A DNA stretch of 64,000 nucleotides from positions 310,001-374,000 of the forward strand of contig JAECYW010000032.1 of NCBI GenBank assembly GCA_023014335.1, given 5' to 3'. The position numbers and the translations under genes are program-made. How positions within the stretch are numbered: position 1 is the first letter of the stretch; each line of letters opens with the position of its first letter. This stretch comes from Galerina marginata (Eukaryota > Basidiomycota > Agaricomycetes > Agaricales > Galerinaceae). The notes below the pieces were generated by a model, which was given only the letters and a program-made list of their open reading frames with translations, searched no databases and was not told the origin of the DNA. Positions 1-64,000 of the stretch are shown one piece after another.

Positions 1-1725
1 TGTCTTGAACGCGTCGGGTGTCCAAAACTGCATCATGGATGTTTTGTACAGTCTCCAAATCTTTTTTTTTTTTTTTTGCGGTTAGTTCAGCAGAAAAAAT
101 GCAAATGTGGAATGAACAATTAACCCCCGTATGTCTTATTGGGATCATCGCAGAATTTTGCAGAATCTCTTCATTCAATGATGGTTTTAACGTTCTTCCG
201 TCTTTATATTCGGTTTAAATGATGATGATGACGTTCGGGGTGGAATGAATGGGTGCAACGATGGTCATCCCTTATGTACTCAACTTTTCCCTGGACTTAC
301 CAGATCGGGAACGAAGATCCTGGCGCATCTCATAACAAAACCAAAGAGCAGAAAACAGGGTACGTTTTCCAACGGAATAAATGTATGACGTCAATAGATT
401 GATATTGATACACGACCGAGAACTCCTTCGTATTCTGCGCGTTACGGATTTTCCCCGTGCGATGCCAGTGAACTCAGGCGATTTTTAAATGACGTGACTG
501 CCTGGCTTCACGTCGGCTAAATAGTTTAATTGATGTTAACTCCCTTGTGCTCATGAGAGGGATTGTGCATTACCTTGTAAGTCGATAGAAGGTGTCTGGC
601 CGTGGCCAAATACATTGTTGAGGGAAAAGGGAGACGAGGTGCCGAAACAATGCTCTCGGTAGTCGGTGACAGTTTGGGCGTTTGCGGGTCGGTGATTATG
701 GCTCCTCTGCCCGTAGCAGTGGTCACGGTAGTATTCTGGACGCACCGACTGTACGTCCTCGGATTGGCTGGAACTCGGTACATTCTATCGTATACTGTAT
801 GAGTCGTTGGGGAGCACGGGAAGGCCTTTAAGAACGTACTTTATCCGTGGTCTGATGTATTTCGCGAACATCTTGATTCTCCTGAAAAAGGTCGAGTTAA
901 TCGTAACGAAGGGTTACCATAATATCACCTACCATGGAAGAAATATCAAACACAGTTAAGTTCGAGATGGTGTCAGCATGCGAGCTGCGAGTCGCGTGGC
1001 TCTTGTTTTGGAGTATCTGGGCCATGTTGACGGGCTTGGGATAGGTTGGTACAAAGTAAGTTCAAGATATCATCAGCGGTTACTTACTGGTAGGTGACGG
1101 CTGAGGGCATTGTGGAGAGATATGTTGACTTTTGCAGTGTCGGTGAGCCTCGACAGAAGGATTAAGTCCTGTTGTGTTTGCGCGTCTATCTCATCGTTCC
1201 TGAGGAGACGAAAAGAACGGGGACCGCGACTGTGTTCGACTTTTAGTTAGCGGCGGTGTACTATATGTGAAGGTGAACGACACTTACGAGTACATTTTCT
1301 TGTTACTTCGACGTCCAATATCTCGTCCGGAGATTATTTATAATTTAGGGTGGTCGGCACAAATTCACAATGTGGTCACTCGGTTGTTGTATCACTGCGT
1401 GTTACCCGTGTCTGCCTAGAAATCTGATGGCGCTTAAATAGCACCCGAAATAATTTGGATGGATGGCTGGCTCTTTTGACTTATTGTGTCGACTAAACGG
1501 AGTTTGTGTCTGCGTATCTCATCCTCTGGACACTTTAGGATCCATCCCGGTCGTCGATACTCTGGAAAGCTGAACAAGGAATGTCCTCCCCATGTTTTCC
1601 ATCTTGTGTTCTTTTTCCGAGAAGGAAGGATGGGAAAATCGTTTTACCTTGTCCTGTTGCGATGGCCGATGTTGGATGTAGGTTTTTTTACTTTGACTCT
1701 TCTGTCTTACGTGCTATGATCAAAT
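1..1725. other. No recognisable gene
   Basis: Only short overlapping open frames with no family resemblance are seen on either strand. A poly-T run of 16 bases lies at 62-77. The stretch probably is intergenic or contains decayed sequence. Confidence 0.5.
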
Positions 1726-2089
1726 ATGTCGATTCAGATTCAGGAATCGTCGACAAAGAAAGTAGCTGCACTTGTGCAGGACATGTTAGAAGGAACCGAG
1801 AGACGCACAGAGAGTGTGCCCAAGAGCCATCGCGTGAGTTTCGGTTTTGAATGCGCGGCGCGCGGTAGCCGAGTCATTATTTTTATTTATTTTATTCTAT
1901 ATAGCTCGAGATGTGCAGAAATTTGGAATTGATACCGACAACGTTGATCCGTATCTTCCAGTTCCTTCATCTGATAGGAACTTCGTGCGGTACAAGACTC
2001 ACAGAAAATTTGTTAGTCGAAAGAAGCGGCAGGTCTATATCGTCGATGATGTTTCACACACTCCGTTTAGGATTTATGTTAGAGAATGA
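1726..2089 (+). CDS. Small hypothetical protein, two exons
   Basis: An ATG at 1726 opens a short exon ending near residue 35 (KSHR) at a GTGAGT donor. A second exon, beginning after one of two possible acceptors near 1906-1921, reads on to a TGA around 2089. The product would be about 90 residues, very basic in its second half (RKFVSRKKRQV) and without a recognisable domain. It converges on the kinase gene on the other strand, whose stop is only about 10 bases away. The exon joint is plausible but not unique, and the start may lie further upstream. I do not recognise the family. Confidence 0.3.
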
Positions 2090-2098
2090 AGGCTGTAT

Positions 2099-3605
2099 TT
2101 AACATGAAATTTGCACATAGGAAAACGTATCGAAAAATTTATGTTTTAATGCATGTCCAGCAGATATTCGTTTACGAGGGTCTGGGACAGTAGATAGCCT
2201 GACGAAATCCTTGATTTCCGAATTGGTGATTAAACTCTATGCGGTTGGTCAGATGTTGAATTCGCCATTTGAAAACACATTATTACCCATCGATCTTGTG
2301 AGACAGAGACAAATTTTCTGATATGACGCCTGATGGTAGCCTTTGAACGTGAGACCTGCGCCTTGGGAACTTTTTTCCTGAGGGAGAAAATACCCGCGTG
2401 ATGACGACGAATGTCATCTGCGAAACTTGAGCTAAACCTTCCAACTATCCTTTCGATGCAGAATATGTATTCGCGTATGTTCTTGGTCACTGGGAGCAAG
2501 TGCACGCCTGTATACAATTCAAAAGTGATGCATCCGAGGGCGAATACATCAATTGGTAAACTCCATCCTGTAGCTATTTTGATGTTAGTTTTTATGGTGG
2601 TAGGCACACGTTAATTTTCATTTACCGCTGTACATCTCGGGTGCGCGATATCCTACAGTTCCGGAAATATATCCCAGTCGACGAGGGTTGGAACAAGAGT
2701 CTTCGAGGTCAATGATTTTGATCTCAAAATTTCGGAGAACACACTATCGTCGGTTAAACGTGAATAATGTAGCCGGAAGAAGACAATAAAAAAAATGCGG
2801 GACGGGGGGGGAGGGGCCGGGGGGTTAAGAAGATCTCACCTTGTCGTAGAACTTCCCATCGGAGTTGATGTCCTGTAGATAAGTTGTCGTGTCGTCTACT
2901 AACACAATATTCTCCGGTTTAAGGTCAGTGTGCGCAATATCAATACTGTGGAGAACTTGTTCCTATGTTAGGAACTGGCAGAATATATCAGCGTGGATGA
3001 ACTTACACGCTATCCCTTTGTATAGCTGCCAGATTATGGCGCAGCTTTGGTGAGAAGGCAACGGTAGCATCTGCGGGCGGTTCAAAAGGTTTCGGAGACT
3101 CATGCCGTAAAGTTTAAAAATTAAGCACTGGTGTCGTAAGTGACTAGTACTTCCGATGACTTCAGCAAAGATACTGTCATCGGATAAGTTTCGCATAAGA
3201 AGCAATACGAATTAGCTCGCCTTGTGTGAGGGGAAGGCGACAATCGGAGTAGTTCTGTCATGTAACGGGCCCGACATGCTCGCGTGCTTTTCCCAATGGC
3301 GTTCATGAATTTTATTGCTATCACAGTTCCAGTTGATTCGTCCAGTGCGCTCCATACCTGTCCCGATGCCCCTGATGCTATGTACTCTAATAAATTATCT
3401 GTTAAATATTAAGATGTGGTATTCGTCTACTGTTATCGGACGGTGATTTCTTACAGTCAGGGTAAATAGCTTCTTTGTTTTCAAGGTAAAGTGGTCTTAT
3501 GAATATGTATAGCTTAGAAAAAGTCGATCAGGTAAAAAGGTGGGGAATTGCTTACGCTGTACGCTCTGAACCCTCGGTATCCGGGTCGGGAGATACTTTC
3601 CCCAT
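2099..3605 (-). CDS. CLK/LAMMER-like protein kinase, possibly damaged
   Basis: Spliced by eye from an ATG at 3605 to a stop at 2099-2101. Kinase landmarks appear in order: a glycine-loop-like segment (ASGASGQVW), the ATP lysine (VIAIKF), the catalytic loop HTDLKPENIV, an activation-segment start IDLEDS where DFG is expected, GYRAPEM, the subdomain IX block PIDVFALGC, and a C-lobe end DPRKRISAGHALKHKFF. The HTDLKPEN form of the catalytic loop is typical of CLK (LAMMER) and SRPK-like kinases. The Gly of DFG is lost (DLE). Two joints are awkward: near 3180-3220 an intron of only about 35 nt is needed, and near 2950-3000 no GT-AG combination keeps frame. The gene may therefore carry small indels. 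It is divergent from the next kinase, with about 440 bp between starts. Confidence 0.7.
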
Positions 3606-4048
3606 GAAAAGAAAAAGAAACAAGTTTGATGCTTCCTTAAATCTTGATATGACATTGGGGTATCATCGACGTGGTTTTATCGGAGGTGGAACAGGCTAAA
3701 CACGCGGTGACTGTGAACCGTGTGACCGTCTACGGCGTCTATATGAACCCGCTTTTGATGGATGTGCGGGTATATGCTGGTATTTGTTCATGCGTTACTG
3801 CGTCTTTGTCATCGGAAAATTCTGTCGGGCGATACCTTTGATGTTGTATTTGGGCAGAGCCGATAAAATGGAATCTTTTCCTTACTGTCGTTTAAGTGTC
3901 AAGTTTTTTTTTTTGATTCCGTTCTTTTCTCCTCAAGAAAATCTGTCTCATGCCACAGCTTATGTGGTCAATTTGCGCGCCTCCGAGGTTTGCGTTTTGT
4001 TTTCTTATCGTGAGACAAAGCTGATTTGGTGTGCTGCAACGAGGTTCG

Positions 4049-5367
4049 ATGTTGGCGACTTTCTTTCCGGCAGGTGTAAGTCATCATTTACGTTTAGTCA
4101 TGGCAAGATGACGACGCCTTAATCCAGACATCGTTAAGCGAGTCATAAGAGAGGGAAAACTCTTCCAGCTGTTGGATGTGAGGGACAGGTCTGATGGGAA
4201 TTCGAAGATTGTCCGCGTTTTGAATCGGTCGCGTGTGTCCGATCTTGAGGTATCGCGAGAAGTCAAGTGGTTAAGGAGTCCAAGAACGGATGATGGAAGG
4301 TATGTATCATTGAAAAACTGTGTATAGCGGCCGGTCTTTACTGATTGGGTCTCAAAGGCACGCTGTATTCTTGGAGGAAACAAGAGATATCCTCTATTAC
4401 TACCTAGCCTTTGATGCACCCAAGTTAACGCTCAAGGATGTGCTCGCCGATCCCAGTGTGTATATTTCCCATCGCCATGCTCGGGAAATTGGTCACCAGC
4501 TTGTTCGTATCATTTGCGGTGAGTGTGGATAACTGTGCAACGCAAAGCTCGTGTATCTAGCGTAACTTGTTAGATCTCCATGCTGAAGTTGTCACTCACA
4601 CGGATATATGCCCCGATAACATAGAGATGATGGACGCGGATACCGTATCAGAATCGTGGCTTGATCACAACGGTTCCTTTTTATCTCGGGTAATGTTTCT
4701 CTCCCTGTTACAATGTTCTCCAGTTTACAGGGATTAGAATGTTCTTGTGTCGGCTAGAATTCGAATTGTCTTCTTTGGACGCGTAGGAGCCTCCGAAGAC
4801 AGTAAATGCATTGGTACCGATCAGTATCGATCGCCGGAAGTTATTTATGGTATGTATGCAGATTATCTACCGCCGAGTACAAACTAAGCTTTAGCATTCG
4901 GTTTAGATATGCGTGTCGGAGAAAAGAGTGATGTATTCTCCATTGGCTGTATTATTTTTGAGCTTCTGGAAGGACGATCATTGTTTCCTGTCTGCAAACC
5001 GGGACCCATGTATCGACGAGAGAAAACAATTGTTTTCGACGCTATCCTCGGACCGTTTCCTGACGCGTTGATCAAGGATATTCGTCGTTCTTATCCTGGT
5101 ATATTTAAGTATTCAAATTCCGATTTTCCAGAGAGGGATTCCAGGATGTCCAAAGAGGTACGTGATTTTGCAGACACTGTGCTTCCTTTGAGGGTAAGTT
5201 GCATGTTGTTCCGTGTCCTATAAGTCTTTATTTTATATTCATTTTAGGGATCAATCATAGATGAAGACGCGCTCGACCTCCTAGAGTCTATGGTTAATTT
5301 GAATTGTCGCAGAAGGGCTAGGCTTATTGAATATATTAAACACCCCTTCTTTTATGCACGATCTTAG
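4049..5367 (+). CDS. CLK-like pseudokinase
   Basis: Clean GT-AG joints give a protein of about 345 residues from the ATG at 4049 (MLATFFPADIVKRV) to a TAG at 5365-5367. It aligns along its length with the neighbouring kinase. The glycine loop is not recognisable (REGKLFQLLDV), the VAIK position reads IVRV (Lys to Arg), the catalytic loop is HTDICPDN (HTDLKPEN in CLKs, so the Lys is Cys), and DFG reads FFG. The structural elements remain: YRSPEV in place of APE, KSDVFSIGC in subdomain IX, and a C-lobe end with RRRARLIEYIKHPFF. Loss of the metal-binding Asp and both lysines predicts no phosphotransfer, so a scaffold or regulatory role is more likely. The fold assignment is firm; the role is not. 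Confidence 0.8.
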
Positions 5368-6671
5368 GTAATAAATGGGCATCGTACGCAATTGATTATC
5401 ACCATTTGATTAAATTTCCTTTGAGGTTGGATACCTCGTTACTTAACCGACCGTCCTTCCCAGTGCCAAATTTTTATTTATTTAGTAACCCTGCGATCGA
5501 TTAGTGTTCCTTTCTACAGTGTGAAAGTAGAGATTTAAAAATTTTTGAGAACTCGAATAAATCAAGTTAAAGCATTGACATACCGGTCGTGTTTCATGTG
5601 TCGTCCTCCGTTCCGTCCAGAAACCTCAGCCTGCCTCTGTAATGTTGCAGGCCCTCTCGTACCCAGCTTTAGCCCTTGCTATCAAACTCCCTGTCTTGAT
5701 AGTCCGGTTGGAGCTTCGTATTCAACGGATGGAATAGGTGCATCCCGCCCAAGTAAAATCCATCTGGTCGGAATAGACGCGCGGTCTAATGGTACGTTTT
5801 TTCGGTCTTGGAGGTATGAAAATCGGAGCTACATAAAGGTAAGTCATAATCTGAAGACTTTGAAAAGACTTCTCACAAAATAAGGACGATTGAGTTATGT
5901 ATTGCACCCCTGCCGTATGCTTCAAGTAAATCGTCGCGTAAAGTTATCATTGCTTGTTGTACGATGCGCTTCATATGAGCACGGCTTCTTGTTTCAGTAC
6001 AGCATGTATTAAGCCACAGAAGTATACAATGCATTGGAGCGGTAGAAGGAGTGGGTTGAAGTGCCATGGTAGTTGATGGAGTGAGGGAGGGAGGCGAGAG
6101 CGTAAGTTACCATATAGGCGCCAAAGAACTGACGCTGATGTATCTAAATATAGAATTTATAAATAAAATTCTGATCGGTTGTGATCCGCTTGTCCGTATT
6201 CGGGGCGCTGTCCGTTCGTTCGGTGATCGTGCTTTCGATTTATAATGTGGTTGAGCTAATTTCTCAAGCTCAAACTTACGGATGGCACAGAGAGTTCACC
6301 CTGTGGTAGGTCGACGACTATGGTCTTTTTAGCCGGTAACATACTTAATCGACGGCAGAGATTGCGGAAGAGAGTTCTTGCGAAACGACCTTCGGGTCTT
6401 CTTCAAGGATTTACAAGTCGATTCATCATTCAAGTAGATATTTCGTCGCTTCAGTTCCCTTACCTTCTTTTCAAGCGTCTTTTACTCATAGCTGCTGAAA
6501 TGTACGATGTAGCTTCCGTAAAAATACGACCGAGGTGGCTTAGATCGATAACTTGTATCGCTTAGCGTATAAGAATTGGGCTCAATTTGCATTCAGTATT
6601 TCTCGAATAACAGACGTGCAACTATCCATATTTATCGAACGAAAAGATGATTCTAACTACATAATCTAAGC
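5368..6671. other. Gene-free or unrecognised stretch
   Basis: Two modest open frames on the plus strand (5545-5883 and 6320-6565) are the longest. Neither shows a domain or a convincing splice partner. The second is basic and compositionally protein-like, but nothing ties it to a family. The stretch ends in the 3' end of the first R2-like gene. Confidence 0.4.
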
Positions 6672-7944
6672 TCAAATAACGGCCAACTCTGCGAAACTGT
6701 GAAATGTGAGTTTTAGGCGAGACTGTTGATGGATGGGCTTACATGTCGAGTATTCTTGGTCGGATGTCGGTGCTCGCAGATACTGTGGTTATTGTGGTAG
6801 GGAGCGACACCATTTCCCGAGAATAAAACATCGCTTTCATTTCCCCGGGAGAGTGATACATCCAGGCGAACTTTTATAAACAAAAGAGATGCTCAGCGCC
6901 GAGGTAATATCTTGTGAATGTAAACTCACAGGATTCGACGAGTTGTAGTATTTTCTGTATCCCATCGAGGAGAGAATCATATCTCCGATGAATTCGATAT
7001 ACCGCTGGACGGAGGCCACGGAAATGTCGGCCAAATATATTGGGAATATGAAGATAATATCTCCGATAACCTTAAAATCAAAGGTAAACGAAAGATGATG
7101 GACTTCGTATTTACCGTTCGCAAATTTCTTTTCAAGGTCAACAGCCTCAGCTATAATGGACGTTGCACGTTCCTCCGTTGGCTTCCCGTCCAAGTGGTGG
7201 AAAAGAAGGCAGACAAAGTCAAGATATGATTCGTTATCGGCCTTGATTTGAGAGTAAGCGTTGTCCAAACCGACCAAAAGTCCGTCTATTATGATGGAAG
7301 ATAGTATACAGGATATGGAAGTCGAAAACAGACCATGAACGGCCGCTAGTGCAACTATCAAGTCGGAAAATGGTACGTTGTGGTTGTCCAACCACACGGA
7401 TGACCAATCGACCTTCGTTTGTAACGACCTGGATGCTGATACATGAGCTAAGGCTATTGAATGGTCATTCTCGTCGGTTAAGAGGCTTGAAGCAAATTTG
7501 GATATTGCTTCGATATGTGAAGTCTTTTCCCTGTCAGATACGTCCAAGTCTTTTCTCGTACAGGGTACAAATCTAGGGCTTACATCATAGCTTGAAAGCC
7601 GAAGAAACAACGCGCTTCGGGTATAGTAACCCTAGTCGCAACAGCGGTGAGGAGTTTGTCGTGGAGGGTACGAGTCTCGTAGAGAAAGCTAAGTGCAAGG
7701 GTTATGCTCTGTTTCTCCACGTCCATGAGAATGGTGTTCCAGTCGTTGACATCGTATTGTGTATCGTAAGTATCTGCAATCCAAAACGTTCTCGTAGACT
7801 CTTTGTAAGCCCTCCAAATCTTTAAATACGGATACTTCAGTACAATGCGAACAATGATTGAACGATTGACTTGACTGCGGGGTGTTTTATGGGAAATAAC
7901 GAACGCTTCCGATTATCATCGAGTAAGGTAGTTTCTGTGTTCAT
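6672..7944 (-). CDS. Ribonucleotide reductase small-subunit (R2)-like pseudoenzyme, copy 1
   Basis: Six exons by eye, ATG at 7942-7944, with a stop at 6672-6674 if the last intron is spliced or near 6738 if not. R2 hallmarks in order: LFPIKHPA, IWRAYKESTRTFW, IPEARCFFGFQ, SDLIVALAAVHGLFSTS, ADNESYLDFVCLLF, IIAEAVDLEKKFA, QRYIEFIGDMILSSMGY and SSNP. Active R2 carries a di-iron site and a tyrosyl radical that serves R1. Here, in mouse R2 numbering, D139 is kept. E170 is kept, though with one extra residue before the His. The Y177 position is Ile, E233 is His, E267 is Asn and H270 is Tyr. It is about 340 residues, shorter than typical eukaryotic R2 (near 390) because the N-terminal extension is missing. 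It is the most diverged copy and probably catalytically dead. Confidence 0.83.
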
Positions 7945-8454
7945 TGTTTACTCGAGATGTTTTCCTATCGTAAGGTGATACACTTTATATATGTCGTTGA
8001 CTCAGACCGACGAAATCTGCGAGATAGCCGACGGTGAGATCAAAAATCAAATGCAACCACACAGTGAGATTTGCACTTGTTTGACTCAATCCCACGTCTG
8101 CGTGCGTTGAGCCGTAGTAGTTCCCATCGAGCACTATTCGCCATAAGGAAAATTTACTTCGTGTCCCGTTAACTATTGTACTCAAAATAGATTCCGATCA
8201 TGTGGTGTTTGGCTTAAGCTGGCAGGAAAATTTTGAAAGAATGATTTTCGCCTTAGTAATTTACGGAGTTACATGAGAGCCAAAAAATTATCGACTCAAT
8301 AAAAAATTTGTACGCGTGGTATTTGTGGAGTTGCTATCAAAAGTTCAAGAATTATTGTAAAGAACGGCAGTGGTTGCAGTAGACGAAGGCATTGGTAAGG
8401 CGAAAAGACAGAGAGGCATAGAAAGGAATCGAAATTCCGAGTCAATTCACAATA
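7945..8454. other. Intergenic stretch upstream of R2-like copy 1
   Basis: A 66-codon open frame on the minus strand (7985-8185) reads like protein but has no recognisable match and no clear splice partner. Otherwise it is AT-rich, with no element that can be named. Confidence 0.4.
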
Positions 8455-9767
8455 TCAGCGTCTATTCTCCTTATTCCCTTTCCCTCGATTCTTGTAGTTA
8501 CCTCCATTCCTGGTCGCGACTTCACGAGGAATGTCATCTTCTTGTTCGACCATGTCGAAGTCTGTCTCCATCGCCTGTCTCTTGCTTGATCCCAAGATTC
8601 TGTCTGATATCTCCTCAGACGGACGTTTCAGAGGTCTGGATGGTCCTGGAATTGTCGTTAAATTTATGTCATTCCGTATGAAAATCACTGACAACTGACC
8701 GTCTATAACAGCCACAGGCCCTCCAGGCTCGAGGGACGGGAGGGTTTCATCATGAGGTGGGAACATTGCCGGATCTGATTTCGAAGTGAGGTGTTCTGGA
8801 AGCTTACCCACGCGGATAAGCTCGATCGGGATAATTTCCGACGTCCAACCATCCCCGGTGACGGAAAATCCAATCTTGCATGACATCCATATTATGTCGT
8901 TGGGCTGGAAAGTTGGATTGTTAGTATCCTCTAGTTTTCTTAATATCCCGTCGGTAACGTCGTAATATTTAGGCCTGTCTGGGTTCGGAACTTGAAGCGT
9001 GTCGGCTTGATTGTCCATCGCATACATGATCCAAGGGTGAAGCTCGTAAGGCGCGCTGAAGTCCTCGCCATCTTTGGTGTTGTATGGCGTCCGTTTCGTA
9101 AACAACTTGGCTGAAACGACATACTTTTGTCGGGCAGATGCAACTTTACCGTTCTGCCACGATTTCCGGTTTCGTTTTGCTTTATTGAAGCCTGGCTGAG
9201 CGCTGACGTGGTCCTCCAATGCCTGATATTTTATAAGACTACAAATTTTGACAAGAACAAGAATATTTACTTGAATGTGGTCCCATATGGTGGTATCTAG
9301 CGAGGTATCGAATGCGTAAGAAAGTTCGCACTTGAACGACGGGGTGTCCTGGCTGAATCGAAGTAATATGAGACTGAGATGCGATAGAAGAATTAGAACG
9401 TACATCCGATTCTCGGGAAGTCCCTCCGGTGCTTCAAAACCTTCCGGGACGTAATTTCCAGTTTCCAAGTCGCACTTCCATTGCCAAATTCCAGCGTGAA
9501 CGAGTACAGCAACTTTGTTCGTGTCCTTGGTATATAACTGTGCCCCACCCCCCCACGAAAAAAATATAGGTCAGATTCTATGATAATGACAAAGTAGTGA
9601 AATGAACTTGCTATCCAGCGCGAATTAGAGGAACCAGGAGCCACCACGACAAGTGGCTCATCTGAATCAAGTGATGCTACGGCGTCAGCGAGGGTTATCT
9701 TGTTCTCTCGGAAGCGTTTTCTTTGCCATTCGCCAACGAGATCCAATATCTCTTGTGTGTGTGACAT
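8455..9767 (-). CDS. Uncharacterised basidiomycete-type protein
   Basis: The start MSHTQEILDLVGEWQRKRF (ATG at 9765-9767) is followed by at least three further exons. Clear introns fall near 9364-9415 (donor after ENRM) and near 9223-9270 (after DHIQ). The C-terminal exon is long and open to 8455. Visible blocks include LHPWIMYAMDN, YYDVTDGILRKLEDTNNP and NDIIWMSCKIGFSV. The tail is basic and probably nuclear-directed (RPLKRPSEE, then GGNYKNRGKGNKENRR). The joint between exons 1 and 2 crosses a poly-G/poly-T stretch near 9540-9570 and does not close in frame by eye, so either a small indel or an unusual site is present. The pattern recalls a lineage-expanded agaric family of unknown function, from memory only. 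Confidence 0.6.
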
Positions 9768-10182
9768 ATAGTTATCAAAACGAGGGTTTAGTGGATTGCG
9801 CTTGAGAGGGGAAAATGGGAGGTGAGGGAAAGCGGACGAACGTCGACACGATTTTATAGTACTCTGGCGTCCGAACGACTTGTTGTTTTTTTTTCGTAAT
9901 CTGCACAGTTTTGAACCCAGTTTCGCCAAATGAACGGAAGGAATCCGATGATGTCCTTGCACGAAATGTAGTCTATACCCACGGTAATAACATAACCAAT
10001 CAAGTGGCTATTATTACGCGACGGGAGTTTATATACAGGTAAACAAATGCATACATTGACGTCAATTGGCTCAAATGTTCCCTTCACATTCCATCGATTT
10101 AGAACTTCTGTTTTTTGGTCGTAGTGTCGAAAAAGTTAAATGGGCATGTAGAAGAAGAAACGACGGTATCGTTACCATTCTT
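9768..10182. promoter_or_regulatory. Shared divergent promoter region
   Basis: About 415 bp separate the start of the minus-strand unknown gene (9767) from the favoured start of the plus-strand F-box gene (10183), so both must use this stretch. No single box stands out. Confidence 0.4.
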
Positions 10183-11437
10183 ATGATGCCCGTCGACCTT
10201 GATCTTACTTTTTTCTCGTCGTTACTGTGTATGCCTGATCACATCATACTCCGTATACTCTCATTCTGTTCGCTCGAGCAGCTTTTAGCGCTGTCCCAAG
10301 CTTCTTGGACAACAAGGCTTTTTTCTAGGTTCTATATGACCCGCGTATGGAGTTTCGAACTTAAATTTCGACCATGGTTTTCCGATCCGAGCGGCTTTCA
10401 GGATTTATTACACCGCTGCCATGCGATAGTCTCCGGATCGCAGGCCTTACAGTTTTTCGACAGAACGAACTACCCCGAAAGTGACATGGATATATATGCC
10501 CACCACTCTCAGGTCAAGTCTATATCCGCGTGGATCAAACATCAGGGGTACCAGCTCGTTGGTGGCAGCGCTCGTAAGGATGTCAAGGACGCTGTTGCAC
10601 TCTACATGTCCTCGAAAGATCGGCGTCCGGGAACAGGTCCACGGTCTTTGCCCTTTTCACAACCACCAAAGCGGTCAAAGGCGAGTTCAATCACCATCAT
10701 TATGAACTATATCAAGACGGAAAGGATGTGGGATGGGAAAGTTCGTAATAGAAAGGTGCAGATTATCGGGTTAGAGGTTGGTCCTATATATCACGTTTTG
10801 AACGAGTTCCATTCCAGTGAGTTTTGCTTCGTAAATTGTCATTATTACTCGAGCCTTGACTCATTGGTCTGGTTAGCGGCTGTCCTGAATTTTATATCGG
10901 CAACAATGGCAGTTTCCCTCTTCCCAAAGGCCACTTTCTTAGATAGGAAGTCCTACATTCTTCGTGATCGAGCAATGGACGGGGTATCTAAACCCGTCTG
11001 GATGTCTAAATACGAAGGACGAGGATTTAAACTCGTCGATGTCGAGACTGATCTCCAAGTGCTAGAGGACTTATGCGGGAAGCGAAGTACCAGGGATCAG
11101 TTCTGTTGGAAGATACCGTTGGTAGGTGAGTAACCCGCTCTTCTGGACCTTGTTACTCCTGTTTATCAAATTGACTTACTATATTACAATTCAATCTAGT
11201 AGGTCCCGAAGAGTCTGAAAGAGTTCGCGAAGAACGAAAGTATCTCTCGGTTCCCTTCAAAGTGATTCAGATACCACAGGCAGGGTGTTATGCAGGTTCT
11301 AAGCTGAGAGTGATTAAACCGCTGCGACGTATGTAAGTCGTATTGTTAAATTACTGTTCCTTTCATTGAACCTCCCTTCCAGAAGATGTAGTTCAGAAAT
11401 TAAACAGCGTCCGAAGACGGTTGTCGGCGATAATTAA
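10183..11437 (+). CDS. F-box-like protein with nucleotidyltransferase-like core
   Basis: The favoured start is the tandem Met at 10183 (MMPVDLDLTFF); the frame is open back to 10066. An F-box-like N-terminus (MPDHIILRILSFCSLEQLLA) is followed by a block near residues 85-105 with SGSQALQFF and PESDMDIYAHH. This resembles the GS...DxD core of nucleotidyltransferase-fold proteins. Later blocks include VLNFISATMAVSLFPKATF and DGVSKPVWMSKY. Introns at about 10816-10872 (phase 1) and 11127-11200 join cleanly, and a last small exon ends at the TAA 11435-11437. F-box proteins are substrate receptors of SCF ubiquitin ligases. Whether the DxD pair is catalytic here cannot be told. It is divergently paired with the unknown gene at 8.5-9.8 kb. 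Confidence 0.65.
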
Positions 11438-11796
11438 AGCGTTTAGAGACTCGCTACCGTAGTTAGACAGCTCGGCCTGACAGAAATATATCGCTTCACT
11501 TCATTATTCTGTGACTCTGTACGTGATATGGTCTTACTGGCTTCCCTGCATACGTATTTCGCGTCAGAATCCCAATGACTATATTCCCAATGGGAAAGCC
11601 GTGTGTCGCCAAGCAGAGCCAAAGTCGCACTGGTTACATGTATTTGGCTATGTGAATCGGGATCTCCCTTCGGGGGAAAATGACAATTACATGAGTAGAG
11701 TACATAATGTCGAAACGTCAAGGAAATAACGGACTCGTTTCACTGCCTAGGGTAGCCGTGGTTCTATCTCTGTACTCAAATTTGTAATTACGATAT
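11438..11796. other. Intergenic stretch
   Basis: Short open frames on both strands (about 11443-11729) overlap each other and show no domain. This is probably the 3' flank of the F-box gene plus the promoter of R2-like copy 2. Confidence 0.5.
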
Positions 11797-13091
11797 ATGG
11801 CACAGAATGCTTCTGTGGAGCCTATACTGGCCAATGACAGGAGGTCCTCCCTTTTCCCGATACAATACCCAGCGGTATATAGAGTTTCTCGTGTTAACGT
11901 CAGTTAAGAGCTAACTTTACTGTTCAAAGATATGGAGGGCCTACAAGAGGTCAGTGAAAAAGTTTTGGATAGCCGATTGCCTCAAATTGTCCGCGGACGT
12001 TGAAGACTGGGCCACACTTACGGGGGACGAAAGGCGAAGCACTTTATTTTGCATTTACTTTCTAGGAGAAACTGGCCGGTTACATCAGACAATTCTGTGC
12101 GATATCGCCTATGCAATAACCGCTCCTGAAGCACGTTGTTACTTTGATTTCCAATGCATAATGTGTGTCTCCTGATTCCATTTCACCGTTAGGAAGCTTG
12201 ACATATCGCTCACAGGGAGAATATCCATGCGGAGGCGATATCTAAATTGCTTTCAACCATTGTTACCGGAGACACTGAAAGATACTGGCCTTTAATTTGC
12301 GAAACAGGGTTGAATGCTTTCGCTGATAAAGCCATTTGGTCGACAAAGTGGTCGGAAGACCTTGACGCCCCCTATGGGGAACTTCTTGTCGTACTCGCAG
12401 CTATCAAAGGCGTGTTTTTGTCTTCAATTTCATGCATGCTCTCCTGGCTTTCGGAACAAGGCTTATTAGAGGGTTTGGAATATGCACATACCCTTATCAA
12501 GACCGACAATGACTCCCATGTCGAGTTTATTGCCCTTCTAGTGCATCATTTACGGATTAAGCCATCGGAAGAGCGTGTGATGAAAATAATAGCGGAAGCA
12601 GTTGACCTAGAGAGAGCCTTTGCGACAAGTTAGTAGAAAGTGACTTCGAAATTTAATTTTATTCGTGCTGACTTGGGAATATTGCGTAGATATAATGTCT
12701 GTCTGTTCCTTGGACATGGAGTTAGATACGATTCATCAATATACAGAGTTCACAGCGGACACGATACTTTCGTCCATGGGATATCCAAAATTTTATGGAT
12801 CCCCACAGCCATCGGGAACATATCTGGTACAATTTTCTGAAACATTTCTGTTCTTGATAATTTATAGAGACACCGTACAGATTCATTACTTTCATTGCCT
12901 GCCGGGAGAGGAGAGGGCCAGAAGAATTGTCATCGACATGGAAACAGCATACTCCATCAACGAAGAAGAACACGCAAGTGGGGTATTTAAACCCTTAATA
13001 TATGATATGTGAGTAACTTTTCCGCCTTTGCTATCGGGTTGATGGAATGGTATTCACATATGCCAGATTTACTGAGGAACGCATCGTTTGA
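11797..13091 (+). CDS. R2-like pseudoenzyme, copy 2
   Basis: ATG at 11797 (MAQNASVEPILANDRRSS), then LFPIQYPA, an intron, IWRAYKRSVKKFW, ITAPEARCYFDFQ, an intron, MENIHAEAISK, VVLAAIKGVFLSS, TDNDSHVEFIALL, IIAEAVDLERAFA, HQYTEFTADTILSSMGY, and a C-terminal block with METAYS. In mouse R2 numbering, D139 is Lys, E170 and H173 are kept (ENIH), the Y177 position is Ile, E233 is Lys, E267 is Asn and H270 is kept. The last coding block ends LIYDM and then TGA, which lies inside a GTGAGT donor. Splicing it would add FTEERIV and a stop at 13089-13091. It is the only copy on the plus strand. Confidence 0.85.
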
Positions 13092-13525
13092 GAAGCCTAA
13101 GTTAACGGTCGGCTAAACGGTTGGCGAGACTACTAGTAATATTCATGATGTTCGACGTCCCCGCTTTGTTTAGGACTTAAAAGTCGTTGCGACTGTGTAA
13201 TACTTGAAATAATTTTGTGAAAAGAGTCGATTATGTCCAATGAGATTTGAATTTGCTAGCAGTCGCAGATATCAGTAATATCGGCTATGCAGTATGGCCG
13301 GCATAATGGAGAATAAATACGTCTACACTTTCTTTGTTAAATATGAGTCACCGTAGGTATATCTGTCTTGCGCGTAAATGTTTCGATGGCCCCGCTAAAA
13401 TATTTACCAACCCCTAAACTTCTGAAGCGAGTGCACGGAGACATTTTCACTGCGCGAATATTTTAGACTGTCCCGAAAAAAAAAAAAAAAAATATTGCCT
13501 TGTTCCTGGAGAAACTAATGGCCCC
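13092..13525. other. Intergenic stretch, AT-rich
   Basis: No gene is seen. A 15-base poly-A run lies near 13478-13492 just before the short repeats. Confidence 0.5.
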
Positions 13526-13592
13526 CGGAAAAATATTCACGGTGCTCGGAAATATATTCAGTGCGCGCGGAAACGTATTCGGTGCGCGAGTT
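13526..13592. repeat. Three imperfect 21-bp tandem repeats
   Basis: The pattern GGAAAnnTATTCnnGTGCnCG occurs three times back to back. A related half-copy (GTGCACGGAG...CTGCGCGAATATTTT) lies about 80 bp upstream. Confidence 0.6.
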
Positions 13593-13669
13593 TTCTTCTC
13601 TCTGCCCCGAGAATATCTTTCTTCAGACTTTGTCGGTCTGCCGTGCTTCTGTAATGATCCGTTGATTGC

Positions 13670-14940
13670 AATTTCGGCAAACACATCAAAGCGTGGTCAG
13701 TGTTAATTTCCGTTTTCGGCACCTCTCACATTACCCTGCCACGTCCCACTACCCTCATCTACATGGACAAAACGACGCCGAGAACCTTTCCGAGTGCCCC
13801 TCCTCTCCAATGAGGTATGTAGGCCGGAATTTCGAGATCAACGAAGGTTTGATGAGTGGAAATACCCCAGGTACGTCGCAAAAATCAGCCCCGCTTTGCA
13901 GTGAACCTACGTCCCAGCGCTGGTCGACATGTTGCTACCCCATGACACCCCGCGTTTGCCGCGGTATCACAGCAACAACACTCATATGCACCCGCCGTCG
14001 CGTTCAGACTTGCGCCCTGTTTACGAAGAACCTGCGTCCGCCTCGTTAACCATCATGGACATGGTTGACGATGCCATCGTACCGCCAAGGTTAACGTGGA
14101 CGGAGCTGTGTTTCGACGCCTCCCGTATTTTTTGTCGCCGTTAACGCTCCTGCTGGCGAACAACACGGGCTTATATGAGGCTCGTGTTGTGCTGGAGCCC
14201 TCATGTGAGGGGCTCCAGCTGTCAGCAGATGTGTTTTCACGCCTCCTGAATCCTTCGTGGGTGTCGGCATACCGGCTGGCAAGCAGCACGAGCTCATATG
14301 AGGCTCGTGTTGTGTCAAAGTCCTCATATGAGGGGCTCTGACGGCCGGTGGTTGCCTTTCACCACCTCTCGCGGCTTTCGTTTGCGTCAACGTAGTTGCT
14401 GGCAAGCAATACGAGCTCATCTCGTATTGCGCTGGAGTCCTCATATGAGGGGCTTCAGCTGCTAGTGGACGTGTTTTGACGCCTTCCGCAGCATTTGTTG
14501 GCGTCGGTATATGCTGGGACCCGTCATACGAAGGCTTCGGATTCGCATCGACCACCCCCACCACCTGTTTCGCGTAGGGGCCCAAACCCGCCCTCCAGCC
14601 TTCATGGCTGCCGCCTGCCTATCAATTGGCACCCAACGCAAGAGCCTTGAGACGCCCGCGGCCGCGCCTTACCCGTTTCACGAACGGCGCAGGCGTACTC
14701 CCGCAGCCTCAGCCCCCTTTCGTGTCCAAAGCCCACCCTCCAACCCCTCAGGCACCTGCGTTTTGCAAACCGCAACCTTGTATGACGAATGCAGCGCCGT
14801 GGCTCACCGTTTTGCATTGATACAGCACCCATTATCACCCACAAGCCTGCCGTTTTGCGGGCGTTGGCCTGAATGTTCAGCCTCCGACGCTGGCACTGGA
14901 TCAGATGGGGGCTGGTCATTTTATCTACGTTTATAATTCA
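13670..14940. other. GC-richer block with open frames on both strands
   Basis: This block is visibly richer in G+C than its flanks and holds several overlapping frames: plus 13666-14049, 13929-14144 and 14511-14936; minus 14091-14585 and 14602-14919. None matches a family I know. The minus frame at 14091-14585 is a translation of the 123-bp repeats below and repeats a 41-residue motif containing APHMR. The block looks inserted or captured rather than native intergenic DNA, but no ends were found. Confidence 0.4.
14151..14520. repeat. 123-bp tandem repeats carrying paired hairpins
   Basis: Units begin at TGCTGGC 14151, GGCTGGC 14274 and TGCTGGC 14397, and a degenerate fourth begins at 14512. 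Each unit has two palindromes. The first is a CAACACG...CGTGTTG type stem (CAATACGAG...CTCGTATTG in unit 3). The second is a CTGGAGCCC...GGGGCTCCAG type stem around TCATATGA. The exact 123-bp spacing equals 41 codons, so both strands stay open through the array. Confidence 0.8.
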
Positions 14941-15238
14941 TACAGGAAATTGTTCAATCTGATTCAGTAATTCACTCTCTTTCTTGAACTTAGCGTTATC
15001 ATAAATATATGTTCACCAAAGGTATTGATTACCGAGAGCTTGGTATGGGAACGATGGGTGCCAGACCCTTGGCTAAGATACATTTGATACGACCGTAACA
15101 AGTAATGCCTATTTAAGAGAGGGCGACCTTCGATCGATCAAATTACCCACGCTGCTCAATTGCCGTTCGTAAATTCTGTATGTTGATCAACCAGCTAAAT
15201 TTATGTTAGTCTGGCGTCGGTGTAAAGTGTATTAACAC
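14941..15238. other. Intergenic stretch
   Basis: AT-rich, with no gene recognised. Confidence 0.5.
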
Positions 15239-15858
15239 TTACGATTTCAGTAACATAATAATGAATGAGGTGTCATTGTAAGTAACATCCACTACTTCCT
15301 CGGACACCCCGTACTTGGCGATAATAATGTTGCCTGACCAATTTATGCCGAAAAGTAGTCTGATCGCGGCATTTGGTGGGGCGTTAGGCGTTCCGTTCGA
15401 CACGATCACTCTGTAATCTTCGTCCAGCTTGAAAGATGTCCCGGGCGCGCATGTGATGCGTGTACTCAGCGCACCGTTCGGGAATATGCGAGCAACGTCT
15501 AGGGCATCGTTGGAGGAGGATTGAGACGATGAAAAATACATGAAATCGACTGAGCCGCCAGTAGTAAAAGCTAGGCATAAAGTTTTTCGCGAGTATATCT
15601 GCAGTCAAGTAAATGTCAGACTATCATGAATATCAGGAAAAAAACATATGGTGTAACTGACCGTGACAACATCGTCTGAAAATTGTCGAGCATTGCGCGA
15701 AGTCAGGACGTCCTCGTTGGCGATGTAGTTGGTCCCAGTTCCTGGGTGCTATACCAGGCAATGGTAAGGCTTTGATTACGGTATTAAAATGTTGAATTTA
15801 CCTCTAATAACCACGTTTTTGGGGTCCCGTCTTGGGTCGCGTCGGATTGAGAGTTCAT
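15239..15858 (-). CDS. Small uncharacterised protein, likely beta-rich
   Basis: Three exons: ATG at 15856-15858 (MNSQSDATQDGTPKTW), an intron with a GTAAAT donor after WLLE, a middle exon PGTGTNYIANEDVLTS...DDVVT, an intron at about 15603-15662, then IYSRKTLCLAFTTGGSVDFMYF and on to TSFIIMLLKS with a TAA at 15239-15241. The total is about 165 residues, with alternating hydrophobic and polar stretches typical of beta sheet and no signal peptide. The stop codon lies inside a GTAAGT sequence, so a further exon is possible. I do not recognise the family. Confidence 0.55.
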
Positions 15859-16608
15859 GTTGTAGAATACTTTGAAACTGACGAAGCCGGGTGGGGGAAC
15901 AGGTGTCTGATTCGAGGTTTAAATAGACGGATCCTGCCATCCCGGAAATGGACTCTGAGAATTCATCTGGCACAACTGGTGCTCATAACCGACTGAAAGC
16001 ATGTGTGTCTATCGTCGTATGAAAGGAAGGAATCAGTATTTGTGTGGGTATTCTTCTTCTTTTTTTTTTTTTTTTTTTTTTTTCTCTTGCTTTTGGTTAG
16101 GTACCGAAAGTGTTCCTGATGTGTTGCCCATTGTATTCGCCTATCTGGGATGAAATGGTTATGCGTGACTGTATTTTATTTTACGGAGAGTATCCAAAAG
16201 AGGGAAGCCGGGATCAGAACTCCCCTTCGTTTCTGGGGTAATTGATTGCCGCTCTGATTGATTGATGTCTAAAAGCGCTTATGTACCCCGGCCCAAAATC
16301 TCTCGCGCATCATTTTTATAGACCATGCGTGTCCCCTCATAGCGCGGCGGTACCAGTTCGGTCCGCATCCAACCATTAGTTTGTGTTAGAGCTTATTATA
16401 TACACCGATGGAAGTTAACACGGTATTGTTTCTCAAAGGCGTAATACATGGGAAAAGGTTATCTCGATCTAATCTTTAAGCTATGGAAATACCACGTCGT
16501 CGTTTGACGAGTGACCATCGCATATGTCATCCTAATCTCCCTTTACGTGAGATGATCCTTAAAACTGGTGTGTGTTAAATATAATCGAAATGGGAGGTCC
16601 ACGCGAAC
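15859..16608. other. Intergenic stretch with poly-T
   Basis: No gene is seen. A run of 23 T lies at 16061-16083, preceded by TTC repeats. On the minus strand this would be a poly-A. Confidence 0.5.
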
Positions 16609-17794
16609 TTACAAATCATAGACCTGAGGCCTGATCTCCAGACCCTTCGAACTGCCGAGAGAGTACGCGGTTTCCATTTGTTGAGCAATGTAGCCTGCCT
16701 TCACCTCCCCCGGTAGGTGTTGAATAAAGGGAATCTTTCGAGGAAGGTCATAAAGCGTTCGTACTAATAAAATATCAAACGACTTACAGGATTCGTCACT
16801 TTGTAGTATGTTTCATACCCCAAGGAACGTAATAAAATATCTGCGAGAAATTCTATGTATCCGTGTAATTGCTCCATGGTCACGTCGATATTGATATTCT
16901 GGAATACAACTTGTTGGACGATGAGAACGACTGAACGGTGGAATTGCGGAGGAATATACGCTTACCGGTGCCAAAGTCCTTTTCGAGGTCGACGGCTTCG
17001 GCAACTATCTCGAACACGCGGTCCTGTGACGGCTTCTTTTTAAGGTGGTGGAAGAGAAGGCAGGCGAAATCCACGTGCGATTCGGTGTCTAATGCAATCA
17101 TAGAACTGGTGAAGCTGAGACTGGAGAGTATGTCTCGCTCTGAAATCCATGAGAGCACGCAGAACAAGGAGGAGGTAAAAAGGCTTTTAATGGCTACCAG
17201 TGCAACCAACCGATCGGCGAATGGTATATCAGTATCGTCAGTCCAATTTAAAGCCCAGTGGAATTTTTCCTTGAACGAATGGTCGTCCAAGTCGAGAACT
17301 GGTCGATCTTGATCGTCGGTTAACCGAGAAATAAATTTGGAAAGTGCTTCCGTATGAATATTCTCCCTATTGGAAGAGCTATGAGTGCGAATAAACGAAG
17401 GGATTTTTTACAACGAACGTCATTGTCTGGAAGCTAAAGAAACATCGAACTTCTGGCGCTGTAACTTCGGTGGATATTGCGTTGAGAAGTTTCTCGTGCA
17501 TGGTCTTGTGTGTCGCCTCCAGAAATTTGAGTCCCAACGTAGTTGCCTGCTTCTCCGTGTCATTCAGTTTGTTTTTCCATTCCTCGGCGTCCTCGGAGGT
17601 CTGGATGGTGTCTGCTATCCAAAACGTAGTAACAGCTTTCTTGTAGGCCCTCCAGATCTTTTGAACGGTAACTATATTGAGCTAGGCACGAAATACCGGT
17701 ACTGCGAACTCACCGCGAGATACTTTATAGGGAAAAGCACAAATCTTCGAGGATTCTCCTCTAGAAGTGGTTCGCTCGTTGATTTATCGAACAT
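16609..17794 (-). CDS. R2-like pseudoenzyme, copy 3 (best preserved)
   Basis: ATG at 17792-17794 (MFDKSTSEPLLEENPRR), then FVLFPIKYLA, an intron, IWRAYKKAVTTFW, VTAPEVRCFFSFQ, an intron, MTENIHTEALSKF, DRLVALVAIKSLFTSS, LDTESHVDFACLLFHHL, IVAEAVDLEKDF, an intron, HGYIEFLADILLRSLGYETYY, TNP, an intron, then PGEVKAGYIAQQMETAYS. The coding frame ends VYDL and TAA at 16609-16611, inside a GTAAGT donor. In mouse R2 numbering, D139 is Gln, E170 and H173 are kept, the Y177 position is Leu, E233 is Lys, E267 is Thr and H270 is kept. It is about 340 residues. Its closest relative here is copy 4. Confidence 0.87.
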
Positions 17795-18303
17795 CGTGGT
17801 CTGATATGCTTGAAAATTTCAGATAGTAGAAGACCATTGATGGACGCGGGAGCTTACAATCTATTTTCGACTCTGGGCGTTCGAGTGACAATTTCTGGAG
17901 GCCTAAGTATCGTCACGCATTTTATAAACAAGGGTCGCTACTGGCACGAGTTCCGCCGAGACCGAGCTGTTTATGATCAAACATCGATACTGGCGCGAGA
18001 TCTGATGAAAACGCGATAGTTATCAAACGCTTCAGTTAGAAAGCTAATCCGAAATAGGCAAGTCCGAAGTAAATGATCTCATTGCTTGTCTGTGCGTGGC
18101 GTAATTTGCGTGTGTATTGCACAAAGTAAATGATCGATTTGGCCTCTGGGGTTCTAGTTTGGTGAGTGAACAAAAGATGTCACGTCGTGTTATTCATTAT
18201 ATAACCGACTTTGTCAGTTCGTAGTGACTGATAGGCTATAAAATGGACTCGAACTCGACGCCCGAGTTATCTCAACGTCCGTCCCGATTGTTGTTCACGA
18301 GTT
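17795..18303. other. Region between R2-like copy 3 and the Helitron genes
   Basis: A plus-strand frame at 17810-18019 has no recognisable product. The 5' end of the Helitron should lie here or further left, but no terminus can be fixed. Confidence 0.4.
18237..18243 (+). promoter_or_regulatory. Candidate TATA box
   Basis: TATAAAA stands 67 bases before the ATG at 18304 and about 300 bases before the ATG at 18534. Its position fits a promoter for the spliced small gene or for the Rep-helicase transcript. Confidence 0.4.
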
Positions 18304-18910
18304 ATGGCAACGGTTCGCTCCGTTTTCCTCTTCTGTATACGCCACGCTGATGGCAGGTTGTCGGTCTCAAAGTCTACGTCGACTGTGTACTCAATATCGA
18401 CTACCGGGGGTTTGGCGTCGGGTAAGAGATTTGTTTCTGCATCCCTCTATCCATCCAAGCTCACTCTCCCTTCATCCTGTCGTTGTCCTCATTAAAATAA
18501 CTTAAAAACTGAAACACAATTAAATAAAACATAATGAATTCTAATGTGACTTGTTCGCTGTACTATATTTTTGACTCAGGACTTCCTATTTACCAATATG
18601 TTGATTTACCAGTCTACGGTGTAGAGGAAATGATAAATGTCCTGCGTCTAAATCAATTCTTTCGATTTTATGACGTTTGCGTTGATCCTCGGGACGCGAA
18701 AGCTTATATAAAAGATCCAAATTGTCTGGTTTTCAGCGTGAATATTAACCTTCTTGTCTTTTGGTTCCGATATTTTAGCCAAAAAAATCTACGTTTACTC
18801 TGTTTGTCGCATGGGATGCCCCATTGCAAAGCTACGAAACCGGTAATGTGTCAGATGTTATTTCATCACGTCTGTTTGAGGAGATGCTGTCGTCTTGTCT
18901 ACATTTTTAA
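18304..18910 (+). CDS. Possible spliced small gene at the Helitron 5' end
   Basis: The ATG at 18304 opens MATVRSVFLFCIRHADGRLS. A donor GTAAGA at 18422 joined to the CTCAG acceptor near 18577 continues in frame as LPIYQYVDLPVYGVEEMINV. A second intron at 18738-18778 (41 nt, GTGAAT to TTTTAG) leads to KKSTFTLFVAWDAPLQSYE and on to SSCLHF and a TAA at 18908-18910. This reads more like protein than the unspliced frame, which becomes unusually rich in Cys, His and Arg just here. The stop falls 8 bases before an in-frame ATG (18919) of the helicase frame. The function is unknown; it could be an accessory ORF of the element. Confidence 0.4.
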
Positions 18911-21900
18911 GGCTCGGACGATGCCACGGAGAGGTGTAGAAGCGATGTTCGGTTTGATGATTAGTCCATCTCCCTCGACTTTCACTCCAACGGTTGTCCA
19001 TGAACCGGTCGATATGCAGCACGTTACTGTCAGTACAAATGCGTCGACTGAACGGCTAAATGTTGAAAGCAACCTTGATCATCTATGTCCACCCGACGAG
19101 TTCAAAAAAATCTCGATTATTCGAGAATGGGAAGGCGAAATGAGCACTGAGAGCCTGAGGATGGTAGTATGCGCAGTATGTAGTAAAAGAGTCTCTCAAT
19201 CGGAATCTAACTGGGTTAATGGAGATAGCATCGATCTGACTTTACTTCGTAACAGTTTATTACCCGAGAGGATATTACCCAGAACTTATGACCGTGTCCA
19301 GTATAAGAACGCTATCTTGAACCCTAAAGGCTTGGAATTCACTGACAAAGTTGGACATATAAGGATTTGCGGCAAATGTTACACCTCCCTCCGCTCCTCA
19401 GCCATGCCTAAATTTGCACTGAGTAATTGGCTTTATTATGGCCATGAGTCACTTCCAGCTGTAATAAAGGCCGATTTTGAACAAGCTACATTGTTTGACA
19501 AGAAACTCATCTGTCGAGCGAGAGCTAACTCTATTACATGTCGGTTTAATTCAGGTGGAGGCGAAGAATTAGAGCATTCGAATGGAAATTTGTTGTCCCG
19601 GGCGCGAAAAGGTATCAGGGGAAATGTTATGGTCGCTCCATTGGATGTGATAAAAATGAATCGGATTGTTCCTCCGGTCTCGGACTCTATACGGGACACT
19701 ATGTGTGCAGTATTTGTTGGTGATAAACTACCTAACCGCTCCACAATTCGCAAATATTCTCCAGTGTTGGTGAGGAAATCCAGAGTCAAACGGATGATTC
19801 TATTTTTGCTGAGGTATAATCGCCATTATAAGCCGTCAAGCGAGTTCAATTTCAGTGAAGATAATTTGAACAGTTTATTTGATGGGGAGTTCGACGAAGG
19901 GGTACCTTCTTCTGTCCATCTTGGATTTATTCCAAACAACGATGCTATTGATGCTTCAGTATCTGACTATACATCGAGAAATGTCGATACAGATAATAAC
20001 GACGAACATGTCGACGAACTTCTTATGGAAAATGTTGGATATACACTCGGAGACGACTCCCCTTTGAGTTATGAGACGATGAAAAACCTAGCGCTTGAGC
20101 GCTGTCTCCAAGGAAAACCGTTCATTGTTTCTGGAAAGGGCCCTACAGCCGTCCCGGATTTCCATAATCCTTTTATTTTAACGTGGCTATTTCCTCACCT
20201 TGACCCCTGGGGGATTGGAGGATTGTACCACCCTGGAAGATTAGTAAAAATAAGTATGGAGGAACAGCTACGTCATTTGCTCTTAATTGATGACAGCCCA
20301 TTTGAAAAAGACTCGGAGTTTGCGTTTGTATTCTATAATATCTGCCGGAAATCATTAATTTCTCAGAGTTTACGGTTCAGTGTATCTCAGAGAGTGCACC
20401 GTCAGGTAGTTGAAAATTTGCTCAAAATTGATCCTGAAATATTGGCGAAACTGAACCAAGACTGTGAGAAGGATTTTCAATATAAGCCCACTGACGAGCA
20501 GGAAATTCGTATATTCAAATTATTAGGGTCGCTTCGGCTTATCGCAAAACACGTTCCTGGAAGTGACGGATATAAAACCATGCTCCGGAATGAAATACGA
20601 GCTCTAATTAATTACAGAGGGGCACCGACTTTATTTATAACGCTAAACCCGTCCGATGTGGATCATCCAATTGTAAGATTGCTTGCCGGAGAGAATATTC
20701 AACTCGAAGACATTTCAAGAGGTGAAGATATGACAGAGTGGAAAAGGAAGTTATTCGCCGCTCGAAATCCGTCCGCTTGTGCGAAATTTTTTGATCTCGT
20801 TATTTCAAAATTCATTAAGATAGTCCTTCGCCATGGCAGTGACAGTGCCGGATTATATGGCAAGTGCAGCGCTTATTACGGGACCGTTGAAGCCCAGGGA
20901 AAGGGCACTCTACATTGCCACATGCTAATCTGGTTGAAGGGTCATCCATCTCCACAGGAGTTGCGGAACCACATGGCAGGTTCGGATGAATACACAGAAA
21001 AGGTATTTCAGTGGCTAGAATCAGTAATTAAATGCGAATTCCCTGCAGCCCCAACTCCTGAAATCCAAATTCTGAATTATCCCCGACGTATTTTGCATAA
21101 CGAAAGGGGAGAGCCTCATCCCGGTGTGATTCCTATCCCGTCTGCTAATGTTCATGATAACGAACTCCCAAACTTTTGGAAAGAATTCAACGAGTCGTTA
21201 AGTCGACTCTTATATCAGTACTCGTGGCATGAGCATCAAGCGACCTGTTGGAAGTATCTTAGGCGTGGTCAAGAAAGAATTGATCAGAACTGCAGGATGG
21301 GCATGGATGGTGAAATACAGGAGGTAACTCGACTAGATGAGACTTCGCAATCCATTATTTTGAGGCGTCATCACCCCCGAATAGCTCCCTACACAGACAT
21401 TGTGACGTACCTTCTCCAATGTAATATGGATATAAAATTTGTTGGGTCTGGTGAAGCTGCTAAAGCTTTCCTATACTATGTAACCGATTATATAACCAAG
21501 CCATCTTTATCTGTGCATGCTGGAATGGCAGCTCTGTCATATGTCGTCAAGAAAGTTCATAGTAGAATCCCTGAGGGTTTGAACGGGTGCTCCAACAGTC
21601 AAGCCACAGGTGCTGTGATTAGCGCTGTGAACGGTATGATGGGCCGATTGGAAATTTCACATCCCCAGGTAATGAGCTATCTAGTGGGAGGTGGGGATCA
21701 TTACACGTCCGATAAATTTTCAGTCTTGCAATGGAACGCGTTTCGAAAATTTGGACAAAGTGAAGTAATGGAATCCAGTGGCAGAGACGCGTCAGAGCCG
21801 CAGTCCGCGGAAAACACAGTGGCTTTAGCCTTTGCCTCGAAATCAATCACAGTATCAAACCAGCAGCTTGACTATGTATACAGGGGGCAGCACCCGACAT

Positions 21901-24332
21901 ATTCATCCCTGTGTTTATACGATTTCGTGGCTTTGACTTCGAAGTCTCGCTATGGGAAAAATGTTGATATCGAAACCGGAATTCCAGTGTCTTTTATCAG
22001 TTCCCAGCACCCCCAGAGATATACTCATCATCTCGTTCTGCGACGGGAAAGACATATCCCGGTAATCCTCGGGCCAAGTATACCGAACCCAAATAAATCA
22101 ACAGAAGTCAGAGAAGAGTGGGCAAGGGACATGTTGTTATTATTCAAGCCGTGGCGAAATTTGTCTGATCTTAGGGATCAAAACGAGTCCTGGACAGACG
22201 CATTTCGTCGATACGAGACTGATTTGTCCGAAAAACACAGGAATATTATTGCCAATATGCAGGTTCTGACGGAGTGTAGTGAAGCAAGAGACAATCACCG
22301 ACAAGGAAGACGCATAAGAGAGCGTAACGATCTTATACTTGAAGAAAGCGATGCTGCCTGTCTACAAGATAGCGAAGGACGAGAACATAGTGTCAATTTC
22401 GCTGAAATTTATCACTACGATCCTTTTCGAGAACTTGACGACACGTTAGGAGAGGGACAGAATGATGTTTCGGAAAGCTACGGAATCCTCAGTGGTGAAT
22501 CGTCAAGATTGTTGGATATGTGTTTGCCAGTTAACATGGAAGACCTCGTCGACCCTGCTCGAGAATCTATTAAATTGCCATCCCAAGTATTAGAGTGTGA
22601 TCGAGAAGAATTAGCCTTCCAGATGGCTGTCATGACACGTAAGAGAAAGAGGCTGCACAACGTCGAAGATGAGGATGAAGAGAATGACGACCGGGAATCG
22701 TCAGTTAGACGGCGTATCCAGACTGAGATTCCAATCGTTATTCGGACGGTGTTGCAAGATGGAACGGGGAATCGATCGAACAGAGTCAAAGCTGTAAGGG
22801 TAGCAGACCAGATAATCCTCGAGATGGGTCTACAAAACAATCAAGAGCAACTGAGAGCTTTCAATTTGATTGCCCGTCATTTGATTGAAAGAAAGGAAGA
22901 ACAATTATTGATGCATGTCGCCGGTGTCGGAGGCACGGGAAAATCTCACGTAATCAGGTCGATTGTCCTGCTTTTCGAGAGATTGGACAAACGTAGGGAG
23001 TTGCTTCTTGGAGCTCCGACTGGTATTGCCGCAGTCCTTATACGAGGTCAAACACTTCACTCTCTTATACTCATGACACCCAATAGCAAGTCTAAGAATA
23101 TAGCGCCCCTATCTCGGATTTGGAAACATGTCAAGTTTCTAATAATAGACGAAGTTTCGATGGTAGGGGCAAGATTTTTGAGTCAATTATCAAGCAGAAT
23201 ACGTCAAGCCAGAGGTGATGATATTATAAATCATGGTAAACCGTTTGGAGGGGTCAATGTGATATTCATGGGCGATTTTGCACAGTTAAAACCTCCGAAG
23301 CAATATGCGTTGTACTCAAATGAATTAGTGAAAAACCCGTCATTTGCCGAGTCCCGCAACGAGAAAGGTATCAGCGCCATGAACGGGGCATTTCTCTGGC
23401 GTCAGGTCAATGCTGTAATCGAATTAGTGAAGAACCAGCAGCAGAGTGATGACCCAGTATATGCAGAATTTCTTCAAAGACTAAGGCTGGGACAGTGCAG
23501 AAATGAAGCCGTGCCGCCTCTTAATATATCCGATTCTGCGTACCTACGGAGCCGGTTGATGGAGAACCAAGCTTCTAATCCGTTAGTTCTAGAGGCATTT
23601 AAAGATGCGCCTATTATTGTTGGAAGCAAATCGTTAAGAGATATTTTGAATGTTAAGTTGGTAAAATATCATTCGAAGAGAACAGGATCAGAGTTGCATA
23701 TCTATTACTCGAAAGATTCTTTTAACAAAAAATTAGCCAGCGGACACGTACAGAAAAGATTATGGGATTTACCATCTGCGGTAAACCGTGAGGCGTTCGG
23801 ACGACTACCTCTTTTTGTGGGAATGAAAGTGATGGTTACTGAGAACCTTGCATTCGACGACGGTATTGTAAACGGATCAGAGGGTGTAATCATGGATATA
23901 AAGTTCGATGAAGACTCGAAGGGTCGGAGGTACGCTACTGTAGTTTATGTTAGGATTCCGGGATGTGGGATTCGCGTCGACGGCCTGGCCCATGACGTAG
24001 TTCCCATTTTTCCAGTTGCGACCCGGATTGAGCACAAACCTTTAACTCTGACTGAGGTTAAAAGCAAATCTTTTACGAGAAAGCAATTACCTCTCGTTCC
24101 TGCTTACGTCTTCACGGACTTCAAAAGTCAAGGACGTACACTAGAGAGAGCGATTGTTGACCTCGCTACCGCCAGAGGTCAAGGTGTTTATGTGATGTTA
24201 TCGAGGGTTAAGTCCCTCTCTGGTTTGTTGATCCTTAGGTGGTTTCCCCCAACAAAGATATATCGTAGGCTTCCGGAAGAGTTACGGGACGAACTAGCCC
24301 GCTTATACGGTCTTTCTCTGGCCTCTCTGTGA
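18534..24332 (+). mobile_element. Helitron Rep-helicase gene, uninterrupted
   Basis: One open frame of up to 1932 codons. The likely true start is the ATG at 18919 (MPRRGVEAMFG), because the preceding part may be spliced as a separate gene. Domains in order: a Cys-containing N-terminal region (VCAVCSKR...ICGKCYTSL), the Helitron replication initiator with TLFITLNPSDVDHP, the HUH motif LHCHML in EAQGKGTLHCHML, and the two-tyrosine motif YYVTDYITK (near residue 985). A Pif1-type SF1 helicase follows with Walker A GVGGTGKS, Walker B LIIDEVSMVG, GDFAQLKPPK, and the C-terminal FTDFKSQGRTLERA and VMLSRVKSLSGLL. Rep nicks and joins DNA and the helicase unwinds it during rolling-circle transposition. 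All catalytic motifs are intact with no stop or frameshift, so the copy is recent and may be autonomous. The ends (5' TC, 3' hairpin with CTRR) were not located. Confidence 0.95.
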
Positions 24333-25075
24333 CGGTATTGATCTCCTGGAGGTAGGGGGGGAGGGGGAGGGAGGGGGTAATGAATTTTGCGTCTCTTCAT
24401 GCATATCTCTTGTTGTGTAGTTAGTTGTCGTTTATCGATATAGAGTGAATAAATGCTTCCAGCAATCTTGAGGGCTGTTGAGTCGACATGTGCTAAGCTT
24501 ATCAAAAAAATGCTGCCATCTATTATCGGTGGACGTTTTTACATACATACATCTAAGAAAAAAACGGAGCGCCGAATAAGCGCCCATGCATAATAAGCTT
24601 CAATATTTCCTAACAGATTATTTTTATATAAATGTCATTCGTCTAGGGATTTCTGCTTCCAGATATCTGATCACACTATTTGTCTGAGTCGGTTCATGAC
24701 ATTCTGCGACCCAGCCTTTGGAGCCGTAGTCGCGTCGTGAAGCTAGACTTTAGGGACGTGCACGAATTTACTGACGGACTATAAAGTTGTCCGCTGTTCA
24801 AAAGCACGAAGACAGCTGTGTTTTGTCAGGTGGTATCAAACGGTTAAAACCCAGTGCTAGGTAGTTATGTTTCTCCATGCAACTCAAAAAAAAAAAAAAA
24901 AGTACGCCATATATTCAAATTTCCAAACCGAGAGTATACAAATAACGTCTTTACGACGGAAATGTCCATTGAGTCTGTTAAATACAACCCCTTAAAGGAG
25001 GCTATCTTTGAAGCTATAAGAGCAGCATATCGTGATAGTTTCTCTTTAATCATGCGACATGCAAATTATAGCTCT
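24333..25075. other. 3' flank of the Helitron gene
   Basis: It contains a G-rich run just after the stop (24350-24380) and a poly-A of about 15 at 24887-24901. No hairpin followed by CTRR and then T, the classic Helitron 3' end, was found here. Confidence 0.5.
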
Positions 25076-26307
25076 ATCCCCTTAGCAAATTTGGAATTTC
25101 CATTTAAATAAGCTGTTTCCATTTGCCTCGCAAAGTACCCGACCTTGATCTCACCCGTTATATGCCGCATGAAGGTAAACTTGATGAAGTAAGACCAAAG
25201 CTTGGCAATAAATGTTTAGAAATCTTACCGGATTGGGCAAGCCGTAGTATGTTTCGTATCCAATTGAGCGTAGAATAAGGTCACCGAGAAATTGAATATA
25301 CTGGTGTAGCGACTCGGGCGTAATGTTCGTGATCATGTTTTCGAGTATTTCTATGAAGGCGGCCAAATTTATTAGCGTTATTCATTCGATGGGTATGATA
25401 CGTACCACTTGCAAACTCTTTTTCAAGGTCTACGGCTTCTGTTATGATTTCGTACGCGCGATGTTGTGTCGGTTTGCCCATGAGATGGTGAAAAAGCAGG
25501 CACAAGAAGTCGACATGGGATTCATTGTCGAATCTTATCTTAGAAATAGCCATTCGCATGCCAGGAAGTATATCCTGCGTTGAAATCCAAGAAAGAATGC
25601 AGTATAGCGAGGAAGAAAACAGGCCTTTGATGGCCATCAGTACTATGAGGCGTTCAGAGAACGGAGCGTCAATGTTATCAGCCCACATTGAGCTCCAATG
25701 GAGTTTGTTGGTAAACGATTCAAGGTCGGTCGTTTCAAGCGTTCGAACGGTATCTTGACGGTTAAGGAAACCGAAAGTGAATTTGGACAAAGCCTCAGCA
25801 TGAATATTTTTGCTGTGGTGTGTTGATTAACTAGCGACCGTTATAGTGTGGAGACAATACTTACGCCATAGACTGGAAGCTGAAGAAACACCGAACTTCA
25901 GGCGCGGTTACTTCGCTATACATGTCAATCAAGAGGCTCTCGTGCATGACTTTGTGAGTTGCTCCAAGGAAAATGAGCGCGATGACGGAGGCTTCTTTTT
26001 CTTCATCTGTTATTCCTGTCCTCCATTCGTCTATATCGTCCGCCGTTTCAATGGTGTCCGCTAACCAGAAAGTTTCCGCGGCCTTTTTATAGGCCCTCCA
26101 AATCTACGTCACGTCATTCTGGGTGGTCGATCCAAAGTAGTAACCATCACTCACAGCAAGGTACTTAATAGGGAAAAGCACGAAGCTACGAGAATTATCG
26201 CCGAGTAGCGGCTCCATGAAGGCATCAATTCTTGTTTCCTTGAGATTAAATACTATGTGTCAGTGAATTTCAAGCGGATGGACATAGACACTTACCGAAG
26301 AGCTCAT
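25076..26307 (-). CDS. R2-like pseudoenzyme, copy 4
   Basis: A tiny first exon (ATG at 26305-26307, MSSS) is spliced to ETRIDAFMEPLLGDNSR, then FVLFPIKYLA, an intron, IWRAYKKAAETFW, VTAPEVRCFFSFQ, an intron, AKNIHAEALSKF, ERLIVLMAIKGLFSSS, FDNESHVDFLCLLFHHL, IITEAVDLEKEFA, HQYIQFLGDLILRSIGYETYY, LPNP, and an end with GEIKVGYFARQMETAY...GIEL and TAA at 25076-25078. In mouse R2 numbering, D139 is Glu, E170 is Lys (GAA to AAA), H173 is kept, the Y177 position is Leu, E233 is Lys, E267 is Asn and H270 is kept. Unlike the other copies, its stop is not inside a splice donor. It lies directly 3' of the Helitron gene in opposite orientation. Confidence 0.86.
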
Positions 26308-28406
26308 CGTGAATTGCGATCAGTATTGGGGTGGGTAAGATGCAATATAATTATAGGCATTGGAATTGTCCGTTTTATACAATGTACAGTTCGAGTTTGC
26401 ATCTCCCGCGGTGCTTGCGCGAGACTTAGTCGAATTTCGTTCAGGAAGCAAATAATTTCCGATTCGTTGGATGGATAAATCGCATATTTGAGCTCGTATG
26501 ATTTTGTTTGTCTATGTATAGGGACATAAATACTGCGTAATTTGAAGCGAGTGATAGGAAAATGGTGGGAGTACGCTTACGCGAAAGACATGCGTCGGGT
26601 CTGGACTGGTGGGAAGGCATGGGAAGCGCAGCGTAGATAGTGCGATATGTGTGATCAACTTCTGTGAACGAGGTGACGATGCGTGGTAAAACGGGACCGG
26701 GAAGTCAAGAACAAAATGTGGGTCCGCAAGAACGCTGAGTGGTGTCCGCATTGCCCTGTCGCCTAAGTTTCCGGCAAACGCCGATTCTATTTTTGGTTTT
26801 GCTGTGCTTCTCGGCTCTTCGTGTTCAACGTCCAACATTCGCCTTCGCACCTTTTCGCACTCCTCCCCATCGCCGACTCCGCCCCAAGTCGACTCCTTGA
26901 CACCCTTGGTATGATTCATTCTATGTATATCACGACATTCCAGTAACTTGCTTTACTCTCAACCGTTCAGCCAACCCTCCACTCCCCAGTCATCAAACTA
27001 CCACGCACTGTCAACCGTCTTTCGAGGAACGTCGTGCCCTAATTAGCGTATCGCAGCCCGTAACTTACTCTCCCGCAGATCCTTTCTAGGTACAGAACAC
27101 GGCTTGAGGCTTGCCCGTCGCGTTCGGAAATGGCCCATGACCCTCGAAACTTGCTGCCACCACTCAAACAAGGTCTGTCTAGCACCATCGTCTACCTCTC
27201 TTGCTGCCAGATCGTGTCCCGTCACATACAGTCGGCGAACCGCGTACCGCACTGTCATGATCCCACTTAAGACTGAACCCACCGGAACAACTCAAACCGA
27301 AGTCATAAAAAAAAACCAAGCCGGCCATTGCGAACCCAGCCACTGAAACCGAACGAGCACGTAATATGGAACCCATCCACTGCGACCTCAGTCTGGCAGC
27401 TGTGACCTGCCCGCCCGCCACTTACATCCTCCATTTGAAGCTGCCGGAATCGAATCCCAAACGCCGCGGCCAGTCAAATGCATGGCACCAACAAAAAACC
27501 AACGACCATGCAAGGATGGCACTGGAGGGAGTGGCCGAGGGAGGAATCAGGGAAAATGAAATAGCAAAGGTAGTTAAACGCAGCCTGTCGGCGGTCGCTT
27601 CCAAACCTCCTACTCCCCCTTTATTCCAGGACACAAAGCATTAACCGGTGTAAGGACATCCCCCGTGGCCGTGTCGATTCCTTTCACCCCTACGACTACT
27701 ACTATGCGACCGCGTTGGTCATTGTGTTTCTTCCGCACCCGTACGTGGTGCCCCATACTCCCTTTCTTGGGACATTACGTTTGTAGTCATACACTTTTCA
27801 GTACTGTAACCCTTCGAATACACGACAATTGAGTTGTATTAAGATCAGAAAGAAAGTAGTAGGACTCGTACATGCCACACGCTGTGCTGGCTTACAAGCG
27901 ATGCTAATCACTGGGGGCGAAATGGTGGACTTAGATCAGGATTGGAGAATCTGACTGATCCTATCGCAAAATACAATGAATTACGGTACAGATGTCAAGA
28001 AGAAACCAACGAGACTGAAACTCTAGCTGTTCCTTTTCAGGTCCGGCTTACGCTTGCCCGACTTCCGCCCTCGATACGGCAGACCTGAGCTACTAAGTTC
28101 ATTTCTAACATTTCGTTCAGCTCGCATTTCTCTATGCTATTTTTGCACAATGGTTGTATTTTGTAGTATATAGTGGTAAAAAAAGCGATAGAAACACCAA
28201 TGGAACTGGCTTTACGAGCGCGCCTGTTGAACGAAACAACATAGAAAGAAAAAAAGAAAAAAAATAATCCCAAACAGGAACCAAGAGCTTTCACAGCGCT
28301 GTGAACGAAAGTCCGTAAATAGAACTCGTGTAGCTTTCATCAGTCCCACGTTCTCGCTGGACCGTTCTTTGTATTACCTGCTCTTCATAGCTCCAATTCC
28401 ATGACC
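26308..28406. other. Unassigned stretch with GC-richer core (26.5-27.7 kb)
   Basis: Open frames occur on the minus strand at 26512-26919, 27043-27282 and 27422-27634, and on the plus strand at 27366-27644. The 27043-27282 frame reads protein-like (RRLYVTGHDLAAREVDDGA) and ends at a good GTAAGT donor near 27070, so it may be an exon, but no continuation with known motifs was found. The remainder to 28406 is AT-rich and empty. Confidence 0.35.
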
Positions 28407-29570
28407 TCAAGACAGTATTTCTAAGTCTAACGAAGAAAGTGACTGTGGTGCTTTGTACACGACATCCCAAAACAGAGGATGTTCGCTACTTCCATAATCA
28501 GCAAGTCCGTACTCCTCATCTGGTATCGGTTCCATATGCTTTCGCCACGTGTTCCGGAGGACGGTATCCTTTTCCCAATGGACGATACCGAAACCCAAGG
28601 TCTCTAGACTCTGGCGTATGCTACCTGCTTTGACGACGTGTGCCTCCTGCAGTGCCATGCTGTCTTTATCTGACAGCAAAAATATCGGTCGAAGTATCGT
28701 CCAGTCGTTGAGGCTGAACTTCCGCAACACGGGAAATATAGGCGGTGTAATCGTGAAAATTTGGGATGCATCCTTAATGGAACGGTCAGCACCTATATCG
28801 ATATTCAGCAGTATTTAGCTTACCAGAGCATGCACGGTTGGTGTTCTAATGAGAAGGGATACGAGGTTTGGGAAGGAGAAATCCAGCCGCCATAAGGTTA
28901 ATGCGATGTGAGTACCCATTGTATGGTCAAGAGTGAGGACTAACTCCCGCAAACAAAAGTTCTTGTTCGTTCCATTTGTCATGGTGTTGATGAAGAAATC
29001 GAAATCCGTGTTGTCCAACATTTCAGTGATACATAAACTGGTGAGCGAGCGTGTCTGTACTATCTTCAATAAGTCTAGTTCGCCGTGAATGTTTAATTTC
29101 GAGAGGTTGGGAAGGTTTCCGTCACAGTTTGGTAATAATTCATGTCGACGGATCTTCGGAGAGACACGGGACGGAGTGAACGACGTTATGATTGATCGCT
29201 GGTGTAGAAGATACACGAGAAATGCAGAGATTTGCGGCCGAACCGTGAATGAAAGTTCGCGCACGTATTTCATGCGGGGGATCGCATCGCATAGCAGAAT
29301 GTAAGTGCAGTATATGTCTGTGTTCGATACTGCGGTGTAACTCAAGGATCTGATGTGTTCTGCGTACACTTCTTTAGATTCCGCTATGGTCTTGAACAGT
29401 CGTCTCGCTTTGTATTGGGACACTGTGTCTATGTTCTGGTACAAGAGTCTTGTTCCGACGTCGTGCAAATTCCAGCAGGTAAGAATCGTGGATAGTCGAT
29501 CCGACTTCGAAAGGTATGAAATGATATCGTCCAGAATTTCGTTTGCGATGACGGGCAGGGTTATATTCAA
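28407..29570 (-). CDS. F-box protein
   Basis: ATG at 29570 gives MNITLPVIANEILDDIISYL, followed by SDRLSTILTCWNLHDVGTRLLYQNI. This is the usual agaricomycete F-box opening: a hydrophobic helix, then a Cys/Trp-containing helix. The rest (RSLSYTAVS, MKYVRELSF, NLPNLSKLNIHGELDLL, NFCLRELVLTLDHTM, FSFPNLVSLLI) has the spacing of irregular leucine-rich repeats. An intron of about 51 nt near 28765-28816 joins VHAL to DASQIFTITPP in phase 0, and the second exon ends at 28407. F-box/LRR proteins normally recruit substrates to SCF ubiquitin ligases; no substrate can be inferred. Total about 370 residues. Confidence 0.72.
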
Positions 29571-30279
29571 GGTGTGAGGCCTTGACGGTACACGAAAGTC
29601 AGTTGTCTCTCCTTCACCGTCGAGAACATCTTACATGATTAACTGATTCCAGAAATAATATGCAAGACGGTGTTGCGCAGGTTTACGGTGCGTGGACTAT
29701 GACTGAGTCGATACTTTATTCGAACCTGGGGACAAGTCGTCCCAACTATTGCATATATGCTGCGACACAGCTTAAGGTCAAATGATCTGATAATTCGCAC
29801 ATGGGAAGCTGATCATCTTCTTTCGCTTACAGTGAAGTATGGGTTTGCGTTGATTTATTTGCTTCTCTTTATACGGATGTAATTCTGGACCATGTGAATA
29901 TGTTCCCATTTTCGTAAGTTCTTTTGGCTATCGTTTGGGTTTGAGACTATTGATTACGTGTGTATAGGAATTGGAAACAGATTCGTTTCGTTTGTGTTGA
30001 GGTTTACCTTGAATAACATTATAAAGTAATCTGTAATTCGATGGTTCCAATTCTGTATGGCCGACCTAGCAACTTACATCCCCTCCTCTTTTGAAGACAG
30101 GCTCGTTGGTCGGCAAATGAGCGCCACGAACTTGACCAGCTTCGAAGTTTATCCCTTCCCTTCGAGGCTCGTGGAAGTTCAATAGTAAAGTTGAATCCTA
30201 TAAGTCGTTTTTCGCATCTGACTCGTGCTTTAGTCCGTTGGATTCTAAAGGATGCCTTCTTCCTCCGGAACTCCTAGAA
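29571..30279. other. Intergenic stretch
   Basis: No gene is recognised. The part after 30115 may contain a first exon of the next gene (ATG 30117, MSATNLTSFEVYPF), but no clean joint was found. Confidence 0.4.
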
Positions 30280-31230
30280 ATGCATTTGAGGAGCCATAAT
30301 TTCACCATGCCAAATTGCTTTCACGGACGAAAAGCATGTTTTATATCGGTGAACAATTTTTACGGTGATGCACAGAATACCACTCATCTGGTATGCGGCG
30401 CTCCGGAGACAGAAGCGCAATGTCTCTTCCACAGTAAGTTTTGATTCTGATTGACGAGACATATATTGAACCGTTGGCAGTCGATGTGAAGAGGCTTTTG
30501 CGTGAAAATATAATTATTTTATGCGCGCGGTACACGATCAGAACCGGTAAGTGTATCTCAACAATTAGACTCGTTTACAATACTCTAACGTGATATCTAA
30601 TTAGTAGGAACCCCTGACTCTTCTATTGGTGTATCAACCCCAATTTCTATGCCTTCATTCGAGTCCCTGCCAGACAAGGGCAGAATGGGTGATAGCGTAG
30701 GTCATGTCGATCCATCGATGATCGCTGTACCCGACGCCGGTGACGACGGAGAAGATAAGATTATCGATAATTCGGTTGAACGGGTCTTGTCTATGTCACG
30801 TATGGAGGAAGATCGTCTTTCCCTCTGTCCATGGGAACGCACATCGGACGACACCTATATTTCTGATGGTGTTAAGATCACAAAGGACATTTTCGACCTT
30901 TCAGCCCCAAACGACCGCGTTGGAGGTGGAAAGTACCCCACCAGAACCAGGTCGCTGGGGGTTTGTCATGTTGGACGTGCACGATCTAAAATTAAAAGAC
31001 CGAATTCATTGGAATGTCAGTTATCTTTCAATTACATTTGCCTGCGTTAAAACTGATTCGCTTCCATAGCATTGTACGATGAAGATGCATATCCTTTACT
31101 TGCTCGCCGTGATGGAGTATCTTCTATAGCCACTTGTCTTGACCCTTTGACTTGCGATTTCAGTCATGACCGCTTTATTTCGCAGATAGTAGATGACGCG
31201 AACTCCATTAGCCAAGATATCGTTTACTAA
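30280..31230 (+). CDS. Uncharacterised protein, four exons, 5' end uncertain
   Basis: The first in-frame ATG is at 30280 (MHLRSHNFTMPNCFHGRK), although the frame is open further upstream. Exon 1 ends CLFH at a GTAAG donor (30434). Exon 2 reads IDVKRLLRENIIILCARYTIRT. Exon 3 reads GTPDSSIGVSTP and runs to KRPNSLE. Exon 4 reads LYDEDAYPLLARRDG and ends SQDIVY with TAA at 31228-31230. All three introns join cleanly as GT-AG. Exon 1 has clustered Cys and His (NCFHGRKACF, LVCGAPETEAQCLFH), possibly metal-binding. Exon 3 is acidic and Ser/Asp-rich, probably disordered. I do not recognise the family. Confidence 0.5.
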
Positions 31231-31411
31231 TGTGTCTTATTACTAAAGAATATTTTCACCTCCTTTTCAATCGTGAAATTTGACTCAGGTGGGATATTAT
31301 ATATAAATGTATTGACTTCCGTGAAATATAACAAGTATGCGTTGTTATCTGTATGCGTCTGCTTCAAGAAATTACTATCAATATGAACGACGTAGGGAGG
31401 GCGAAATGTGA

Positions 31412-32305
31412 TCAGTTCCAAAGATTGCGTAAATGAAAAAACAGAGAAAATAACGTCGAATCACATGGTAAGAAGGCGCCAAAAAGTTCCTCCTCCTCCT
31501 CTTGCTGGAACTCACTACCCCTACCACCTATATCGGCTGGCTTTTCGGGAGTCATCAAAACCGACGTAGCCGGGAACTCGATAATAATCGGCGGCCAAGA
31601 CAAACTGGTTTCTGGATGGGACTGTCCATCGGTCGTGAACGCGATGAGTTCCACGTCGGCCACATCACCGCGGAATTGTCGGACTCGATTGACATAATAG
31701 TTAACGTCGATACCTTCGACTCCATCGAAAATGACGCGTATTCCTCTGCGTACATGGCGCCGAGCGACCACAGAAGGATTGACAATGTAAGCACGCCTTA
31801 TACCGAAGTATTGAGGAGGATAATAAGATGATACGATACTCGTTCGAGGGATAGTTATGGTGCGCGCTTTAGTTGACCTGAGTTTCTGTTGTTTGGTGAA
31901 GGGATGCGGAGGGATGTAGAGGCTGTTTGCTGGTAGCGTCGCGTAGTTGGAAGGGATCAGTCGATAGTCTTCAACGAATCCGGAAAAGCGGTCCGCTGCA
32001 GGGTTGACAAGTGGGATTTGATCGAATGTTCCATTTACGGACACCGTAGAGCATCTCATATCGACTGAGCTTGATTTTGGCCGTATTGTTGCGAGAGGAT
32101 CAAACCTGGCCCGGTTTATTGCTCCCGAACCCAAGGTGTCGGAGGCTCGCGTGAATAGTGAGGCGAACGACTCGTTCGTTGCTGGTATTGTGATGGTGGG
32201 TGGTCCCAACGGCAGGACAGGAAGAGGAGGAGGATATGTAGGTAAAGACGGGATAGTAATATCCGGCTTCGTAATGTTGGAATCTGCCAATTCTAGTATA
32301 TTCAA
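31412..32305 (-). CDS. Uncharacterised protein
   Basis: One long exon of nearly 300 codons. It has a Pro-rich start (PSLPTYPPPLPVLPLGPP), a central basic block (RRAYIVNPSVVARRHVRRG), and a segment GVEGIDVNYYVNRVRQFRGD followed by an acidic run QQEEEEEL near the C-terminus. No ATG begins the frame, so an upstream exon is required. The frame at 32316-32552, with a hydrophobic stretch ATFLFLAMSEAISLGSLALA, is the obvious candidate, but the joint at 32290-32320 does not stay in frame by eye. The function is unknown. Confidence 0.45.
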   Translation of the reverse strand: MNILELADSNITKPDITIPSLPTYPPPLPVLPLGPPTITIPATNESFASLFTRASDTLGSGAINRARFDPLATIRPKSSSVDMRCSTVSVNGTFDQIPLVNPAADRFSGFVEDYRLIPSNYATLPANSLYIPPHPFTKQQKLRSTKARTITIPRTSIVSSYYPPQYFGIRRAYIVNPSVVARRHVRRGIRVIFDGVEGIDVNYYVNRVRQFRGDVADVELIAFTTDGQSHPETSLSWPPIIIEFPATSVLMTPEKPADIGGRGSEFQQEEEEELFGAFLPCDSTLFSLFFHLRNLWN

Positions 32306-32552
32306 GTTAGATGATTTATACTACCTGCCAATCACATAAGAGTTTATACGTGCCTGTAATCGCAAGAGTGGAACTATGAGTCGACCCTGGGGGAATTTTA
32401 GGCTGGAGCAGTTCCAAGGAGTGCGGAGGAGCAAGTGCAAGGCTGCCCAGGGATATCGCTTCAGACATGGCGAGGAAAAGAAATGTGGCGATTTCTGCAG
32501 AAGAATTTGGAATGGCCGCGCTTTTAAATCCCTGAGCGGAAGTCAAATTCAA

Positions 32553-33814
32553 TCTCAGTGCTTTGAGTAGGCCCTGAATTCAGGACTTCTGATCTATTGA
32601 TGCCGATCTCGGTCGAACCATGTCCCAAACAGGTTTATCGCAGTGATATCCCTGGACTTCCTATCTTGAAAACATATGTTGATATTCTGTCGCTATACGT
32701 TCTTCAATGTCAGTTGTGTTGCATTGGGTTTAATATTACAGGCAGACTCAGAGAATGAACACAATTATGGTTGATCATCAGTAAATCCTGAATTTTAGGG
32801 AAAAAATGCCTTAAAATGCATGCTAGCCATGGTATAGAGCGTTATGTAGCGTCCTAGAGTGTGATTGCTTATGGCCAGGCACCTAAATATAGAACGCTAT
32901 AGAATACTTCATAACATGTATAGTAAAACCAGGATTTGGTGACGAACACAGAAAATGAGATAGATCTACTGGGGAAAAAAAAAAAAAAAAAAAAAAAAAA
33001 ACAAGATGGGACGTTTGGAGCAGGTTCGCAGGATTGAACGGTGTCCATTTCCAGTATCATTCGATCATTGATGGAAAGCGATCAATATCATTCTCCCACA
33101 AAGTCCAGAAGCCCAGGGATATCACTATAAAACGCTGTACTTGAAGACACATTAGAGTGCCAACAAGAATGACAACATGACAGTGATAGCCACGACCTTC
33201 TGGTATGCATCAAGTAATGAAATTGACTCTTTCATAGGTGAGTTGTGGTCGGTCGGATATGAGAGTCCCCAGATTGTTCGGACTTTGTATTGAATGGGAG
33301 CTATAAAATAGATCGCCTTTATCTGTCTTATTATGGTCTTACTATTTTGAAGACAAGATCTCGGATGTAGGCCTCAGGGTTAGCCTCCATGTGTAACTTC
33401 TTCTTGGATAATCCTTGGAGTGTAGGATGTGACGTAATAAAAACCAAACGTCTGAGAAGGCTGCAGATGAGCTGAGGGGATGAGCATGAAGGAGTGTGGG
33501 AAGATTATTATCTTCTGAATCGAAATTCTATATAACTAAGTTCCCAGGATTTGAGTGACTCATCACATGCTCTCATCAGCTGACATTGGTGGCAGCCAGA
33601 AATCCGTGAAATCAACCAGCGCAGTCATGTTGTGCGACTCAGGGTTTGATTTGGTGCTGGCAATACTCGGCAGTGTTTCAACCACAGCAAAATTAAATCC
33701 AGGTATTTGAAATATTGCTTTACTGTCGTTGCCTATTGAAAGGCAGAACAGCCAGAAATCTTATAACCTATATTTATTATAAACAAGCTGGTAATCATGA
33801 CTGTGGTTTTAATT
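32553..33814. other. Intergenic, with long poly-A
   Basis: No gene is seen. A run of 27 A lies at 32975-33001. It could mark the tail of an old retroelement insertion, but no body with recognisable motifs precedes it. Confidence 0.45.
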
Positions 33815-34069
33815 AATATACTGTATCGTTTCGACCTTATGTTCAGGCTATGTTACGCGTTACACTCATAGTTCATTTTGCCACATGTTCAGAACGCCAA
33901 AAATAGGCCTAATTAGGGAATTTAAGGGTCCATTTCAGCTGCTCTGGACGATTTTTTTACAGTTCAGGGTAATTTTGGTCATGTTACGCGTTACAAAGGG
34001 CGAAATTAGTTCATTTTTTCGGCGCGTTACGCGTTACGTGAACATAAGGTCGAAACGATACAGTATATT
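33815..34069. mobile_element. MITE with perfect 31-bp terminal inverted repeats
   Basis: The left end 33815-33845 (starting AATATACTGTATCG) is the exact reverse complement of the right end 34039-34069. The 255-bp element has no coding capacity. Its interior carries three copies of GTTACGCGTTAC (near 33851, 33981 and 34026). The palindromic TATA at each end is compatible with a TA target duplication as in Tc1/mariner-type MITEs, but the exact duplication cannot be separated from the repeat. Confidence 0.85.
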
Positions 34070-34169
34070 TACTGATGACAACTGTCCTTTTGTGTTTTGC
34101 TGCGTGCAGAGTCCAGGCGCTGCCCGGAGGGGCCATATCACGGGATATCGGTATGGTGGCTTTGATGGC

Positions 34170-36370
34170 CTGGCACAGCCACTGTCGGGCCGGCGTATCT
34201 AATCCCGCAATCTAATCTGATCATTATCTTGAGGACTACGCTCGCGATCGTGGATAATAATCTCTCAACTCTCCTTCCCAACCCTCATCCTTACCGAGGT
34301 CCACACTCACTTCATTGTTGACCATCCCTACTCGTAGTTCCTCGGGATGATAATATTTCCATCTGCAAGCTTCAAGTTCTATGATTTGGCTCAAGACGAC
34401 TCGGGGTAGAGAACAGCGCAACGAGAACTTCCCAAATTCATACCCTTCGAACTAGGCTATTGTGCCTTTGGCGATGGCATGATTTTTGTGTCCGATTGCC
34501 GTGAAGTTTTCACCCCGATAGCCTGAGTACAGTTGACAAATCTGAGCCTTTACGCTTTTCGTCGTTCGCCTTACCTGAACGTTGCCGATCGCGATTCGCA
34601 TGGACCTACCAATATCTCAATCTTGCTAAGCTTTCTTGGTTGATCCCGGCGAATATTTACAGGCATTGGTCGAGGTGAGTACGATAAACAATCTTCAATG
34701 CCTCTACCAACTTATACGAGTGATGTTAGATTCTTTGTTTTCGATCTGGCTACCGATTCTGAATTGGAGGATTTTTTTTCATCCTAAAACCTATGCGCCT
34801 TACTCCACCCGCTAGCTCCTCACTTTCCTGCACTGGTTACGACTCTGCATTCAAATCGGCTGACACGACGGTGGCAATGTAACTTCCTCATGATCAAAAT
34901 CATGCTCTTCGAACAAGGCCCCGTGCCTTCGGCGATGGCTTGATTTTTTCCTGGACAATGTTGTAGATCTACCGTTGTGTTTTATCCTGATTGTACCAAG
35001 TTAGAGTCCTCTTCGTCGTGCTCCGTTCGCCGTATCAGAACCCAATAGATCACGTTAGACCCACCGATATCTCAGAATTGATAAATCTTCTGCGAGCCCA
35101 GCACATATTCACAGGCCATGTTCGCCGCCCCTTTATTATTTGGTTGAGGTGAGTACGATCCATGTTATATTCTTTTTCCAGCGCCATCTTGCCTATTGAC
35201 GTTTTATTTCGATATCACCTAGGGAACATTAGCTCCGATTCAGAGGCAAGGCTGGAACACAAATTGTGAGTCTATGTCATTCAACCAGTACCCTGCGCCG
35301 ATTTTTGCACGGTCTCTCCTCGCTGTTCCCGGAGCCAAGCCATTGGAGTCAGTCAGAAGTCACGCCAGCACTTCACCTGGAAATAACGGTTGTGTGTTCA
35401 GTGATTGGTTTGTATACTCTCTCTGAATCTGTTTAATTTCCGTTTCTCATTAGTTCGCAATTTTTATCGTACAGAAGCACGCCCTTACTGAACTCGAGCT
35501 TCGATGCCAATTTGATACAGGACGAATTTGTCCTTAGTAAGGTAAGTATTCCCTGTCATTCATTCCCGTCCATTCTTCACGCCCCTTACTTGCACACAGC
35601 AGCCCTACTTCTGTTTTTTATCTCGCATGCCAATTATGCTAACGAGCAACGCATGTTTTACACCTCATTTCCTTCTTTATTTTCACCTTGCAATTCCCGT
35701 CGCGGAAATCGCGAAATTCATGCGAGGGGGCTGTGGCTAGATATATTTCTCGCCCGACAGAACGGTCTAACTTCTGCACGCCATCATGCTCTTCTGCAGG
35801 CACCTCTGTGCCTACGTTGCAAGCATGATTGCTTGAGTTAAACAGGCTCTGGTTCTGTCGTTTGGATTATCTATGTCACTTCCTTCCTCACATCCATTCG
35901 ATTTGGTCGTTTTTTATTATCCACTTCCTGCATATCGTTTCGTTCTAACTTTTTCCGTCGCTCAAAGGCCCATCTTGGGCTTTTAGTATAGTTGGTATTA
36001 CGAGTCGTCCTCTACAACTACTCTTACGGTTCCTTTGGGTGATCGGCGTCGGCATAGTCTGAAGCCTCCTCTACCTCATGTCCAGTTGAGCATTGTTGTA
36101 TTTGAATCACGCGGCTTAGTCTGTCCTTTGTGAAGGAGCTTACTGTTCTCCAGTGGGCCTTGCGATTATCCTTTTTTATCGGCGTGTATTTAGGTGTTTT
36201 GTTCTATGTCCTGAATGTCATTTGTGTTCGTCCCGCCTTTGGGGTACTCGTAGAATATTTACCCTAACTCTGAATCGTGATTCGAGCATGTACGGTTGAA
36301 GACGAACCAAACTTCAAATTGGTTTGTACATGTACTTTCCTGGTGAAATAAGCAAACAGTCTAAATAATA
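34170..36370 (+). repeat. Composite repeat, A unit copy 1
   Basis: It shares ordered blocks with the A units at 40.8 and 45.9 kb. These are a start block GCAATCTAATCTGATC (34200), a CGAGGTGAGTACGATA block (34671, again about 35149), a TTCGAACAAGGC...GGCGATGGC block (34447 and 34910), a GACGAATTTGTCCTTAGTAAG block (35521), and a CGCCATCATGCTCTTCTGCA block (35779). No protein frame is conserved between copies. Several blocks contain perfect splice donors, so the ancestor may have been a spliced transcript. Confidence 0.7.
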
Positions 36371-36569
36371 ACGCGAGGGTTACCGTAGTGTTCTTCCCCG
36401 TTTTCTGAGAATTTCAACGAAAAGTCAATCTACTAATAGTAGTATTCAATGTATTTGGAATGAATGTATTTGTCACTCCCTAAAACCAAGCGACATACAC
36501 AGAACAATCTGGGAAATCTAAAATATTTGAAAACTACGTCGACATTATCCACATACTCTATTTTCTTGG

Positions 36570-39500
36570 GGTGGCTACAACCGTTATAGGCCAAAGGAAA
36601 ATCGTCGCCCTCATGTTCTCAACCCCGTTCATAGGTTGGCCATCATTGCGTCAGTTTGGAAGTCCTGATCCTCATGCTCATCGTCCTCGTCCTCGTCCTC
36701 ATCTGCAGCGGCGGTGGCAGTGGCGAAGGCGAATACACAAGCCTGCCCAACGCCGTGCAGTGCAGCCAGTCACACCACAGGCTCGACGCCCCTACGAATT
36801 GGGGTTTACCCATAGGGCAGTCGACTTAGGCTTCGAGCGTTATACGGTCGTCAAGTACTGCTAACGCCGCTTGGGCCATGGGCACGGACAACCACCGACG
36901 GGGTAGTGAACACGGTTCTAGGTTGACGGCGGGCCTGTCCCCAGGCACATGGTGACCGACGCGGTTGGAGAAAGAAAGAAGACAGGCAAATCGTGCAGTG
37001 GTGTGGTCTGCGAGAGCAGGAAAGCACGAGCCCAGGTTCGAGCTGGAGCTTGAGCTTGAAATCGGGATGAAGCGGGTGGGTCAGGTTGATCCGCCGAGTT
37101 CATCGCACCTAAAGAAGAAGAAAAACAGAGATATCATCAGAATGCCACCCAAAAAATATGTTCGACTATCACATACTAATTTAGTCATCGTCCTGACCTC
37201 GCCCGGCGCGAGCACGAGCATGAGCACGAGCACGAGCATAAAAACCACCAGGGGCTGAGGGATAGGGCGGAGGGCGGCAAGGAGGTGGGTGCAAAAAAAA
37301 AACCAAGAGAACCACGGCTTCAGCTCCAGCTTACTCCGTGGCTGAGCACGAGGAGCGACAGGTCTAGCAGCAGCAGCAACAGCGTCTACGTTGAGCAAGC
37401 CAGGGTCATCTGACCCACGACGCGGTTGAAGGAAAAAAAGAAAAGGTGTAAGATGCGCACACTGCAGGCTGCAACCCTGATGGAAGCGGGTCCGCGAGAG
37501 CAAAGAGGGCACGAGCTTGAGGTTGAGCACGAGCTTGAGATTGAGATTGAGCAGGAGAGAGAGTCGTTTAAGTTGACTTCCTCGTGACTGAAGAAAACGA
37601 AACAAAAAATAGCATAAACATTTCACCTGAAAAATACTGTTCGACTGCACACGTACTAATTTAATCTTCGTCCTGACCTGGCCCAGCGTGAGCGCGGGCA
37701 CAAGCACCATCAGAAGACCCGGCGAGGTATGAGGAAGGGAGGCACGGACGTGGCCACAACGAAACCGTCCCACCCACACCAGCTGAGCACAAGCAGGAGC
37801 AGTGCCAACGCAGAGCAAGCAAGAGCCAAGGGCCACCCTGCCACCGATGCGGTTGAAGATATGGAAGGAAAGGCGTGACGCCGACACATACACGCCGCAG
37901 GCAGGCACGCCAGGTAGGGGGCGGGGTCTACGAGAGAGGAAATGGTGCAAGGTTGAGGTTAAGCTTGAGGTTGAACTGAACTGTAGCTCGTACATGTACC
38001 TGTAAAGAAACAAAAGTGGGGAATGACGTGAGAATTTCACCCAAAGAACAATGTTTGACTTTCAACTTACGAGTGCAGTCTTCTTCCTGGCTTGGCCTGG
38101 CTCGTCCGGCGCGAGCAATACTTAGCAGAAGCATGAGCACCAGCACCAGCTCGGAGGCGGGCCTGGCGTAGGCAGGAAGGACGTAGGCGAAAAAAGAGAA
38201 CCTAAGAAACTCGGCTCCAGCTCCAGCTCGCACTCGCACTCGCACCTGCACCCGCAGGGGCTGAGCACAAGGAGCGGCAGGAGCGGCAGCAACGTCAGCG
38301 CGGGGCAAGCAGGGCGCGGGGTGATGACGGGAAAGTCAGCAGCAGCGCCGGTGCTGGGTGACGACTGGTAAGTCAGCAGCAGCGACAGCGGTGCTGGAGC
38401 ACGGTCGGGGGCAGGGCCAAGAGAGGGGAAGCGGCTGAGGGCAGCGACAGCGGTGTTGGCGGGCGATGTATTTTCTACGCCTTGTTCTTCTCGTGCTCGT
38501 GCTCGTGTTCCTACCCTGCCCTGCTTCTGGTTAACAGCGCGAACGGGCGCGACCCGCGAGTGAGTGTTGAGTGTTGAGTAGCGAGCACAGACTTGAGGCC
38601 TCGTTCGAAGTCGAGCTCGAGCTCGAACTCGAAGAGGAGATGATGGGTGCACCCGCACCTGCACCTGCACTCGCGGGGACTCAGCAGTGAGCACAAGGAG
38701 TGTCGCGCGACCCGCGAGTGAGTGTTGAGTGTTGAGTAGCGAGCACAGACTTGAGGCCTCGTTCGAAGTTGAGCTCGAGCTCGAACTCGAAGAGGAGATG
38801 ATGGGTGCACCCGCACCTGCACCTGCACTCGCGGGGACTCAGCAGTGAGCACAAGGAGTGCCAGGAGCGACACCGGCGCGGGGGGATGATTGGAAAGTCA
38901 GCATCGGCGGCGGCGGCGGCGGCGCTGGAGCGGAAGCACGGGCGGTAGGGCCAAGAGGGGGGCGAAGGCGAGGGCGAGGGCAGCGGTGTTAATGGGCGAT
39001 GTATTTTATACACCCGGTTCTGCTCGTGCTCGTGCTGCTGCATCTGGTTACGGCGCGAATGGGCTGGAAAAACCTGTCACGGTGGATGACTCTCGTTCGC
39101 ATTTCGTGTATGAGCATACGTGGCGAAGTCGAAGTCGACGTTGAGTTTTGGTGAGGAGGGACGGGGTGATTGTGATCGACTGGACTGGAGTAGGAGCAAT
39201 GAGCAATGAGCTAGGAGGTAGGAGGGGAGGAGAGGGGAGGGGAGTTTGAGCTCGAGGAATGTTGACAAAACGTTGACGAAACGAGAGGGTTGGAAGGAGA
39301 GGAGGACGCGATGGGACGCGACGCGAGAAGGATGAAGAGAGGGACGTGGGTTGTAATACGTAAAGGAGAGGAATGACGGCAAAACTCAGAGGGCGAGGAG
39401 CAGGGGTAAGGGCATGGGCATGGGGTGGGCCCGAGTTCCAATCCAACGCAGCCAGGTTCGACCTCGAGGTCGAAGTCGGGTTTGGAATTCGAGGCTTGGA

Positions 39501-40840
39501 TCTTGAGTTTGAGTTTTGAAGCTTGAGGACTTGAGCAGTAGGACTTGAGCTTGACGGCAGGCTCGCTCAAATTTGTACCAGCCCTCAAGCATCAAGCATC
39601 AAGCGCTGTGGTTGGGGCCACTGGGTCTGCCCACCCCCTCCTGGATCCAGAATCTAAACGTCAACGCAACCTACGGGTGTGGGAGCAGGAGCACAATAAC
39701 CACCACTAGCACCCCGCGTATCCGCGCCGAGCCAGTAAGTAGCCTATCGTCGACGGCCAAAGCGCAAGCGCCAGTTCGATGCTGAAAGAACCGGCCCTCC
39801 ACCTGTTGCCTTCACGTCAAGCTTCCGGGGTCGTGTCCTCGAATTGAGGAGAGTAAGTTGACTGGATTGTCGTTATCGATGGTGACGTGGGTAGAGAAGG
39901 ACAAAGAGAGTGGGTGTATAAAAAGAGGGGCGCAGGCGGCACTGTGTAGGGAGCAGCGGGTAAGCAGGGAGAGGAGAAATGGTAGGGGGAGAGAACGAGA
40001 GTGGGCAGGCGCAGGGGAAGGAGGGGTCGGGTTGGGCAGCTTGCGTGGATTCGTGTTGGTCCAGTCCCCACTTCAACGTCAGCTTCACCTCGTGAGTGGA
40101 CAGGAGGGCTCGGAACCGCGTTGTCGCGAATTTGGGTTCGGGCCATGCTTGATGAGGAGGTTGATGTTGGGGCGGAGGCCGGATCGAACGGACAAACAGA
40201 TGAAGGCGACGAAGGGGCGAGGGCGGGACGGGGAAGCTACTCTGTACCCGAAACGGGATGAGGCTCGGCGTGGCAGAGAGGGAGGTGGTTGGAGCTCGAC
40301 CACGAAGGCATTTGTGTGATAAGAGCTGAATTTGGTGGTAAGGAAAACAACCGTCGCCATTGTGTGCTCGTTTCCGTGCGCTGGATGCTGCTGCACTGCA
40401 GAAATAAAGCCTCGCAGTGAAGATAATTCCACTCTAGGTGGCAGACCTTCTGATACGGGGAACTTCAGAGCTAAAAAACGAGATGAGCACCGATAAGAGA
40501 AGGAAAAGAAAGAGGAACAATGACCCTCGACTGCAAGCGGAGCTCGAACCTCCTCATCCTTATTCTCTCGCTCCTTCCCTCCCTCTTGCTCTCATTCGAA
40601 GCCGGTAGGAGGGGCCAGCCCGACTACAAGCCAACCAATCACACCGAATAAGCCCAGAGGACCGACACACACATTCGTCGCGTCCAAATTACCAGCAGTT
40701 AAGTTCGTGCGGGTTCATGGAGAGGGTGAAAAGACAAAGATGGTCGTCTGAGCCAGCATCTTGAACGAAAAATGGGCAACGAAGGCGCGTTGTGTAGTGA
40801 TGTGAGGAGAGTTGTGCGGTTCAGAAAATCGGAACGGTGG
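36570..40840 (-). repeat. Composite repeat, B unit copy 1, GC-rich
   Basis: Rich in GAGCAC/GAGCTTGAG low-complexity sequence with three copies of a core of about 60 bp (37147, 37622, 38038). Its end (40402-40620, around AGGTGGCAGACC) matches 45476-45720 of the second B unit. Long open frames here, up to 319 codons on the minus strand at 37081-38040, are low-complexity artefacts. The core reads on the minus strand as a GTCAGG donor followed by a pyrimidine-rich CTTCAG acceptor. Confidence 0.65.
38551..38866. repeat. 158-bp tandem duplication
   Basis: Two head-to-tail copies (38551-38708 and 38709-38866) differ by a single visible base (GAAGTCGAGC against GAAGTTGAGC). The near-identity inside an otherwise diverged repeat field marks a recent event, or an assembly artefact. 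Confidence 0.85.
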
Positions 40841-40844
40841 GTAT

Positions 40845-43060
40845 GCACAGCCACCACCGGCATATCCGGCATATCAATCCCGCAATCTAATCTGATGCTT
40901 ATCGTTCCTCTTGCCTGCGGATAATGTCTTGACTCTCAACTCTCCTCGAGTCCTTCCCACTCCCTCGTCCTTACTCAGGTTCACCTCACTTCATCCTTGG
41001 CATATATACTCCCTCTGATTTAGCTACTTTCTATGCACCTCATACCGGATCGGACTCACCCTGACTCACTACCCATCTCTCCCGGACAACTCACCGTTCG
41101 AAATCGCCACCCCCCACCCCCCTCACTCGCCAAGCCAGCTCGCGATCCTTTTCTTCATCCTTTGAATCCTCATCTTCGACGTTTGTATGCGGACTGCCCG
41201 CATTCTTTCGACCCTGCCGTTCGTTTTCTGCTTCGCTTTACCCTACTCTCTCATCCCCAACATTCCTGCACTTTGGAGCGCTCAGTGCTCTCATCGGATT
41301 ACACGACGGTGGTAAACAATTTCTCAAAATCATACTCTTCGAGCAAGGCTGCGTGCCTTTAGCGATAGCAGGATTTTGAGCTTAAGGTTTGTTTCCCTAC
41401 CGTCGTGCTCCATCCCGATTGTACCAAATCGGAGTTCCTCTTTGTCGTGCTCCGTCCGCCGTACCCGAACGTAGTTGATTGCATTGGGCCTTAAGATGTC
41501 TCAAGATTGATTGACTTTCTAAGTTCAGCTCGCCAAATATCCGCAAGCCTTGCTCGCAGCTCCTTTGGTCGAGGTGAGTACGATACACAACCTTCAATAC
41601 CTCCGCTAACTTATACATAGTACAATTAATGTTAGATTCTTTCCTCCTGCCTACCGACTCGGAAGCAAAGCCAGGACGGAAGCTATGAATCTACTTTGTT
41701 CAAACCACCACTAAGCTGTACATAACCAGCTTCGATGACAGTCAGGATAGTTTCTCTGCGCGCCCACATTCTCTGCCGTTTTCCAAGTTCGAACAGGAAG
41801 TGGTGGGTCGCATCATGATCATAATGTTCTGCCCTTGGCCACTGCTTTTTCGACGTCTCTGACCTCGTCTACTTTCTACAGAAGCACGCTCTGCTGAGCT
41901 AGAAGTTCGACCTTTCTACCTGAACCGCTCGCTCTTTAAAGTTCTCCGATTGAGCGATGCTCGGTTTATCTGCTTGCTGAATTGGCCGTACGACTCGCAT
42001 TGTATTCCAGCGTCACAAGTGGTTATCGAAGAACGTTAATTTGATGGAGAGCGAGTCTATGCTCAGTAAGTATTCAATGCCTGTCCTATCCAATTCGGTC
42101 CGTTCATCATGCACCCTTTATTCCACACAGCAACCCTACTTTTCGTTTTTTTATCTCGCGATCCAGTCATACCAACGACCAACGTATGTTTTTCCACCTC
42201 TCATTTCCTTCTTTATTTTCCACTTGCAATTCCCGTCGCGGAAATCGCAAAAAGTCATGCGAGGGGCTACTCTATGGTTAGATATTCTCGCACGACAGAT
42301 CGTTCTGACTACTGCCTGCCATCATGCTCTTCTCCACGCACCTTTGTGCCCGCGTTGCAGGTATGATTGCTGAAAATGTGCTGAGACATACCTTCTGTCG
42401 TTTTGGTTATCTATCCGAGGAATGTTCTATTCAAGTTCCGTTCCTCCGTATTACTTCGATTTGGTTGCCTTTTATGGGTGCTATCTTCCGCCTGCACTGG
42501 TTTTGTTCGCCCTTCCTTAAACACAGATCTTGAGCTTTACTAGTCTTGGTCCGTTGGTATTCGATTCCTGTCAAATGGTAGCCACTACCATGATTCGTAT
42601 GAATCCCCAGATCTGAACTTTTCGTATGACTGGAAGGCAATAGATGCACAGTTTTGCCCTTCCAATACCCCCGGAATAACTATTAACTGACGGTCGCGCT
42701 TACACTAAACCAACTCGTGCCGTTCTTAGACTGTCAAACAACTCCTTGTCTTCATGGTCTCAGTTCTCGAAAGTCTGACTTAAGGGTTGTGGCTCGTTTA
42801 TCAGTTATTTGGGTGTTCAACGCTCAGCACCCACTACCCTTGTAAACCCTGCTGGATTTCGATATTTGTTTAGCCGTCGTCTGTACCTGGACGACGCTTG
42901 GTGTGTCCCCATAAAAGAACGAACTGTTCTCCTGTTTGAGCTGCGGTTATACACGTGGGGGTATTATATTCCATGGTCTGCGTGTACTGTACATGTAATT
43001 CATGTTTGCACTGCCGAGCTGAAGCTACATAGGAGAAGCCTCAGCCTGCGTCCTAGAAAA
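40845..43060 (+). repeat. Composite repeat, A unit copy 2
   Basis: The same block order as the first A unit: GCAATCTAATCTGATG (40882), GAGCAAGGC...AGCGATAGC (41341), GAGGTGAGTACGATAC (41571), the GAGTCTATGCTCAGTAAGTATT block (about 42050), and GCCATCATGCTCTTCTCC (42317). Diverged enough that no frame is conserved. Confidence 0.65.
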
Positions 43061-43149
43061 TCAACCTCGACGGAACGGTTGAGAGGCATAGAGGTGGAGA
43101 CGATAGTCCCGAGAATGGAAAAACGAGAGAAAAAATAAATTTGTCCATA

Positions 43150-45940
43150 AGCACTGGTACATCGACGCGATATTTGGGTACAAAAATTACAATTACATCC
43201 ACGACCTTTGGTTTGGGAGCCGACGCTTAACGCTCGACGAGCCTCTTCCTCCCTCTAGAGCACCTCCGAACACCTGCCATGCAAACATCGAGTGCCCGAC
43301 ATTGCTCCAGTTCGGAGGATATGGGCTTTTTCATCTTCGCCTGCGACGGGGGTGGCGGGTAGGCGACGGGACCTAATAACATTGAACGAGTACAACGCAG
43401 AGGCAGAGGGCGAGAAGCTGCTTTAGCCAGAAAAAGCACGGGCGTAGGCTCGATGTCGCTGAGATTTGGGGTTAAGTATTATCGAGTATTGAGCACCAGC
43501 ACAAGATGACGAATAGATATAGTGTAGTGGTTTCAGTGACAGGACAAAAACGAGAACGACATGTAAACCGTTTAGTTCTCGTCCAAGTCAGACGCGGCGG
43601 TTGAACGTATGCTGGTGACGAGCGCGGGGACGAAGGAAGGAGGGGTGGAAAGGCTGGGCGGCCAAGGAGCAGGAGCAGATGAAGGAGCAGCGCCTGGGTT
43701 GGCCATGGATGCTGATACCGACCACTGACTGAGTAAGGAACGTGGTCCTGCTTGAGGTAAATCAGAATGGGACGGGCAAGGAGCCTGCCGATTACATACC
43801 CTTTGGATACCAATGCGGTGAGAGAATGAAAAGGACAGGCAGGCGGTGTCTACATGGCTGCACCCTGCAGACAGGCAGCGCGGATTGAGGGCGGGGTTTG
43901 CGAGAGCGCGAAAGCACGAGCTTGAGCTTGAAGTCGAGATGAAGCGGATGGGTCAAATCGATCTATCAAGTTCATTGCACCTGAAGAAAAATAAAACAGA
44001 AAGTACATGAGAACTTCACCGAAAAACAATTTTCGACAGCCAACGTACCAATACAGTATTTGTTCTGACCTGGCCCGCGAGAGCGCGAGCACGAGCATGA
44101 GCACGAGCACAAACGAGGACAGAAGCTTGAGGATCAGGGGATGTATAAACTTCCTGAAAACGTCCGCGCCAAAACAGGTGTTGAGCTGGCGCTCTAGGTT
44201 GAGGTTGAAGTCAAGGAGCCGGAGAAATCGCCTATGCGCAGCATAGGCTGTACCTGAAGAAAAATAGAACGAAAGACGGCATGAGAGATGCAGCAAAAAA
44301 ACCACAAGTTCGATTATTCACTTACTAATGAAAGTCTTCGTCTTGACCTAGGCAAGCGCAAGCAGGTGCAGGTGCATCAAAACCAGCATGAGCTCGGAGG
44401 GCGGCGCGTATGGGTAAGCAGGAGAGGTGACGGAGGTGAGCGCAAAGAACCAAGAAAATCACGGCTTCAGTTCCAGCTCCTCCTCGTACTCGTAAAGGCT
44501 GAACACCAGGAGTGGCAGGAGCGCCAGGAGAAGCACCAGCACCAGCACCGGTGTGGGGCGAGTAGTAGTGCATGAACCAGAGGACTTGGAAGGATGGTCG
44601 TACGCTGGTTCTTCTCTGACTCCTGCTCCTGATTAGCGGCAAGGAGGGACAGGCAAAATCTGTGGATGGGTCTTTGAGCCTTGAAACTTGAAGCTTGAGG
44701 ACTTGACGAGGGGCTCAGGCTCGCTTGAACTCGTGCCAGCACCCAAGCATCCAACACCCAGGAATGCAACCCGCAGGTGCGGGCGAGAGAACGATAACCA
44801 CCGCACCAGAACCGCACGTATCACTGCCAAACCTATGAGCGACCAAACAGCGAGTGCCAAAGCACAAGCGGCAGTTCACGCTTTAAGGATCCACCCTCCA
44901 CCCGCCGTCTTCACATTTAAGCTTCCAGGATTTTGTTGCTCGAAATGGAGAGACTGGATCGTCGTATCGTACAATGTCAAAATCAATGTGGAGGCAGGCA
45001 GCCTGTTTAAAAAAAAGGAGGGGGGCAGATAGCGGTGCGACAGAGCAGCGGAAAGTCGGAGAGGCGGGGAACAGGTGGAGGGTAGAGAGTAGAGAATGGG
45101 TAGTGGCAGCACGACGACAGCCAACTTGGTCTGGATCCGTGTTAGTGGTACTTCGACTCCAGCTTGAGGTTCGACGTAAGGAGATTGAATCGCATATTCG
45201 CGGCTTTGAACTGTGGGTCGTGCTTAACGAAACCAACGTTGGGGCCAAGAGGCGGAGGGCCAGATGAGACGGACGAAGGCAGCAAAAGGGCAAGGAGGGG
45301 GGTACTCGAAACACGACACGGGAAGCAGCTCTTCTGGGCAGACAGAGAGGGCAGTTCGAGCTCGGCCACGAAAGCGACTGCCTTCGTATGAAACAGACCG
45401 AGTTCGTTGTCAGGAAAGATAGCCTTTGCCCTCATCTGGTCGTTTTCCTTGGGCTGGCTACTGCCTATACTGCGTGAATAAAGTCTCGCAGTAAGTCCAA
45501 TTCCATCCTAGGTGGCAGACCATTTGACGCGGAAAATGTCAGAGCTGAAGCTGAAGAACGGAATGAGCACTGATAGGACAAGGTAAAGAAATAAAAACGA
45601 ACCAAATGTCGGTTTCGAAATTGACCGAACTGGCCCTCGACACCCAGCAGAGCTCGAGCCACCTTATCCTCATTCTCGCGCCTGTTCTCTTCCCCTTCCT
45701 TTTTCAAAGCTGGCAGTAGGAGCAAGCAGGACAATTGGTGCAACGAACCACAGGAAGAGCGTAAAAAAAGCATTGATCCGCGCATTCGTCGTGTCTAAAT
45801 CACCAGACGTTCCAGGCGCGGGCTTACATAGAGGGTATACGGGCCAATATTGACCTCTGAGCCAGCATCTCGAGAGGAAAATGGACAGCGAGGACGTGTT
45901 GTGTGCAGAGTTGTGCGGTTCATGATCAGCAAATCGGAAT
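43150..45940 (-). repeat. Composite repeat, B unit copy 2
   Basis: It shares with B copy 1 two core blocks (44018, 44291), the CACGAGCATGAGCACGAGCAC run (44090), the AAGCTTGAGGACTTGA...CAAGCATC block (44690, matching 39520-39600) and the AGGTGGCAGACC end (45510). It is shorter than copy 1 by about 1.5 kb. Confidence 0.6.
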
Positions 45941-45944
45941 GATG

Positions 45945-48540
45945 GCGAGCACAGCCACTGACGGCACCGGGCACATCGATAGCCGCAATCTCATATCGTA
46001 CTCTACTCCACTCCATGTCTTACCCTACGTCCTTACGAATATCCACCTCTTTTCTCATCTCTATAGTATTCCTAAATCCTCGCGATGATCATCTCTGAGT
46101 TCTTTTTTGCTTTGGCTTAAAATCCTCAGGCTTCTCGAGGTCCAGGAGGAGTCTGTGGTTCCACCGTTCCGGGAGGTTTGAAGCATTGATATGGCTTTTT
46201 CTATGTGTTCTGGCGTCGCGTTTACTCGAGTATGTGGTCGAACGAACATCTAGGCTCTTTTCGCGGACTCACCAACCAGCATTTTCTACCAAACGTTGTT
46301 AGAGGTTGTAAATCAATCCACCCAACCCCCGCCGGCTCGCGAGACCTTTTGTCATTTTTCGGATCCACATCTTCGACTCCTTATGCCTTCCGTTCACTTT
46401 CTCCTCTGATCTATGCGCCTTGCTCTACCCTCTTGTCCCTAGCTTTCCTGCACTGTTCGGACTCAGCGTTCAAACCGGGTTACACGACGGTGGCGATCTA
46501 ACTTTCCCAAAATCATACTCTTCGAACAAGGCTGGGCCTTTGGCGATAGCATGATTTTTCAATAATTCTTGGACAGCCCAATTGTCGTGTTTCCATCCCG
46601 ATGGTACCAAATCCGAGTTCCTTTCGTCGTGCCCAGTTCACCGTACCCGAACGTAATGGCTTGCTTTGGACATGCTGATAGCCCAGCCTTGATAGACCTT
46701 CTTAATCGAGCCCAGCGCATATCTACAGGCTGTGGTTGCAGCTTCTATAGTCGAGGTGAGTACGATACATAACCTCCAACACCTCCACCAACTTACATGA
46801 GCGACGTTAGATTCTTTCCTCCTCGATCTGGCCTACCGAGTCTGAATCGGAAGCAGAGCTAGAACAACTGTCGTAAGTTTATCTCGTTCATGCCAGCGCC
46901 TTTGATCAATTTTAATTTTTCATCTACGAGAAAAGTCTCCAACCTATTGGAGAACAACACTGGGATATTTCTATCTCGCAGGTCTCCCGACCGCCAGACG
47001 TATCGGCTGCCCCTCCAGCCCCTTTTTCTCTCCGACTGTGGTCAGTGACTGTTGCTTATTCTCGTTCTCCCTGGTGCTGTAACTGGCGACGGAGAAAGTC
47101 AGAAGCTGCTTTTATGCATGCCCGCATTATCTGAAGTTTTAAAAGAGGAAGCGGTGGTCGCATTTTCTGTGATTGGTTTGTATACTCTCTCCTAACTTTC
47201 ATCTCTGGTTGTTTCGCAACCTCATATATCGGTTAGAGGCACGCACTTACTGAACCCGAGCATTGACGTCAATTTTATACAGGACGAATTCGTCCTTAGT
47301 AGGGTAAATATTCGCTTTCATTCATTCCCGTCCTTTCTTCACGCCGCTTACTTGCACACAGAAACCCTACTCCGGTTTTTAATGTTTCAATCCAATTTTG
47401 CCAACGACCGACGTATGTTTTTCCACCTTACTTTCACCTTGCAATTCCGGTCGCGGAAATCGAGAAAAGTCCTTTGGCGATCTGCCGAGCTATGGCTAGA
47501 TATCGCACGACAGAACATTCTGACTACTGCACGCCATCACGCCCTTCTCAAGGCACCTTTGTGCCAACGTTGCGAGCATGATTGCTGTAACGATGGAATT
47601 CGGTGTTCTGTCGTCCTGGTTATCTATCCGTTCCTCCGTATTCTTCGATTTGGTCGCCTTTTACTGTGCTATTTCGTGCTTCTGTTTTGTTCGCCCTTCC
47701 TCAAACAGGTCAACTAGCCCAGCCACATTTCTCGCCGAGTTTGGTCGGTGTATATGACTTCTCCTCGCTTTTCCTGGCCGACAAGCTGTTAAGGACAATA
47801 AAGAAATTCGAAAGTCGCTTCTATGCGCACCTGCGTGCTCTGAGATATCTACCAGGAGGCGTTGGCCGATGATCCGCTTGGTGTGTACCTTCTCTGATTC
47901 TGTTGAATTTCCATCTTAAATTGTTTCGCAGCCTCATATCGTGCAGATGCAAACTCATGCTGAACTGGAGCTCTGACGTTTCCATGTGGGCCGCTCTTCA
48001 AGTCCGCCAATCGAACGATATGATCTGCTCCCCGAAAAGCAAGACTATTCACATTCTATTTGACGCTTTAGTATCAGTGGACATCGACGACTGTCAATGC
48101 TATGGAGAACGAATCTATCCTCAGTAAGTACTCGAGTACTTAATATTCAATTTCCCTCTCATGCATTCTCGTCCTTCCTTCACGCCCCTTCCTTCCACCC
48201 AGAAAACCAATTGCAAACTCTTTTATTTCAACTCGATCCAATTTTGCCAAGGACCCACCTACGTTCTCTCACCCCTCCTTCCTTACCTTCACCATAAAAT
48301 TCGCGTGGGGGAATTTGCGGAACTCTTTGGTGACTTTACACGACAGAACGTTCAACTATAGCTGTTATCATGCTCTTCTCCATGCACCTTCGTGCCCCTG
48401 TAGCGAGCATGTTACTGCTAGCATAGTGTAGAACCTTCTGTCGTCCAAGTTACCCAGTCGAGGCACGTTCCATATCACTTCAATTATGAATTAGTCGCCT
48501 TTTATTGTCCTATTTTCTGCATATGTTTCGGTCTGCACAG
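45945..48540 (+). repeat. Composite repeat, A unit copy 3, with an extra partial copy
   Basis: The blocks recur in order: GCCGCAATCTCATATC (45979), TTCGAACAAGGC...GGCGATAGC (46523), TCGAGGTGAGTACGATAC (46751), GGACGAATTCGTCCTTAGTAGG (47282) and CGCCATCACGCCCTTCTCAA (47530). A second partial round follows (GAACGAATCTATCCTCAGTAAG at 48106, then ATCATGCTCTTCTCCATG at 48367). No conserved protein frame is seen. Confidence 0.65.
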
Positions 48541-49604
48541 TTTTGCCGGCGTGACGACGACACTGGCTGATCATGAGCATTGAACATTAAATATTAAACC
48601 TACAAGGTCGCATACTCACTCCTACTCCTACACTCATTTAAACCTAAAACCCGCTTGCCCTGGTCATTCTTAAGCCAAGGCTATGGGCGAAGTTTGATAG
48701 CTGTATGGACCATAGGTGTCGCCGCCTCCTCAATTGCCATTAGTCTCGACTCCCAACCTCCCTTTTCTAACTTGTAAGAAACTTAGTGTTTGAGGGTCCT
48801 GCGTAAAATAAGTAGATACCAATTTAATAATTAGTCTCGACTCAATTCATTCTCCTGTTAAGCGCTTGATTTAGACGCTGACTTATTTAATTCCAATTCC
48901 GGCTGATTAGATAGCTCACTGCTCAGAACGTTTTCCCTTTATCCTTTTCTCTTTATCTAAGAGACTCGATGTCTATAACTCCTGGGTACTCTAGAATTGA
49001 GACAACAAGCACATAACGCTTCCAAGTTCCCACTAGGTAGCAAAAATTAACAGCTTTCACCACACAAATTCGAAAGGGTTTGTTCTCCAAACTCCAAGTA
49101 ATTAAACGTCATTGTCGATGATCAATTGTCAATTACTAAATCCAAGTTTCTCCTGGCGTCTTCAAAACCAGTGCGGTTTAAATACATCATGTCAATGGCC
49201 TCAAATTTCGTTACACAGGTCTCGTAAATATTCGCTTTGCATAAGTCACTCAAGAAAAACGGACTGAACAGCATCTCTCCCATGACAGGGAGCCAGGCCT
49301 TTTTGCCTAAAGTAATAAAATGCTTTCTCTGCTCCTAACTAGTATAATTTTCAACTGACTAAGTATAATACTGTGTATTCACCGGGACACGCCAACGCCG
49401 GATTCGTGACTGGATTCAAGGCCTGAAATTCCTTGAGGAAGCAAGGCGGTGATGTCTTCTAAGATAGCATTGGCGAAATTTCCGGAGAATTCGATAGGGA
49501 ATTGAAATCGGGGCTTTGCCTCAATTGACACTTGCTCGTAATTGACCCAGGCATGATCTTGAACGCGTGTGCGTTAAAAAACGAATTGTTATTAATATTA
49601 TCTC
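48541..49604. other. AT-rich stretch without genes
   Basis: No frame above noise, no repeat recognised. Confidence 0.5.
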
Positions 49605-50405
49605 GGAATGGAAGTACCACAAAGCAAGGCCTCAATATCGAACGTCGAACGACGTGGATTTCTGACCGGGGATGAAGCATGAGGAACAACAATTTTTTTC
49701 AGAACGTAAGCACCAAAAATGGTTCAAGATCGAACGTGGAGAACTTCTAACCGGGGACAGAACATTAGATACTAGTATTGTGAACAGAAAATTATTGCAG
49801 ATCGGAAGCACCACAAAGCAAAGGCAAGGCTTCAATATCGAACGTCGAGAATTTCTGACCGGGGGAGGAGGATGAGATACAATGAACAAGGAATTACCCA
49901 AAGCAGTGACTTCATATTGAACGTCAAAAAACTTCTGACCGGGAAGGAGCATGAGCCAAATCGAACGATATTTTCTTTTCAGAACGGAAGTACCGCGATC
50001 GCTGCAAAACCAAAAGTGGAGGACTTCTAACGGGGGACAGAACAATAGATAAAACGAGCAAGAGATTATTTCAGATCGGAAGCATGGCCTAGCAAAAGGT
50101 TCGAGATAGAACATCCAGGACTTCTACCCAGGAATGAGGCAAGGAATGAAATGAACAACAAATATTTTCAAATCGGAAGGACGCAAAGAAAAGGCTTCAA
50201 GATAGAAGGTCGTGGACTTCTAATCGGGGGACGGCGCCTGAAATAAAACGAACAACGAATCTGTATTTTGGATAGAAACTACCGCAAAGGCTTCAAGATC
50301 GGACGCGGTTTCTGACCGTGGAGTCGTGGACGAAGCATGGGGAGCAATAGAATATTTCAGAAGGAAGCCGGTCAAATGCTTCAAGGTTGAACGCAAGAAC
50401 TTCGG
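49605..50405. repeat. Degenerate tandem array of about 110-bp units
   Basis: A recurrent order is seen about seven times: ATTTCAGAACGGAAG, CACCACAAAG, GGCTTCAAGATCGAACG, then GACTTCTGACCGGGG and GAACAACGAA. Unit starts fall near 49608, 49700, 49795, 49970, 50075, 50165 and 50260. One isolated copy lies at 50960-51030 (AACAACGAATCGC...TTCAATATCGAACGTC). Units differ by many substitutions and indels, so the array is old. Confidence 0.7.
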
Positions 50406-53084
50406 AACGGTGACGCAGTTTTGGATATTTGAGGCTTCGGATCGCTAGATAGTTCTACCAATTGCATTGGCTTTGCCCAGACGCGTGGCAGTTCATGTCG
50501 CGCAGATAACAGGGCATCAATTTTTTCCCGCCGCTTTGTCCAAGGGAAAAAGCGGCGAAAAGCGAAACTAGCAGCAAGTAAAAAAAGCCAGGTGTCGAGC
50601 GACAAAACGCTACTATGAAAGTTTACTCATTCGATTTTCCATTCGTTTCACGGGAATCTCAAGGCAAAAGAGCAAAAAAGTACAATGTGAACCAGCAGAT
50701 GCCATTATTTAGTCCTCGGGCGACCTAGTCAAATTGCGTAACAAGAGCACAGTATTCGCAGCCGAAAAGATGTTGCGGAAATAAAAAACGCATGTACTTG
50801 AGCGGAGTCCTATCGGATAGGACTTCTGGCTGCAGCTCAGTGTGAGTCGGACACCCAACTCAACCGCGAATGAAAGCATTTACTCTTGGATTCGCATCCC
50901 CACGTCATCCCAGCAGCCTCGAGAGCACGCTGGACCGGCTCAGACGGCGTGGTACCCCCAAATAATGAACAACGAATCGCTTTTCCGAATGGAAGTACCA
51001 CAATGGCTTCAATATCGAACGTCATTGTGGCGAGGTGTTACTCGCCACGAATCAAATTAGTCTACGTCGTCGGGTTTAGAGAGCAAGGGTGTCCTGCGGC
51101 CGCCAATCAAGCTTATCCCCTCAAAACTTCTGCCTTACGATGCAATGGTAAGTATAGATTTGGGATTCACATAGTACGTGAACGAAGAACGCGTCAACCT
51201 CGCCACACGGTCGAAACGTAACTTAAACCAAGCGGCAGCTAAACAACCCGACTGACAGTAACTCTCAATAATTAATACATCGCCGCTAAGGTCTGCCGAG
51301 GCTCGGGAGCGGGTTGACTCCGACTCCGTTAAGCAGACCGTGGTCAGGCAAGCGAGTGATGCGCTAGAAACCAAGCATAATTTAGTCGTGGGATTGAGAA
51401 GACACCCAGGCATTATGCATAATGCCATGCCGTGGTCTGACTTTACTTCGATTCTTCTTTTTACGCAACTTCCCCAGAGACGATTAAATCGAAGCTGCGG
51501 GTTTATACATTTTCTCAAAGCCAGTCTTCTCGAGCTTCCTCACCTCCGTGTCTGCCTTCGGCCCGATGTTCCCAGGACATCAGATTAGATAGGAAGATTA
51601 GATACCATCAGTGGCACTGCAGATGTGGGGCGCACGCGCAACGCTCACGCTAATCGAATCGCTTTGTTTGGCACCTGCCATCGCGTACCTACTACCTTCT
51701 GCCTACCTAACCTTTCTAACTCTACGTGTGGTCCTAGCCTCCGCCAGCCTCACCTACTAGTCCTCCTCCCCCAGACATCACTGCGGAGCCATCGGATTAT
51801 GACTCAGAAAGTCTAAAAATATCCGGTTTCGTCTAATCATCCTTCGACAAAAAATGTAATAATATCTTCAGGGGACAGTAGGCTCGGGTTTACACAACTC
51901 TAGCCTATCTTTGCGCCTATCAATTCCCCATATCTTATCAAAGATATGGCTGATTTTGAGTTGTGAGTATGGCGTTAAGAGTCCGGCATGCCCTGAAACG
52001 TTGGCGGTCGGAATTCGAAGGTAAGTCCACGGCCTGATGCGTTATGTATATCAGACCGCTTATCACGGGGGAAAAAGTGGATGGATGGGTGAACCAATGG
52101 ACAGGTGAATGGATGGACGGATGGACAGTATAATTGGGATTTGGCGTAACGGAGCAACCCCCAAATGGGCACCGCAGTACATGCGGCACGGAGTCGGTGT
52201 TATTCTGCTAAAACTGAATCAGTTCTGGGGTCGACATTGCGTCTTATTGCGTTCACGCTTCATGACATTCTCCGAGTAATTAGGGACGGAATGAGGAGGT
52301 GCTTATCGAACAAGTAGCGATGTTTTAGATTTTAGATCGCTTCCAATCAAGGGCTATCGGGGATGGAATGCTATCGTTTACATCGTGAGCACCACGACAA
52401 GTGCGAGGACAGTAAAGTAAGACTCGCATTTATCATTATCAATAAGTATCAATCTTACCTGTGCAATTGAGCCGTACGCGTATAACCGAACATCAAACAA
52501 AGATGTTTCGGTTCCGAATATGTATGGCTAAGCGAGATTTTCTGCCGTTGATCTATCGGATGGCTTGAGAGTAATGGCAGGACATTGGAACACTGAGCAT
52601 TGAGCATTCTGGATCAGCATTGATCAAATTCATTGTCAAGTTGGTACATAAATACTCGAGTAAATAAAACGAAGTGAAAAATGATACTTCGGCTTATTGG
52701 AGCTGCATTCCGGGAGACGATATCATAAATCATAGACAACCGAAATCGCATAATCTAAGTTTCAACTTCGATATCTCTGCCTCAAATGATGCTGATTGAT
52801 TTCGGGGCTTGAAAACGCTCCGAACGCGTCGTTCCGGCAAACAGATCCGAGGTTGCTCCGGCGGAGGTGATTTGCTAAACAAATGATCTTGACACAGACC
52901 GAACTCCAGCCTAGTCGTCTACGAATGCAGGCTCTCCAATAAGTTCATGCGCTGACAATTCCACCAGATTATCAGCCTATGGAAACCACATCGTGCAACC
53001 CATCTTAACCATCGTCATCGGTATAATAGTAAATTGTACTAGCATTTCTATAGCGCCAATCTACATCTATTTATTCTATCCCCC
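50406..53084. other. Non-coding stretch
   Basis: No gene recognised. It includes a short GGATGGAT/GGATGGAC minisatellite at about 52078-52128 and the stray repeat copy near 51 kb. Confidence 0.45.
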
Positions 53085-54360
53085 CTACGAAAAGACATCC
53101 GCAATCCACTTGGTCACCGCATCTGTGCTGGGGCCAGGAGGATCATAGGTGGCGAACTCAGCTAAGATTTCGTTATGACACGCCTCGTCCTGCACGAATA
53201 TCTCAACCTTGTCCTCCGACCCCATTCCCTTCCGCATCTTCTCTCCAGCGGATAGGATGTCGTCCAACATGCACTCGCCGGTCGCAGTAGTGATTAGGAC
53301 ATTGCTGACGACCTTATCGAGGCCGATCCACCACTCAGCAGGAGCTTCAGCGGGCTCGAACCAGTTCCCGTCGTTACTTTCACCCCGAGATTCTTTAAGC
53401 AAATCACCCCACGCGATAAGTGCGGGGGTGGGCATAAGGTCTGTCTCAGCGTTGGCGGAAAATGAGGGAGCAGCATCGGAGAACGTTAACCAGGGAGATA
53501 GCATTGCGGCTCCAGCCAACGGTGAAGCGAGTTTGGGGACGGGGTTGGCTCCGGGATGGGGATGTAGGATGTGACCAAGCAAGAAAGCGACCTGATGCCC
53601 TCCGACAGAGTCGCCGGCGAGGATGATGTTAGACGGATGAACCCCTTGATTTATGAGGTGCGTGAAGGCAGCCACAACCTGTCGAAGTTGCTGTGGCCAA
53701 GGAGCGAAGTTTACGAGACCTGAAGAAGAGTAAGTGAGAATATGTCAACTTCGTGTCGAAGTTGAATGTACTGACTATATTGAACGAACGCGATACTGAA
53801 ATCGATATCATAACTTTTCCGCATCTTCGTGCGCCAATAGTCAACCATGTCGAAGTGCGCATCAACGGCGGGCATAACGTATCCTCCACCTGAAAGGATC
53901 GTAAGTTCAAGAGAGTGAACGTGAAAGTGAACTGAATTCTCAACTAACCATGGAAGAACAGCATAACCAGGTTCGAAGATTTGGGCCCAATCCAGTGAAT
54001 AGATGCTCCTTCGCCAACGTCTTCATGGATGATCTCCAACTTTTCTTTGTGGCGTTTTATGAACTTCTCATACGTGACGTCGACGCTGGGTAACACCCAT
54101 TGCATTTGACGAAGGGTACTGTTGGGGCACATAGTCTGGACAAAGGTGCGCCATAGCGTGCGCCTGAAGGTGAAGTTCGATCTGCTGAAGGGATAGAGCA
54201 ATATGTCGAGTAGAAGTTTGAGACCTGATTTCTCCCAGTAAGAATGAAGACTCGGATGGATCCTGAAGCTATGCTCACCGAGAAAGAGAAAGCGCGCAGG
54301 CACAGGGAGAAGTTCTACGAGGGTGATGTCGCCATAGGTATTCGACTTCGACGAGCTCAT
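53085..54360 (-). CDS. Alpha/beta hydrolase, HSL-like esterase/lipase
   Basis: Starts at the ATG 54360 (MSSSKSNTYGDITLVELL) or 54414, with two introns near 53895-53948 and 53722-53776, both clean GT-AG in phase 1, giving about 390 residues. The oxyanion-hole motif HGGGY is formed across the first intron (residue about 137). The nucleophile elbow is GDSVGGH. Near the C-terminus GECMLDD and DEACHNE supply the likely Asp and the catalytic His. This is the alpha/beta hydrolase-3 (hormone-sensitive-lipase) arrangement, which hydrolyses small esters or lactones. No signal peptide is evident, so it is probably intracellular. It is transcribed divergently from the FAD monooxygenase with about 530 bp between starts, compatible with co-regulation. 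Confidence 0.9.
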
Positions 54361-54888
54361 GTTGGTGGGGGCGGGGAATCCAGTGGTCCTAGCGGAGTTT
54401 ATCTCACCCGGCATTCACGTTAAACGGTGCAAAGAGGGTCACACATCACGAAGAAATTGGTCTGGAGTTTCGTATCGGTGTAACAGCGTCGCTAAGAACA
54501 CGCTCCGGGATGTGACAACAGCATTTCTGCAACCTGTTTTTAGACACCGCCAACTCAGTGAGTGTGATCGGAAACCAGCGATCACGACGGCTGAAGGACA
54601 ATGTGCCTGAATCTGAAAAAGCAATCGTGTTGAATCGGTGACAGGATCACCGATTTACAGTTTACCGAAAATTTCACACACATGTAAACAGGAATTTAGT
54701 CCCTAGAATAGCCTAGAATCGGTACGTGGAAGTAAATTTTCACCAGAGACGAACAAACTCCGATCGTTTATGTATAGCTTTGCGGAGTTTCGCGATGACG
54801 GAAGCAGACCGACGGTTATACCTCACATCCATTCATCCAACGACAACGACCATCACCTTTCGAACAAGTCAACTTCCATTCCTTTACT
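54361..54888. promoter_or_regulatory. Shared promoter of hydrolase and monooxygenase
   Basis: A divergent intergenic stretch of about 530 bp. No specific binding site can be named. Confidence 0.45.
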
Positions 54889-56363
54889 ATGCTTCCAGAG
54901 TCCACTGAAGTGCTTATCGTCGGCGCTGGACCTGCTGGGCTTACCTCTGCTATCTCTTTGCTCAAACGCGGCGTCAAGAATATAACTATCGTTGACGCGC
55001 AGGAACGTGGACAGAACACCTCTCGCGCTATTGTAATCCACGCTAGAACCGTCGAGGTACTTCGTTTCCAATTGCATGACCTGGATTTGCCAATTCTGAT
55101 CAAGTGCCTAGGAGTTGCATGATATCGGATGCTCGCAGCCCTTCATTGAACGGGGCAATCATGCGAAGTACATGCGCGTCAGTAAGGGCCAAAGGCGACT
55201 TGTGAAAGCGAATTTCGGTACTCTCAAGAATATCACGGAGTTTCCATACGCGCTTCTCATCTCTCAATCGGAGACGGAGGAAATTCTCTTGGAGATGTTA
55301 CAAACATTTGGCGTCCAAGTAGTCCGACCGCTTCGCGTATCCGATATGCAAGCTCTGCCAGACGGAATCAAGGTCGTTTTTGAAACAGGTGAAGTCGTTA
55401 AAGCCCAGTATGTTGTCGGGGCAGATGGTTCACGCTCCACGGTACGATTAATGATCACCCACTCTAGCTTATTGTGCTCAATCTACCGCTCAGGTCAGAC
55501 AACTCGCGAAAATCCCTTTCAAAGATCTCAACGGTCAAGACCCTCACGCGGAGCTCAAAGGGAAAGATCTTACCTCAGACAGCACAAAGTTCGGTCTTCC
55601 TCTCATCATCGCAGATGTACATCTCTCAGAAGACGCTCGTCAATCCGTGCCTGCTGATTCTATCTCTACGTTCCTTGGCCCGCTTGGCTTTCTCCTCCTC
55701 GTACCCCTGCCTCCAGCGAAAGGCGATGCTGATGCAAAACCGATTTACCGCATGTCTTGTCCCCCAGAGAAGGGCGCTACGACGGTCACTTTAGAGTATC
55801 TGCAGAAGATCGCGGATGCCGCGCTCGGATTGCCAAAGGACCGGACTCCGAAGGTCGAGGAAGTTCTGTGGTCATCACGCTTCAGGGTGCGCTCTGCTGT
55901 TGCGGACAGCTTTTACAAACGCTTTGGAGGAGGCATTGTCTTGTTGGCAGGAGACGCCGCTCACGTTCATAGTCCCGCCGGTATGTATTTTCTTGACTTA
56001 CGCTTACTTCGCTTGTTTATTGAAAATTAATTGTATTTACCAGGCGGACAGGGAATGAATTTGGGAATCAGAGACGCTATTCAGCTCGGTCGGGTGCTAT
56101 CCTCCATCATTGAACTCGACAAGGCGAAAGCGTCGCCTGAAACCCTCAAAGCGTTCTCGGAGAAAACACTAACCGAGTTCTCGGATGAACGGAGGAAGCT
56201 CGCGACGAAGGTGATAAAAATGACCAAGCTCATGACATGGGCGACGGGTTTGAAGGCTGCCACTGCTCGGTCAACAAGAAACGCCGTCTGGAGGCTCCTG
56301 GGGTCAACCCCAATTGCCCCTAATCGACTGGCGCTTCAGTTGAGCGGCCTGCAGCCTGCTTAA
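54889..56363 (+). CDS. FAD-dependent monooxygenase (PheA/UbiH-type)
   Basis: ATG at 54889 gives MLPESTEVLIVGAGPAGLT, the Rossmann GxGxxG motif, then SRAIVIHARTVE. Introns follow at about 55057-55110, 55441-55490 and 55980-56042, all joining in frame. The second flavin motif is VVGADGSRST (DG motif). The third is LLAGDAAHVHSPAGGQGMN, the GD motif that binds the FAD ribityl and pyrophosphate, reconstituted across the last intron. The frame ends LQLSGLQPA with a TAA at 56361-56363. Total about 430 residues, so it lacks the thioredoxin-like third domain of phenol hydroxylases. Enzymes of this family hydroxylate aromatic rings or polyketides with NAD(P)H and O2. It neighbours a hydrolase, a dehydrogenase and a transporter that would suit one pathway. 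Confidence 0.92.
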
Positions 56364-57324
56364 TGCGGTATAGAAAGTATATGTTTTTGTCTCCGTGTCC
56401 CCGTAGATCCCCTCTATCTATTATAATTCACACTCTTTCGTACTTTCTCTAGAATGCATGAGTTTGCAGGAATGAAACACGTTCACTTCTGTTATCGCGG
56501 GCGATGTATGCACGACAATACGACTCCTGCGGCGAGAATTGTTTTGCACAAGTGCTATCGCCGTGAGCGTACTGCAAGACAAAAAGATCTGATGTATCAT
56601 TTCCCTGATAGTACACGTAGGTTAATAGTGTGAGTCGCACATCATCACAACGGCATGGTCTGCGGGCTCGCCTTTACACGTTGCGTGGATACAAGAAACC
56701 AACCCTCGCCGCTGAGGACTATGTTCGTGTTGCGCAGGATGGCACAGGCGAGTCCACCTTCGCACAAAACACCCTCCCTTTCGCACAGCTGAGAATTGAT
56801 CGATCGTTGATTAGAGCGCTCATGACGGGATCGAACCTGATCGAATGCACGGAGACTCGAGGGTGGGATTGGAACGGAGATCACTCAAACGGTCCCAAAG
56901 CTACCCTGAAAGAGGTGTTTTCAAAGGCAACATCCCTGGATGAACGGATGGAAGAGGTATAACCGGGACGTGGTAAGTGAAGGGCTTCAAAAGATGATCG
57001 GTAGATAAGCATTACATCAGACGTGACTCTAAAATTTACGATTAGGTGTCAATCACTTTTTCTTTGATAAAAAAAGGGTGCCGTGAAATTCCTGAGACGG
57101 ATATCTCCCAAAATAAGGCATCGCGAACAAATTCATTCCAGCAAGTCGTCAATTGCGCAACTCCGCAATCTCGATTGAAAAGAAGCTATGTAATCATCGG
57201 AACGGTGCGTTTTTTTTTTGGCTGTGACAGCGGTGCGGCAGGGTTTTCCCGGCTAGCCCTCCCTTTTCTCATACTCATAAGTAAAATGCCAGTGCACCGC
57301 CTCACAAGCTTTCGTTAGCGAACC
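56364..57324. other. Intergenic stretch
   Basis: A plus-strand frame at 56630-56962 has no recognisable product and no flanking splice partners. The final 100 bp before the next ATG should be the promoter. Confidence 0.45.
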
Positions 57325-58842
57325 ATGTCTTTCTTCTCGCGCAATCTCAAGGGCGCCAACCCGACTCGCGTGCAAAAATCCCCTGATGCTTTGAAGTTTG
57401 GAATCCTTGGCGCCGCCAACATTGCGCCGATCGCCTTCGTCACGCCCGCTATCAGCCATCCAGAGGTTATTGTTGCTGCTATCGCGTCAAGAGGCGAAGC
57501 CAAAGGCAAAAAATTCGCGAAGAAATATTCCATTCCGAAAGTCTACTCGGGGGCGAATGCCTACCAAGGCAAGTCACTTTGTAAGTTCTGAATAACGACT
57601 GACATTTACTTGAACTATAGAGCTTCTTGACGACCCCACCATCGATGCCGTGTACAACCCAGTGAGCATAGTGTTTGCTCGTTAGTGATTTGCTCCTCAC
57701 AACTTTGTCCAGCTTCCCAACGCGCTGCATTTTGAATGGACCATGAAGGCGCTCCGAGCAGGAAAACACGTCCTCCTCGAGAAGCCCAGCGCCGACATCA
57801 AGTCCGAGACGGTTGCAATGTTTGACTTGGCAGAAGAGAAAGGTCTCGTACTGCTTGAGGCGTTTCATTATCGGTAAGCTTGGATTCAGTTCGACGATTA
57901 TTGAAATTTATCATTCCATATTAGATTCCACCCTTCCATCCAACGGGTGAAGGCTATCCTCGATTCTGGCGAACTCGGAGCGATCAAGAGCATCAAGGCT
58001 GACTTGTCTATCACCAAGGGCGTCATGTCTTTCGATGACATTCGCTACAAGTACGAATTGGGTGGAGGAGGCTTCATGGACGGCGGAGGTATGTTCGCAA
58101 GCTACTGATCAGTGCATCTGCAAGACAACTGACTATTTTGAACATTTAACAGGCTATGTTATATCCGTGTCGCGCTACCTCATCGGAGACAATCCTACAA
58201 GCGTCGTCTCCTCGAAGCCAACAACAGTCTACCAGAAAGACCCCCGCATCGACAACGGTATCACAGCTGTACTCGCTTTCCCTGGAGATAAAACCGCTGA
58301 GGTCACTTGCGATTTACAACTCGCCGGCTGGGGTCCATTCGGCCTCATCCCCAGACTGCCGCGTCTCGGGGTTACGGTAACGGCTGAAGGCGGCACCATC
58401 CGTCTGAGCCCGTTCCCCGTTCCGCATGTCTTCCACTCCATCACTGTGAAACCGACCGGCAAGGCTGCCAGAGTCGAGAAGCACTACGTTCATCCACAGG
58501 GCTCGGGTGCTGGAGAAGTGTGGTGGTCAACGTAAGTGTTGTGTTGTACTGTCTGTGAGATAATCGTTGACGGAATGGGTTTTGGTTTTAGCTATCGATA
58601 CCAATTAGAGGCTTTCGTGGACAAGGTGAAGGCACGCAAGCCTCAGACGTGGGTGGATGCCCAGGACTCGATCGATAATATCGAGTGGATTGAGAGCGTC
58701 TATGAGAAGGTGTGTTTATTTTGTTACTCCTTGCCGTGGATATGTTCACTGAGTCATCGAATGAATACAGAGCGGACTTGGCATTCGACCTGCGGCGACT
58801 TGGGTCGACAAGGAAAAGGTTGATAAGGAAGAGAAGAACTAG
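57325..58842 (+). CDS. Gfo/Idh/MocA oxidoreductase (dihydrodiol/xylose dehydrogenase-like)
   Basis: ATG at 57325; six introns and a TAG at 58840-58842, about 390 residues. The N-terminal Rossmann fold shows KFGILGAANIAP, then YQELLDDPTIDAVYNP (across the first intron), LPNALHFEWTMKALRAGKHV and LLEKPSADIK with the family EKP motif, whose Lys is catalytic. FHPSIQRVKAILDSGELG and GGGFMDGGGY follow, the latter close to the C-terminal-domain signature of dimeric dihydrodiol dehydrogenases and NADP-dependent D-xylose dehydrogenases. The last exon reads SGLGIRPAATWVDKEKV. The first intron uses a GC donor (CAAG/GCAAGT); the alternative GT site 14 bases on would create an in-frame TAG. The substrate is probably a sugar or a cyclic diol. 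Confidence 0.93.
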
Positions 58843-60218
58843 GATCGATACCCCTTGGCGTAGACTGTGGCCTTGGTTTTTTCATGCCTAGCATTTGTTC
58901 GTCAGTGCTTTTACTTAGTGAGATTTGAGATTGCTTGGCTAGATTATATTACTCGTCCTTCATTTGTAGACCCCTCCCTCGTTTTTTTAATACATTTCCT
59001 TATTCCTCTTCATTTACCTGGCCCGCTTGGCCCGCCTGACCGATAGGTTTTCTTGATACTCTCACTGTCTCCATAACAAGTTCTTTGTTCGCCAAGGTGA
59101 TCAATCTTTACATAGCCCATTAATTTATTTGGTGACTCTCGTCTTACAGATTCAGTGGGATCTTCCTTATTCTCATCTGTATTTCGCTTAGACGTTATTG
59201 ACAACGCCGCGACATTCAAGTGCACCTTATATTCTGACCTCGTTACTTCCCTTCATTCTTGCTTGAATTAACGCCCGTCTGAAACCCCTCGCACGCATTC
59301 ACGTCATTTTCTCAGCTCTTTTTCTTCAAAAACGTGCAATGTCATCTATGGGCAATTGGACAAGGCAACTCCGTTCGACGCCTTGGTTATCGTACCTGTA
59401 CCATATGAGATACTAAAAGCCACGAGTAGGGATGCATCCTGAAGGAATCTAGCCAGTCAGGGTGCAGTCAAAGAACGGTAACGATAGCATTCACATGTAG
59501 TTCGTAGTCGTTGTGAAATGGATAGTCAATTGTAAAATGAATAACGCGACGTGCAGATTCGTGAGGCACGATCGTAACAAGCCATTAAACACAGCACTTA
59601 AGTCCATTTCATATTTGGCAGATCCACACACGTATGAAAGTGAGTTTTGAACATCCTGAGGCACACCCAGAGAGTTTAATGTCAATCCTGTTATCGTTGC
59701 TGTCATGAATGGTCTTAATAAATAAATTTTGAGACCGAAGGGGGGAACTGCCGTGCAGAGCACCGGACTACCAAGCGAACCTTCCGCGATAAAAGTACCT
59801 CTCACCTCTTCTCACTCGATATCATCGGCGCGTCTATTCCTGACCCTGCCAAATTCGGCCGACGAAACGGCGGGAAAACTGGATCACCGACATCGGTATT
59901 CAACAGTGGACTCGGGTAAAATCACTGTAAACCCGTCAATCCTCCCTGTATTACTCACATCAGCACAAAACTTGGAGATAACAATGATACCGCATTACAC
60001 CGGAAGAATCGATCTCCCACCCAAAGCCCCATTGGGACCGCTTTCTGCCCAAGATGAACGGGCAGGTTTGAGTTTAAACGTATTTGCTTAGTCAGGATTC
60101 AGGGTTAGTCAGGCCCTCTGTCGCCGGCGAGAAGAACGTCCTCATCACCAAACAGAACGTCAACACGCTGAGAAGGAACTTTCCTCCCCTTTGCAGCGTT
60201 CCACCACCACCATCCAAC
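58843..60218. other. Intergenic stretch
   Basis: Frames at 59491-59805 (-) and 59729-60091 (+) overlap and have no recognisable product. There is no repeat or RNA gene that I can name. Confidence 0.5.
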
Positions 60219-62430
60219 ATGTCCGAACCCCCAATGTCAGACCCTCCTCCTGTAGCTCCGGGAACGAAAAAGGGCACCGCCTTCTGGCTTTCCTTCGTCG
60301 CTGTCATCGTCTCTATCTTCCTCTCTGCGCTAGACTTAACTGCTGTCGCTACTGCCCTTCCTACCATAACAGAAGAACTAAATGGCGGGGATAAGTTTGT
60401 TTGGGTCGGTTCTGCATATGCACTTGCAAGTACGGCAATTTTGCCACTGAGCGGCCGTCTTGCCGATATCTTTGGACGTAAACCTATCATGCTCTTATCG
60501 ATTGCCTTCTTCGCCGTTGGAAGTGCGCTTGCAGGCGCCGCACAGAATATGAATATGCTAATCGCAGCTAGAAGTACGATTATTACCAAATTTTCATTTC
60601 TTCTGAACTAACCAACGTTCGCTGCACAGCCATTCAAGGAATCGGAGGAGGAGGTATTATCAACCTTTCTGAAATCATTACCTCCGATCTTGTCCCATTG
60701 GCCGAACGTGGACTTTACCAGGGTATCCTCGGATTGACTTGGGCATTTGCTTCCGGAATTGGTCCACCGATTGTACGATACTTCCTTCATTTCTTCCTCG
60801 TTTTACACTCTTATCGTAAAACGCTTTTCACAGGGAGGTGCTTTTACCGAAAAGGCATCGTGGCGATGGCTTTTCTGTGCGTATAGCTAAATATATGCGG
60901 TCAATATTTCGCTCGAGCTCACTAACGGCGTAAATCAGACCTCAACTTACCGCTGTCGGGCATCGCTTTCGCCCTCGTTATCTTGTTCCTCAAAGTGCGC
61001 ACACCCGAAGGTTCAATCTTATCAAAATTAGCCCGCGTCGATTGGTTGTAAGTGCTGTCGAATTCGCCGTCCTTCCTCGCCGTGCTGACGCCACCTTGCT
61101 GTCTAGTGGTAATCTTATTGTTATTGCTGGAACGACGCTCGCTGTTATCGGACTCTCATGGGGTGGCACCACTCACCCCTGGGCTTCTGCAGCCGTTCTC
61201 GTCCCGCTAATCGTCGGTCTTGCTTTAGTGGTCGTCTTCATTATCTACGAAGCAAAGGTACCACGAGAGCCCACGATTCCTTGGGAAGTCATCTCAAATC
61301 GCACGAGCTTTAGCGGGTAAGAGCGAATATTATCTGGCTTGGTATACGGTTTTGATGACTCTCTCTATTCCAGCTACCTAGCGACCTTAATTCATGGCAT
61401 AACGAGCATATCTATCATTTGTACGTCTTCCAATAGGAAGAAGATTCTATACTGATCACTTCTAACATTTACTCAGACTACCTGCCGGTCTACTTCCAAG
61501 CCGCCCTCCTCTCGACGCCTCTCAGATCTAGCGTACAGGGCTTCGCCACTGCGCTGGTTATTGCACCTTTCGCATTTTTCTGCGGGTAAGTCCCCGTTTG
61601 TTCTATTCATCCGTAACCGATGACTCAATGGCGGAAATCCAGTGTCTTGGTGCAAGTCCAGAACAAATACCGCCCAGCCAACGCTATCGGATGGGTTCTT
61701 ACCGTCATCGGCTTCGGGCTGATGACCTTCTTGAAGGCAACAAGCAACGTTGGCCAGTGGGTCGGCTTCCAGTTCGTGGCCAGCGCGGGCACCGGAATGA
61801 TCGTACGTTCAATTTCATTCTAGCAATAATTACTCCTCACTAACTAATACATAGTTCGCTGGGACCATCTTCCCTATTTTGGCCCCTCTTCCCGTCAGTC
61901 GTACCGCCGCAGCCCTCGGTTTCTTCGCCTTCCTCCGCGCGTTTGCTCAGGTACGCGCATGGACAACACTTACAACCGTACTTCGCTGACTAGCTCAACG
62001 CCTTCTACAGACATGGGGAATCACCATCGCCGGCACGATCCTCCAAAACCAGCTCAAGAAGAACCTCCCAGCCGCATTCGTCACGCAGTTCCCTCAGGGT
62101 ACCCAGATCGCCTACGCCGCGATCCCCGTACTCCATAATCTCCCTAATCCGCTGCAGCTCGAAGTGCGGATAGCCTTCGCAACCAGCATGACCGTCGTCT
62201 GGAAGGTGATGATCGGTATCTCGGGTCTTGGGCTCCTTACGCTGCCGTTGTTACGCGAGGTTCCGATGAACCAGAGTACGGATGAGAAGTATGGGCTCCA
62301 AGAGAAGAACAGGCCGGAGGATGTGGGTAATGAGAGCGGTATGACGATGGAGGAAAGGACTGTAGAGGGGAATACGGTGGAGGAAAAGGCTGCTGAGGGA
62401 GCGACTGCGTCGAATTCGATGGAGAAATAA
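60219..62430 (+). CDS. MFS transporter, DHA2-type (14 TM)
   Basis: ATG at 60219 (MSEPPMSDPPPVAPGTKK), at least seven short introns, TAA at 62428-62430, about 560 residues. TM1 carries the DHA2 signature LDLTAVATALPTI. Motif A of the loop between TM2 and TM3 is GRLADIFGRKP. TIQGIGGGGIINL and the conserved GILGLTWAFASGIGPPIGG follow, the latter corresponding to antiporter motif C. Further hydrophobic segments run to LLTLPLLREVP, and a charged Glu-rich cytosolic tail ends the protein. Such proteins export drugs, toxins or pathway products by proton antiport at the plasma membrane. It lies 1.4 kb downstream of the Gfo/Idh gene and in the same orientation. The substrate cannot be inferred. Confidence 0.93.
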
Positions 62431-64000
62431 GTTTTTGTCGTGTTTTTGTTATACACTTTCTTTTTACATACCCTCCTTTTTTACGATTGTTTTGGCATAG
62501 ACAGATAGCTACTTGGGCGCGATAAATGAATAAGGTTTTATAATATTTTTTATATCTTCACGATTTTCTGTACTGCTCGGACTTCAGTTGAAAAGACGTA
62601 CATAGCGCTTTGGAACGAAAGAATAGTCATTCCCAATGCCAGGTCAATCGTGGTCCACTTCGAGGGCAGTTATATATTGACATCTGTGTATATAAATTTA
62701 ACCAGCGTCCAAGTGGAGTGCGGTCGCGATGAAGACAGATTTAGAAAGGAACTCTGAGTTTTATTGAATCAGTATTTTTATCTTGTACGAAGTGTTCAAT
62801 ACAATAGACTCCAAGTGCGCTCAGCAGATCTAGATGGGCCAGCAATATTCTGACTTAGAAAAACAAAATCTTTTTCGACCTGAAAAAGAGGCTAGTAATA
62901 GATATAATACTCATTGCTTCCTACAACACGTAAAGCGCGTCTACTTCTGAGTAACATGTAAGAGTACAACGATTTACGCACTGAAGGTGCAAGGTGGCGT
63001 AGCGCTAGTGTGCAGACCTCCATGATGACCGAGGGCGGAGCAGAAGGGTGGCGGCGACAGATGGAGCGATCGATGCCCATGCGGCCGCAGCTCGGAGTCC
63101 AACCAATTGTATAGACATATGATATAATCGTGTTGTTTATTTGAATAAGAAAAAAGGGAGGCGCAGGCAGTGATCCCATTGAGTCATGATCATAGTCCCT
63201 GTTTTGTCTGGGTATGTAGGGGCGTGTAGTCCGTGCGGAGGTGCATCTCGCAGCCGATCGACGGGTGTGGCAGGATCCGTGGGAGTGAGGTTGGGACTCG
63301 CTTTGCGAACAAGGGGTGGTTGCGACGGCGGCTTCGAACAGAATTGAGGAGGGCGCTTGTGATGCGGCGATCATTGTCAATGATGGGAGCGAGAAGGCCA
63401 CAACTTGGCAATGGGACGAAAACACAGCCATCAACGAACGACACGACTAATATTCCATCGACTCACCTCTTGCCTGGAGGATGTGACCGGCTCGCTCCGG
63501 CTGCGCGAGAGAACGGTTGAATATTTGCGGGGCAACCGCGATGACCGAGGCGTACCCGAAGCGCGCGTATCGACACAAAGCGTTAGCGCCCGGCCTGACG
63601 GCCCGCGTGCAGAGTCTAAGCTGACCAGGTAAGACAAAGGGAAGGCTCGACTTCCCAGGATTTTTAACCGTTTTACTCTATGTAATTCAGATGAGTTGGA
63701 GAAAATCCCGAACATTTAAGTGCTAAGTTCAAAGCACAAGCTAAAATCACAGGTTTACGCCTTAGGGCATAAGCGACGAACCTATCAAGTCTCCACATAC
63801 TGGAATTGTCAGGATACATTAAATTCCGAAATCGTTGGAAGCATGCATGTCGTACGCACCGGAACACGCTATGTCCCATCTTTATAACGAACAAATGATC
63901 ACCGAGCATTGGTGCAGCCAGTCCAAATCACCTTTTCGGCACCTTGGAACTTTTCTACGAAGTGCTTCAAGCGCCGAGATGCGTTGAGATGTTGTAACTT
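62431..64000. other. Right end, no certain gene
   Basis: A GC-rich stretch at 63190-63650 is open in several minus-strand frames and contains a good GTGAGT donor (about 63472) and acceptor (about 63410). Either of two downstream frames could be the real one: the 180-codon frame 62892-63434, or the frame with LAPIIDNDRRITSALLNSV at 63190-63444. I do not recognise either, and the gene may be partial or spurious. The final 300 bp hold nothing visible. Confidence 0.35.

Follow-up and report, generated by a model that had tools for sequence, protein, structure and literature searches.

Ribonucleotide reductase small subunits predicted to be inactive accompany one clade of Helitron-like elements in Galerina marginata

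The window, a 64,000-nucleotide stretch of the Galerina marginata genome (all data are from this one genome), begins inside a Helitron-like element that covers positions 1..34145 on the minus strand and is collinear with C23:2668135-2704570 and C5:1701796-1738405. The element encodes a RepHel (18528..24332, plus strand) in a single frame of 1934 amino acids, with DUF6570, Helitron_like_N (HUH) and PIF1 helicase domains in Pfam and with HUH, YxxxY, Walker A and DE motifs found by regular expression, that is, the combination of HUH Rep and PIF1 helicase by which a Helitron RepHel is recognised; its dN/dS against C23 is 0.075. Four genes for diverged ribonucleotide reductase (RNR) small subunits, R2, lie in the window: W1 (6739..7944, minus strand, five exons, ending RPRILDM), W2 (11797..13012, plus strand, at least four exons, ending FKPLIYDM), W3 (16609..17794, minus strand, five exons, ending RPQVYDL), which is head to head with RepHel, and W4 (25066..26217, minus strand, five exons, ending GIEL), which has no collinear counterpart in the C23 element. 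A fifth gene of the cluster lies just beyond the window.

Several other genes of the element are conserved. The small protein orf121 (15239..15604, minus strand), present once per element and stop-free at all 10 RepHel loci, has 26 invariant columns among nine sequences, none of which matched Pfam (0/9), and gave no significant PDB match; its single-sequence fold had a mean pLDDT of 36. An F-box gene (10060..11133, plus strand; PF00646, 22.0 bits against a cut-off of 20.5; dN/dS 0.145) is a core member present at each of the 10 loci and also on C9, with four further occurrences at 30-34% identity. The conserved core member orf371 (8455..9570, minus strand; dN/dS 0.119 against C23) was matched at all 10 loci as well, with stops, perhaps reflecting introns, in the matched span of the nine matches outside the window, and searching PDB with it returned nothing useful. 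Two protein-kinase-like genes on opposite strands (2230..5223) have C-terminal pieces at 2230-2610 (minus) and 4888-5223 (plus); the latter scores 22.8 bits against PF00069, below the cut-off of 31.7, and the former is named by similarity to it. Both are collinear with C23 (dN/dS 0.40 and 0.05), as are four further genes in 28407..32320: an F-box-like gene at 28815-29630 (minus; Pfam score below cut-off), 28407-28814 (minus), 30601-31050 (plus) and a 302-amino-acid gene at 31412-32320 (minus), with dN/dS of 0.136, 0.234, 0.173 and 0.196, respectively.

As first noted, the four window genes carry the R2 scaffold in order: six of their exon-level frames match PF00268 at 60.8-87.3 bits (cut-off 33.6), and the spliced models span the fold from an EPLL-type start to NP, which in the 11.8-kb copy reads QP. 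In mouse-style residue numbering, the position of the radical Tyr is Ile in the 6.7-kb and 11.8-kb copies and Leu in the 16.6-kb and 25.1-kb copies, E232/233 is His in the 6.7-kb copy and Lys in the other three, and E266/267 is Thr in the 16.6-kb copy and Asn in the others, all in agreement with the substitutions first reported. At D138 the copies have His or an alignment gap; both Glu and His of ENIH mostly persist, Glu having changed to Lys in the 25.1-kb copy, and the last ligand His is present in three of the four, the 6.7-kb copy having Tyr. The pattern extends to all 20 diverged R2 genes of the genome, a count that includes near-identical C5/C23 pairs and corresponds to 16 distinct genes: every one has I, L or F for the radical Tyr and a substitution or gap at D138, the six-ligand set D-E-H-E-E-H is complete in none, and no single gene, as read from the site table, keeps more than three of the six ligands. 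W103 and H172 are retained in all 20, and the 12 genes aligned show no variation at the Trp-His-Asp positions.

A profile of 12 of the 16 distinct genes (W1, W2, W4, 309, C34 and C23_3486 entered without tails, C4 without its run-on and C23_2889 without its exon-1 part) matched eukaryotic R2 structures with an E-value of 1.8e-95 and yeast Rnr4 with 1.6e-83. Modelled with AlphaFold, the exon 3-4 frame of the 6.7-kb gene (mean pLDDT 70.1, with 92 of 264 residues reaching 90) also matched R2 structures, best 3vpn at 2.7e-8; this model is partial, its low-pLDDT stretches (1-37, 176-194 and 239-264) being largely intron-derived or out-of-frame residues, and the match is not independent of homology because the underlying alignment consists of canonical R2 relatives. 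Judged from their sequences, the four window genes encode R2-fold proteins without the radical Tyr or an intact metal site and are predicted to be catalytically dead. Class Ie R2, which is metal-free, has lost its ligands and carries a DOPA radical on a retained Tyr, was rejected as an explanation, the Tyr being gone in 20 of 20. The Tyr-less Mn/Fe proteins of class Ic and R2lox were likewise rejected: these are described as keeping the full carboxylate/His ligand set despite the loss of Tyr (PMC3824934), and here those ligands are lost.

The proteins frequently end in a pair of residues of the type [DEN][FLM], found in 12 of the 16 distinct dead R2s against about 0.03 per gene expected by composition, although these matches are not independent because of common ancestry. 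The final pair is DF only in C14, C1_2522 and C23_3486, and NF only in C23_2889; in the element-rich clade the final F has become L or M, and 4 of 16 have lost the tail or read through it. Tails were assigned by visual inspection, and for C34 the frame used had no splice modelled. These acidic/Asn-hydrophobic ends resemble the R1-docking tail, by which the dead R2 would probably dock on host RNR.

The whole element measures 39,190 bp (C26:304956-344145), with its 5' TC end at window position 34145; the 3' hairpin end lies outside the window, 5,045 bp ahead of its first base. Two sister copies of ~36.5 kb, on C23 and C5, are 99.2-99.3% identical to each other end to end and have unrelated flanks. 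Local alignment supported the 5' end with a score of 65, where 50 shuffles gave no more than 31; this end begins with TC in all three copies, and its pattern has exactly three genome matches at up to three mismatches; the 3' hairpin has 17 genome matches, one of them at C26:304956-304982, and none in the reversed control. Canonical Helitrons insert between A and T without target duplication, and Helentrons have a terminal 3' hairpin and T-T insertion; Starships are marked by a tyrosine recombinase captain gene, DUF3435. The element here, of which chosen frames were scanned with Pfam, lacks the canonical 3' CTRR with a hairpin ~12 nt upstream and has instead a terminal 3' hairpin 2 nt from an end that reads GGCA in 16 of 17 cases and GACA in one. 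By our own count a T follows the 3' end in 13 of 17 cases; the flanking bases of the three elements are T/T, T/C and A/T, that is, T-T in one of three, and no target-site duplication was seen at C23, C5 or C26. Sequence comparison establishes the element boundaries at three copies and a recent second insertion.

The 20 dead R2 genes, to be compared with two canonical R2 genes, all sit in 10 loci with 10 full-length RepHel relatives of one clade, each of which has a dead R2 within about 6 kb; none was found elsewhere in the genome, and RepHel counts are lower bounds because 32 of 168 candidates were scored. At every one of the 10 loci, R2, orf121, the F-box gene and orf371 have a fixed order and fixed relative orientations, with extra R2 copies within the series in the C26, C23 and C5 elements. 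At nine loci RepHel and R2 are head to head, and at C1 RepHel has been moved and inverted; the C4 copy of RepHel is interrupted by a stop. No PF00268 match lies beside the ~30%-identical Helitron families of this genome. Congruence of RepHel and R2 distances is modest (Spearman 0.49, 138 of 5000 permutations; without the C5 copy 0.35, 403 of 5000), and C14 is placed differently in the two trees. The initial count of four was therefore too low, with five genes in the cluster and 20 genome-wide, and the clustered family first proposed leaves out the chief feature, that the genes are conserved companions of one RepHel clade carried by large mobile elements. An ordinary host cluster spread by segmental duplication, with Helitrons nearby by chance, would agree with boundaries being defined at only three of the 10 loci, the remaining seven of which are single-R2, and with our failure to find an empty insertion site; given the exact shared ends, the unrelated flanks, the same gene order at 10 loci and further copies of the terminal hairpin elsewhere, it is extremely improbable, and a static cluster was rejected in favour of a discrete element with collinear C23 and C5 copies.

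Three intron positions, of phases 0, 2 and 1, are common to all 20 dead R2 genes, and the phase-0 and phase-1 introns occur in the host R2 as well. Between dead R2 copies, dN/dS was 0.12-0.24 in four testable pairs, with dS about 1 and hence close to saturation (four further pairs were saturated and gave no ratio), in line with the dN/dS below 1 put forward as support for function. That the copies are plain cargo or pseudogenes that hitch-hike without function might be argued from the in-frame stop in exon 1 of C23_2889, the decay of some tails and the broken C9 RepHel relatives, which have no R2 match. This reading is highly improbable and was rejected as strongly disfavoured by the selection test and splice conservation: the low ratios contrast with introns only about 48-72% identical, 19 of 20 models are free of internal stops, splicing is conserved in all 20, and an R2 is present at every one of the 10 full-length loci. 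Every dead R2 is associated with one RepHel clade, in a conserved gene order and under purifying selection as judged from substitution ratios, and with the R2 fold and the dead site the proposed reading as R2 pseudoenzymes is supported.

In a first protein search for relatives elsewhere, the Tyr motif was present in 120 of 120 matches listed, of 684 passing, and of 119 matches to the 12-sequence profile 117 had all seven active-site residues, the others being a partial sequence and Mycena crocata P0180, which keeps Tyr and has G for D and K for E. The matches listed, from a search that needs shared five-residue words, thus included no dead R2 from another species. RepHel relatives in Gymnopilus dilepis (60% identity) are placed inside the own-genome clade, and therefore dead R2s may exist there unannotated. 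All 76 R2 loci found in IMG/VR have a full active site, so that kinship with viral R2s there is not favoured; no RepHel relatives were found in IMG/VR, and a phage-collection search gave nothing useful. No report of RNR subunits on Helitrons was found among titles and the beginnings of abstracts.

We favour, with moderate confidence, the reading that the dead R2 is a captured host R2 that became a core accessory gene of the Helitron-like element, docking on host RNR and tuning dNTP supply. An ancestral element would have taken up an intron-bearing host R2 gene, whose product then lost radical and metal chemistry while keeping the R2 fold and, in most copies, the docking tail. While the element replicates, the dead R2 would bind host R1, perhaps also pairing with host R2, and would shift RNR activity and dNTP supply in the element's favour; lying head to head with RepHel, the R2 gene may share its promoter, and the F-box neighbour might contribute by targeting proteins for degradation. 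A dominant-negative or decoy role agrees slightly better with the data than an activating one. An activating beta-prime that pairs with host R2, supports its stability or the assembly of its cofactor and increases the dNTPs available to rolling-circle synthesis outside S phase has precedents in Rnr4 and apicomplexan R2_e2, described as non-canonical beta subunits in alpha2-beta-beta' complexes (PMC3824934), and fits the retained fold, the tail in most copies and the presence of a canonical host R2 as partner; it is nevertheless unlikely, in view of a divergence far above what an obligate heterodimer partner should show (identity to canonical R2s is about 40%), up to five divergent copies per element, and fast evolution relative to RepHel (28-78% against 66-86% identity between elements). 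Comparably doubtful is a scaffold repurposed away from RNR, with the R2 fold binding, for example, a host ssDNA defence factor or the RepHel complex: strict pairing with RepHel and uncharacterised core proteins, the same fast divergence, and herpesvirus RNR subunits such as EBV BORF2, described as repurposed against APOBEC3B, speak for it, and the docking-type tail in 12 of 16 and the invariant Trp-His-Asp against it.

More broadly, giant multi-gene rolling-circle elements could form a distinct class in Agaricomycetes, with a vertically inherited core of RepHel, RNR pseudoenzyme, orf121, F-box and orf371, in which the dead RNR subunit couples transposon replication to the host dNTP pool or neutralises a host factor on element ssDNA, a proposal we regard as evenly balanced. 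A rolling-circle transposon lineage here keeps a gene set under purifying selection, including an intron-bearing enzyme subunit turned pseudoenzyme in all copies found; Helitrons are known for gene fragments. Dead R2s on such elements suggest interference with, or help to, host DNA-precursor supply, and open to test whether transposons of eukaryotes, like DNA viruses, act on the dNTP supply of their host. The 16 distinct proteins also form a natural series of R2s without the radical Tyr or an intact metal site.

Among known non-canonical R2s, yeast Rnr4 is chromosomal and a partner of Rnr2, unlike the dead R2s described here, which are mobile, multicopy and much more diverged, and apicomplexan R2_e2 is not known to lie on a transposon. 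The likeness to Rnr4 is that of an R2-fold protein without key diiron-centre residues (PMC3824934), a fair functional analogy as first drawn; common ancestry is a different matter, the dead R2s not grouping with two yeast R2s in a tree whose sample lacked S. cerevisiae Rnr4 and which is weak because of long branches. R2_e2 is similarly described as a clade often without the radical Tyr and with a C-terminal motif, which, unlike the dead R2s here, retains metal ligands and a conserved C-terminus (PMC3824934). Vaccinia F4, a poxvirus R2 without R1, is a further case of parasitic DNA encoding an R2: it works with host R1, on which it docks C-terminally, and requires its C-terminal seven residues (PMC2900304). 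F4 is active, whereas the natural protein here is predicted to be dead, like the engineered inactive point mutant of vaccinia R2, which is dominant negative; HSV, with a tail that likewise ends in DL, speaks against docking, since it is said in the same source not to pair with host subunits (PMC2900304).

As for the element, fungal Helitrons are reported to reach about 14 kb and maize Helitrons with gene fragments 39 kb, and full-length host gene capture is called exceptionally rare (PMC6431247). The element described here, at 36-39 kb and with 3' GGCA instead of CTRR, differs from reported fungal Helitrons, although size alone is not unique to it because of the maize elements. A close parallel is HELPO1 of Pleurotus ostreatus, whose RepHel is described as carrying Helitron-like and PIF1 domains and which has additional internal genes and a hairpin near the 3' end, without target-site duplication (PMC4289320); HELPO1 carries one to four genes of obscure origin, and the Galerina element a conserved multi-gene core that includes a recognisable, predicted inactive R2.

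A profile search of the 69.3-Mb assembly (43 contigs, one genome) returned 47 matches to PF00268; by our assignment, 20 diverged R2 genes account for 42 of them and two canonical R2 genes for the remaining 5. The canonical host pair lies head to head at C1:1889000-1894500 (L009); its minus-strand member is 91% identical to the Coprinopsis cinerea R2 over the compared part, the best among the 120 matches listed, and the second has an open frame and a best match of 81%. The Coprinopsis match suggests a mushroom-forming basidiomycete as the host. The minus-strand gene carries a one-base frame break in the assembly, possibly a sequencing error. Spliced models of the diverged genes, built with a purpose-made protein-to-genome aligner, lack internal stops in 19 of 20 cases; the sole in-frame stop is a TGA in exon 1 of C23_2889 (locus L016, C23:2889-2890 kb). 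Introns 1-3 occupy matching positions in all 20, with phases 0, 2 and 1, and the host R2 introns match the first and third of them, suggesting that the diverged R2 was acquired as intron-bearing DNA.

The original prediction that these proteins are catalytically dead was borne out: all 20 have Ile, Leu or Phe in place of the radical tyrosine, with D138 either substituted or within an alignment gap. A hand count at the E232 position gave Lys in 15, His in 3, and Asn and Glu in one each. Judged by these sites, none of the active R2 types considered (classes Ia, Ic and Ie, and R2lox) fits. His172 and Trp103 are retained in 20/20 and the Asp preceding E266 in 18/20, the exceptions being C23_2700 and C5_1734, a pair with Asn there. 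A 12-sequence alignment that does not include this pair shows no variation at Trp, His and Asp, which presumably represent the known Trp-Asp-His network of R2. The R2 fold, for which profile and structure checks had been proposed, is supported by both a profile search and a partial structure model. Within the reach of the searches used, no close orthologue of the dead R2 was found in the protein database. A Mycena crocata R2 (P0180) keeps the radical Tyr, with the Asp ligand changed to Gly and one Glu ligand to Lys.

The window genes reside in a mobile element (window 1-34145, the rest upstream) of 39,190 bp on C26, with sister copies of 36,436 bp on C23 and 36,610 bp on C5; boundaries were determined for these 3 of 10 elements. 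The C23 and C5 blocks align in two pieces covering 36.4 kb, at 99.2-99.3% identity and between unrelated flanks, and the window copy is diverged (~69-83% nucleotide identity in collinear pieces) and reversed in orientation. The 5' end, TCCC.TGA.ATGGCCCCTCCGGG, has exactly 3 genome matches at ≤3 mismatches, one in each copy. The 3' end is an 8-bp hairpin followed by CA, beyond which the flanks diverge, and matches 17 genome places at ≤3 mismatches, against 0 for a reversed-pattern control. Fourteen of these hairpin ends (L039-L052) lie outside the three elements, some groups sharing ~95 bp upstream, and look like short non-autonomous Helitron derivatives; at L051, part of the 3' end is repeated. 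Both the Rep and the helicase motifs are intact in the element's 1934-aa RepHel. An empty insertion site was looked for in this one genome and not found. Outside the element (window 34146-64000), G+C is higher than within it, at 0.46-0.59 in 14 of 15 2-kb steps and 0.43 in one, and a single frame of at least 250 aa was seen.

Dead R2 consistently accompanies a single RepHel clade. Searching with a 1467-aa part of RepHel, and with 32 of 168 candidates scored so that counts are lower bounds, we found at least 10 full-length relatives (query included) at 61-100% identity, one of which (C4) has an internal stop, and many more at ~30%. Every one of the 10 loci carries dead R2, and no member of the set of 20 lies elsewhere. 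At nine loci, R2 and RepHel are head to head, and coordinates place the R2 start 1.6-3.1 kb from a fixed RepHel residue; on C1, RepHel has shifted by ~6 kb and is turned relative to R2. The genes orf121, F-box and orf371 come after R2 in constant order and orientation at 10/10 loci, with extra R2 copies interspersed among these core genes in the C26, C23 and C5 elements. At all ten, orf121 is stop-free; the nine orf371 matches outside the window contain stops, possibly marking introns. Four other genome places matched in the F-box search, at 30-34% identity. A larger conserved core is disfavoured because a 302-aa gene of unknown family (window 31412-32320) occurs at ≥44% identity at only 5/10 loci, and also elsewhere (for example, C40:2186787, 72% identity); its copies on C29 and C4 are 15-16 kb past R2, in a stretch that may or may not belong to the element. 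An array of about three broken element relatives (C9:460000-525000) contains pieces of RepHel, F-box, orf371 and orf121, several with stops, and no R2 match in a PF00268 search.

The RepHel and R2 trees concur in joining C26 with C23 and C5, and C4 with C29, and in grouping these five. C34 and C23_3486 are sisters by RepHel; the R2 tree, for which the program warned of long branches, groups them with C14. In the RepHel tree, C14 instead joins Gymnopilus dilepis, two RepHels of which (P0240, 60% identical; P0241, 59%) nest inside the R2-bearing clade. The distance correlation is modest (0.49, 138/5000 permutations; 0.35 without C5, 403/5000).

Purifying selection between copies, suggested earlier as a check of function, was found: dN/dS is 0.139, 0.124, 0.162 and 0.244 for four C26/C23 R2 pairs (upper bootstrap limits 0.18-0.35, dS 0.95-1.15), four further pairs being saturated and without a value. 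Other element frames tested gave 0.05-0.23, except one kinase-like piece (0.40). The C23/C5 pairs differ too little for a selection test: over 1165 codons there are 9 synonymous changes and 8 others. Introns of the four R2 pairs are only ~48-72% identical, and low dN/dS alongside such divergence argues that the dead R2 and other element proteins are in use, most likely by the element itself.

A C-terminal [DEN][FLM] is present in twelve of the 16 distinct dead R2s, against ~0.03 expected per gene from composition, for tails read by eye (C34 without a modelled splice) that are not independent, given shared ancestry. The exceptions are C26_309, C23_2700, C23_2691 and C4, the last two with a frame continuing beyond the tail motif. 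Canonical tails among the 120 matches listed are EDF (80), DDF (20), ADF (11), EEF (8) and other (1). The canonical tail is described as docking on R1 (PMC2900304; PMC9221315), the herpes tail terminates in NDL, and a vaccinia R2 is reported to function with host R1, its inactive version being dominant negative (PMC2900304). Docking-type tails in most dead R2s, together with the vaccinia precedent, favour docking on host RNR, where the predicted effect could go in either direction; the F-box protein may take part. The dead R2 may instead be an Rnr4-like activator or a repurposed scaffold.

The label of canonical Helitron was not used: the 3' end lacks CTRR, and, relative to the TC-to-hairpin direction, RepHel is encoded on the opposite strand. 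'Helitron-like rolling-circle element' serves as the cautious term. HELPO1 is described as carrying one to four captured genes (PMC4289320), and one account terms full-length gene capture by Helitrons exceptionally rare (PMC6431247). Fungal Helitrons are reported to reach ~14 kb (PMC6431247, PMC4289320), whereas the three delimited elements here span 36,436-39,190 bp, a size matched by maize Helitrons with gene fragments, reported at up to 39 kb (PMC6431247).
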